From positions 1 to 36,924 of the IMG/VR virus record IMGVR_UViG_3300033571_006471: a stretch of DNA of 36,924 nucleotides. One strand, given 5' to 3'. Numbering within the stretch: position 1 is the stretch's first letter; each line of letters opens with the position of its first letter. The stretch is from a virus. The notes under the pieces were generated by a model. It saw nothing but the letters and a program-made list of their open reading frames with translations, ran no database searches and was not told the origin of the DNA. A program made the position numbers and the translations under genes. Below are positions 1 through 36,924 of this stretch, piece after piece.

Positions 1-87
1 AGCAAGCCAGTTTGCAAACAAGTTTGGCTAAGGCTGCTAAAGAGGAGGAAATCGTTGAACTTGAAAAAGCAGCACTTAATAGTGCGG
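1..87. repeat. 87-bp direct terminal repeat, left copy
   Basis: Identical, base for base, to 36838-36924. It lies inside one long reading frame and keeps the frame when the ends are joined. This is the usual signature of a circular or circularly permuted phage genome assembled as a linear contig, rather than a defined physical end. Confidence 0.97.
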
Positions 88-2201
88 ATGCACGAGCAGA
101 GTTGGCTTCTTTGGGTAAAAAGAAAGGTGGCTTCAAGTCAGCCGCTTCTAAGCGTCTGACCAAAACCGAAAAGGCTAAAGAAGTATTAGCACGGACAGGT
201 ACGGTTGAAATAAATATTGGTGGCGTTAAACAAACCGTTACTCGTGAGCAGGCGCAGAAACAGTTGGTCAAAATGGAGGCGCAACTTGAACGCAAGTTGG
301 CTTCACTGGAAACCGAGATTGATGCTGTGTATCGTTCTGAGGGTGTTCCTAGGATTGGTTCTAAGGGTGGTCCGAAGGTTGATGCTGTAGCGGATTATAA
401 AGAGCGTTTGCCGATGTTGATGAATCAGGCACGGGTTCTGAAAGATTGGAACAATACTGTCGGTACTGTCCTTGCTAAGGATATTCAGGATTTGCATTTG
501 TTGGTTACTGCTCGCCCACCTAAGGGTGCGGCGGCTATGCAGTCGGCTGCTTGGGCAAGAAAGGTTTCTAGGTCTTTGGATGCTATTGACACGATTGTTG
601 ACCCTAGTGTGCGTCAAGCGTATGAGCGTATCACGAACCTGTTACATGCTGATGAGGCGCAACTGGCGTTGCTGGAGGGTGTAACTATTCCGAACATTGA
701 GCGTCAACTAGAGTTGATGAAAAGCGGTTTGGTTGGTCGTTTGGTTGATGACACTTTGGATGGTTGGACTGAGATTACGAATCTTGGTGTGATGATGCCT
801 GATGAGATTATGAGTGTTTGGAAACCAAACTTGGAGAAGTTGCGTTCTAAGATTAATCAAAACAATTTCTTGAAAGCATACGACTATAGTGTGCAGTTCT
901 TTAAAACTTATGCGACTGGAACTATTGGGTTCTTTGTTCGTAACGGTATGTCGGCAACCTTTATGAATTATGTTGCTGGTGTTGGTAGTGACAATATTGT
1001 TTTGGGTTTCCGTGCCGCCCGTGCCATTGGCAAGGGCGAGGATGCTTGGATGCGTTTCTTGTCCAAGTTGGACCCTAGTGAGCGTGAACTGTTTCAGACA
1101 GCATGGAAAATGACTGAGGCTTCAGGTCGTGGTGTTTCTGATGACCTTGCAAGCGTAGCGTTGCGAGGCAAGTTGAATGAAAAGATTATCAACAACAGGG
1201 CTACACAGTTTATTGCTCGTAAGAACGATTTCGTTGAACGGGCTGTTCGTCTGCCTATGGCTATTGACTCTTTGAAGCGTGGACAAACATATGATGAGGG
1301 TGTGGCTCGTATTGTTCGCTACCATTTTGATTATAGTGACCTGAGTGCTTTTGATGAGTCTGCTCGCAGGTTTGTTCCGTTTTGGATTTGGACTAGCCGA
1401 AATGTTCCGTTGCAGATGGTTGAACGCATGGTTCATCCGTCAGCGTATAACACATATAATCGTATTGTTGAAGCGTCACCTGTTGGTGCAGATATTTTGA
1501 TGCCAACATGGTTGAGTGAATATAATCCGATTGCTATTGCTGGTGTTGACCAAGAGGATAAGAATGTTCCGTTCTTGCCGTTTGATGTTCCAATGACAAA
1601 GAAGGGTGGTCAGTGGGTTATGACACCTGATTTGCCTATGGTTCGTTTGCAACAGCAACTAGAGTCGTTTACTAATCCTGCTAAGTTGGTTGGTCAACTT
1701 GCGCCTGTGATTAAGTTGCCTGCCGAATTTATTGCTGGACGACAGTTGGGTATTGATGTTGGACCGTTCAAGGACAGCAAAGTTCCTGCTGAAGGTGTTG
1801 TTGACAAATATGTTTTGGCTACTATCGCTGAAATTGTTGGTGGCGAGGCTTTGGTTGGTATTGACCCTAAGACTGGTGGGCTGGTTATTAATGAGAAGGT
1901 TCCGTACACGGCACAAAACATTTTCCCAACATTAGGTCAAATGAACCGTGTTAGTGGTGGTTTAACTGGCGGTAAAGGTTCATACAAGGAGCGTATGTTG
2001 GGTAACATCGCTAACTGGTTTGGTATCCCAATTCGTTATGTTGGTCCTGACCAACAAGAGTCGCAGGCAGTGGGTAACGCTGTAACTATTCGTGAATGGT
2101 TGGCTAATGAAGTTGAGGCTGGTCGTATGACCCCAACTAAAGAGTTGCCGAAGGTTGCAAAGAAATCTACGAAGCCAACGCAACCGATAGTTCTGCCATA
2201 A
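1..2201 (+). CDS. Giant ejection-type virion protein, 3' part (continues from 33567-36924)
   Basis: The frame is open from the first bases of the window and ends in TAA at 2201. Because 1-87 repeats 36838-36924 in the same frame, this is the C-terminal part of the gene that starts at 33567. Joined, it is 5,472 nt, or 1,823 residues. An apparent TTG start at position 12 is an artefact of where the circle was cut. The part is mostly helical, with a hydrophobic stretch near 900-1000 nt and a motif FVPFWIWTSRNVPL from about residue 1548, of a kind I associate with large internal virion proteins of podovirus-like phages. Inferred role: a virion protein ejected with the DNA, possibly forming or lining the channel across the envelope. 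No catalytic domain was recognised. The 3' end overlaps the convergent gene at 2167-2400 by 35 nt. Confidence 0.8.
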   Translation, partial: QASLQTSLAKAAKEEEIVELEKAALNSADARAELASLGKKKGGFKSAASKRLTKTEKAKEVLARTGTVEINIGGVKQTVTREQAQKQLVKMEAQLERKLASLETEIDAVYRSEGVPRIGSKGGPKVDAVADYKERLPMLMNQARVLKDWNNTVGTVLAKDIQDLHLLVTARPPKGAAAMQSAAWARKVSRSLDAIDTIVDPSVRQAYERITNLLHADEAQLALLEGVTIPNIERQLELMKSGLVGRLVDDTLDGWTEITNLGVMMPDEIMSVWKPNLEKLRSKINQNNFLKAYDYSVQFFKTYATGTIGFFVRNGMSATFMNYVAGVGSDNIVLGFRAARAIGKGEDAWMRFLSKLDPSERELFQTAWKMTEASGRGVSDDLASVALRGKLNEKIINNRATQFIARKNDFVERAVRLPMAIDSLKRGQTYDEGVARIVRYHFDYSDLSAFDESARRFVPFWIWTSRNVPLQMVERMVHPSAYNTYNRIVEASPVGADILMPTWLSEYNPIAIAGVDQEDKNVPFLPFDVPMTKKGGQWVMTPDLPMVRLQQQLESFTNPAKLVGQLAPVIKLPAEFIAGRQLGIDVGPFKDSKVPAEGVVDKYVLATIAEIVGGEALVGIDPKTGGLVINEKVPYTAQNIFPTLGQMNRVSGGLTGGKGSYKERMLGNIANWFGIPIRYVGPDQQESQAVGNAVTIREWLANEVEAGRMTPTKELPKVAKKSTKPTQPIVLP

Positions 2202-2400
2202 TTTTTCCGAATTCATGTAAACACAATGCCAAGGCAACAGAGTCGCCTTGACATGCTTTACCCCAATGTCCGAGCAGTTCTTTGGCGGAAAGTTTGCTGA
2301 TTATGAATTCCATAACGAAACCTGTTTCGTTATCCTCAATCATCTGAGCAAAGATGCCCTCCAGTTCGGACATGTCATCAGGGTTGAACTCGTCATTCAC
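2167..2400 (-). CDS. Small hypothetical protein (77 aa), last gene of the early operon
   Basis: Acidic N-terminus (MNDEFNPDDMSELEG) followed by an amphipathic, mostly helical body; no known domain recognised. The GTG start at 2400 overlaps the stop of the upstream 54-aa gene by 8 nt, and AAGG lies about 7 nt before it. An internal ATG at codon 10 is the alternative start. It is the most distal gene of the leftward module, and its 3' end overlaps the end of the rightward giant gene by 35 nt, with no clear terminator hairpin between them. Confidence 0.65.
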   Translation of the reverse strand: MNDEFNPDDMSELEGIFAQMIEDNETGFVMEFIISKLSAKELLGHWGKACQGDSVALALCLHEFGKIMAELSVALAS

Positions 2401-2557
2401 GGGTTGCCTTATGTTTTTCCAACCATGCTACGGATACGGCTACATCCTCTACACGCCTAGTTGCGGTTTTTGGTGCGCCCATAGCGACCAATGTTTCATG
2501 CAGATGGGTCAGTTGTTCGTTCAACGCCACTAGATTCAACTTCTTTGATTTGCTCAT
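2393..2557 (-). CDS. Small hypothetical protein (54 aa)
   Basis: Reads MSKSKKLNLVALNEQL and continues through a Leu/Val-rich, likely helical body to ...WLEKHKATRE. It starts inside the 3' end of the preceding 76-aa gene (62-nt overlap, different frame). The ATG at 2557 has an AGGAG about 7 nt upstream, which is the main reason to call it. It ends with an 8-nt overlap on the GTG of the next gene, so it fills what would otherwise be a gap in a tightly packed operon. Function unknown; a helical protein-protein contact is all the sequence suggests. Confidence 0.65.
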   Translation of the reverse strand: MSKSKKLNLVALNEQLTHLHETLVAMGAPKTATRRVEDVAVSVAWLEKHKATRE

Positions 2558-2726
2558 AAATTTCTCCTGCCAAATTTTCTATAGCCGCATCAATGGATGG
2601 GTATTCTTTGTTTATTTCTTTCAACGCATAGATGATAGCCATTAATGTTGCTATAACAAACTTGTCATCCACATTGAATTCTGTTCCTTCAATGCTGTAT
2701 GGTTTTCCGTTTTTTCCGTAAGACAT
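2496..2726 (-). CDS. Hypothetical protein (76 aa)
   Basis: Short soluble protein with an alternating central segment (KFVIATLMAIIYALKEIN) that looks like one amphipathic helix, and an acidic C-terminus. The ATG at 2726 shares TAATG with the stop of the upstream NMAD1-type gene, so translation is probably coupled. Its 3' end is overlapped by 62 nt by the next gene in another frame. No family recognised. Confidence 0.7.
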   Translation of the reverse strand: MSYGKNGKPYSIEGTEFNVDDKFVIATLMAIIYALKEINKEYPSIDAAIENLAGEIYEQIKEVESSGVERTTDPSA

Positions 2727-3223
2727 TAGATGTCCCTTTCTAGTTTGTATTGGAATGTTCCAGCGTGATACATAACTGCAATTGTGGCGTAGCCAACAAT
2801 GTCACGGTATGAATCCTCTAATGGTTCGTTCACTCCTTCGGAGCCACGACCAATCAGATTTTTAATTCTAGCAATCTTGTCGCACATACGAACAGCCAAA
2901 CCGAGAATACCAAAGTTGTTGATGTTCTCGTGACCGTAGTCGTGTTGTTTGCGACACAACAGTTCCAGCATGTCATTATGGTTGTATGGGATGCCCATTG
3001 ATGTCATGTGTTGTAAAGATTGTTCTCCAGCAGACTTTAGAACATCAACCACTAGGTTGATGTCGTCACTGTCGTATTCGCCTGCTTGTAGTTTCAGTAC
3101 CCACCTGCTCAGGAATGTTTCATGTGAGTCAAAGTCTTTCGGGTCGGGCATTGTTGTCCGTGCTGCTTCCTCCATTATGTTTAGAACATAATCGGCAGCG
3201 GAATCCCAAGTTTTATATTCCAT
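2726..3223 (-). CDS. NMAD1/DUF1599-type nucleotide-modification-associated protein
   Basis: The C-terminal half (from about residue 90) carries the hallmarks of the nucleotide modification associated domain 1 family (DUF1599): RKQHDYGHENI, a VRMCDKIARIKNL segment, then a VNEPLEDSYRDIVGYA block and a closing hydrophobic helix. In many phages this family travels with base-modification or nucleotide-metabolism genes; its biochemical role is not settled. The first 90 residues are a helical extension I do not recognise. Start ATG at 3223, overlapping the end of the sigma-like gene by 11 nt. No base-modifying enzyme is recognisable elsewhere in the genome. Confidence 0.78.
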   Translation of the reverse strand: MEYKTWDSAADYVLNIMEEAARTTMPDPKDFDSHETFLSRWVLKLQAGEYDSDDINLVVDVLKSAGEQSLQHMTSMGIPYNHNDMLELLCRKQHDYGHENINNFGILGLAVRMCDKIARIKNLIGRGSEGVNEPLEDSYRDIVGYATIAVMYHAGTFQYKLERDI

Positions 3224-3536
3224 ATGTTTCTCCCATCATTTCTACGAATCTTTCGTCTTTGATTAACGCTTTCTTTAGATTAGCCAACGCAGAGTCCACC
3301 TTCCTCCATGCGTGTGACTTGGCTTTGATGCCAAGTTCTTTTGCCAACTCCTGATAAGTATTTCGTTGATAAAATATTCCATGTAATGCCTCTTGGTCTG
3401 CCTCGCTCAGCGTGGACAGAATCTCCTGAATGAGTTCAATTAATTCCCAATCTGTTTCTTTGTGCTGTACCGAGAATGGTTGCATTAGCAACTCTATTTC
3501 GGTGTTGCCTGTTCTAGTTGTCGGTTCGTACTTCAT
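3213..3536 (-). CDS. Sigma-70 region 4-like HTH protein
   Basis: 107 residues. The centre has the sigma region 4 pattern: LSEADQEALHGIFYQRNTYQ followed by ELAKELGIKAKSHAWRKVDS and ALANLKKAL, i.e. a helix, a turn with a Gly, and a recognition helix leading into an L..LKKAL tail. There is no visible region 2, so it could not melt a promoter alone as a classical sigma factor. Inferred role: it binds host RNA polymerase or promoter DNA and redirects transcription, plausibly toward the late operon, since the phage has no RNA polymerase of its own. It overlaps the preceding gene by 23 nt. A generic sigma-like regulator is the alternative. Confidence 0.7.
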   Translation of the reverse strand: MKYEPTTRTGNTEIELLMQPFSVQHKETDWELIELIQEILSTLSEADQEALHGIFYQRNTYQELAKELGIKAKSHAWRKVDSALANLKKALIKDERFVEMMGETYGI

Positions 3537-3993
3537 CGTATGCTGTGTTAATCATCATGTCCATCACATCCTCAGGTTCCAGCAAATATCCTTTGGATGG
3601 GTTGCTGGATGCCATAGCGAAGCCGTGATATTTTTTGGGATTAAATCGCTCCTTGTTTACCTTTAGATACCGTTTGATTCTGTCTGTGCTGACGATTACA
3701 AAGGAGCCATCCAAGGTATAAACATATACCCACCATTTTGCTTTCGTTATGGCAAGCCCTGAGGGCTTCCATAAAGGTTTACCTTCCTCATCCATTTTCT
3801 TGCGTGGGTTATGAGTCATCTCTAGGACCATGCGCCCGTTGCGGTATCGGTCTGTTTTAACTTCAAAAGAACCTGACGACATCGCATCAAGGAAATCCTC
3901 TACAAGTTTTTCACCTTTTTGACCGAACTTTAAGTCTTGGTGGAAGTCAAACTTGCGGGCTGGAATGTCATAATCGGATTGGTTTTTGGTCAT
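3514..3993 (-). CDS. Putative PD-(D/E)XK nuclease-fold protein
   Basis: 159 residues. The N-terminal part reads FGQKGEKLVEDFL, then SGSFEVKTDRYRNGRMVLE, which matches the restriction-endonuclease-like core: a helix with Glu28, then a strand with E44-x-K46, a basic turn, and another strand ending in Glu58. This pattern suits Holliday-junction- or repair-type nucleases of the PD-(D/E)XK superfamily. The rest alternates strands and basic segments (KWWVYVYTLDGSFVIV). It lies directly upstream of the sigma-like gene and just after the RusA-like gene (4-nt overlap), in a DNA-processing context. The substrate is unknown; the proposed catalytic Asp is not certain. Confidence 0.65.
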   Translation of the reverse strand: MTKNQSDYDIPARKFDFHQDLKFGQKGEKLVEDFLDAMSSGSFEVKTDRYRNGRMVLEMTHNPRKKMDEEGKPLWKPSGLAITKAKWWVYVYTLDGSFVIVSTDRIKRYLKVNKERFNPKKYHGFAMASSNPSKGYLLEPEDVMDMMINTAYDEVRTDN

Positions 3994-4349
3994 TGTTTTT
4001 CCGCCTGAATAACAGTTACCTGTTTGTCATCCAACCATGCGACACCATTAAGACCGTCCATCAGTAGTTTCACATAGTTGTCTAGGTCGCCTCGTAGTTT
4101 GGATTGCTCACCATCTATCGGAGTTAATGTTACTGTCGTTCCTGTCGGAGTGAATACACATTCAACTTTTACTGTGCCTTCATACTGCGGACCGTCATAT
4201 ATTTGTGCGATGTATGCTTCTGCTTCCAATGTGGTTTTTGGCGTAAAAACACGACCATAACGAGTCATGCGTGGTCGCCCTTTTGGGGTTGGTTTGATTG
4301 GAAAGAAAACGGTGTGCGGTTTCTTTTTGTTTTTACGCTTTGCTGCCAT
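3990..4349 (-). CDS. RusA-like Holliday junction resolvase
   Basis: 119 residues. After a lysine-rich start it reads GRPRMTRYGRVFTP, typical of the RusA N-terminal basic loop, and then GDLDNYVKLLMDGLNGVAW with LDDKQV. Asp88, Asp90, Lys94 and Asp107/108 fit the acidic cluster and lysine of the RusA active site. RusA cuts four-way DNA junctions as a dimer, resolving recombination or replication intermediates before packaging. ATG at 4349 shares TAATG with the end of the HslV-like gene. The C-terminus stops soon after the last acidic pair, a little shorter than many RusA proteins. Confidence 0.87.
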   Translation of the reverse strand: MAAKRKNKKKPHTVFFPIKPTPKGRPRMTRYGRVFTPKTTLEAEAYIAQIYDGPQYEGTVKVECVFTPTGTTVTLTPIDGEQSKLRGDLDNYVKLLMDGLNGVAWLDDKQVTVIQAEKQ

Positions 4350-4933
4350 TATGGTTTCGCTGTCTGTATAAAGGTGTGGAACGGTGCGCCGCTACCGTTA
4401 TCAAACTTGGCGGCTACCGTTAATGATTTCAACAACACCTGTTTAGCATTTGCTTGTACGACACGCTTGCCAGCGGTGTACGCCTGTAATGCTCCTAGAC
4501 CGTAGTGTGCGCCTGAACCGATTGCATACAGGTTGCATGTGTCGGTTTCGGTTCCATAATCCTCATCAATTTGAAACACGGTTCCGTTAGCGCAAACGAG
4601 TATCTCGTTTGCTGACTGTGCTGGCTGGTCATCATATTGTGGTCTGCCTGCGCCATGTGCTTCTAAACATTCTTTGTAGGCGGGGACAAACTGTGACACC
4701 ATAAACTTAACCAGTTTTGCGCCAAGTAGTTTCGGGGGAAGAATTGGTGGTGTGAACGCATGTTGAATAACATTCGCTCCACGGGTATCACCTGCGACAC
4801 CAATCAAATATTTACCTACGGTAACTACTTTGGGCTGGTTCATTTTGCCGACACGGTTATAATCATCGGTCCATTGTGAATCGGAACCGATTGCACAATA
4901 GTCGTCACCTTGGATTGCGAGTATGGTTGTCAC
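4349..4933 (-). CDS. Proteasome beta/HslV-like Ntn-hydrolase
   Basis: 194 residues. It begins M-TTILAIQGDDYCAIGSDSQ, like HslV and 20S proteasome beta subunits. If the initiator Met is removed, Thr1 is exposed as the nucleophile, Asp falls at position 17 (IGSDSQ), and a Lys lies at about position 34 where Lys33 is expected. A second conserved block, YAIGSGAHYGLGAL, matches the IGSG loop of HslV. The GTG start at 4933 (GTGA overlap with the primase stop) puts Thr directly after Met, which supports this start. No propeptide is present, as in HslV. Known relatives form double-ring proteases fed by an AAA+ unfoldase; no HslU gene is visible here. The target is unknown; host-protein degradation and virion maturation are both possible. 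Confidence 0.8.
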   Translation of the reverse strand: MTTILAIQGDDYCAIGSDSQWTDDYNRVGKMNQPKVVTVGKYLIGVAGDTRGANVIQHAFTPPILPPKLLGAKLVKFMVSQFVPAYKECLEAHGAGRPQYDDQPAQSANEILVCANGTVFQIDEDYGTETDTCNLYAIGSGAHYGLGALQAYTAGKRVVQANAKQVLLKSLTVAAKFDNGSGAPFHTFIQTAKP

Positions 4934-5847
4934 GAATGTACCCTAACTACGAGTTTGTCTATTTCTAGTTCACCATCGTGGCGCAAATGATATTTGCCCC
5001 AACGCTTGTCCGCTGTCATCAACACAATTTTGGTTTGACTAGGGTTTAGCCCACTGCGAACAGTTTCGTGACCTAGTTTTGCCAGTGTGGATGAACGGTC
5101 TTTACCTGTTAACGGTCCGTCACGCCAAATGACTTTGCCCAACGGGCTAAGTATCTGCATAGCCTCATCAAGAGTTGCATCATAAACATAATCATGGTTT
5201 ACGACTGCCTTTTGCTTGGGTGGCTGATACATGGATGCGATGCGCTGGATGGTTTCCTGCGGAGTCCTAGTTGCCATAGCGGCTTCAACGAAGTCGTTGA
5301 AACTGTACGGATTGGTGAACTTGCCCCACGCAACATCTTTCGCATGAAAGATGCGTTGCTTGTCAGTTTGGTAATTACCAACATTCGGATACGGTAACCG
5401 TACATAGTTCCCATATTGACCTGCTTTCAAAGTAATCTGCTTAGGGTTGACTTCGGTGGTTGGTGTTTCTGCAACCTGTGATGCGACCATCAACATGTTA
5501 CGCATATCCTCAGCGAGGACAGCATGTTCAGCGAATACCCAAACATGAAATCCTTTTGAACGGGACTTCTCTATCCATGACACAATGCCTGCTTCCATGA
5601 GTGCATCATGCAAACGAACAGCATGTTCCTGTGCATCGGCTGTGTCATAATCAACGCAACCCCATGCAACATAATAGTTGTCAATGTGTGGAACAAGCGG
5701 ATACACACCAATAGGTGCAGACCCGTCAAGATGGTTTTGGAACACAAGTTCAGTCAATGGTTCTTTCACACATTTACCTTCGTTATGCCCATAGACATCA
5801 CCCCTGCCACGAAACAGGGTTATGAAATCCCGTATATCAGTTATCAC
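4930..5847 (-). CDS. Archaeo-eukaryotic-type primase (AEP)/prim-pol-like protein
   Basis: 305 residues. The core motifs of the AEP superfamily are visible: a metal-binding DxD in WGCVDYD (Asp66, Asp68), followed after a helix by SRSKGFHVWVF (about 95-105), the SxxGxHxW motif that contacts the nucleotide. A later VNPKQITLKAGQYGNYVRLP block supplies the third motif region. The C-terminal 90 residues look like a separate helical domain that may be the primer-helix domain or a helicase contact. It overlaps the DnaB-like helicase by 4 nt. Role: primer synthesis, and possibly extension, since no replicative polymerase gene is seen. Confidence 0.85.
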   Translation of the reverse strand: MITDIRDFITLFRGRGDVYGHNEGKCVKEPLTELVFQNHLDGSAPIGVYPLVPHIDNYYVAWGCVDYDTADAQEHAVRLHDALMEAGIVSWIEKSRSKGFHVWVFAEHAVLAEDMRNMLMVASQVAETPTTEVNPKQITLKAGQYGNYVRLPYPNVGNYQTDKQRIFHAKDVAWGKFTNPYSFNDFVEAAMATRTPQETIQRIASMYQPPKQKAVVNHDYVYDATLDEAMQILSPLGKVIWRDGPLTGKDRSSTLAKLGHETVRSGLNPSQTKIVLMTADKRWGKYHLRHDGELEIDKLVVRVHS

Positions 5848-6920
5848 CAGTCCTCCAATGCTTCAGCGATAGTTAATTGTTCTAGTGGATTGTCCACGCT
5901 AGGTCGTTGTTCTTTCCACGGTAACACACCAGTGTCCAACCGATGCAAACGACCCGTGCCATATTCAATCGTAAAGTCCATGTCATCCAACAATGCGGAT
6001 GCAGGACGCTTACACTTCACAAGGTTCAAGGTCAAAGTATCCATGTGGATACGCAACTCATACTGCAAAGATTCAATCTTTTCCATAATCTTTTCAGTGT
6101 TAGATGCCCGTTCCAGTTTCTCTTGCAAGTCACGAATGTGACCTTCAATTTCAAACCGTTTACGGCGCACACCAATGATATGTGTTGCTTGTTGTTCACC
6201 ACCATACGCACCTGAACTGATAGTCATTTTCCGTCCGTCAGCACCAGCGGTGCGTGACGACTGATGCAACACTAGCAAAGGTTTATTATGGCGTTTACCG
6301 AACGCTTTGATTGCGTTAGCCTTGGATGGAACATCCTCACCTGCACCTGTTATGAGTTCCAAATAGTCCACAACGATTAGTTGTGGTTCACCCATAACAT
6401 CGGACACTTCTGCCAATGAGCGTTCCATGTCCAACAGTGAAACTGTTTGGTCAAAAACCGCTAGGTTTGGGAAATGTTCTGTTGCTGTTTCTTTAAGCAG
6501 GTTGATTGCTTCACGGTCATTGTTTGCGACCTGTTGTTCCAACTGGTTCGCATCCACCCCATGCACAACACACGCCAACTTTATGAGTGTCAGTGTGCGT
6601 GGTTCATCAGGACAGAAATATACGACACGCTTGTTACGGTTCGCACTTAGGATTTGTAGCAACGCCAGCGTTTTACCGCTATGCGAGTAACCGTTAATCA
6701 GGCATAGTTCGCTTGGTGCGATGCCACGCATCTGTTCGTCAATGTCTGCGAAACCCAAATAGACACGCTCGTTTGGTGTTTGCGCCCAATGAACATAATC
6801 ATCGGCAGCCTTAACCAATGGCGCATAATAGTTGTATTTTGGCGTAGATAAAGAATCAGGCGGGGAGATAATTTCTCCCCGCCCAATCTTTGCCCATCGC
6901 TCCGTGTAATCAGGAGCCAT
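5844..6920 (-). CDS. DnaB-like replicative helicase (RecA-fold ATPase)
   Basis: 358 residues. Walker A is GYSHSGKT (77-84), Walker B is LIVVDYLEL (181-189), and LVLHQSSR (217-223) is the DnaB-family H4-like motif with its glutamine. A short leader replaces the DnaB N-terminal domain, so this is a minimal, single-domain hexameric helicase like those of many phages and RepA-type proteins. A coiled-coil-like insertion (about 250-290) precedes the last strand block. It sits directly upstream of the primase with a 4-nt overlap, so the two probably form a primosome. Start ATG at 6920, only 6 nt after the preceding gene. Confidence 0.88.
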   Translation of the reverse strand: MAPDYTERWAKIGRGEIISPPDSLSTPKYNYYAPLVKAADDYVHWAQTPNERVYLGFADIDEQMRGIAPSELCLINGYSHSGKTLALLQILSANRNKRVVYFCPDEPRTLTLIKLACVVHGVDANQLEQQVANNDREAINLLKETATEHFPNLAVFDQTVSLLDMERSLAEVSDVMGEPQLIVVDYLELITGAGEDVPSKANAIKAFGKRHNKPLLVLHQSSRTAGADGRKMTISSGAYGGEQQATHIIGVRRKRFEIEGHIRDLQEKLERASNTEKIMEKIESLQYELRIHMDTLTLNLVKCKRPASALLDDMDFTIEYGTGRLHRLDTGVLPWKEQRPSVDNPLEQLTIAEALEDW

Positions 6921-6926
6921 TATGGT

Positions 6927-7379
6927 TTAACGCTTTGCTCGTGGTTCCCAAAACGCCTTGTCGCCATTAACGGCTTTGAACCAAGGACGCTTAGGGTTGG
7001 CTGACAAACCATCACGGTTGTCCCACACTTCGTTCACACCAACTTTGGCGCACTCTGTGTGCAACCATGCTGGAATCGGACCGTGCTGTTGACCCTTGAT
7101 GCGAACCTGAAAACCGCCAGTGGAAGCCTGTGGGGCTGGTGCTGGTGTAGGGGCTTGTACAGGTGTTGCGCCGAACGCCTCAGTGATTGCCTGAGTTGCC
7201 TGTGGTTCAGTCATTGTGGTCATGCCATGCTTTTCAAGCAAGGCTTCGGTGGTGGCATCAAACGCAATCGCCCAATTAGCGATGTTTGTCATAATGTCAT
7301 CCGTTTTCGGTGTCAGGTCAGCCGCAATTTTTGCAGCCACCTGTGTGATGATGGATTGGTCTTTGCTTACGGTACTCAT
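6927..7379 (-). CDS. Hypothetical protein in replication operon (possible ssDNA-associated)
   Basis: 150 residues in two parts. The first 70 are helical; a linker of Pro/Ala repeats (about 73-90) follows; the C-terminal 60 residues form a compact domain rich in aromatic and basic residues (GGFQVRIKGQQHGPIPAWL ... NPKRPWFKAVNG). The linker and position between nuclease and helicase suggest an adaptor or DNA-binding partner, but I do not recognise a family. The ATG at 7379 is preceded by an SD hairpin (7382-7396) and, farther up, by a 10-bp stem at 7416-7457, so it has its own leader inside the operon. Confidence 0.7.
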   Translation of the reverse strand: MSTVSKDQSIITQVAAKIAADLTPKTDDIMTNIANWAIAFDATTEALLEKHGMTTMTEPQATQAITEAFGATPVQAPTPAPAPQASTGGFQVRIKGQQHGPIPAWLHTECAKVGVNEVWDNRDGLSANPKRPWFKAVNGDKAFWEPRAKR

Positions 7380-7381
7380 AT

Positions 7382-7396
7382 CAAGCCTCCTGCTTG
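7382..7396 (-). promoter_or_regulatory. SD hairpin before the 150-aa gene
   Basis: On the minus strand CAAGC-AGGAG-GCTTG: a perfect 5-bp stem whose loop is the Shine-Dalgarno core. The start ATG at 7379 follows 2 nt later. One of seven such elements in the early module. Confidence 0.75.
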
Positions 7397-7415
7397 TTTG
7401 TTTGGTTTATGAGAT

Positions 7416-7457
7416 TAGTGAACGACACGACCTGACTGGAGGTAACCGAGCCGTGTC
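7416..7457 (-). other. Intergenic hairpin, 10-bp stem
   Basis: GAACGACACG at 7416-7425 pairs perfectly with CGTGTCGTTC at 7448-7457 across a 22-nt loop. It lies between the nuclease stop (7493) and the 150-aa gene start (7379). There is no T-run after it on the minus strand, so attenuation, RNA processing or mRNA protection is as likely as termination. Confidence 0.7.
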
Positions 7458-7492
7458 GTTCGTGAACTGGAAAAAATTGTAGCACACACATG

Positions 7493-8329
7493 TCAGACAT
7501 CCAACTGTTCAGGGAAGGCGTTGTCCGCTTCACGAACAAACGCACCTTTACAAATGGACCAAAAACCGCACCATGATTCAGAACACAGCGCAGACGAATC
7601 GTTCATCATCCAATTGTTTTCGTAACCGCTGTTTAAAGCGGTATTGACTGCACCTTTCACATATTGACGCAACCATTGTCCATGCGCTGCTGTCCGCACA
7701 ATAGACACAATCTGCGACTTCGGTTTCTCCTGACGGACCATAACACCGAAACGGAAATCAACAGGATACGCAAACGATAAGCCTTGCATAACACAAGCAT
7801 CAGCGTAAACGCTGGCTTGGATGCTGGACTTCTGCTTTTCCTTAATGTTGTATTGGCGACTGGCTGTTTTCCAATCCCAAATAACACCACTAGGGGAAAC
7901 ATAATCCATTGTTCCCTCAATATAAACGCCATAACCGTTGATTGTGAACCCTAGTGGGCTGGAGAACTGGTGTTCCACCTTACCACCTTGCTCAACATGG
8001 GGGAGGATGCCTTCATAAAAGGCTGACGACATGGATTCCAGATATGCAGGGATTTTCTCTGGGTCAATGTTGGTCTGTTTATAATTCGTTTGCTGAAGAA
8101 CAGCAAACTCATCGCTAACAACATTAAGCATTTGACCGAACTCCGAGGACCTGCCATCCAACACCGACTCAATACCAGCATGTAACGCTGTGCCGATAAT
8201 CGTGGCATCCGAACCAGTACGGAATTCAGGTCGCACCTGACCGAGCCTAGCCCGTTCAGGGCAAATCGTCATGTCACCTAACCATGACTGACGCACAAAA
8301 ATCTTTTGATTGACTCTATCAATTCTCAT
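7493..8329 (-). CDS. Cas4/RecB-like PD-(D/E)XK exonuclease with Fe-S cysteines
   Basis: 278 residues. Core nuclease motifs are visible in order: His50 in TALHAG, Glu138/Asp142 in IEGTMDYV, then WDWKTAS (Asp152, Lys154) and Gln171 in SIQASVYA. Cys23 (MTICPERA) plus Cys249, Cys254 and Cys260 near the C-terminus match the four-cysteine Fe-S arrangement of Cas4/AddB-type nucleases. Such proteins resect DNA ends and in phages serve recombination-dependent replication or host DNA breakdown. No CRISPR genes are nearby. The ATG at 8329 has TTGGAGGT about 6 nt upstream, without the hairpin seen at other starts. Confidence 0.87.
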   Translation of the reverse strand: MRIDRVNQKIFVRQSWLGDMTICPERARLGQVRPEFRTGSDATIIGTALHAGIESVLDGRSSEFGQMLNVVSDEFAVLQQTNYKQTNIDPEKIPAYLESMSSAFYEGILPHVEQGGKVEHQFSSPLGFTINGYGVYIEGTMDYVSPSGVIWDWKTASRQYNIKEKQKSSIQASVYADACVMQGLSFAYPVDFRFGVMVRQEKPKSQIVSIVRTAAHGQWLRQYVKGAVNTALNSGYENNWMMNDSSALCSESWCGFWSICKGAFVREADNAFPEQLDV

Positions 8330-8375
8330 TTAAGACCTCCAATAATTAGCATGGACAGATAATAACAAATAGGTG

Positions 8376-9074
8376 TTACACATTTCCATGTGTTCTCCTG
8401 TAATAGTAAATTGCATCCTGAGTGTACTCAATGTTGTACTTATCTTTTATGGTTTGCAGGATTTCTTTATCAGGAATCTCACGAGCAAGAATCATGTCAT
8501 GGAATTCTTTTTTCACGAACCCCATACTGTTTCCTTGTCCATGCTGCCTAATAACCATAGGTTCATAAAGTTTCTTAAACGAACCAACCATGTTCCGACT
8601 CATGTTATGTTTGCGGACGATACTCATATAGTTCGGACGCAACATCAGCATGTCAGCCTCAAACGCCATGAACTCGTCAACCGTAAGTGTACGCCCAAAC
8701 TTGTCGGTACTCATCGCAGTCATAAACTCATCCAAAGTTAAACCAAACTTTGTAATGACATCAATAACACTGGTAACAGGGAATTGTGCAACCGCAATCG
8801 CAACCGATTCACGGATAATTTTCCAGCGTTGCAACGGATTCGTTGGCAGTTCCAACGGTTCAATGGATTCAAAGTTCGGGGCAACGAATTCCTCCACAAA
8901 CTTGTCGTGAATTTCTGTCACCGCTTCCAACCAATTCAACAAGTCATCCCTGTCGGTCAGGTCATAACCTTTCAGTTCTGCGATACGGTCACCCATCCAC
9001 ATGCCATTAATCGCATCGGAGTTGAGTTCAACACCGATGGGTATAATGTCATCCAACCAATCATGTTCACACAT
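8376..9074 (-). CDS. Hypothetical protein with C-terminal HTH-like segments
   Basis: 232 residues, all-helical by appearance. The first half is acidic (WLDDIIPIGVELNSD, DLTDRDDLLNWLEAV). The C-terminal half has two stretches resembling helix-turn-helix units: MSIVRKHNMSRNMVGSFKKL and, at the end, IPDKEILQTIKDKYNIEY followed by a tyrosine/arginine-rich tail. This suggests DNA binding, perhaps as a regulator or replication initiator, but the match is only by pattern. The ATG at 9074 overlaps the upstream gene's stop by 8 nt. Confidence 0.65.
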   Translation of the reverse strand: MCEHDWLDDIIPIGVELNSDAINGMWMGDRIAELKGYDLTDRDDLLNWLEAVTEIHDKFVEEFVAPNFESIEPLELPTNPLQRWKIIRESVAIAVAQFPVTSVIDVITKFGLTLDEFMTAMSTDKFGRTLTVDEFMAFEADMLMLRPNYMSIVRKHNMSRNMVGSFKKLYEPMVIRQHGQGNSMGFVKKEFHDMILAREIPDKEILQTIKDKYNIEYTQDAIYYYRRTHGNV

Positions 9075-9237
9075 TCTGTAACCGCCTTGCTTGCGTTGTT
9101 GTTTCTACTAGGTTTTGCCACTGTTCATCAGTGGTCAAATCATAAATCAACTTCAAGCACACAACCACACTCAGTTCTGCGCCGAAAGTTTCAATTAGGT
9201 TGCGTTCCACTTGGAACATTTCGTCTTGGTCTTTCAT
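9067..9237 (-). CDS. Small hypothetical protein (56 aa)
   Basis: Acidic N-terminus (MKDQDEMFQVE) and an amphipathic helical body ending ...QARRLQNV. I chose the ATG at 9237 because AAAGGA lies 7-8 nt upstream; a longer reading from 9258 is possible but has no comparable signal and would overlap the preceding gene. No family recognised. Confidence 0.6.
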   Translation of the reverse strand: MKDQDEMFQVERNLIETFGAELSVVVCLKLIYDLTTDEQWQNLVETTTQARRLQNV

Positions 9238-9248
9238 GTTGTTTCCTT

Positions 9249-9485
9249 TCATTCCCAAGTCACAAAGCCTTCGGGAGTCGTATAAGTTGGCGGAGTTGGT
9301 TCAATAGATTCAACCAAGGTTGGTCGTTCAACAATAACCGTTCTACGGTTATAATCATCAACGGCTTCCTTAACACCACATGACGAACAAATCTCGGTTT
9401 TGTTATCTCTCCGAGATAACGCACCTTTATATTTGCCTTCATCAAGGGCATTGGGGATTGGACCCCCACACAGCGGACATGACAT
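9249..9485 (-). CDS. Small zinc-binding protein (78 aa)
   Basis: Starts MSCPLCGGPIPN and later has RRDNKTEICSSCGVKEAVDD: two CxxC pairs about 27 residues apart, as in treble-clef or zinc-ribbon phage proteins. The ATG at 9485 has GGAAGG about 9 nt upstream and puts the first Cys at residue 3. A start at 9551 would add 22 residues with no ribosome site. The C-terminal third is Pro/Thr-rich and probably disordered. Likely a nucleic-acid or protein adaptor; no defined role. Confidence 0.7.
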   Translation of the reverse strand: MSCPLCGGPIPNALDEGKYKGALSRRDNKTEICSSCGVKEAVDDYNRRTVIVERPTLVESIEPTPPTYTTPEGFVTWE

Positions 9486-9486
9486 A

Positions 9487-9672
9487 TTACTTACCTTCCT
9501 TTCGTAGAAAACCATCTCTAACAATTCCATTTGGGAATTTATCCCAAACATTAAAACCTAGCGACACAACACATTCAGCACAGAAAAAACCTGCCCAAGA
9601 ATCATGCGGATTATCTCCACCATAAACAACCGCAGGTTCACCGCAGTCCTGTTCACACATCACCATGTCCAT
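9487..9672 (-). CDS. Small cysteine-rich protein (61 aa)
   Basis: Contains CEQDCGEPA and, about 25 residues on, FFCAECVVSLGFN: a C-x3-C and a C-x2-C pair that could hold one zinc ion. The ATG at 9672 forms TGATG with the preceding stop, and AGGT lies about 6 nt upstream. It is one of three consecutive small Cys-rich genes (9249-9863). Function unknown. Confidence 0.65.
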   Translation of the reverse strand: MDMVMCEQDCGEPAVVYGGDNPHDSWAGFFCAECVVSLGFNVWDKFPNGIVRDGFLRKEGK

Positions 9673-9863
9673 CACTTACCTACTTTCTGCATAGGGACTG
9701 TTGTACCAGTATGTTTCGTACACACTGGTAGTTCTGACATACGCACTAACACCTGAATGACATTAGCACACTTATCGCACACATATTTACCTGACGGAAC
9801 CAATTCAGGTTGCCGTGTGGCTGCCCCTTTCGGGGCAACCACAGTTGACACATTATCTGACAT
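9672..9863 (-). CDS. Small zinc-ribbon-like protein (63 aa)
   Basis: Has YVCDKCANVIQVLV and, about 18 residues later, LPVCTKHTG: a CxxC plus CxxH set consistent with a single zinc site. Its N-terminus is Pro/Thr-rich. ATG at 9863 shares TAATG-type overlap with the end of the DUF3846-like gene and has AAAGGGAAA upstream. Probably co-translated with its neighbours. Confidence 0.65.
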   Translation of the reverse strand: MSDNVSTVVAPKGAATRQPELVPSGKYVCDKCANVIQVLVRMSELPVCTKHTGTTVPMQKVGK

Positions 9864-10480
9864 TATGAATTTCCCTTTAGGAAATCCTCAATCTCATCAA
9901 CGAGTTCCGCACCTTGCATGTCACGAGAAAACTCGGCAAGGTTCTTAATGCGTTCGTTGACCACCTCCATTAAGGCTTCAACTTCCTGCAAAGCACCGTT
10001 CTTAACGCCAGTGTTCATCTCGTCAGCCATCTTGTCCACGAGTGCATCCAACTGTTCGTCAGTGTAAATGCCCAACGCTTTCGCCAACTCAAACGCAATC
10101 GTGGCTGTTGTAGCCTCGTTGTATGTTTCAGCGACATGCTGTGTGAACTTCGTTGTGAGGAACTGGTAGAAATTTTCAGGCAAGTCATAATCCTCACCGT
10201 CATATTCACCAGTAGGTGATTCGCCACCAACAACAACGCAAGGACCTACAAGGTTTTTGCCGAACAATGCACTAGCGAACCAGTTTTGTTCCAAACCAAT
10301 GAGCAAACCCTCATCGTGGACATAACCCACGATGACCTTGCCGTTGACTTCGGTACGAACGCAATCAAATGCGCCACCAACCAATGATTGAATGTGAGTA
10401 AACTCACCGACCATCACTGGCTCTATTTCCTTGTTGATGCCACTTGGCAACAACGCTCCTGCCACAGGTATTGCACCCAT
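9863..10480 (-). CDS. DUF3846-like protein
   Basis: 205 residues. The first 90 follow the DUF3846 pattern: a start MGAIPVAGALLPSG, an IQSLVGGAFDCV block, then YVHDEGLLIGLEQNWFAS and LVGPCVVVGG. DUF3846 occurs in many phages and mobile elements, and its role is unknown. The second half is a helical, acidic extension (about 115-205) that may be a coiled coil. I chose the ATG at 10480 because GGAGGT lies 6 nt upstream within the hairpin 10482-10499; an in-frame start at 10525 would bury that signal in coding sequence. Confidence 0.75.
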   Translation of the reverse strand: MGAIPVAGALLPSGINKEIEPVMVGEFTHIQSLVGGAFDCVRTEVNGKVIVGYVHDEGLLIGLEQNWFASALFGKNLVGPCVVVGGESPTGEYDGEDYDLPENFYQFLTTKFTQHVAETYNEATTATIAFELAKALGIYTDEQLDALVDKMADEMNTGVKNGALQEVEALMEVVNERIKNLAEFSRDMQGAELVDEIEDFLKGNS

Positions 10481-10481
10481 G

Positions 10482-10499
10482 ATACACCTCCATGTGTAT
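10482..10499 (-). promoter_or_regulatory. SD hairpin before the DUF3846-like gene
   Basis: Minus strand ATACAC-ATGGAG-GTGTAT: perfect 6-bp stem, loop containing GGAG, ATG 1 nt downstream of the stem. Same design as the other early-module SD hairpins but a different stem sequence. Confidence 0.75.
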
Positions 10500-10522
10500 G
10501 TAGATTCGGCTGGAATCATCAG

Positions 10523-10540
10523 CACAGAAAATTATCTGTG
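10523..10540 (-). other. Intergenic hairpin CACAGA/TCTGTG
   Basis: Perfect 6-bp stem around a 6-nt A/T loop, directly next to the UUCG hairpin 10542-10561 and upstream of the DUF3846-like start. The two stacked hairpins form the leader of that gene. Confidence 0.55.
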
Positions 10541-10541
10541 T

Positions 10542-10561
10542 ATGTCCCCCGAAGGGGACAT
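10542..10561 (-). other. Stable UUCG hairpin
   Basis: On the minus strand ATGTCCCC-TTCG-GGGGACAT: 8 bp closed by a UUCG tetraloop in RNA. It follows the stop of the 51-aa gene (10592) by about 30 nt. No T-run follows, so it is not a textbook terminator; a 3' end protector or processing boundary fits too. Confidence 0.75.
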
Positions 10562-10591
10562 TTCATCCTTACCAGTTATGTGTGGTGTGTG

Positions 10592-10747
10592 TTAGTCGTT
10601 GTACATGACCTCCTTGACTTGCTTCCACCTTCCTTCAAGGACTTCCACAATTTTTGTGTTTTCATCCTGTTGTTGGGCAATTAGGACACGATTGTTCTGC
10701 AACTTTGTTGCAAGTTCATCAATTGTCCAGTGTGAGTAACTCTCCAT
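10592..10747 (-). CDS. Small hypothetical protein (51 aa)
   Basis: Begins MESYSHWTIDELATKLQNNR and continues as one charged helix (QQQDENTKIVEVLEG) likely to be a coiled coil. The ATG at 10747 has a strong GGAGGT 5 nt upstream, the main support for a gene this short. It fills the space between the membrane protein and the UUCG hairpin. No family recognised. Confidence 0.7.
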   Translation of the reverse strand: MESYSHWTIDELATKLQNNRVLIAQQQDENTKIVEVLEGRWKQVKEVMYND

Positions 10748-10797
10748 GTTTCACCTCCAATCGGCATATCCACTATATAGAACCCTGTGTCAGACAT
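10681..10797 (-). CDS. Possible tiny protein (38 aa) overlapping the 51-aa gene
   Basis: Would read MSDTGFYIVDMPIGG and end 38 codons on, overlapping the 51-aa gene in another frame by 67 nt. Purine-rich GGTGGAGG abuts its ATG too closely for ideal initiation. The N-terminal residues look protein-like, but its second half is out-of-frame reading of a better-supported gene. It may instead only couple translation from the membrane gene (stop 10805) to the 51-aa gene. Confidence 0.25.
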   Translation of the reverse strand: MSDTGFYIVDMPIGGETWRVTHTGQLMNLQQSCRTIVS

Positions 10798-10804
10798 CCT
10801 CCAC

Positions 10805-11257
10805 CTAGAAGGTGTTGATAGTCGCCAGTCTCTTAATGTACCAATCCATAGCCTCGCCATTACTGACGAACACTTCACGGTCACAAATCGCAGCAGGGAC
10901 AACCGTCATATCCCACAGTTCCACCTGCCACATGTTAATCGCCTCATTCCAAAACAGTTCAAACTGAAAACCGTTATCGGCAGGCAACGACAAACTGGAA
11001 CTCGTAGTCCAAAACGGGGACAGAAACTCACGGAGTTCCTGTTCCTGTTCCGCATACTTGTTGTCCTTGCGAATGTCATTCATCCCCATAAGGATGAATG
11101 TTTCCCATAATGCGAATCCCAAAAACACTGAAGTGCCAAGGAAATTCATAAACATCGGCATAAAACCTTTCGGTAAACCGAACCATCCGAAACCAACCCA
11201 CAATGTGAGAGCATACAACCCCCACATCGCCAATGTCCGTGCTATTTGCTTTTTCAT
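10805..11257 (-). CDS. Membrane protein with two TM segments (150 aa)
   Basis: Two hydrophobic stretches lie in the first half (LAMWGLYALTLWVGFGWFGL at about 9-28 and a longer one at about 32-57), separated by a short Gly/Pro turn, giving a hairpin in the membrane. The C-terminal 90 residues are soluble, with acidic and aromatic residues. No family recognised. An early membrane protein could act in superinfection exclusion or anchoring replication, but that is inference. The ATG at 11257 follows an SD-containing inverted repeat and a very strong leader hairpin (11311-11351). Confidence 0.7.
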   Translation of the reverse strand: MKKQIARTLAMWGLYALTLWVGFGWFGLPKGFMPMFMNFLGTSVFLGFALWETFILMGMNDIRKDNKYAEQEQELREFLSPFWTTSSSLSLPADNGFQFELFWNEAINMWQVELWDMTVVPAAICDREVFVSNGEAMDWYIKRLATINTF

Positions 11258-11261
11258 TTCT

Positions 11262-11277
11262 CAACCTCCTGAGGTTG
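11262..11277 (-). promoter_or_regulatory. SD inverted repeat before the membrane-protein gene
   Basis: Minus strand CAACCTC-AG-GAGGTTG: 7-bp arms with a 2-nt gap; as RNA it would fold with a 5-bp stem and a TCAGGA loop. The AGGAGG core is split between loop and stem. ATG begins 5 nt after it. Confidence 0.65.
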
Positions 11278-11310
11278 TGTTGTTGTTTATAATTACATCT
11301 TACACCAAAG

Positions 11311-11351
11311 GTGTAACAAGGTAGCGGAGGGTATTCACTACCTTGTTACAC
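11311..11351 (-). other. Long intergenic hairpin, 14-bp perfect stem
   Basis: GTGTAACAAGGTAG (11311-11324) and CTACCTTGTTACAC (11338-11351) are exact complements across a 13-nt loop. A smaller hairpin (ACACC-AAA-GGTGT) overlaps its promoter-distal side. It lies between the VWA-like gene stop (11363) and the membrane gene start. With no T-run it is not a simple terminator; attenuation, RNase processing or a DNA operator are options. Confidence 0.75.
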
Positions 11352-11362
11352 AAGGTGACTCA

Positions 11363-12211
11363 CTAGATTAGGTTCAAACCAGTTATGGTTTGCATAACCC
11401 ATTCAACAGGATTCTCCATGCACATCGTGGCACGGGATTCCAAACGCTCCATCCGAATGTCAGCATTGACAGTCGGAGCGTACACTGTGTGAACCGTTCT
11501 GCCATAAGTACCGTTAGGTACAGCACTGATTTGAGTCCGACATTTTGACATCTCACGGACAGCGAACGCCATACGGCGAAGCATCGCAGGATGAGCCAAA
11601 GTGAACATAAGTTGGTCAATGTCCAACCTATCGGTTGGGTCATGCAACTTCGTCACCGTAGTGTGAACCACATTCTGTGAACCTTGAATCGCAGTCTCAC
11701 CATAAATTTCTACAGAAACACCAAGTTTCTGTAAAGTGTCAACCAGTGCTAGTAGCACCACACCACGCTTCATAATGAAGTCGCCACTGAACGATGCCGA
11801 AGCACCATAATCAATGAAAAGTTTAACAACTTTTCCCATCCGTTCGGCAGGTTCCATAGGGAAGTCAAACATGCACATCGGTTCGTTACCACAGTAACGA
11901 CCAACATCCACAACCCCACCAGCGACATTCCAAACCATGTTTGGGGCAAGTTCCAAACGGTCCGCAATCACTTCGGACATTTGGTTGAGAAGTTTCTCAA
12001 CCTCAGGGCGAACATCATGCCAACCGCTACGGGCAAGTTCCTTCGCTTCAGCGAAAGAACGCATCCCATCCCAACCATCGGTCCCATCCTTATCGGATGA
12101 ACCAACATTCGGATTGTTCTCAACATAGTTGAGCATTTCACCGAACGAGTCAAAATAGTCCACATGGACATTGGAACCGTTAAGGTTCATAAGTTTCGTA
12201 TTGCTTTGCAT
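11363..12211 (-). CDS. Putative VWA-like partner of the AAA+ ATPase
   Basis: 282 residues. The middle has a VWA-like pattern: a hydrophobic strand VVKLFIDYGASAS (about 128-140) with an Asp and spaced Ser residues where a MIDAS site would be, then a helix, then LGVSVEIYGET as the next strand. The DxSxS spacing is not canonical (DYGASAS), so metal binding is uncertain. It lies next to the AAA+ gene, as in MoxR/VWA and CobS/CobT chelatase-type pairs, which is the main support for the role. The real start is the ATG at 12211 after an SD hairpin; a TTG 6 nt upstream is in frame but lies in the stem. Confidence 0.6.
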   Translation of the reverse strand: MQSNTKLMNLNGSNVHVDYFDSFGEMLNYVENNPNVGSSDKDGTDGWDGMRSFAEAKELARSGWHDVRPEVEKLLNQMSEVIADRLELAPNMVWNVAGGVVDVGRYCGNEPMCMFDFPMEPAERMGKVVKLFIDYGASASFSGDFIMKRGVVLLALVDTLQKLGVSVEIYGETAIQGSQNVVHTTVTKLHDPTDRLDIDQLMFTLAHPAMLRRMAFAVREMSKCRTQISAVPNGTYGRTVHTVYAPTVNADIRMERLESRATMCMENPVEWVMQTITGLNLI

Positions 12212-12230
12212 ATTCAACCTCCAGTTGAAT
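12212..12230 (-). promoter_or_regulatory. SD hairpin before the VWA-like gene
   Basis: Minus strand ATTCAACTGGAGGTTGAAT: perfect 7-bp stem, loop TGGAG, ATG immediately after. Identical in sequence to the element at 13921-13939. Confidence 0.8.
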
Positions 12231-12252
12231 GATTATGAATGATTATGACCAA

Positions 12253-12274
12253 TGGGGTCCCCGAAGGGACCCCA
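12253..12274 (-). other. Stable UUCG hairpin after the AAA+ gene
   Basis: Minus strand TGGGGTCCC-TTCG-GGGACCCCA: 9-bp stem with a UUCG loop in RNA, 13 nt past the AAA+ stop (12287). Followed by CATAATCATTCATAATCATT rather than a T-run, then the SD hairpin of the next gene. Confidence 0.8.
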
Positions 12275-12286
12275 CAACCAGTGAAC

Positions 12287-13576
12287 CTAAGAGGCAACCG
12301 TCAAGGTTACACCTTGACGAATTTTCTCCACTTGGTCCTGCTTTGCACCCTTTAGGACCGTGGCTTGGTACACCTTGGTCATGTCCATGCCCTGAGCAAG
12401 TAGCCCTGCACCGTTCGCCGTGGCTCGTGGCGACACGATAACACGCAAACCGCTAGTTGCCACATTGATTCGGCTACGCCGTACAGCCTCCAACCAAACC
12501 GTTGCAGTTGCCGTAGGCAAACCATAACCAGCCAGCATCGCATCCTCAACACTTTCATCAATGTCAACATTGAAGAAAGCGAAACGGTCCAAAGTTGCAC
12601 CGTCAATCGGATTCCGTCCTACATACTCGGCAGTCGCACCATTACCGTAGGTATTTCCTGCGGCAACTGCGATGAAGTCAGGATGCTTGGCAACCATCCC
12701 ATCAGGGAAAGCCATAAAGCCGTTGCTCAAAGCGGAGTTAAGAACTCCGAGAACATTCGGATTCGCATTGTCAATCTCATCCAACAAGTAAACCCCGCCG
12801 TTCTGAAAGAACTCACGCAGTTTAGTTGGGACATAATTGGAATTGGCATCCTTGAAGCCCTTTAGGGCATATTCCGTTGTTGCGGCAGTTAAGTTTTCAG
12901 CATGAAAACTTAAACCCAAAGCATCGGCAACTTGCGACACCATCGTGGTCTTGCCAGTACCAGCAGGACCCACAAGGAAAGTGTTGCAACGAGCCGCAAT
13001 TGACATCATAATGTCACCGAAAGCCATGTGCTGAACACCCTTTAGGGTGACTGTCGGACGGTCCTTTATGACGATTTGGGTAACCTTCGGTTGCAACGCC
13101 TCAATTTTGTCGTTGAGTCGTGACAATGCCACAGCATTGTCCATCGCAATTGGGTCAACGACATCGGAAACGATGTTACGAACCGCATCCTCATCAATCC
13201 CCACAGGGATTGTTGCCATGATGTTTGCAACCATAGTTGCAATAACAGCATCCAACGATGAACCATTCGGCGTAACTGGAACAGTTACAGCACGGACAGG
13301 CTCCGTGACAGGAACGATTGGCTTGTCAACCGTAGGTTGAGCAGTAGGTGTGATTGGCATTGAACTTGCCTCCAAAATTGCATTGTTTACAATGCGGCGA
13401 ATCTCATCCAATGGCTTGTGCATTGGGGTTCCACCCCAAGTCACTTGCAGGAATGAGCCAACTTTAATCAGTTCAACCTTGGAAAGGTTGTGGAAATTAA
13501 CCCACGCCCCATCGTCAAAGTGAACTCGCTTAGTGTTCAAGTCAACAGACTTGATACCTCGTGATGCTGTTGCCAT
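12287..13576 (-). CDS. AAA+ ATPase, MoxR/CobS-like
   Basis: 429 residues. Walker A GPAGTGKT (203-210), Walker B VYLLDEID (262-269), sensor-1-like AAGNTYG (about 305-311) and an arginine in LDRFAFF (about 331) fit the MoxR/CobS branch of AAA+ ATPases. The N-terminal 70 residues form a separate small domain, followed by a Pro/Thr/Val-rich linker and a helical segment. Such ATPases work as rings that remodel a target through a VWA-type adaptor; the next gene is the likely partner. The ATG at 13576 has an SD hairpin 4 nt upstream. The substrate is unknown. Confidence 0.85.
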   Translation of the reverse strand: MATASRGIKSVDLNTKRVHFDDGAWVNFHNLSKVELIKVGSFLQVTWGGTPMHKPLDEIRRIVNNAILEASSMPITPTAQPTVDKPIVPVTEPVRAVTVPVTPNGSSLDAVIATMVANIMATIPVGIDEDAVRNIVSDVVDPIAMDNAVALSRLNDKIEALQPKVTQIVIKDRPTVTLKGVQHMAFGDIMMSIAARCNTFLVGPAGTGKTTMVSQVADALGLSFHAENLTAATTEYALKGFKDANSNYVPTKLREFFQNGGVYLLDEIDNANPNVLGVLNSALSNGFMAFPDGMVAKHPDFIAVAAGNTYGNGATAEYVGRNPIDGATLDRFAFFNVDIDESVEDAMLAGYGLPTATATVWLEAVRRSRINVATSGLRVIVSPRATANGAGLLAQGMDMTKVYQATVLKGAKQDQVEKIRQGVTLTVAS

Positions 13577-13580
13577 AATG

Positions 13581-13599
13581 TTACAACCTCCAGTTGTAA
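13581..13599 (-). promoter_or_regulatory. SD hairpin before the AAA+ gene
   Basis: Minus strand TTACAACTGGAGGTTGTAA: perfect 7-bp stem, loop TGGAG. Same sequence as 14294-14312; ATG follows after 4 nt. Confidence 0.8.
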
Positions 13600-13614
13600 T
13601 AGGTGATTATGATT

Positions 13615-13632
13615 TATGTCCTAATGGACATA
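13615..13632 (-). other. Intergenic hairpin TATGTCC/GGACATA
   Basis: 7-bp perfect stem, 4-nt loop, 15 nt upstream of the SD hairpin. A near copy lies at 14327-14344 in the same relative position, with matching flanks (CATAA and AGCGGA), so the whole leader looks duplicated. Confidence 0.7.
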
Positions 13633-13634
13633 GC

Positions 13635-13685
13635 GGACCACGACAGAATTGCACTGCCCAACCCTAAAGGGTTGCTATTTGGTCC
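13635..13685 (-). other. Compact tRNA-like three-way fold
   Basis: On the minus strand GGACCA (13685-13680) pairs with TGGTCC (13640-13635) as an outer helix. It encloses a 6-bp hairpin CAACCC-TTTA-GGGTTG (13674-13659) and a 5-bp stem with a 7-nt loop, GGCAG-TGCAATT-CTGTC (13658-13642), which has the size and near-consensus of a tRNA T-arm. There is no room for D and anticodon arms, so it is not a tRNA. It may be an RNA processing signal. Confidence 0.45.
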
Positions 13686-13701
13686 CGAACCCTTACAGGG
13701 T

Positions 13702-13920
13702 TCAGATGACGATATCGCCCATCGTCAATTCCCAAGTGGCATTGTCATCTACGATGTCAATGCCAAATGCCGAACGATACTCCACGACACACTCATCCAC
13801 GAAGTTCGTGATTTCCGTTTCTGAAGTTAAAGACTTCAGATAGTCACGGTCATCACGCTTCAACTTGGATGGATTAATTATCCATCCACTTGTCGTCTTG
13901 TAGTAAATTCGCTTTTTCAT
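13702..13920 (-). CDS. Small hypothetical protein (72 aa)
   Basis: Starts MKKRIYYKTTSGWIINPSK and continues with charged and strand-like segments (FGIDIVDDNATWELTMGDIV). I chose the ATG at 13920, which directly follows an SD hairpin; 14 extra codons upstream would run through that element. The stop overlaps a 6-bp hairpin GAACCC/GGGTTC (13687-13703). Not recognised; possibly a small regulator, being among the first genes of the leftward operon. Confidence 0.65.
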   Translation of the reverse strand: MKKRIYYKTTSGWIINPSKLKRDDRDYLKSLTSETEITNFVDECVVEYRSAFGIDIVDDNATWELTMGDIVI

Positions 13921-13939
13921 ATTCAACCTCCAGTTGAAT
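13921..13939 (-). promoter_or_regulatory. SD hairpin before the 72-aa gene
   Basis: Minus strand ATTCAACTGGAGGTTGAAT, 7-bp stem and TGGAG loop, ATG directly after. Exact copy of the element at 12212-12230. Confidence 0.8.
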
Positions 13940-13951
13940 CGTGTCCAATAA

Positions 13952-13974
13952 AACTGAACCAAATAGGTTCAGTT
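13952..13974 (-). terminator. Terminator-like hairpin after the 106-aa gene
   Basis: AACTGAACC and GGTTCAGTT form a 9-bp stem with a 5-nt A/T loop; on the minus strand TTATTGG follows, so the stem runs into a short T-rich tract. It covers the stop codon of the 106-aa gene (13969). It could act as a partial terminator that sets the ratio of first to later operon genes. Confidence 0.55.
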
Positions 13975-14289
13975 AGGGAACTTCCTTCCCGAAACATGCT
14001 CATAGCGAGGCGTTCCACCATTCCTACGGAATGTCCAACCGAAATCCTTCAGGATTTTATTCATGCCCTGCTGGTCCGATGCGGAACCCCAACCAGTTGA
14101 CAATGGGGCAAAGCCCCAATTGATGTTCAAACGGTCCGTGTAAAACTCTCCCATGAGAGTTCCATGATGCAAAACTTGACGGTAACTAAAGTTACCATCA
14201 ACATTGTCCACGAAACTCCAGTTTCCGACATTCTTGCGAACACCATTCTTAAATGGTGTTACTGTCACTGACATCGCTTCAAGTTTCAT
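13969..14289 (-). CDS. Hypothetical protein (106 aa)
   Basis: Strand-rich small protein, with segments such as MSVTVTPFKNGVRKNVGNWS, FSYRQVLHHGTLMGEF and DFGWTFRRNGGTPRYEH. No known family recognised. The ATG at 14289 has an SD hairpin 4 nt upstream and the T-arm-like element farther up. It is the first well-supported gene of the large leftward operon, so it is probably expressed very early. Confidence 0.65.
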   Translation of the reverse strand: MKLEAMSVTVTPFKNGVRKNVGNWSFVDNVDGNFSYRQVLHHGTLMGEFYTDRLNINWGFAPLSTGWGSASDQQGMNKILKDFGWTFRRNGGTPRYEHVSGRKFPN

Positions 14290-14293
14290 AATG

Positions 14294-14312
14294 TTACAAC
14301 CTCCAGTTGTAA
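14294..14312 (-). promoter_or_regulatory. SD hairpin before the 106-aa gene
   Basis: Minus strand TTACAACTGGAGGTTGTAA, 7-bp stem with TGGAG loop, ATG 4 nt later. Exact copy of 13581-13599. Confidence 0.8.
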
Positions 14313-14326
14313 TAGTAGTTATGTTT

Positions 14327-14344
14327 TATGTCCCTTAGGACATA
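14327..14344 (-). other. Intergenic hairpin TATGTCC/GGACATA (second copy)
   Basis: 7-bp stem, 4-nt loop, 14 nt upstream of the SD hairpin at 14294-14312. Same stem and flanks as 13615-13632. Confidence 0.7.
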
Positions 14345-14346
14345 GC

Positions 14347-14440
14347 GGAAAGACAAGGAATTGAACCTCGTTAATCCCCACGATGACTCTAGCATAATGC
14401 GTCCATCATCGCAAGGATTCTCACTGCCTGCAAGCCTCCC
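14347..14440 (-). other. tRNA-like element with canonical T-arm, not a recognisable tRNA
   Basis: On the minus strand CGAGG-TTCAATT-CCTTG (14370-14354) is a perfect tRNA T-arm with a consensus loop, followed by TCTTTCC as a possible 3' acceptor strand. The best 5' partner is GGGAGGC (14440-14434), which gives only 6 of 7 pairs, two of them G-U. The part between holds a 6-bp CGATGA/TCATCG stem with a 19-nt loop, not a normal anticodon arm, and no CCA is encoded. Candidate degenerate tRNA or tRNA mimic. Confidence 0.35.
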
Positions 14441-14616
14441 GTGACATTGGTGAGTTATTGTCGCTCCCAATGACATTTCATGTCAGTGCAAGTAATTCCG
14501 ATTGTCGCCAACTTCATGTCGTCCGTGATGAATCCCGTACTACGAGGCGATTCACTTCACGACAATCTCCAGTGTCAACGACAATCCTACAGATTGTCCA
14601 TGCTACCAACCAATGT

Positions 14617-14638
14617 GAACAATAGTAAACTATTGTTC
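14617..14638. other. Hairpin GAACAATAG/CTATTGTTC
   Basis: 9-bp perfect stem with a 4-nt TAAA (or TTTA) loop. It covers the stop codon of the possible minus-strand gene 14630-14839, as a terminator of that gene might, but there is no T-run. Confidence 0.55.
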
Positions 14639-14839
14639 GTGTCGCTTTACGCCGTCCCTCATTTCATTGAGGGAGAATAGGTTGCCCTGCGACTCCAACA
14701 GCCATCCATGACTCATGACAAACGCCATGAGGTGTCGCTGTGTGGCGGACCGATTCGGATTCGTGTCCTGCCGTTCGGTTGACGATGCCACGATTCGGGA
14801 ACTCTGAACCGTGAACCGTTGCCGATTCCGATGCCACAC
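14630..14839 (-). CDS. Possible small protein (69 aa) in control region
   Basis: Reading from a GTG at 14839 gives a basic, Ser/Thr/Arg-rich N-terminus, then HLMAFVMSHGWLLESQGNLF and a charged end, which looks like a small helical DNA-binding protein. The Shine-Dalgarno is weak (AGGG about 10 nt upstream). A 9-bp hairpin sits at its stop codon. Codon choice (many CGG, TCG) is unlike other genes here. A non-coding region with a chance open frame is equally plausible. Confidence 0.35.
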   Translation of the reverse strand: MWHRNRQRFTVQSSRIVASSTERQDTNPNRSATQRHLMAFVMSHGWLLESQGNLFSLNEMRDGVKRHEQ

Positions 14840-15210
14840 ACTATGGACCCTGCCAAAAAAAATTGCAAGTCATTCACCACACACCTTTTATTCCAAGTGT
14901 TTCCCCACGCATAATGCCTTGCGGAAATTCACACGCTAAACACACGGTGAACAAAAACCCCATATACCCAACGGTAACTTAGCCTCGGTTCGGTCCTTGC
15001 GTCATGCCCCCGTCACACACGCATTATGAGGCGACAAGGAATTTTTGGTGGCACTTTATGGGGCAATTCATAATGCCGAAATCATAATCCAAACCTCGTG
15101 TAGCCACATGGCGCATGGCACACGGGGGCATGGGGGGGTACGCCCCTATGTTAATTTATTTATTGAAGGAGGTAGAGCCGATTTGTGAAAATTTTATATG
15201 AGGGAGGCGT

Positions 15211-15501
15211 TTACCATTTGACTTTGTTTGCCCAATATGCTGCGCTCATTGGTCCTTTGGCGATGTTTTTTGCGTGTCGGGTTTGGAATCGGTTTCTGCG
15301 ACTGGCATACGCTTTGGATTCGCCTGCTTTTTTGGGTGAGCCTTTTACGCCTTGTTGTCCGAATCTGATGGTTTTGATTTGTCCACCTGATTTTGCTACG
15401 ACTATATGGGATTTGGTTGGGTGGTTTGGTGTGGCTTTTGGTTTGTTATAACCTGATACACCTGCTCTTGCTAGTCGTGGGTCACGATTTGGGGTTGCCA
15501 T
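15211..15501 (-). CDS. Conserved-type small basic phage protein (96 aa)
   Basis: Strongly basic, with segments MATPNRDPRLARAG, NHPTKSHIVVAKSGG, TIRFGQQGVKGSPKKAGES and a tail RHAKNIAKGPMSAAYWANKV. The FGQQG...ESKAYASRR...RHAKNI...AAYWANKV pattern resembles a small protein I know to recur among tailed phages without assigned function. The ATG at 15501 shares TAATG with the DUF5872-like gene. It is the last of five coupled genes. Confidence 0.75.
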   Translation of the reverse strand: MATPNRDPRLARAGVSGYNKPKATPNHPTKSHIVVAKSGGQIKTIRFGQQGVKGSPKKAGESKAYASRRNRFQTRHAKNIAKGPMSAAYWANKVKW

Positions 15502-15902
15502 TATTTTTTCCTTGCGTTTCTTCCTGCTGTCCGTGCTGCTTTGGTGTTTGGTACGAACTGTTTGCCTTGGGCTGTACCTTTGCGTTTTGCTTTTGTTGTG
15601 GCAGCATATTCTGCTGCCGACAACGATTGGATTGCTTTCTTTGGCAGATAGCGTTCACCTGTGGCTTTAGGTCCTTGGGTGGATGGTTTACCTGATTTGG
15701 TGGTCCATTTTTCTTTAGTCCATTTACTCAGGTTGGATTGGGCTTTAGTTTTTGCTCCAGTGTAACCACCACCAGCCTTTTCGTAGCGTTGTGCTACGAT
15801 TTGGGCTTTACGGGCGGACCATTGTCCTGCGGCTCCGCCTGCTGTCCCCGCTTTCACAGCGGAGACAATTCGCCGCCTTAGTTCAGGTTTTGTGTAACCC
15901 AT
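15501..15902 (-). CDS. DUF5872-like basic protein
   Basis: 133 residues. Pattern: YTKPELRRRIVSAVKAG, GQWSARKAQIVAQRYEKAGG, KWTKEKWTTKSGKPS, RYLPKKAIQSLSAAEYAATT, QGKQFVPNTKAARTAG. This order of blocks matches the DUF5872 family of phage and environmental proteins, which has no known function. Very high Lys/Arg content suggests nucleic-acid binding. It is joined by TAATG overlaps on both sides, so it should be translated together with its neighbours. Confidence 0.78.
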   Translation of the reverse strand: MGYTKPELRRRIVSAVKAGTAGGAAGQWSARKAQIVAQRYEKAGGGYTGAKTKAQSNLSKWTKEKWTTKSGKPSTQGPKATGERYLPKKAIQSLSAAEYAATTKAKRKGTAQGKQFVPNTKAARTAGRNARKK

Positions 15903-15988
15903 TACTTATGCTTTTTGCCTTTCATCAGTTTACCGTTTGGCATAACATGGTATCCTGCTGGTACTTTCTTTTTCTTTTTGGCAGCCAT
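15902..15988 (-). CDS. Tiny lysine-rich protein (28 aa)
   Basis: Reads MAAKKKKKVPAGYHVMPNG and ends KLMKGKKHK. A basic tag followed by a PxGxHxMPxGxLM pattern, which I have seen in other small phage proteins. Both its start and stop lie in TAATG overlaps (15988 and 15902), so it fits exactly between its neighbours; chance occurrence is unlikely. Role unknown. Confidence 0.7.
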   Translation of the reverse strand: MAAKKKKKVPAGYHVMPNGKLMKGKKHK

Positions 15989-16263
15989 TATGGTCGTTTT
16001 ACTCGCATTTTGTTTTGGTTTTGCCATAGTTGCATCAACATTTTTTCTGCTACAGGCTGCCAGTCACCATCAGAGAACTTCTGTGATATATCACCCTCAC
16101 TAAGGGCATCCATCATAGCGGAAACAAAACGCTTCGGATTCTTATATTCACGGGCAATACCTTGTTGACGAATCTTTTTGATGTCACCATCACGCAAATA
16201 CCATCGTGCGCCCTGAATCACCTCAGGGTCATTAGTCGGTGGGCTGGCATCTCTTGGTTTCAT
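15988..16263 (-). CDS. Hypothetical protein (91 aa)
   Basis: Soluble, helical protein with NDPEVIQGARWYLRDGDIKK, FVSAMMDALSEGDISQKFSD and a basic C-terminus. Not recognised. It starts at TAATG (16263) after the small membrane protein and ends at TAATG (15988). Confidence 0.68.
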   Translation of the reverse strand: MKPRDASPPTNDPEVIQGARWYLRDGDIKKIRQQGIAREYKNPKRFVSAMMDALSEGDISQKFSDGDWQPVAEKMLMQLWQNQNKMRVKRP

Positions 16264-16412
16264 TAGGCATCCATTTCAACATCATAATCTATTTTCTCCA
16301 AACTGGAGAAAAGCATCCGCAGAAACACTAAGATGCCACCAATGGTGGCAACGGCTGTTCCTACTATTACCAGTAATGTTCCCCAAATTCCCATAACATT
16401 CTTTCTGTCCAT
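16263..16412 (-). CDS. Small single-TM protein (49 aa)
   Basis: A single hydrophobic helix (GIWGTLLVIVGTAVATIGGI, about 8-27, extending to residue 35) follows a short charged N-terminus; the C-terminus is acidic (LEKIDYDVEMDA). It ends with a TAATG overlap onto the next gene, which supports it. The Shine-Dalgarno is weak (AGG about 8 nt before the ATG at 16412); Met7 is the alternative start. It could be a holin-like or membrane-targeting protein. It is the first gene of the five-gene leftward operon. Confidence 0.62.
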   Translation of the reverse strand: MDRKNVMGIWGTLLVIVGTAVATIGGILVFLRMLFSSLEKIDYDVEMDA

Positions 16413-16431
16413 GCTGTACCTGTAAACAAAG

Positions 16432-16455
16432 CAACCATCCCCTTAGGGATGGTTG
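16432..16455. terminator. Strong hairpin upstream of the leftward five-gene operon
   Basis: CAACCATCCC and GGGATGGTTG form a perfect 10-bp stem with a 4-nt loop. On the minus strand it is followed by CTTTGTTTAC, on the plus strand by TATCCTTTCTCG; neither is a clean T-run. Placed between the divergent control region and the 49-aa gene, it could be an attenuator or a 5' stabiliser of that transcript. Confidence 0.6.
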
Positions 16456-16474
16456 TATCCTTTCTCGTACTGTT

Positions 16475-16505
16475 ATTGTACATTTCGCTAGTCGCTCAAT
16501 GTACA
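16475..16505. promoter_or_regulatory. Divergent control region with operator-like inverted repeat
   Basis: TGTACATT (16477-16484) and AATGTACA (16498-16505) are an 8-bp inverted repeat with a 13-nt spacer, typical of a dimeric repressor site. On the minus strand TACAAT (16480-16475) is a good -10 match overlapping the left arm; a convincing -35 is not seen. It lies midway between the leftward 49-aa gene and rightward TerS. Confidence 0.45.
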
Positions 16506-16601
16506 CAGTTATCCTTCCCCCCTCCGTAGGTTCCCCCCATCCATGTTCCCTCTGTTCCCTAGACAAGTTCAATACAAGTTGGGAACATTTAACCTAATGG
16601 C

Positions 16602-17024
16602 ATGGACAACATCCTAGACCCCCGCCAAGAAAAATTCTTAAACTGGTTATGCACACCTGCCAACGGCAGAGTGCCATCCTCCCAAGAAAAATATGCCCTA
16701 CAAGAAGGCGTAGATGAAACCACCCTAAGAAGGTGGAAAAAAAAACCTGCCTTCAAAATGGAATGGGAAAAACGAATATCAGAACAACAACAATCCCCCG
16801 AACGAACCCAAAAACTACTAGACAACCTGTATGAACGAGCCTTGGCTGGCGACAACAACTCAGCCAAACTATACCTACAAGCAACCAACCGTCTAGCCCC
16901 AACACAAGTCCAAGTAGAACACTCCACCAAACCATCAGAAATCTCCGATGCAGAACTAGACAGTCTCATAGCGTCAGTCGCTCAATCGGAAATTGAGTCC
17001 CGTAGGGAACTAAAAGAACATTAA
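16602..17024 (+). CDS. terS: Terminase small subunit-like protein
   Basis: 140 residues. The N-terminal half carries an HTH-like block (DPRQEKFLNWLCTP, SSQEKYALQEGVDETTLRRW) and the second half has LYERALAGDNNSAKLYLQAT and a VEH segment, a pattern common in small terminases and related DNA-packaging proteins. It recognises phage DNA and presents it to TerL. Here it is 3.5 kb away from TerL, with fibre and lysis genes between. The ATG at 16602 has no good Shine-Dalgarno. Its coding strand is A/C-rich, unlike the T/G-rich genes that follow from 17024. Confidence 0.75.
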   Translation: MDNILDPRQEKFLNWLCTPANGRVPSSQEKYALQEGVDETTLRRWKKKPAFKMEWEKRISEQQQSPERTQKLLDNLYERALAGDNNSAKLYLQATNRLAPTQVQVEHSTKPSEISDAELDSLIASVAQSEIESRRELKEH

Positions 17025-17164
17025 TGGGTTCTACTATTGAATGTCCGACTTGTGGATGCGAGTATCCTCCTGTTGCTACACGGTGGCGTTGCCCTGAGTG
17101 TGGTTTCAAGGATTCTTGTTGTGAGGGTGAACCTAGAAAAATGAGGGATTATGACAACGACTAA
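17024..17164 (+). CDS. Tiny zinc-ribbon protein (46 aa)
   Basis: Reads MGSTIECPTCGCEYPP, then WRCPECGFKDSCCEGE: two CPxCG knuckles, a classic zinc ribbon. It starts at a TAATG overlap with terS and ends 14 nt inside the next gene. Function unknown; such ribbons often bind nucleic acid or RNA polymerase. Confidence 0.75.
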   Translation: MGSTIECPTCGCEYPPVATRWRCPECGFKDSCCEGEPRKMRDYDND

Positions 17165-17447
17165 CGATGCGATGTACACCGCCTTGAAGGCGTTGTATCC
17201 GTCTGCTGGTGATACTTTGGGTGATTTGTTATATGCTCATTGGTCGGCTGTTGGTTTGCAGTATCGTGGTTCTTTGCAGTTTGATTATTATGTTGCTCAG
17301 GGTACAACAGGGGCAACTTGGGGTGACCTAGCAAACAATTTTTGGTCTGACCCTGATTTTGTGGTTTCTAACCTAGAGGATGAATCAGGGAACGATTTAC
17401 TCTTAGAGGACGGGTCTTTTATGTTGTTGGAAGTAGGTAATGGGTAA
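17151..17447 (+). CDS. Hypothetical late protein (98 aa), tail-fibre region
   Basis: Starts MTTTNDAMYTALKALYPSAG and has an aromatic-rich centre (LQFDYYVAQGTTGATWGDL) and an acidic, strand-like end. Unrecognised. Its position just before short fibre-type genes suggests a virion role, possibly in the fibre or its assembly. It ends in TAATG with the next gene. Confidence 0.65.
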   Translation: MTTTNDAMYTALKALYPSAGDTLGDLLYAHWSAVGLQYRGSLQFDYYVAQGTTGATWGDLANNFWSDPDFVVSNLEDESGNDLLLEDGSFMLLEVGNG

Positions 17448-17668
17448 TGGCTGACCTTAAGATTTCACAGTTAACAGCGTTAACGGCGATTGATGTTGCT
17501 GGTAGCGATGTTTTGCCTATTGTGGATACCAGTGCGACTACTACCAAGAAGGTGTCGGCTTTGGATGTTGCCGAGTATGTTTCTACTACTACGGCAGTTT
17601 CTAATGCTATTTTGGCTAAGTCTCAGGATGACCAGTTTGTGCTGGCAGCAGCACTATTTACCTCATAA
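17447..17668 (+). CDS. Short fibre/tail-anchor-like protein (73 aa)
   Basis: Begins MADLKISQLTALTAIDVAGS and continues DVLPIVDTSATTTKKVSA, a pattern found at the N-termini of phage tail fibres and of short appendage proteins. It ends with DDQFVLAAALF, similar to the end of the 76-aa protein at 31688. It is too short for a whole fibre, so it may be an anchor on which a separate adhesin sits. Confidence 0.65.
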   Translation: MADLKISQLTALTAIDVAGSDVLPIVDTSATTTKKVSALDVAEYVSTTTAVSNAILAKSQDDQFVLAAALFTS

Positions 17669-17688
17669 GGAACAAAGGAATATAATAT

Positions 17689-18051
17689 ATGGCAACTTTT
17701 AGCAAAACAATTCTTAGTGGTTCAACAGACGGTAAGGGCATTAAGGTTGCCGCTACTGCTACTGCTGGAACCACGATTCATACTGGCTCATCCACAGCAA
17801 CGACTTTGGATGAAGTTTGGTTGTATGCGGTTAACACTTCGGCTTCTGATGTTAAGTTGACTGTTGAGTGGGGTGGTGTTGCTTCACCTGATGACCATAT
17901 TGAATATACGGTTAAGGCTGAGAATGGTTTGTATCTTATTGTGGCTGGCGGTCTAATCAAGGGTAATGCTACTCCGTTGGTTGTTCGTGCTTTTGCTGCT
18001 ACAGCGAATGTTATCGTAGTTCACGGGTATGTAAACCGCATCACAGCGTAA
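17689..18051 (+). CDS. Putative virion structural protein (120 aa, beta-rich)
   Basis: Strand-rich small domain: TFSKTILSGSTDGKGIKVAA, DEVWLYAVNTSASDVKLTVE, then HIEYTVKAENGLYLIVAGG and VIVVHGYVNRITA. It looks like a jelly-roll or Ig-type module of the kind used for capsid decoration or tail parts. The ATG at 17689 has AAGGAA upstream in an A/T-rich leader. Assignment rests on fold-like pattern and position. Confidence 0.65.
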   Translation: MATFSKTILSGSTDGKGIKVAATATAGTTIHTGSSTATTLDEVWLYAVNTSASDVKLTVEWGGVASPDDHIEYTVKAENGLYLIVAGGLIKGNATPLVVRAFAATANVIVVHGYVNRITA

Positions 18052-18061
18052 CGGGGTCATT

Positions 18062-18970
18062 GTGCCTAGTTTCATGAAAAATATTGCAGGCGGCAGGGCT
18101 GTTGCTGGTGGAGCGTTGGCTCCTCGCAGCCGCCGTGGTAACACTAATCAGGTTGCCGCTTATTGGGCTGGTGGTGGTGGTTCACCGATAGCAGAATGGC
18201 TTGTTGTTGCTGGTGGAGCAGGTGGCGGTATTGGTGCTACTGGACATAGTCGTTGGCAAGGTGGTGGTGGTGCTGGTGGATATCGCACAGGTTCGGGCTT
18301 GGAACTTCCTGCATCATTTACTGTAACCGTTGGTGGCGGTGGTGCTGGTGGACCAAGATATAATTATGCTGCACCGTGGGAAGGTTTTTCGGGTGTTGCT
18401 TCGGTATTTAGCACATTTACTTCTGCAGGTGGCGGTGGTGGTGCTGCTGGTACATCTCCAACTTCAACCAACCCTGCTGCTGGTGGTTCAGGTGGTGGTG
18501 GTGGTGGTAACGCTGACTATGTTGGTGGTTTAGGAAACACACCAAGCACAAGTCCGTCACAAGGTAATAATGGTGGTAATGGCTACAACTTCTCTCCTTA
18601 CTACGGTGGAGGTGGAGGTGGTGCTGGAAGTGCTGGTGGTTCAGGTGGTGGTGCTGGAAGCGGAGCAGCAAGTTCTATAACGGGTTCATCTGTAACTCGT
18701 GCAGCGGGTGGAGCAGGAACTGTTTCTGGAAACGGAACTAGTGGTGGTGCAAATACTGGAACTGGTGGGTCTGCTGGTTCATGGAACGATGGAACATCTG
18801 GATATGTTGCTGGAAGCGGTGGTTCTGGAGTTGTGATTATTGCTTACCCAGATTCTTATCCTGCGCTTTCATCTATTGGTGGTGGTTTAACTTATTCGGT
18901 ATCAACAGTTAGTCGTGCTGGATTTCGTGTTTACACATTTACTGGCGGTACAGGAACGGTGACTGTATAA
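18062..18970 (+). CDS. Glycine-rich adhesin/tail-fibre protein
   Basis: 302 residues, GTG start at 18062. From residue 39 to about 260 it is dominated by Gly runs separated by Ser, Ala, Asn and short aromatic stretches (GGGGAGGYRTG, GGNGYNFSPYYGG), then a compact end with SGVVIIAYPDS and FRVYTFTGGTGTVTV. Gly-run architecture is known from phage adhesins that pack as polyglycine-II helices, e.g. at fibre tips. It is probably the host-recognition protein. The Gly-rich core is repetitive at DNA level (GGTGGT), a likely site for length variation. Confidence 0.75.
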   Translation: MPSFMKNIAGGRAVAGGALAPRSRRGNTNQVAAYWAGGGGSPIAEWLVVAGGAGGGIGATGHSRWQGGGGAGGYRTGSGLELPASFTVTVGGGGAGGPRYNYAAPWEGFSGVASVFSTFTSAGGGGGAAGTSPTSTNPAAGGSGGGGGGNADYVGGLGNTPSTSPSQGNNGGNGYNFSPYYGGGGGGAGSAGGSGGGAGSGAASSITGSSVTRAAGGAGTVSGNGTSGGANTGTGGSAGSWNDGTSGYVAGSGGSGVVIIAYPDSYPALSSIGGGLTYSVSTVSRAGFRVYTFTGGTGTVTV

Positions 18971-19320
18971 TGGCTCATTACGCATTTCTTGATAGCAATA
19001 ATGTTGTAACAGAAGTTATTGTTGGCAAAGATGAAACAGAACTTATTGATGGTTTAACACCTGAACAATGGTATGGAAACTATCGTGGTCAAACCTGTGT
19101 TCGTACTTCTTATAACAATAATATTCGCAAACAATATGCAGGTGTTGGTTTTACTTATGACCCAATTCGTGATGAGTTTGTTTTGCCAAAACCTTTTCCA
19201 TCATGGATTTTGGATTCAGAAAATAATTGGCAGCCACCAGTTCCGAACCCTGAAGGCGATGGTTCTTTTTACTGGGATGAAAGTTCATTGTCGTGGCTTC
19301 CAATTCTAGACGCTCAATAA
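18970..19320 (+). CDS. Conserved-type fibre-associated protein (116 aa)
   Basis: Begins MAHYAFLDSNNVVTEVIVGK and has NYRGQTCVRTSYNNNIRKQY, VGFTYDPIRDEFVLPKPFPS and a W-rich end. I recognise this layout from small proteins near tail fibres of aquatic phages (for example cyanophages), usually without function. It follows the adhesin with a TAATG overlap, so a role as fibre subunit, cap or chaperone is likely. Confidence 0.72.
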   Translation: MAHYAFLDSNNVVTEVIVGKDETELIDGLTPEQWYGNYRGQTCVRTSYNNNIRKQYAGVGFTYDPIRDEFVLPKPFPSWILDSENNWQPPVPNPEGDGSFYWDESSLSWLPILDAQ

Positions 19321-19355
19321 TCTAATATATCACTAGGGAACAAAAACCTTATAGT

Positions 19356-19586
19356 ATGGAAAAGATTAAAGCGTTCGTCTATAATAATCCTGTCCGTGTG
19401 GCAGCGTTTGTTTCATCTGCCGTAGCATTGATTGTTGCTATGGTTGTGCCATCCGCACCGACAGAACCCGCTATCGCTTTCGTTCTGTCAGCACTAGGTC
19501 TTGGTGAATATGCTCAACGAGCAGAGAACCGTAAAACAGACGAAGCACTGTTTAGCGAAATCCCTAGCGAGGACGACCTAGTTTGA
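19356..19586 (+). CDS. Small membrane protein, candidate holin (76 aa)
   Basis: Hydrophobic segments about 13-31 (AAFVSSAVALIVAMVVPSA) and 36-48 (PAIAFVLSALGLG) with a charged C-terminus (RAENRKTDEALFSE) fit a two-TM, holin-like protein. It is directly followed, with a 4-nt overlap, by a peptidoglycan peptidase. Holins have little sequence conservation, so the call rests on topology and neighbours. Confidence 0.55.
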   Translation: MEKIKAFVYNNPVRVAAFVSSAVALIVAMVVPSAPTEPAIAFVLSALGLGEYAQRAENRKTDEALFSEIPSEDDLV

Positions 19587-20038
19587 AATATACTGGCACA
19601 TCCGATGGGATAGCCAAAGGTAAACGCAAAGGCACAGAAGCCTTTGTGAAACATGTCTCACTACTTTCCAAGGGTAATTTGTGGAATAATGGGACTTTTG
19701 GGGTTCGCTCAATTAAGGGGAAACCGCAATACCTTAGTGTTCACTCAACGGGTCGGGCTATGGATTTAAGTTGGCGTGGCAAGTCTCGTGAGGAAGCCAA
19801 CAAGGTTATTGAAATGATTGTAGCGAACGCTGACTCACTTGGTGTAGAATTAGTCCTAGATTATTTCCCTAAGCCACATGGCAGGGGTTACAAGTGTACT
19901 CGTAAAGGATGGAGCAAATACACTAAAGCAACTCTTGGGGGTGCGCCTAATGGTGACTGGTATCACCTAGAACTGTCACCTGAGTTTGCTGATGACCCTA
20001 AGAAGGTCCATGACGCTTTTAAGGCGTTGTTCAAGTAA
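19583..20038 (+). CDS. M15-type peptidase, candidate endolysin
   Basis: 151 residues. SVHSTGRAMDLSW (His54, Asp61) and DWYHLEL (His128) give the HxxxxxxD...H zinc triad of VanY/M15 D-Ala-D-Ala carboxypeptidase and L-Ala-D-Glu endopeptidase enzymes. It would cut peptide crosslinks or stems in peptidoglycan. No signal peptide, so it needs a holin for release. It starts with TTG at 19583, overlapping the membrane gene's stop. No separate cell-wall-binding domain is visible. Confidence 0.78.
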   Translation: MKYTGTSDGIAKGKRKGTEAFVKHVSLLSKGNLWNNGTFGVRSIKGKPQYLSVHSTGRAMDLSWRGKSREEANKVIEMIVANADSLGVELVLDYFPKPHGRGYKCTRKGWSKYTKATLGGAPNGDWYHLELSPEFADDPKKVHDAFKALFK

Positions 20039-20050
20039 TATTCCCGATTA

Positions 20051-20064
20051 ACGGCTTTAGCCGT
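20051..20064 (+). other. Small hairpin ACGGC/GCCGT
   Basis: 5-bp stem, TTTA loop, between the M15 peptidase stop and the transglycosylase ATG. Too short and without a T-run for a confident terminator; may limit readthrough or shape the leader. Confidence 0.35.
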
Positions 20065-20077
20065 ATAGGATGGTGTT

Positions 20078-20509
20078 ATGAGAAAAGTTTTGTTATTGGC
20101 TATTGCCATGTTTTTGTGGGTTTCACCAACTGTTGTCCACGCTAAGAAGTATCCGACAATTCGTTGTAGGAACCATTATGACATTATTACAATGATTGCA
20201 GATAGCAAAGACATGATGTATCAGGTAGATTACATTATGTGGCGTGAATCACGATGCAACGCATCGTTGATTAACCGTGATGACCCTAACGGTGGGTCTA
20301 TTGGGCTATTTCAGATTAACAAGTTTTGGTGCAAACCAAACCGATACACAAAACAGGGTTTCCTTCAGGATGCTGGTGTTTTAACAAAATGTAAAGAACT
20401 TTATAATCCTGAAACAGCAGCGAAGGCTTTTATGGCTATTTATGATTATGCTGATAATCGTTATGGTGATGGTTTCGGTCCGTGGGGCGGTGAACCTAGG
20501 TGGACTTAA
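20078..20509 (+). CDS. Secreted lytic transglycosylase (SLT/lysozyme-like)
   Basis: 143 residues. The first 22 are a signal peptide (MRKVLLLAIAMFLWVSPTVV then HA-KK). The mature part has YIMWRESRCNASL with Glu57 as the likely catalytic acid, then GSIGLFQIN, which is the SLT/goose-lysozyme motif pair. Four or more cysteines suggest disulfides formed outside the membrane. It would cleave the glycan chain between MurNAc and GlcNAc. Export by the host Sec pathway makes it independent of a holin. Its 3' end overlaps terL by 10 nt. Confidence 0.8.
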   Translation: MRKVLLLAIAMFLWVSPTVVHAKKYPTIRCRNHYDIITMIADSKDMMYQVDYIMWRESRCNASLINRDDPNGGSIGLFQINKFWCKPNRYTKQGFLQDAGVLTKCKELYNPETAAKAFMAIYDYADNRYGDGFGPWGGEPRWT

Positions 20510-22098
20510 ACGCTTTACTAAATGAGAAGCAGTGGCGTAAGTGTCGTGGTCCTGAGAACGCTACGATTGACGAACAACTAGAGGCTTTTAAATATTTTTG
20601 TGAAACTTTTTGGTGCATTAAACATCCTGAAAAAGGTCGTATAAAGTTTAATTTGCGTAACTCGCAAATTGAAACAGTTAAAACTTGGATGTCTGAGCGT
20701 TATACTATTGTTTTGAAAGCCCGTCAGATTGGGTTTTCTACTTTGGCGGCTGCATACGCTTTTTGGTTGGTGTTTTTTGCTCCCGACAGGTTTGTTGTTA
20801 TGTTGTCCCGTACTGAGCGTGAATCAGTAAAACTGCTCGCTAAAAGCAAATATGGTTATCGCTTTATTCCGCAGTGGATGAAAGAGCGTGGACCACGCCA
20901 AACCACTGACCATCAGTTGAAAATGATGTTTGATAACGAGTCCGCTATTGAATCACTTCCATCAGGTAGTGACCCTGCTCGTGGTGAGTCTGTGTATTTG
21001 GTTATTGTGGACGAGTGGGCATTTTTGCCTAACCCTGAGGAAGCGTGGGCATCTATTGAGCCTATTACGGATGTCGGTGGACGGGTTGTGGGTTTGTCAA
21101 CTGCTAATGGTTCGGGAAACTTTTTTCACCAGTTGTGGGTTGGGTCGCAAACGAAGTCTAATAAGTTTAAAGGTATTTTTTATCCGTGGGATGCTGACGG
21201 TGAGCGTAACGAGGATTGGTATGAGGCTAAAAGCCGTAACATGCAGTCTTGGCAGATGCACCAAGAGTATCCACGCTTCCCTGAGGAAGCGTTCATTAAG
21301 TCAGGTAACCCTGTTTTTGATATTGACCTATTAAATAGCATGGAACCTGATGATGGTGATGTTGGTTATTTGCATTTGTATTCTGATGGTAATGGTGAGT
21401 TCCGCTTGCAGGAGAATGGTGAACTAGAGGTGTGGGCTTACCCTGAGAGTGGTGGGGTTTATGTGATTGGAGCCGATGTTGCTGAAGGATTGGCTCATGG
21501 TGACTACAGTTCTGCTCATGTTATTGAAGCATCATCAGGTTTAATGGTTGCTCATTGGCATGGACATATGGAACCTGACTTGTTTGGTGAACTGTTGGCT
21601 GAAATTGGTTGGTGGTATAACACAGCCTTGTTGGGTATTGAAAGCAACAACCACGGTTTGACTACTTTGAAGGCTGCACAGAAGCATGGTTATAAGAATC
21701 TTTATAAGCAACGCCGACTTAATGCTGTCCATGCAGATGCTAGTGATGTTTTGGGTTGGCGAACTACCGCTTCCAGCAAACCGTTGGCTATTGACGAGTT
21801 GAACGCCGCCATCCGTGATGGTGGTGTGACCGTGCTGTGTTCTAAGACCCTAGCGGAAATGCGAACATTTGTTCGTAAGGAGAATGGTCGTATGACGGGT
21901 AGCCCACATGACGACAGAATTATCAGCATGGCTATCGGGACACAAATGTTGAAGTATGTTTGGTTGCCTGAGTATCGTGGCGATGTTTCTTTACCAAAAA
22001 ACAGTTTAATGTGGTGGGAACAGCATCTTTTTAGCCCTCAGGGCGAAAATCGGATGTTTATTGGCTCTCATAATGTTAGAAAGCGCACACCTTTTTAA
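20500..22098 (+). CDS. terL: Terminase large subunit
   Basis: 532 residues. ATPase motifs: Walker A-like KARQIGFST (73-81) and Walker B VYLVIVDEW (165-173), with LSTANGSG as coupling motif. Nuclease domain: IGADVAEG (Asp about 326), GIESNNHG and HDDRIISMAIG near the C-terminus supply the RNase H-like acidic residues. It packages DNA into proheads through the portal and cuts the concatemer. GTG start at 20500, overlapping the transglycosylase stop. Confidence 0.93.
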   Translation: MDLNALLNEKQWRKCRGPENATIDEQLEAFKYFCETFWCIKHPEKGRIKFNLRNSQIETVKTWMSERYTIVLKARQIGFSTLAAAYAFWLVFFAPDRFVVMLSRTERESVKLLAKSKYGYRFIPQWMKERGPRQTTDHQLKMMFDNESAIESLPSGSDPARGESVYLVIVDEWAFLPNPEEAWASIEPITDVGGRVVGLSTANGSGNFFHQLWVGSQTKSNKFKGIFYPWDADGERNEDWYEAKSRNMQSWQMHQEYPRFPEEAFIKSGNPVFDIDLLNSMEPDDGDVGYLHLYSDGNGEFRLQENGELEVWAYPESGGVYVIGADVAEGLAHGDYSSAHVIEASSGLMVAHWHGHMEPDLFGELLAEIGWWYNTALLGIESNNHGLTTLKAAQKHGYKNLYKQRRLNAVHADASDVLGWRTTASSKPLAIDELNAAIRDGGVTVLCSKTLAEMRTFVRKENGRMTGSPHDDRIISMAIGTQMLKYVWLPEYRGDVSLPKNSLMWWEQHLFSPQGENRMFIGSHNVRKRTPF

Positions 22099-22123
22099 CT
22101 TTAGGAACAGATTCAGCACTATT

Positions 22124-22345
22124 ATGATATTTAAATGCTCAAATTGCAACAAAGATTTTGCTGCCGATGAACTTCCCCGCCGAGGCGAGGTTTGCTTTGC
22201 ATGTCACATTAAAACCGTCAGATTAGGGTTCACTTATGGTCAAGAAGATTTTCATGGTCCTACTATTGCTGAGCGTCAGCGTCAAACTGTGGAACAGGCT
22301 AAAATTAACGGTTACAACGCCGAACCTGTCACGAACTGGATGTAA
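22124..22345 (+). CDS. Small zinc-ribbon protein (73 aa)
   Basis: Reads MIFKCSNCNKDFAADELPRR, then VCFACHIKTV: CxxC...CxxC/H, one zinc site, followed by a segment FTYGQEDFHGPTIAERQRQT. The start at 22124 puts the first Cys at residue 5; the longer reading from 22061 would overlap terL. AGGAA lies rather far upstream, so initiation is not well explained. Sits between terL and a membrane protein; function unknown. Confidence 0.65.
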   Translation: MIFKCSNCNKDFAADELPRRGEVCFACHIKTVRLGFTYGQEDFHGPTIAERQRQTVEQAKINGYNAEPVTNWM

Positions 22346-22351
22346 TGAGTC

Positions 22352-22558
22352 ATGCTTTCATCCGTATGGGTCCCAATCATTGTCGCAATCATCATGGGAC
22401 CAGTCGTGGTGGTCTTACAAAAACTTCGTAAAGAAAATACCGAACAACACAACCAAGGGCAAGTCTTGCTTCGGGTTATCGGGAATAAGGTTGACAAAAT
22501 AGGTAGCAAACTAGACAACCATATTGGTTGGCATGAAGGACAAAAAGATGGCGAGTAA
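22352..22558 (+). CDS. Membrane-anchored coiled-coil protein (68 aa)
   Basis: N-terminal TM helix (VWVPIIVAIIMGPVVVVLQ, 5-23), then a charged coiled-coil-like tail (RKENTEQHNQGQVLLRV...NKVDKIGSKLDNHIG). N-in or N-out is unclear. This layout occurs in phage lysis-associated membrane proteins and small holin partners. It overlaps the next gene by 11 nt. Confidence 0.62.
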   Translation: MLSSVWVPIIVAIIMGPVVVVLQKLRKENTEQHNQGQVLLRVIGNKVDKIGSKLDNHIGWHEGQKDGE

Positions 22559-22814
22559 AAAACGGGGCATAGATGACATCGTTAGACCAATTAAAGGTGA
22601 ATTGCGTTTATATGTCAACAAGGCTGTAAAGTCAGCATACAAGGCTGGTAACACCAAGAAGGCTAGAGATAATGCTGTTTGGTGGGCTAAGGATGCTTAC
22701 AAGTCTTATTATGGTACAACCAAAGGTTTTGCTCAGGCGTTTGAGAAGGCTGAACGAGAGTTAGCCGCTAAGCGTGTTGCATCTAAGGCTAAAACAATTA
22801 GGAGAACAAAGTAA
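22548..22814 (+). CDS. Small basic protein (88 aa), member of the MASKKR/GIDDI family
   Basis: Starts MASKKRGIDDIVRPIKGELR and is Lys/Ala-rich throughout, ending ...SKAKTIRRTK. The N-terminal tag recurs in five other small proteins at 26959-28607. AAGGA lies 6-7 nt before the ATG at 22548, and its C-terminal codons AGG-AGA carry the ribosome site for the portal gene (TAATG at 22814). Role unknown; location between terL and portal suggests a virion or packaging part. Confidence 0.7.
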   Translation: MASKKRGIDDIVRPIKGELRLYVNKAVKSAYKAGNTKKARDNAVWWAKDAYKSYYGTTKGFAQAFEKAERELAAKRVASKAKTIRRTK

Positions 22815-24574
22815 TGGCTAAGAAGTCTGCGGCAGACCAACTTAAAATGTACAAGCAACGCTTAGAAGCATCTAAGCGTTGGCGTAAAGACGAAGGTTAC
22901 GATGAGGTTTGGCGCAGGCTAACAGACCTATATAAGGGTCACCAATATGAGGATTATCGTGACGAGGACAGACTTCTTGTTAATATTGCTTTCTCAACGG
23001 TAAACATTATTGCACCAAACATTTCGGTAAACTTCCCTAAGATTGCCGTTAATGCTGTTAAACCTGAAAATGCTCCTAATGCGGTTATCGCTGAAGCGGT
23101 TGTGAACTATTGGTGGAAGCATCGTGATATTCGCACCGAGTTCCGCCGTGCAGTAAAAGACTCGTTGATTATGGGTCATGGTTGGATTAAAAGTGGTTAC
23201 CGTTTTGTTGAAGAAGAAATAGTTGGACAGGACACAGAAGTTTCCGACCCTGTTGAGGGTGGTGAAATGACATCCACAACGGTAATCCTAGAGGACAGTC
23301 CGTTTGCTGAGCGTGTCAGCCCTATGGATGTTTTCGTGGACCCTGATGCCACCAGTATGCGTGACATTAAATGGATTGCTCAGCGTATCCGCCGACCAAT
23401 CCGTGATGTTAAAAACGACAAGCGTTACGCCAAAATTGCACGGGACGAAGTGCAGGTTATGGCTGTCAGCCGTTATGCCGATGACCCGTCACGCAAAAAG
23501 ATTAACGACAAAAATGAAGGTTATGCCGAAATTTTTGAGTTTTATGATGTTGCCAACAAATCAATGTCAGTGTTCTGTGAAGGTGCAGAAAACTTTTTGG
23601 TAAAACCAACGGCTATGCCATATTCGTTTGGTCAACCTTTCGTTATGTTGCGTAATTATGATGTCCCTGACCATTTTTATCCGATTGGTGACTTGGAATC
23701 CATTGAACCGTTGCAAAAAGAGTTGAACGAAACTCGCACACAGATGATGAATCACCGTAAAAAGTATTCACGCAAATATTTGTACAAAGAATCAGCGTTT
23801 GACAGTATGGGTCGTGCAGCATTGGAGTCAGATGACGACAATGTGATGGTTCCCGTCATTAGCGATGATGCTCTTGGTGGTGTGGTGGCTAACTTCCCTG
23901 CGTTGATTAACCCACCAGATTTTTATGACCAGACCGCAACCATCATTGGTGACATTGACCGTGTTTCAGGTGTGTCTGAAATTCAGCGTGGTGGAACCAC
24001 CGAGATTCGCCGTACCGCAACCGAGTCCGCTTTGGTTCAGGATGCAAGTAACGCCCGTACAGCAGACAAACTGGCGATGGTGGAGCAAGCCATCAGCGAA
24101 GTTGGTCGCCGTATGGTTGCTTTGGCACGACAGTACATGTCAGGTGAACAGGTAGCCCGTATCACAGGTAAAGATGGTGAACCTGTGTGGGTTCAGTTTG
24201 ACCGTGACTATTTGGAAGGTGATTTTGACTTTGAAGTAGTTGCTGGTTCAACACAACCACAAAACGAGTCATTCCGCCGACAGATGGCATTACAAATGGT
24301 TGACGCTATGGCTCCGTTCGCTGGAGCAGGAATCATAGATATGGGCAAACTTGCCGCCTATGTGTTACAGCAAGGTTTTGGCGTTAAGAACCCTGATGAG
24401 TTCATAATGCAACCACAGCCTCCTATGGCTCCTGAGATGGCTGGTGCTGGCGCACCACCTCCTAGTGGGCAACCTCCTGTCCCCGCTGAACAACCAATGG
24501 GTCCTTTAACTGGTGACCCTGCGATGCTCCAAGCGATGCTTGGACAGCAGGGACAGATGCCTCCAATGGCATAA
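22814..24574 (+). CDS. Portal protein
   Basis: 586 residues. Features typical of podovirus-type portals: an early WRRLTDLYKGHQY, NIAFSTVNIIAPN, a long stem-like helical section (EPLQKELNETRTQMMNHRKK), an RTATES segment, and a Pro/Gly/Met-rich flexible C-terminal tail from about 535. The portal forms the dodecameric ring through which DNA is packed and to which the tail attaches. It lies after terL and before scaffold and capsid genes, the usual order. Confidence 0.88.
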   Translation: MAKKSAADQLKMYKQRLEASKRWRKDEGYDEVWRRLTDLYKGHQYEDYRDEDRLLVNIAFSTVNIIAPNISVNFPKIAVNAVKPENAPNAVIAEAVVNYWWKHRDIRTEFRRAVKDSLIMGHGWIKSGYRFVEEEIVGQDTEVSDPVEGGEMTSTTVILEDSPFAERVSPMDVFVDPDATSMRDIKWIAQRIRRPIRDVKNDKRYAKIARDEVQVMAVSRYADDPSRKKINDKNEGYAEIFEFYDVANKSMSVFCEGAENFLVKPTAMPYSFGQPFVMLRNYDVPDHFYPIGDLESIEPLQKELNETRTQMMNHRKKYSRKYLYKESAFDSMGRAALESDDDNVMVPVISDDALGGVVANFPALINPPDFYDQTATIIGDIDRVSGVSEIQRGGTTEIRRTATESALVQDASNARTADKLAMVEQAISEVGRRMVALARQYMSGEQVARITGKDGEPVWVQFDRDYLEGDFDFEVVAGSTQPQNESFRRQMALQMVDAMAPFAGAGIIDMGKLAAYVLQQGFGVKNPDEFIMQPQPPMAPEMAGAGAPPPSGQPPVPAEQPMGPLTGDPAMLQAMLGQQGQMPPMA

Positions 24575-24632
24575 AGGAACGACCTTTTCTATATATAGAG
24601 CAACCAACTAGGACTCTAGGAGAAATTACATA

Positions 24633-25433
24633 ATGAGCGATGAACTCGCAACACCAACACCGTCTGTGGAACCCGTACTAGAAGGTACAGGGTCACCCGA
24701 TACAGGAAGTGTTACCGAAACCCAAGATACACCCATTTTATCTGTTGAGGAATATTCTAATTATAGAGTTCCAGTCAAGTTGGATGGTGAGCAGTTAGAA
24801 GTACCCCTGAGTGAGGCACTCGCTGGTTATCAAAGGCAAGCAGATTATACTCGTAAGACGCAAGAACTTGCACAGCAAAAAGAACAGTTTCAATTTGCTA
24901 CTGCACTTCAAGCGGCTTTAGATAATGACCCTGCTGCCACAATTAACCTGTTGAGTCAACATTATGGTATTAGCCGTGAGGCTGTTACCGATATGATTGC
25001 CGATGGTGAAGATTTTGATGCTTTGGACCCTGTGGAACAAAAGTATCGTGAACTTGACAAACGGATTGCATCATTTGAGGATTACCAAACGAAACAAGAA
25101 ATTGAGCGTGAGGTTAAACTTTTACAGTCTAAGTATGAGGATTTTAATATCAATGAAGTTGTCACAACCGCTTTGCGGTTGGGTTCAACGGATTTGGAAG
25201 GCACATACAAGCAGATTGCGTTTGATAAAATGATGGCAAAAGCAGAACTGGAACGGCAAGCCCGTGAACACCAACAACAGAAGGAAGCAGGTCTGTTGGA
25301 GGCGAAACGGCAAGCCAGTGTGGTGTCGGGCGGTGCGTCCGCTACGGCTTCTACAACCAGCGAAACCTTTGAGCCAATCACATCAATTGCTGAGGCTTGG
25401 GCTGCCGCAAAGCGTCAAATAGGCGCATTGTAG
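24633..25433 (+). CDS. Scaffold protein
   Basis: 266 residues, acidic and mostly helical: a disordered Thr/Pro/Glu N-terminus, a long coiled-coil-like centre (RQADYTRKTQELAQQKEQF and KYRELDKRIASFEDYQTKQE), an Ala/Gln/Glu section and a short C-terminal helix (SIAEAWAAAKRQIGAL) of the type that binds capsid protein. It lies directly before the major capsid gene. No protease domain is fused to it. The leader (24575-24632) has an A/T-rich CTATATATAG palindrome and an AGGAGA ribosome site. Confidence 0.82.
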   Translation: MSDELATPTPSVEPVLEGTGSPDTGSVTETQDTPILSVEEYSNYRVPVKLDGEQLEVPLSEALAGYQRQADYTRKTQELAQQKEQFQFATALQAALDNDPAATINLLSQHYGISREAVTDMIADGEDFDALDPVEQKYRELDKRIASFEDYQTKQEIEREVKLLQSKYEDFNINEVVTTALRLGSTDLEGTYKQIAFDKMMAKAELERQAREHQQQKEAGLLEAKRQASVVSGGASATASTTSETFEPITSIAEAWAAAKRQIGAL

Positions 25434-25473
25434 TACTAAATTTAGTCCAAATTTAATCCCTTAGGAGAATATC

Positions 25474-26412
25474 ATGTCTAACCCAAACTTTGATGCGTTG
25501 CTCAGTACAACGCTCGCAAACTACCGTGACCAACTCACGGACAACATCTTTACGGCTCGCCCGTTGACCTATTTCCTTCAGGACAAGGGTCGCATCCGTA
25601 TGCTCAACGGCGGTACGAAGATTGTTGAACCACTCATCTACGGTCAGAACTCAACTGTAGCATCGTACTCAGGTTATGACACCATTTCGCTTACAGCGCA
25701 AAGTGGTATCACGGCTGCTGAATACGACTGGAAGCAGTATGCTGCTTCAATCGCAATCAGCGGTATTGAAGAAGCAAAGAACAACGGTGAACAAGAAATC
25801 ATCAACTTGCTTGAAGCCAAGATTATGCAGGCTGAGGAGTCAATGCGTGAAGGTTTCAACCAAATGTTCTTTGCAGACGGAACTGGCAACAGCAGCAAGG
25901 ACTGGAACGGTCTTGGAAATATCGTTGAAGCATCAGGAACCGTTGGTGGTATCAACCGTGCAACCGCAGGTAACGAGTACTGGCGTTCATACGAGGAAAA
26001 CACCGCAGGTGCTTTGACCCTCGCACAAATGTCCACTGCTTACAACAGCGTGTCTGTTGGTAACGACCACCCTGACATGGTTCTGACCACTCAGACCTTG
26101 TTTGAAAAGTATGAGGCTCTTTTGCAGCCACAACTTCGTTACACCGACACCAAGACAGCGGATGCTGGTTTCCAAAACCTGTTGTTCAAGGCTGCTCCTG
26201 TTGTTTACGATGAACACTGCACCGCAGGTGTTGTGTACTTCTTGAACAGCAAGTACCTGACCTTGGTTGGTCACTCAGGCAAGTGGTTCGCACAGACAGA
26301 CTTTGTGCGTCCTGAAAACTTGGATGCCCGTTATGCACTCATCATGTGCTACGGTAACTTGACCTGCCGTAACGCAGCGAAGCAAGGAAAGTTGACCGCT
26401 AAGACTGCATAA
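25474..26412 (+). CDS. Major capsid protein (HK97 fold)
   Basis: 312 residues. Features of HK97-fold capsids: an N-arm, the loop region around LNGGTKIVEPLIYGQNSTVA, a long spine-type helix (QEIINLLEAKIMQAEESMRE), a beta/alpha core and a conserved end (FVRPENLDARYALIMCYGNL). It is followed by the best terminator in the window, as expected for a highly expressed gene. It builds the prohead on the scaffold. No separate prohead protease is recognised. Confidence 0.9.
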   Translation: MSNPNFDALLSTTLANYRDQLTDNIFTARPLTYFLQDKGRIRMLNGGTKIVEPLIYGQNSTVASYSGYDTISLTAQSGITAAEYDWKQYAASIAISGIEEAKNNGEQEIINLLEAKIMQAEESMREGFNQMFFADGTGNSSKDWNGLGNIVEASGTVGGINRATAGNEYWRSYEENTAGALTLAQMSTAYNSVSVGNDHPDMVLTTQTLFEKYEALLQPQLRYTDTKTADAGFQNLLFKAAPVVYDEHCTAGVVYFLNSKYLTLVGHSGKWFAQTDFVRPENLDARYALIMCYGNLTCRNAAKQGKLTAKTA

Positions 26413-26433
26413 GTCTTGGGGAACAACTGAGTT

Positions 26434-26464
26434 AATGGTGGGGGAGCAATCCCCCACCATTTTT
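26434..26464 (+). terminator. Rho-independent terminator after the capsid gene
   Basis: A 12-bp perfect stem (26434-26445 with 26450-26461) with a GCAA tetraloop, running into TTTT. Placed 21 nt after the capsid stop. It probably lowers expression of the following genes relative to capsid. Confidence 0.93.
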
Positions 26465-26482
26465 CATTTCTAGGAGAAAATT

Positions 26483-26959
26483 ATGCCAATGGGAGAACCC
26501 TACCCAAAGCCTGACCCACGCTCACCACGCCGTAGGCGTGAAATGCCAAAGGCTGTTCCACGACCAGCAAAAAAAGCAAAACCTCGGCGTAGGTCAGAAA
26601 GTTCTGATGCTTGGACAAAGAACGATGAGTTGCTGTACAAGTTGATGGGCGGCAAGTCCAAGACTAAGTACTACGAGGACCAAGCAACTTATCGTGAGTT
26701 TGGTCGCACCTATGGTGGACCAACTGATGCTGCTAGTGTTGCTATGCGTAAACGCCGTGAGGCTGGAGATTATTCTTTTGGTGAAAAGCCAAAGAAGCGT
26801 ATGAGTCCTAGTGCGCCTAAAAAGGGTCGTGGCGGAAACAAGAAGGCTGCTCCTAGCGAGAACACTCGTAAGCGTAAGCGTTATGACTCGTTGATGGGAT
26901 ATAAGTCGGGTTTTGTTGGTACGCCACCAAAGAAAAATGTTAAGCGAGGAGCAAAATAA
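26483..26959 (+). CDS. Basic, low-complexity virion-type protein (158 aa)
   Basis: Very rich in Lys, Arg, Pro and Ser (SPRRRREMPKAVPRPAKKAK; ENTRKRKRYDSLMGY). The first 45 residues look disordered, the middle has one folded stretch (NDELLYKLMGG ... YREFGRTYGGP). It ends KKNVKRGAK, where the codons also supply GAGGAG for the next gene. Likely binds packaged DNA or the capsid interior, by charge and position only. First of a cassette of basic small genes. Confidence 0.68.
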   Translation: MPMGEPYPKPDPRSPRRRREMPKAVPRPAKKAKPRRRSESSDAWTKNDELLYKLMGGKSKTKYYEDQATYREFGRTYGGPTDAASVAMRKRREAGDYSFGEKPKKRMSPSAPKKGRGGNKKAAPSENTRKRKRYDSLMGYKSGFVGTPPKKNVKRGAK

Positions 26960-27177
26960 TGCGTAAACCTGCTATTACTGGATTGGCTCGCCCTAAAGGT
27001 ATTGATGATGTCATCAAACCTTTGGCTAAAAGTGCAAAGAAAGTTGCTAAGAAAGCCAGCAAGGCTAAGAATGATATTCCTGACCCTAAGTATAAGAAGA
27101 ATCCTTATAACAAGAAGGGTGGGTTAACTACCGATTATAAGGATTATGTTTTGCGTAACAGCCGAGGCGACTACTAG
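26959..27177 (+). CDS. Small basic protein (72 aa), GIDDV family
   Basis: Starts MRKPAITGLARPKGIDDVIK and continues as Lys/Ala/Ser repeats (PLAKSAKKVAKKASKAK), then a Tyr/Lys-rich end. The KPAI and GIDDV blocks match those in neighbouring small proteins and at 22548. TAATG overlap with the previous gene. Histone-H1-like composition; DNA binding is inference. Confidence 0.7.
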   Translation: MRKPAITGLARPKGIDDVIKPLAKSAKKVAKKASKAKNDIPDPKYKKNPYNKKGGLTTDYKDYVLRNSRGDY

Positions 27178-27179
27178 AT

Positions 27180-27476
27180 ATGGCTGCTAAAAAGCGTAAA
27201 CCCGCAATTGACCTTGGTGAAGAACGAATGTTGGAGCGTTCTAAACAACTGCGATTGGAAAGAGGAAGGCGGCGCAATTTGGGTAAAGGTTATTATCTTT
27301 ATGCCAATAATGACCTTTCTAGTTCAAATCCAACAAGAGGAAAAATGAAACACTTCGGAATTGGGCTTGGTTGGGGTGTTGAGCGTGACCCAAATCACCG
27401 TGGTCGTGTTCAACAACGAGCAATCACTCAACGCAAAAATCAACAACGCAAGAACCGTAAAAAAGGAGCAAGGTGA
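27180..27476 (+). CDS. Small basic protein (98 aa), KKRKPAI family
   Basis: Starts MAAKKRKPAIDLGEERMLER and is Arg/Lys-rich to its end (QRKNQQRKNRKKGAR). The N-terminal KRKPAI tag is shared with 27476. The middle is neutral to aromatic (YYLYANNDLSSSNPTRGKM). The last codons hold AAAGGAGC, the ribosome site of the next gene. Confidence 0.7.
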   Translation: MAAKKRKPAIDLGEERMLERSKQLRLERGRRRNLGKGYYLYANNDLSSSNPTRGKMKHFGIGLGWGVERDPNHRGRVQQRAITQRKNQQRKNRKKGAR

Positions 27477-27760
27477 TGGCTTCTAGGAAGCGTAAGCCTG
27501 CTATTGAGCGTGGTGTTGGTCATTCTTATGGTGACTTTGCTGGTTATGACTCTATTAAATATGATGAAAGCGTTGAATTAAGCAAAATATTGAATCGCCG
27601 TGGAATGACTTTGACAAGTAAACCTAATAAGAAAAGTGCTACTGACCATGAAATGATGTGGGACAGTTTGATTGATGTGAACGAAGCAGCATCTCGTTCG
27701 TATGCAAAATATAATAAAAAGTCGGTAAAGAAAAAGAATATTAAACGAGGAGCAAGATAA
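27476..27760 (+). CDS. Small basic protein (94 aa), KRKPAIE/VGH family
   Basis: Starts MASRKRKPAIERGVGHSYGD. KRKPAIE matches 27180 and RxVGHxxG matches the next gene, linking the set. The middle is acidic-helical, the end basic (KKKNIKRGAR) and encodes GAGGAG for the next start. I chose the ATG at 27476 (TGATG with the previous stop) over a GTG one codon earlier. Confidence 0.7.
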   Translation: MASRKRKPAIERGVGHSYGDFAGYDSIKYDESVELSKILNRRGMTLTSKPNKKSATDHEMMWDSLIDVNEAASRSYAKYNKKSVKKKNIKRGAR

Positions 27761-28038
27761 TGGCATCTAAGAAGCGAGCAATTGAAGCCCGTGTGGGTCA
27801 CACTCAGGGACTTGATGATATCGGTAAAGGTATTATGAAGTTGGGTGAAAAGTATGCTAACAAGTTGCATCGTGGCAAGGTTTATATGAAGGTTCGTAAG
27901 GAACTTAAAGGGGAAAAGGATAAGGGAATTCGTGCAATCCGCAAGGACATGTATTTGCCACCAAAGAAAGGTACTTACGCTAATCCTTATAGCGCAAAAT
28001 CTCTACCAAAGAGCGTAACAAAGAAAGTAGTAAAGTAA
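27760..28038 (+). CDS. Small basic protein (92 aa), VGH/GLDDI family
   Basis: Starts MASKKRAIEARVGHTQGLDD. It combines both tags of the set: KKRxAIE-RVGH as in 27476 and GLDDI as in 22548 and 26959. The rest is Lys/Gly-rich with a Tyr-containing segment (GTYANPYSAKSLPKS). TAATG overlap with the previous gene. It best supports common descent of the cassette. Confidence 0.72.
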   Translation: MASKKRAIEARVGHTQGLDDIGKGIMKLGEKYANKLHRGKVYMKVRKELKGEKDKGIRAIRKDMYLPPKKGTYANPYSAKSLPKSVTKKVVK

Positions 28039-28040
28039 TT

Positions 28041-28607
28041 ATGGCATCATCAAAGAAACCAAAAGGCATTGAGGACGACCTAGCGAAAAAGATTTTGGCG
28101 TTACTCCGCAAGGGTACTCCTGCCGCAAAAAAGAAGGCAGAAAAACTTCAAGGTGTTCAGCGTGGATTTCGTGAATCATCTGCAAAAATTCAGCGAGATA
28201 AAGAAGCACTCATTAGAGAGTGGAATCGTAAACTTGGTGCAGAATATTATGCGACAAAGCGAGCAAGCGAAGCCAAGAGTGTGTCTCAGCGTTTGCGTGA
28301 AGAATCTGCTTTGAAAGGTATGGATTCCAAGTTCAGGAAGGTTGCTAAAAGAGAGCGAGCCGATGAAGCCGCAGCAGCAAGCAACGCAGGTATTCGTGCT
28401 GCTCGCAAGAAAGCAACTCGTGATGCGGGTGGTCGTAACGCTCCTGACCGTATTGATGCCCGTAAGAAGGCTGCCGAGAACCGTGCTAAGAACGCTCGTC
28501 CGAAGCCTGCTGCTGGTGGTGCAGGTAAGGGTCCTAAGCCTCCAAAGAAAACTGGTACTGCTTCAGCACCTAAGGGTCCGAAGAAGCCACGAAACAACAA
28601 GAAATAG
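28041..28607 (+). CDS. Lys/Ala/Arg-rich histone-like protein (188 aa)
   Basis: Starts MASSKKPKGIEDDLAKKILA, with the family tag in the form GIEDD. Then a long charged helical region and, from about residue 110, an Ala/Arg/Lys/Pro-rich disordered tail (RPKPAAGGAGKGPKPPKKTG) like histone H1 or mycobacterial HupB-type tails. A DNA-condensing virion protein is plausible; a scaffold-like assembly factor is the alternative. Confidence 0.68.
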   Translation: MASSKKPKGIEDDLAKKILALLRKGTPAAKKKAEKLQGVQRGFRESSAKIQRDKEALIREWNRKLGAEYYATKRASEAKSVSQRLREESALKGMDSKFRKVAKRERADEAAAASNAGIRAARKKATRDAGGRNAPDRIDARKKAAENRAKNARPKPAAGGAGKGPKPPKKTGTASAPKGPKKPRNNKK

Positions 28608-28610
28608 ATT

Positions 28611-29108
28611 ATGGCTGGCAAGAAACCAAAGTTAGATATCAGCGACCTGTTGGGGTTCTTGAATCAACCTAAGGTTAAGGCTGCTACTAATTTGTCTCAG
28701 GGCAAGTTAACTTCGTCTGATGTTATGGGTTTAATGGGTGGCGGTCAGTCTAAGGCTGCGCCTTATTCTGATTTTTTGGCTCAGGCTACTAATCAAAAGG
28801 TTAAAAACGATTATGCAACAGCAAAGTTTTTGGCTGACTGGTACACACCTTTCAGCGAAGGACAAAGACTGGTTCAAGGTAAATCTGAACCGATGGACCC
28901 TATTTGGGCTGCTATGAGTATTTTCCCTTTTGGCAAGGCTGCTAAAAAGTTAAAAAATGTTGACAAAGAAACAAAGATGCTTTTGGATGTCCTTAGGTCG
29001 TCTAAGCCTTTAAGGAATCAGGTTGCTGGCTCCAACAGTGGAAGTGGTCCGTATGAAGGACAGTATTCCCCTATGGACATATTGTTGATGCAATTAGCAG
29101 GCGAATAA
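28611..29108 (+). CDS. Hypothetical virion-region protein (165 aa)
   Basis: Starts MAGKKPKLDISDLLGFLNQP, a weak version of the basic tag, then Lys/Ser/Gly segments and a hydrophobic centre (PIWAAMSIFPFGKAAKKL). The C-terminal end is more neutral (GQYSPMDILLMQLAGE). Unrecognised. It closes the basic-protein cassette before the head-tail genes. Confidence 0.65.
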   Translation: MAGKKPKLDISDLLGFLNQPKVKAATNLSQGKLTSSDVMGLMGGGQSKAAPYSDFLAQATNQKVKNDYATAKFLADWYTPFSEGQRLVQGKSEPMDPIWAAMSIFPFGKAAKKLKNVDKETKMLLDVLRSSKPLRNQVAGSNSGSGPYEGQYSPMDILLMQLAGE

Positions 29109-29111
29109 AGG

Positions 29112-29131
29112 GTTTGGGGGAACAATTCCCC
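29112..29131 (+). other. Short hairpin GGGGAA/TTCCCC
   Basis: 6-bp stem with a 3-nt CAA loop in the 30-nt spacer after the 165-aa gene. No T-run follows. It resembles a weak terminator or RNA stabiliser. Confidence 0.4.
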
Positions 29132-29139
29132 TAAGAGTG

Positions 29140-29364
29140 ATGAACAACAACTCTGTCCCCGCCCACGCCTATTATGGCACTCCTCAGACTGGCTACCGCC
29201 TTGCAGGCGTAGCCGAGTCCCGTATTGCTGCCCCTAGTGGACCGTACCTTGGTCGGGGGGATAAATGCGCTGGAAACGATGATACCTGTAACGCCAACAA
29301 GGTGCGTGGACAGGAGTTCTGTGTGGGGCATATGAAGAAGATTAAGTCTGAACGGGGTGCATAA
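29140..29364 (+). CDS. Small Cys/His protein (74 aa)
   Basis: N-terminal VPAHAYYGTPQTGYRLAGVA, then CAGNDDTCNANKVRGQEFCV and GH: three Cys plus His, one zinc site likely. The ATG at 29140 follows a GTG in frame; no strong Shine-Dalgarno. Similar small Cys proteins occur before adaptor genes in aquatic phages, in my recollection. TAATG with the adaptor gene. Confidence 0.65.
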   Translation: MNNNSVPAHAYYGTPQTGYRLAGVAESRIAAPSGPYLGRGDKCAGNDDTCNANKVRGQEFCVGHMKKIKSERGA

Positions 29365-30074
29365 TGGCTTATAATCAGATGACTGCTACAGCGTTGCGTC
29401 AGACTGTTCGTGATATTACGGACCTTGACGCTGAGGACCTTCCTGATTCGTTGTTGAACCTGTATTTGCGTGACGGGTATTACCGTATTTTGGATATTGA
29501 GAAGCGTTGGAACTTTTTGGAGAAGTCGTTTACTTTTAATACGGTTGCGGACCAGCGGGCTTATCCGATTAGTGCTTTTACTGCTGACCCGATGGCGCAG
29601 ATTGTTTCTATTGTGGATAACACGGGTGTTGGTTTGCGTTTGGATATGGTTTCACATGATGAGGCTGAAACCACTTATGTTGGGTCGTATGACACTAGCG
29701 GTGACCCGTTGTTTTACAGCATTTGGGAGGGAAATATTCATTTGTTTCCTAAACCTAATAATGCTCGTACTTTGACGGTTCGTGGTTATCGTGAACCGAT
29801 TGATTGGGTTACTACTGGTGGTTATGTTGATGCTAGTAGCAATTTGCATTTTGCTTTGGTGTATTATGCTTGCAGTCGTGTGTATCAACGCTTAGAGGAT
29901 GTCGCTATGGCTGATGTTTATAAGCGTTCGTTTGATGAGGGTGTTACTTTGGCTATTAAGTCTATTATGACTCCTAATAGTCATGCTCATTTGGTGTTGT
30001 CGGCTGGACGAACCAATGGTCGTCCAACCTTTAACGGATGGATGCAAAATCTTGGTAAAACTTTAGGACAGTAA
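29364..30074 (+). CDS. Head-tail adaptor / tail-tube A-type protein
   Basis: 236 residues. Helical N-terminus with LPDSLLNLYLRDGYYRILDI and EKRWNFLEKSFTF, then a beta-rich centre and a C-terminal helical pair (HFALVYYACSRVYQRLEDVA). This is the layout of T7 gp11/P22 gp4-type adaptors that bind under the portal and start the short tail. It is directly followed, in TAATG, by the nozzle-like gene, the usual pair in podoviruses. Confidence 0.8.
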   Translation: MAYNQMTATALRQTVRDITDLDAEDLPDSLLNLYLRDGYYRILDIEKRWNFLEKSFTFNTVADQRAYPISAFTADPMAQIVSIVDNTGVGLRLDMVSHDEAETTYVGSYDTSGDPLFYSIWEGNIHLFPKPNNARTLTVRGYREPIDWVTTGGYVDASSNLHFALVYYACSRVYQRLEDVAMADVYKRSFDEGVTLAIKSIMTPNSHAHLVLSAGRTNGRPTFNGWMQNLGKTLGQ

Positions 30075-31684
30075 TGGCTGGATTAAATATTACTGAAGTT
30101 TCCGATTTTACTGGTGGGTTGAACTTTCGTGCTGACCAGTTTCAGTTGTCAACTTTTGAGTCACCTGACATGTTGAATGTTGAAATTGACCCTAGAGGTG
30201 GGGTGTTCAGTCGTGGTGGTTACCGTCAGTTCAATACGACAGCGGTTGCTGGTACTTGGGGTCCGCAGAAGTTGTATCCGTTTAGTGGTGGTACGCCAAC
30301 AGTTATGTTGACGAACGAAACTAAGGTGTTGCGTTCTACTGGTGGTAACTTTACGACTTTGCAATCTAGTGCTGGCGTGGACATTACATCACCTAGTTCG
30401 CATGGTGCTTGTATGGCGCAGTGGGCTGACAGCATGTATATTGCTTGTGGTTCAGCGGGTAATGGTGGTTATGTTTGGAAAACAACTGACACTTATGCGT
30501 TTGCTTTAACAGCATCGGGTACTGCTCCTCATGCTTGGCAAACTACACCAACTACTTCTGAACGAAAGATGCCTACAGCGGAACATGTTATTGTCCATGC
30601 TAATAAATTGTGGGCGGCTAATACGACTGAGGATGGAACATATTATCCGAACCGTTTGCGTTGGTCGTTAGAGAACGCACCTGAGAACTGGGCTAGTGAT
30701 GACTATTTTGATATCGTTGGCGGAGGCAACGGTATCACAGGTATGGCTGTTGTTTCAGGACAATTAGTTGTTTTTAAACCTAATGCTGTGTATGTTGTGT
30801 TTGGTTACGCTAGTGACAATTTTCAGGTTGTTGAGTTAACGAACCGTTTGGGTTGTTTGAATCATCATGCTGTTGCACAGGCTGATGATGGTGTTTACTG
30901 GTTTAGTCATAATCAGGGACTATATTTTTATAATGGTGCATCCATTAAAGATATGTTTGACAACCTTCGTACAGCAATTGACTTGAACTATATTAACCCT
31001 GCTTCGCATGAGGCTGTGACTGTTTCTTGGGTTGGTCGGCGTGTATGGGTTTCAGCACCATATTCCACTACTACCACTGTCACTGATGCGACAGTTAACT
31101 TTGTGTTGGACCCAACTATTCGTGGTGGTGTGTACACAATGTTTTCAACACATGATGGTTATGGTTTGGTTGGTGGTTGTGACTGGACTGATTCCAGTGA
31201 AATTGATTACCGTTTAATGTGTCATCCAACTTCAGCATATGTTGTTAAGGTTGACATGTATGGTGAAGAAACGGACAACATTACTGGAAGTAATGTTGCT
31301 TTCTCTAGTTATTATAAGACACGATGGTTTGATGGTGGGTCTTATATGCAGAAGAAAATGTTCCGCCGACCTGACTTTGTTGTTAAAGAATCTGATTTGG
31401 CTCAATCTATAACCGTTAAGGTTTACCATGATTTCACCGAAGGTGAAGGTAATGAGCGAAAGATTTTTGACATTTCGCAGTCTCCACCAACAACAGCGTT
31501 GTTGTGGGGTTCGGGTTTGTGGGGTGAGGATTGGGCTAGTGGTGCTGCAAGTTCTAAAGTTTTGGCTGGTCGGAACCTTGGTTTGGCTAGGGCTATCCAG
31601 TTGGAATTTGTTGGTCCATCCCAACAACGATGGGGTGTAAACAGTATCGGTTACAAATATCAGGCACGGAGAATTAAAGGATAA
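30074..31684 (+). CDS. Tail nozzle / tail-tube B-like protein
   Basis: 536 residues, beta-rich. N-terminus TDFTGG-type start (VSDFTGGLNFRADQFQLSTF ESPDMLNV) with repeated strand-turn units, WGPQKLYPFSGG, GGNGITGMAVVSGQLVVFKP, EAVTVSWVGRRVWVSAP and more, compatible with a beta-propeller core like T7 gp12 or P22-type nozzle proteins. It would form the distal tail tube and bind the fibres. Position after the adaptor supports it; the fold is inferred by pattern. Confidence 0.75.
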   Translation: MAGLNITEVSDFTGGLNFRADQFQLSTFESPDMLNVEIDPRGGVFSRGGYRQFNTTAVAGTWGPQKLYPFSGGTPTVMLTNETKVLRSTGGNFTTLQSSAGVDITSPSSHGACMAQWADSMYIACGSAGNGGYVWKTTDTYAFALTASGTAPHAWQTTPTTSERKMPTAEHVIVHANKLWAANTTEDGTYYPNRLRWSLENAPENWASDDYFDIVGGGNGITGMAVVSGQLVVFKPNAVYVVFGYASDNFQVVELTNRLGCLNHHAVAQADDGVYWFSHNQGLYFYNGASIKDMFDNLRTAIDLNYINPASHEAVTVSWVGRRVWVSAPYSTTTTVTDATVNFVLDPTIRGGVYTMFSTHDGYGLVGGCDWTDSSEIDYRLMCHPTSAYVVKVDMYGEETDNITGSNVAFSSYYKTRWFDGGSYMQKKMFRRPDFVVKESDLAQSITVKVYHDFTEGEGNERKIFDISQSPPTTALLWGSGLWGEDWASGAASSKVLAGRNLGLARAIQLEFVGPSQQRWGVNSIGYKYQARRIKG

Positions 31685-31687
31685 TTT

Positions 31688-31918
31688 ATGGCAACTCTTA
31701 ATATTCCAAACAACTTCACCAACGGCACTCCTGCCGTTGCTACAGAAGTTAACGCAAACTTTCAGGCAGTAAAAACTTTTGCTGAAGCACTTGCAGCGGG
31801 GACAAATCTTGATGATGGGTCTATTGTGTATAGCAAGTTGGCGGCAGCCACCGTTTCGGCTTTGACCGCTGCTGGTGACACAGACCAAATTGTTTTGGGT
31901 GTACAGATTTTCGGATGA
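31688..31918 (+). CDS. Short fibre-associated protein (76 aa)
   Basis: Begins MATLNIPNNFTNGTPAVATE with VNANFQAVKTFAEALAAG, an N-terminal pattern seen at the start of tail-fibre or spike proteins. Ends DTDQIVLGVQIFG, close to the end of the 73-aa protein at 17447 (DQ[FI]VL....F). It may be an adaptor linking tail and fibre. It ends in ATGA with the next gene. Confidence 0.65.
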   Translation: MATLNIPNNFTNGTPAVATEVNANFQAVKTFAEALAAGTNLDDGSIVYSKLAAATVSALTAAGDTDQIVLGVQIFG

Positions 31919-32085
31919 GTAACGGCTGGCAAACCCCTTTTCTGTCCGTGCTGACAGGTTCCGACAAAGATGCGCTTCAGCGTATCTTTGCTTCACTTCA
32001 GGCTGAGTTGGCTCGGATGCAAACCGAAATAGACATCCTTAAAGAGCGAAACACCTTTAAATATAAGGAACAAACGAGGTATTAA
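31915..32085 (+). CDS. Small coiled-coil protein (56 aa)
   Basis: Starts MSNGWQTPFLSVLTGSDKDA, followed by a heptad-like helix (LQRIFASLQAELARMQTEID). The ATG at 31915 is in a 4-nt ATGA overlap with the preceding stop, and it fills the gap to 32087 exactly. Probably a structural helper, perhaps a trimerising segment. Confidence 0.7.
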   Translation: MSNGWQTPFLSVLTGSDKDALQRIFASLQAELARMQTEIDILKERNTFKYKEQTRY

Positions 32086-32086
32086 T

Positions 32087-32524
32087 ATGAGCATGACCGA
32101 GGCATATTATAACGATTTTGGACAGAATGAGTCTGCTCAGATTGCTAGACGACAGAAGCGTTCTATTGCTAACCAGCAGGCTGCTTTGCTTGGACAGCAG
32201 CGTGGTTCACGCCGTATTGCTGACATCACTAAGGCTGGTGTTCAGGGTTATAATCCTTTGGTTTCTCAGTATGGTCGCCGTGGTTTGTCGGGTCCTAATG
32301 TTCAGTCGGGTATTACTCGTAAGGGTTTGGCTGATTATGCGACTGGTTTGCAAGCACAGTTGGGTGCTGAGCAAACCAATATTCAGGATGAGTTGAATAA
32401 GATTGCTATGGAGGAATCTGTTCAGCAGGCTGATTTGGAATCATATTTGGCTGAACAGCGTTTGCAGAAGCAGCGTGACATTATAAATGCCGCAACACAG
32501 TTGCGCCAGTTCTCTAGTTACTAG
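32087..32524 (+). CDS. Hypothetical internal-virion-type protein (145 aa)
   Basis: Gln/Ala/Arg-rich helical protein: NESAQIARRQKRSIANQQAA, then a Gly-containing turn (YNPLVSQYGRRGLSGPNVQS) and a long C-terminal helix (LESYLAEQRLQKQRDIINAA). Composition and place, between nozzle and giant ejection gene, resemble the small internal (ejection) proteins of T7-like phages. Family not recognised. Confidence 0.65.
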   Translation: MSMTEAYYNDFGQNESAQIARRQKRSIANQQAALLGQQRGSRRIADITKAGVQGYNPLVSQYGRRGLSGPNVQSGITRKGLADYATGLQAQLGAEQTNIQDELNKIAMEESVQQADLESYLAEQRLQKQRDIINAATQLRQFSSY

Positions 32525-32532
32525 GAGTTATT

Positions 32533-33567
32533 ATGGGTATTGTTTATGTGAATGGTCGTTTGGTTCGTGAATCTGATGAGGAGAAGGCAGCCCGTTTAGC
32601 GTTGGCTGGTGCTGGTAATACTGGTACTCAGGAACAGTTTGATAAGCAACGCATGTTTGGTTCTACGGCACAAAAGAATCTTGTTAAGGCTGGTCGTGCA
32701 TTAAAAGAACCAACCGCAACTGTTGGACCATATAATCCTGCTAAAAATAATCGTGTTAGTTTAACTACTGGTAAACCTGTTGTAGCACCAACCGCAGATA
32801 GCAATAAGGGTGGTTCAGGTGCAGCCGTAACCGACAAGGCTTTGCAGGAGGCTCAGGACCGTGCGTTGGCTTACGCTTCAGGTATGCAAGCCGTTTCAGA
32901 ATATGAAGCACAAGCCAACGCAGCGAAAGAGGCTGCGTTGGGTCGTCTTAAAGATGTTTATGACCCACAGGAAAAACAGATTGCTGATGAACGGTTGCGT
33001 CAACTGAAAATTTTGGAAGGTTTAATTTCTCAGGGTCAAACAGATATTTCTCAGGCTGAAGTAGATTTTTTGAACGCTGTTAAACCAACATCGGCATATT
33101 CTAATATGCCGATGGTTAACATGGAGGCTATTCAGAATCCGTTGTTGGCGGCGTTGCGTCAAGCAGGAGCAAGCGAGGAATCTGTTCAAGCACAGTCAGC
33201 GATGGACAAGTCGTTGGGTGACTTTATGAATCAGTTACAGCAGCAATCTGCCACTAGGTATGGTAATGTTCAAGAGAACTATTTAGAGTCGTTGAGGAAC
33301 GCTGGTCGTGGTGGTGCTTTGGCTGGTCGCACATATTTGGGTCAGCGTCAACCTGAAATTACTGCTGGTATTGAATCAGATTATTCTAAGATGTTGAATG
33401 AGTTGGCTACTGCACGGGCTGGTAGTGAATCCAGTGTTTATGACCAGTTGAATGATGCGTTGTCCAAGATTACCGAACTCAGGGCTGATACTACAGCAAA
33501 GTATGCTCCACGCAAAAAACAACAAACAACAAATGTTAATCGTGGTGGGTCAAGGGCTGAAATTTAA
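32533..33567 (+). CDS. Internal-virion-type coiled-coil protein (344 aa)
   Basis: N-terminal 100 residues low-complexity (Pro/Thr/Gly), then an Ala/Gln/Glu-rich helical body (EYEAQANAAKEAALGRLKDV; DERLRQLKILEGLISQGQTD) and a GAGRGGALAGR-type turn near residue 265. It looks like a T7 gp15-type ejection protein by composition and neighbours only. It overlaps the giant gene in TAATG at 33567. Confidence 0.65.
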   Translation: MGIVYVNGRLVRESDEEKAARLALAGAGNTGTQEQFDKQRMFGSTAQKNLVKAGRALKEPTATVGPYNPAKNNRVSLTTGKPVVAPTADSNKGGSGAAVTDKALQEAQDRALAYASGMQAVSEYEAQANAAKEAALGRLKDVYDPQEKQIADERLRQLKILEGLISQGQTDISQAEVDFLNAVKPTSAYSNMPMVNMEAIQNPLLAALRQAGASEESVQAQSAMDKSLGDFMNQLQQQSATRYGNVQENYLESLRNAGRGGALAGRTYLGQRQPEITAGIESDYSKMLNELATARAGSESSVYDQLNDALSKITELRADTTAKYAPRKKQQTTNVNRGGSRAEI

Positions 33568-36500
33568 TGGTTGTTTCTCGTGGTCCGTTGAATGTTCCTA
33601 AACCTTATGTAGGTAAAGGTATTGCTATTGGTAATGTTATTAAACCAAAAGCAACCGAAACAGATGAGGAAACAAACCGTCAAAAGTTGGATGCAACTTT
33701 GCAGACCGCTATTGAGCGTATCGCACGGGACCCGAAGTTAACTCAGGACCAAAAAATTCAGGCTGTTATAGAAGTACAGAAACAGGCTGAAGGTAAAAAG
33801 TCCCCTAGTGTGTGGGGTGGTGTTGTTGGTGCTGTAGGTGGTGCGGCTAAAAAAGTTGTTGCTGGTCCTATTTATGCTATGAATGAGTGGGCTGATTTGA
33901 TTAAGCCTCTGACGAATACTGCGATGTCTGCGGCTAACGAAATTGAAGGTGCGCTTCAAACTCAGGGTGCAAAACTTGAACAAAAGAAACAAACAGGTCA
34001 ACCGTTAAGTGCAACGGAAAAGATTTTTAGCACACTTGGTATTGGTGGTTATGGTGATGAGGGCAAAACTAGCAGGATTTTGTCCAACCCTGACCAGTAT
34101 GCACCAAGTTGGGACAGGTTTGTAAAGAACGCTGGTCGTGAGGACCATTATAATCCGTTTTTCACTGAAGAAAAGTTTGCTGACAAGTCAACTGCATCAA
34201 AACTGTTTTCAACAGTTTATGTTGGTGCTATCGCTGACCCGTTAACTTATGCTGGTGTTGGTGCATTAAACCATGCTGGTCGTGCAGGTCGTGTCGCATT
34301 AGCGATACGCATGGTTGAAAAGTATGGTGACGATGTTGTGGATGTTGCCCGTATCACTAGGTATGGTGTTGCTGGTGTTCCTAAGGCTTTGCGTGAAGCA
34401 GAGAACCTGAGCATGGGTATTCGTTATGCTGGAAAAATTATTCCTAAGACAGGTGGTGCTGAAACCGCTTTTGCTTATGGTCGTGCCGCTGTTGGTGATG
34501 TCCTTCAGGCTGGTAAATATAATCCGATTCGTGGACTGGTTACCGCTACAACACCTAAAAGTCTAAAGGGTATTCAGGCTTTGAATGTTGGTCGCCGTGC
34601 AGGTCAAGGTTTAGATTATGAACAGATTCGTCCAAGCATAGTTCAGTTCACTGCAAGCAAGTTCGCTAAGGGTGCTACTTCGGTTGCGTATCGTCAAGCA
34701 CAGCAGGAACTTGTTGAGTTGGCTCAACGCCAAAGGGCTTTGGTTGGTAAAGGTTTGCGTAACAAAGCCGCCAAGGCTGTTGGTATCGGTGCTAGGGATG
34801 CTGAAGCGTTAAACATTTATCGTTATATTGAAATGCCTGAGTCAGAAATGTTGGCTAGTAAGGCTATTACTGATGAAACTAAACAGTTGGTTGTTGATAT
34901 TCGTGCATGGCAGGACAAGTTGCGTAATTCCGCTAATGCGGAAATACGCCAGTTCGGTGATGACTTTGGTACGAATGTTACTGAGATTGGTTTCATTGAT
35001 GACTATTTGCATCACAAGGTTACACCTGAGGCTAGAAAGTGGATGATGTCTCAGCAAGGACAGCGTAGTTTGGCACGAGGTGAATGGAAGGGTTCTGATA
35101 TCACCTTGAAGGAGTTGACTGATAATACTGGTCCTTTGATGTATCGTAAGTTGCGTGGTGAATATGTTGACCCTGATACTGGTGAAGTTGTTGTTGAAAC
35201 ATTTTTAGGTCAACCTGTTCGTTATGGTACGGTTGATGAGATTAACAAGATTTTTGGTGACGCTACAGAGGCGCAGGGTTTAGGTCGTTTGCAGTGGTTT
35301 GAAACCGATATGGTTTCTATTTTGGATAGTTATGCGTTTTCTATTTCAAAGGTTAAGGGTAAGGTTGCGTTTGCTAGACGGGCTTTTGATTTCGGTGACC
35401 CTGATATTATTCGTCCTTTGATTAAGAAGGTTGTCCCTGATGCTGAACTTGTGACACGCTTGGAGCGTGTTCATAGCACTATCGTAAAAACACAGACACG
35501 GTTGCGTAATCGTGTTCAAACGAATGTTATTCGTTTGCAAGATATGGGTAAGTATGGTGTTCGTTATGCAACCAAGTTTTTGAATGGTGAATTAACTAAG
35601 AAGGCGATGACAACACAAGAAATTGCCAAGTTGACTCGTAGGTTAGATTTGGCTATTGCTGATTTGACTGCTGCTAATGTTCGTGCGGCTTCTATTGAGG
35701 CGGCTAAGCGTGGCGAGTTCCCTGTTTTGAACGCCGTGTTTTTGGATGAGTTAACAAACCTTAGGGCGGCGATTAATAACGCTGAGCGTTATGCCGCAAC
35801 TATTGAGTTGCGTAACATTTATGCAACGATTTATCCGAATCATAATCCTACGACTTTGGCTGGTCGCAGCCCTGAGTGGTTGGCTGAAAAGATTATGAAT
35901 TCCAAAGGTATTCCTGCTACTCGTGAGTTGCGGGAGGTTAATGCACGGATGCGTCAGTTGCGGGCGCAAATGGATGCGATGCCAGACGGACCAGAGTTTA
36001 CCCAGATGCGAGCAAGTTTGGAATCAGATTATTATGATTTGGAAAATGTTGAGCGTGGTTACAGTCAGATTGCCAGCGTTAAGGCTGAGGCTACTTATGC
36101 TGATGATGGTTTACTTTATGGTTCAGCAGATGACCTGATTGCTTTACCTGAGGAGGCTGGTTACAAGGCTTTCCGTACACGCCCACGAGATGCTGGTTTC
36201 GCTAACGGTGATGACTCGGTTGCTGTCCACGCTATCCCTGAAAAAGAATTGGTTGATTTGCGTCAGCCAGCAGATTTGTTGGACTATTTTTCACCTGACA
36301 ATTTCGGTGAGGATTTGGGTTTTGCTTTAGCACAAAAAGGTTTACAACTGGAAGGTGAGGCGTTCTCTGTTGGGTATCGCCAGTTGATTGAAACTGGCGA
36401 ATACGATGACGAATTAGCCGAGTTTTATCCAGCGATTGCCATGTTGATTGACACTATTCGTTGGAACACGGTTCATGTTGACCCTAACGATATTGTTTCT

Positions 36501-36924
36501 GATGCACAAATTGTAGAAATTTTTGAATCCATTGATGACGCTATCCGTCAGATACCTGACTTGGCTGACCCTGAAGATGTGGACATTTTTGCTAGGGAGA
36601 TTATGGAGGAAGTTTTTGGTGCTAGTGCTTTCCGCCGTAGCGTTGACCCACAAGACCCACGACAAGGTTTGCTAATCCCATCTAGGTTGATTGACGACAC
36701 TGGTCCTGCTGATGAAGGTTTCGCTGTAATCTTTCCTCATAATCATAATTTCCCACGAGCAACAGGTAACCCTACTGATGGTGTTCAGACTGTTAAGGGT
36801 AACAAGTTGGTTAAGAGTATTCTTGATGGTGATTATGAGCAAGCCAGTTTGCAAACAAGTTTGGCTAAGGCTGCTAAAGAGGAGGAAATCGTTGAACTTG
36901 AAAAAGCAGCACTTAATAGTGCGG
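33567..36924 (+). CDS. Giant ejection-type virion protein, 5' part (continues at 1-2201)
   Basis: ATG at 33567 (TAATG overlap) begins MVVSRGPLNVPKPYVGKGIA; the frame is open to the window end and continues in the same frame from 88 to 2201 once the 87-bp repeat is merged, 1,823 residues in all. This part includes Gly/Ala-rich hydrophobic stretches (WGGVVGAVGGAAKKVVAGPI near residue 80; TVYVGAIADPLTYAGVGAL near 215) that could enter a membrane, then long helical segments with many Arg/Glu, and an acidic region near residue 900-1050. Inferred as the largest ejected protein. No lytic or protease motif recognised. Confidence 0.85.
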   Translation, partial: MVVSRGPLNVPKPYVGKGIAIGNVIKPKATETDEETNRQKLDATLQTAIERIARDPKLTQDQKIQAVIEVQKQAEGKKSPSVWGGVVGAVGGAAKKVVAGPIYAMNEWADLIKPLTNTAMSAANEIEGALQTQGAKLEQKKQTGQPLSATEKIFSTLGIGGYGDEGKTSRILSNPDQYAPSWDRFVKNAGREDHYNPFFTEEKFADKSTASKLFSTVYVGAIADPLTYAGVGALNHAGRAGRVALAIRMVEKYGDDVVDVARITRYGVAGVPKALREAENLSMGIRYAGKIIPKTGGAETAFAYGRAAVGDVLQAGKYNPIRGLVTATTPKSLKGIQALNVGRRAGQGLDYEQIRPSIVQFTASKFAKGATSVAYRQAQQELVELAQRQRALVGKGLRNKAAKAVGIGARDAEALNIYRYIEMPESEMLASKAITDETKQLVVDIRAWQDKLRNSANAEIRQFGDDFGTNVTEIGFIDDYLHHKVTPEARKWMMSQQGQRSLARGEWKGSDITLKELTDNTGPLMYRKLRGEYVDPDTGEVVVETFLGQPVRYGTVDEINKIFGDATEAQGLGRLQWFETDMVSILDSYAFSISKVKGKVAFARRAFDFGDPDIIRPLIKKVVPDAELVTRLERVHSTIVKTQTRLRNRVQTNVIRLQDMGKYGVRYATKFLNGELTKKAMTTQEIAKLTRRLDLAIADLTAANVRAASIEAAKRGEFPVLNAVFLDELTNLRAAINNAERYAATIELRNIYATIYPNHNPTTLAGRSPEWLAEKIMNSKGIPATRELREVNARMRQLRAQMDAMPDGPEFTQMRASLESDYYDLENVERGYSQIASVKAEATYADDGLLYGSADDLIALPEEAGYKAFRTRPRDAGFANGDDSVAVHAIPEKELVDLRQPADLLDYFSPDNFGEDLGFALAQKGLQLEGEAFSVGYRQLIETGEYDDELAEFYPAIAMLIDTIRWNTVHVDPNDIVSDAQIVEIFESIDDAIRQIPDLADPEDVDIFAREIMEEVFGASAFRRSVDPQDPRQGLLIPSRLIDDTGPADEGFAVIFPHNHNFPRATGNPTDGVQTVKGNKLVKSILDGDYEQASLQTSLAKAAKEEEIVELEKAALNSA
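36838..36924. repeat. 87-bp direct terminal repeat, right copy
   Basis: Exact copy of 1-87. Merging the two closes the genome at about 36,837 bp and restores the giant gene. Confidence 0.97.

Follow-up and report, generated by a model that had tools for sequence, protein, structure and literature searches.

What do the small basic proteins encoded behind a major capsid gene share, if their bodies are unrelated and their N-termini are not? The question is raised by the window, i.e., the whole stretch of 36,924 nucleotides analysed here (IMG/VR record IMGVR_UViG_3300033571_006471). An earlier note had proposed that genes starting at 22548, 26959, 27180, 27476, 27760 and 28041 encode proteins with common N-terminal tags, and all six starts are as claimed. 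The record of 36,924 bases is a complete-looking podovirus-type genome with an 88-base direct repeat common to both ends, as in a circularly closing contig. Its late genes are listed in Table 1. There is no close DNA match to the window among phage isolates; the nearest record among these is a Manatee Spring podovirus genome, with a 42% identical capsid protein. The capsid protein has at least 599 candidate places in IMG/VR, of which the best 80 are 90–99% identical.

Three other genes of this genome deserve mention. A giant open frame (33561-36923 plus 1-2201, plus strand; 1121 + 732 amino acids, end repeat included) seems to span the record ends, lacks cysteine and has nearly no family match; its product is probably a very large virion protein, either internal or ejected. 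In the replication module, 4349-4933 (minus strand) encodes a proteasome/HslV-like Ntn hydrolase (PF00227, just above the cut-off), which could be a protease of the phage. Finally, 2726-3223 (minus strand) encodes a DUF1599 protein ('nucleotide modification associated domain 1'). A phage with such a protein may modify its own DNA, which would fit injected anti-restriction proteins.

Table 1. Late genes of the window and positions of the tag in order along the genome
Feature	Position	Strand	Support
Terminase	starts 20500	+
88-aa basic protein with tag part 2 KKRGIDDIVRPI, between terminase and portal	22548..22814	+	tag HMM E 0.007
Portal	22814..24574	+	phrog_156 E 4.8e-28
Scaffold, acidic, pI 4.5	24633..25433	+	phrog_3927 E 9.7e-12
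Major capsid protein	25474..26412	+	phrog_9953 E 2.8e-76
Hypervariable cassette between the major capsid gene and the 29140 gene	26413..29136	+
158-aa basic cassette protein without tag	26483..26959	+
72-aa basic protein, pI 10.1, widespread tagged body	26959..27177	+
Full tag, GLARP allele MRKPAITGLARPKGIDDVIKPLAK, gene 26959-27177	26959..27033	+	tag HMM E 2.6e-14; A1 profile E 1.3e-15
Tag part 1 only, MAAKKRKPAID, gene 27180-27476 (98 aa, pI 11.7)	27180..27212	+	tag HMM E 0.0095
Tag, RGVGH allele MASRKRKPAIERGVGHSYG, gene 27476-27760	27476..27532	+	tag HMM E 2.7e-10
Full tag, ARVGH allele MASKKRAIEARVGHTQGLDDIGKGI, gene 27760-28038	27760..27834	+	tag HMM E 5e-15
Tag part 2 only KPKGIEDDLAKKI, gene 28041-28607 (188 aa, pI 10.9)	28041..28094	+	tag HMM E 0.034
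165-aa basic cassette protein without tag	28611..29108	+
Head-tail adaptor, SU10 adaptor family	29364..30074	+	PF24175 E 1.3e-18
Virion structural protein	starts 30074	+
Pilot-like protein	starts 32087	+

A bipartite tag and its carriers

The tag reads roughly M-x-K-[KR]-[KPS]-A-I-[EDTQ]-(ARxGHxx or GLARPx)-G-[ILF]-x-D-D-[IV]. It comprises a basic first part ending in K-[PSR]-A-I-[EDTQ] and a second part, G-[ILF]-x-D-D-[IV], with which a basic helix begins; one of two alleles, ARxGHxx or GLARPx, stands between them. The residues A-I, G and D-D are invariant in an alignment of 18 divergent tags (alignment A1). AlphaFold models predict, with low confidence, a coil followed by a helix that begins at the DD motif (residues 1-13 and 14-39, respectively, for the 26959 protein); with mean pLDDT values of 63 and 58, they are too poor for a fold search.

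A tag HMM was built from the relatives' tags, with the window itself and its nearly identical relative (L004/L106) left aside, and was run over all 444 six-frame open reading frames of at least 40 amino acids in the window. The six named proteins come out on top, with strong scores for 27760, 26959 and 27476 and far weaker ones for 22548, 27180 and 28041. For none of the six did any of 500 composition-preserving shuffles equal the real score. The window thus holds one bipartite tag, with both parts on three proteins and one part on three others. The proposal that all six share tags stands in full for 26959, 27476 and 27760, and for half a tag only in 22548, 27180 and 28041. As had been noticed, 27760 unites both tag types, and it is the strongest match in the window. 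The tagged tandem had been drawn from 26483 to 28607, yet the 26483 protein carries no tag: it scores at chance level (71 of 500 shuffles match the real score), as does the 28611 protein (156 of 500).

By body, the six proteins are not one family. The 22548 match is confined to RGIDDIVRPI, and this protein recurs at 90% identity or more in five relatives (L004, L017, L019, L022 and L023). The 27180 protein has one IMG/VR relative (L130, 48% identity), which starts with MAAKKKKPAID. For 28041, the match covers only PKGIEDDLAKKI, of which the relatives' version is KPKG[IL][IE][DE]D[IL]. The R-G-A-[KR] endings of 26483, 27180 and 27476 were considered as a second protein tag and rejected, because they arise where the AGGAGCA Shine-Dalgarno sequence of the following gene, which immediately precedes the overlapping start of that gene, is translated in frame. 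Weak Pfam and PHROG matches of the small proteins, including a SpoVG match of 22548 (E 0.025), fall below the cut-off and were disregarded, and family searches match no tagged body to a known effector.

Modularity of the tag and selection on the peptide

The earlier note had described a leader-like tag with swapped bodies, and the relatives bear this out. In related uncultured podovirus contigs, the HMM finds the tag on 129 proteins of 62 contigs, with at most four tagged genes per contig. Their bodies fall into 20 clusters by single linkage at E 1e-3, an approximate number since the bodies are low-complexity and Lys/Ala-rich. A strict regular expression retains 67 distinct proteins in 14 body clusters. 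Even when the cluster to which a body belongs is left out of the profile, the tag of that body is detected, at E values from 1e-3 to 1e-16; for instance, E is 1e-13 to 2e-12 for 27760 and 3e-6 to 2e-4 for 27476. Between paralogues of the same genome with different bodies, amino acid identity in the tag is 0.64, while identity at fourfold sites of conserved residues is 0.41 versus 0.34 expected by composition. Synonymous sites are thus nearly randomised, which argues for selection on the peptide and against a recent copying of the DNA. Moreover, the C-terminal halves of 26959 orthologues are 89–98% identical in DNA and occur with either the GLARP or the EARVGH allele. These orthologues differ mainly at tag residues 7-14, where one of eight amino acids and 33–42% of nucleotides are identical. 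Alleles exchanged on near-identical bodies, together with the randomised synonymous sites, indicate that the peptide itself is selected and modular.

Several genomes, the window included, hold GLARP and ARVGH-type alleles together. Concerted change of the tags within a genome was considered as proof of a common partner and rejected, as the general test is not significant (195 of 2000 permutations). In one contig (L134, from record G018), a private variant, KPRK[AP]FDG, replaces KPAI in three adjacent proteins whose bodies differ; here the tags may have changed jointly. Another N-terminal motif that is unrelated to the tag, MPx[KY]Yx[IV]L[SDA][NS][GHD], was also observed on 46 distinct proteins with different bodies in tagged and tagless contigs (e.g., L115:488-886, L039:4526, L039:4954, L006:6041 and L019:7513). 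The L115 homologue of 26483 carries it (MPQYYRILDNG); other 26483 homologues do not.

Tagged open reading frames detected by regular expression all lie on the capsid strand (108/108). Gene calls in the relatives were made with a simple script. Besides the locus behind the capsid gene, tagged genes occur upstream of the terminase, flanked by small genes of membrane or lysis type on one side and lysozyme-type genes on the other (L087, L094-L096, L119 and L132). A homologue of 27476 is found there (L095, 4507), and in the two genomes to which L087 and L001 belong, both places hold tagged genes. The two alleles were scanned separately in the collection, the alignment of all 18 tags being too diverse for a scan. 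These scans used exact peptide patterns, which may miss more divergent tags and wider hosts. By such patterns, with their limited reach, no GLARP-type tag was confirmed in cellular genomes. Nine of 25 records searched whole had no tag, 26959 and 27760 had no homologue in phage isolates at E up to 10, and no description of the tag was found in open-licence papers.

The cassette and a candidate docking partner

In relatives with a 90–99% identical capsid protein, the cassette spans about 0.1–3.7 kb and zero to eight called genes. Its proteins are uniformly basic: in complete cassettes, 193 of the 193 proteins tested have a pI above 9 (with a 139-amino-acid decoration-like class left out), and 20% of the 41 other window proteins do. 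Scaffold, portal and capsid protein have a pI of 4.5–5.0. Although all 129 tagged proteins reach a pI of at least 9.9, cassette proteins without a tag in the same array are equally basic. The tag itself is only mildly basic, with a mean net charge of +1.6 over 24 residues; DNA binding, which the earlier note had allowed for the tag, would therefore come from the bodies. Cysteine is absent from the 10,329 residues of 96 distinct tagged proteins, and 195 cassette proteins contain five cysteines in all, in three short open reading frames that look miscalled. Other late-strand window proteins have 0.45% cysteine. Terminase, portal, capsid protein, adaptor and the 30074 protein do contain it; the larger window proteins without it are the scaffold, the pilot-like 32087 protein, 32533, the 18062 protein and the giant open frame. 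The tagged proteins are thus cysteine-free, like the predicted ejection proteins of the phage.

Tagless contigs can have a capsid protein 90–96% identical to that of the window. As many relatives are of this kind, the tag is dispensable and probably does not depend on simple recognition of the capsid protein. In tagless contigs, identity to the window is mostly 42–50% for the scaffold, 55–62% for the portal and 38–50% for the adaptor; in tagged contigs it is at least 53%, 65% and 70%, respectively. This sequence pattern points towards scaffold, portal or adaptor as a possible partner, rather than the capsid protein, although simple descent would give the same pattern. Some contigs (e.g., L046, L058 and L076) have the nearer scaffold and portal, yet lack the full tag. 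The acidic scaffold is a candidate. The discordance between a capsid protein conserved at 90–96% and portal, scaffold and adaptor diverged to 38–62% is unusual in itself and suggests exchange of the capsid gene or strong constraint on it.

Possible roles of the tag and known systems

The earlier note had put forward capsid targeting for proteins packed in the head, a reading that would fit where the genes lie, their basic and cysteine-free products and the example of T4. We give roughly an even chance to the following account. The peptide would serve as an address tag by which cargo proteins that are small, basic and free of cysteine, and vary as a set, enter the prohead as it assembles. Its probable docking site would be the acidic scaffold or the vertex of portal and adaptor. 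The bipartite tag has a K-[PSR]-A-I-x(2-7)-G stretch at the N-terminus and then G-x-DD, which caps a basic helix. The cargo would sit among the packaged DNA and leave with it at infection, and the swapped bodies may then act in the new host cell, e.g., against defence systems. Tag modularity, selection on the peptide, cassette hypervariability, basic charge, cysteine-free composition and the late-gene position on the capsid strand are the data behind this account; the remaining steps (uptake into the head, docking to a partner, ejection and the action of the cargo) would follow by analogy with T4.

The main rival holds that the tagged proteins are resident DNA-condensing or assembly proteins. 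In this view they would remain part of the structure, where they offset the charge of the packaged DNA or help the scaffold to assemble; the tag would anchor them to shell, scaffold or portal, and the body would matter little beyond its charge. A cassette that is basic throughout, with a summed net charge of up to +153 per genome beside an acidic scaffold, and Lys/Ala-rich bodies that are helical in low-confidence models would suit such a role. However, the near-identity of the C-terminal half of 26959 among orthologues exceeds what bulk charge needs, and in genomes with a near-identical capsid protein the cassette charge is +14 to +30, or none is called. We regard this explanation as possible but unlikely. 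There is a slimmer chance that the tag anchors the proteins to the outer shell surface as decoration or cement, with the swapped bodies displayed outside. A position right behind the capsid gene is common for decoration proteins, and tagged genes do lie there; many cassettes also start with a separate 139-amino-acid protein (MPLxSND...) that is decoration-like in look. The tagged proteins, on the other hand, are highly basic and cysteine-free with low-confidence helical or disordered models, unlike compact decoration folds. Moreover, their tag occurs independently of capsid protein sequence and also near lysis genes.

Alternatively, the tag could address a target in the infected cell late in infection (nucleoid, replication clamp or membrane) instead of the virion. 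Some tagged genes do lie among lysis genes, and part of the tag resembles the PCNA-binding peptide of FEN1 (RQGxxQGxLDD). Yet this match is at chance level (E 0.62) and the first-position Gln is not conserved in alignment A1, so that a sliding-clamp motif of the PIP-box type was rejected; all tagged genes found are, moreover, on the late structural strand. This explanation, too, appears improbable. We give hardly any credence to the idea that no functional tag exists and that the shared N-termini merely combine translation-start composition (Ala and Lys codons after ATG) with recent duplication. MA[SA]xK[KR] by itself is a common kind of start, and the genes are translationally coupled with shared Shine-Dalgarno sequences. 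The invariant A-I, G and D-D across 18 divergent tags and the nearly randomised synonymous sites nevertheless led us to reject start composition, and the tag is detected at E values down to 1e-16 with a body's own cluster left out. The HMM scan of the window with its shuffles likewise contradicts this idea.

Returning to the address-tag account, we advance its broader form with somewhat less confidence than an even chance: a modular system for addressing cargo to the head that has not been described before, is independent of the T4 leader and belongs to a widespread uncultured podovirus group. In it, two exchangeable tag alleles, and possibly a second type of tag, would direct dozens of unrelated basic effector bodies to the virion for injection. 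If this is true, searching for the tag by itself could reveal many injected proteins that are so far unrecognised. A leader unrelated to that of T4, in a phage group abundant in the environment, would mean that such a strategy evolved more than once, and phage-derived particles would gain a new cargo tag.

Among known systems, encapsulin cargo-loading peptides are short linear peptides that address unrelated proteins to an HK97-type shell; they are usually C-terminal and bind the shell protein. The likeness is one of analogy. The phage tag is N-terminal and its presence is independent of capsid protein sequence. The ejection proteins gp7, gp16 and gp20 of P22 and the internal core proteins of T7 are late podovirus proteins carried in the virion, as the tagged proteins would be. 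They are, however, conserved machinery, encoded elsewhere in this genome (which has its own pilot-like 32087 protein and the giant cysteine-free open frame), whereas the tagged proteins are small, basic and exchangeable. A further close parallel is offered by the internal proteins of T4, which have no mutual homology except for an N-terminal packaging leader, are injected and inhibit restriction enzymes (PMC12373910; PMC3012670). Like the tagged proteins, Ip1-3 are small, basic and cysteine-free, and they are encoded at more than one locus, with polymorphism at a locus and with one locus beside a lysozyme gene; the hypervariable locus content between close relatives is a further T4 trait present here. 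The window tag is nevertheless not homologous to the T4 leader (MKTYQEFIAEA). Run against three T4 sequences, the tag HMM reported only Ip2 (0.3 bits, E 0.098), and homology through the 5-mer EARVG shared with Ip2 was rejected (shuffle p about 0.09). No prohead protease family of the gp21 type was found among the scanned window proteins, which thus give no T4-like processing signature; the genome does encode the proteasome-like protein at 4349-4933. Further differences from T4 are the podovirus-type genome and the array directly behind the capsid gene, with up to four tagged genes per contig. By analogy, the tag may thus work like the T4 leader while standing outside that family.
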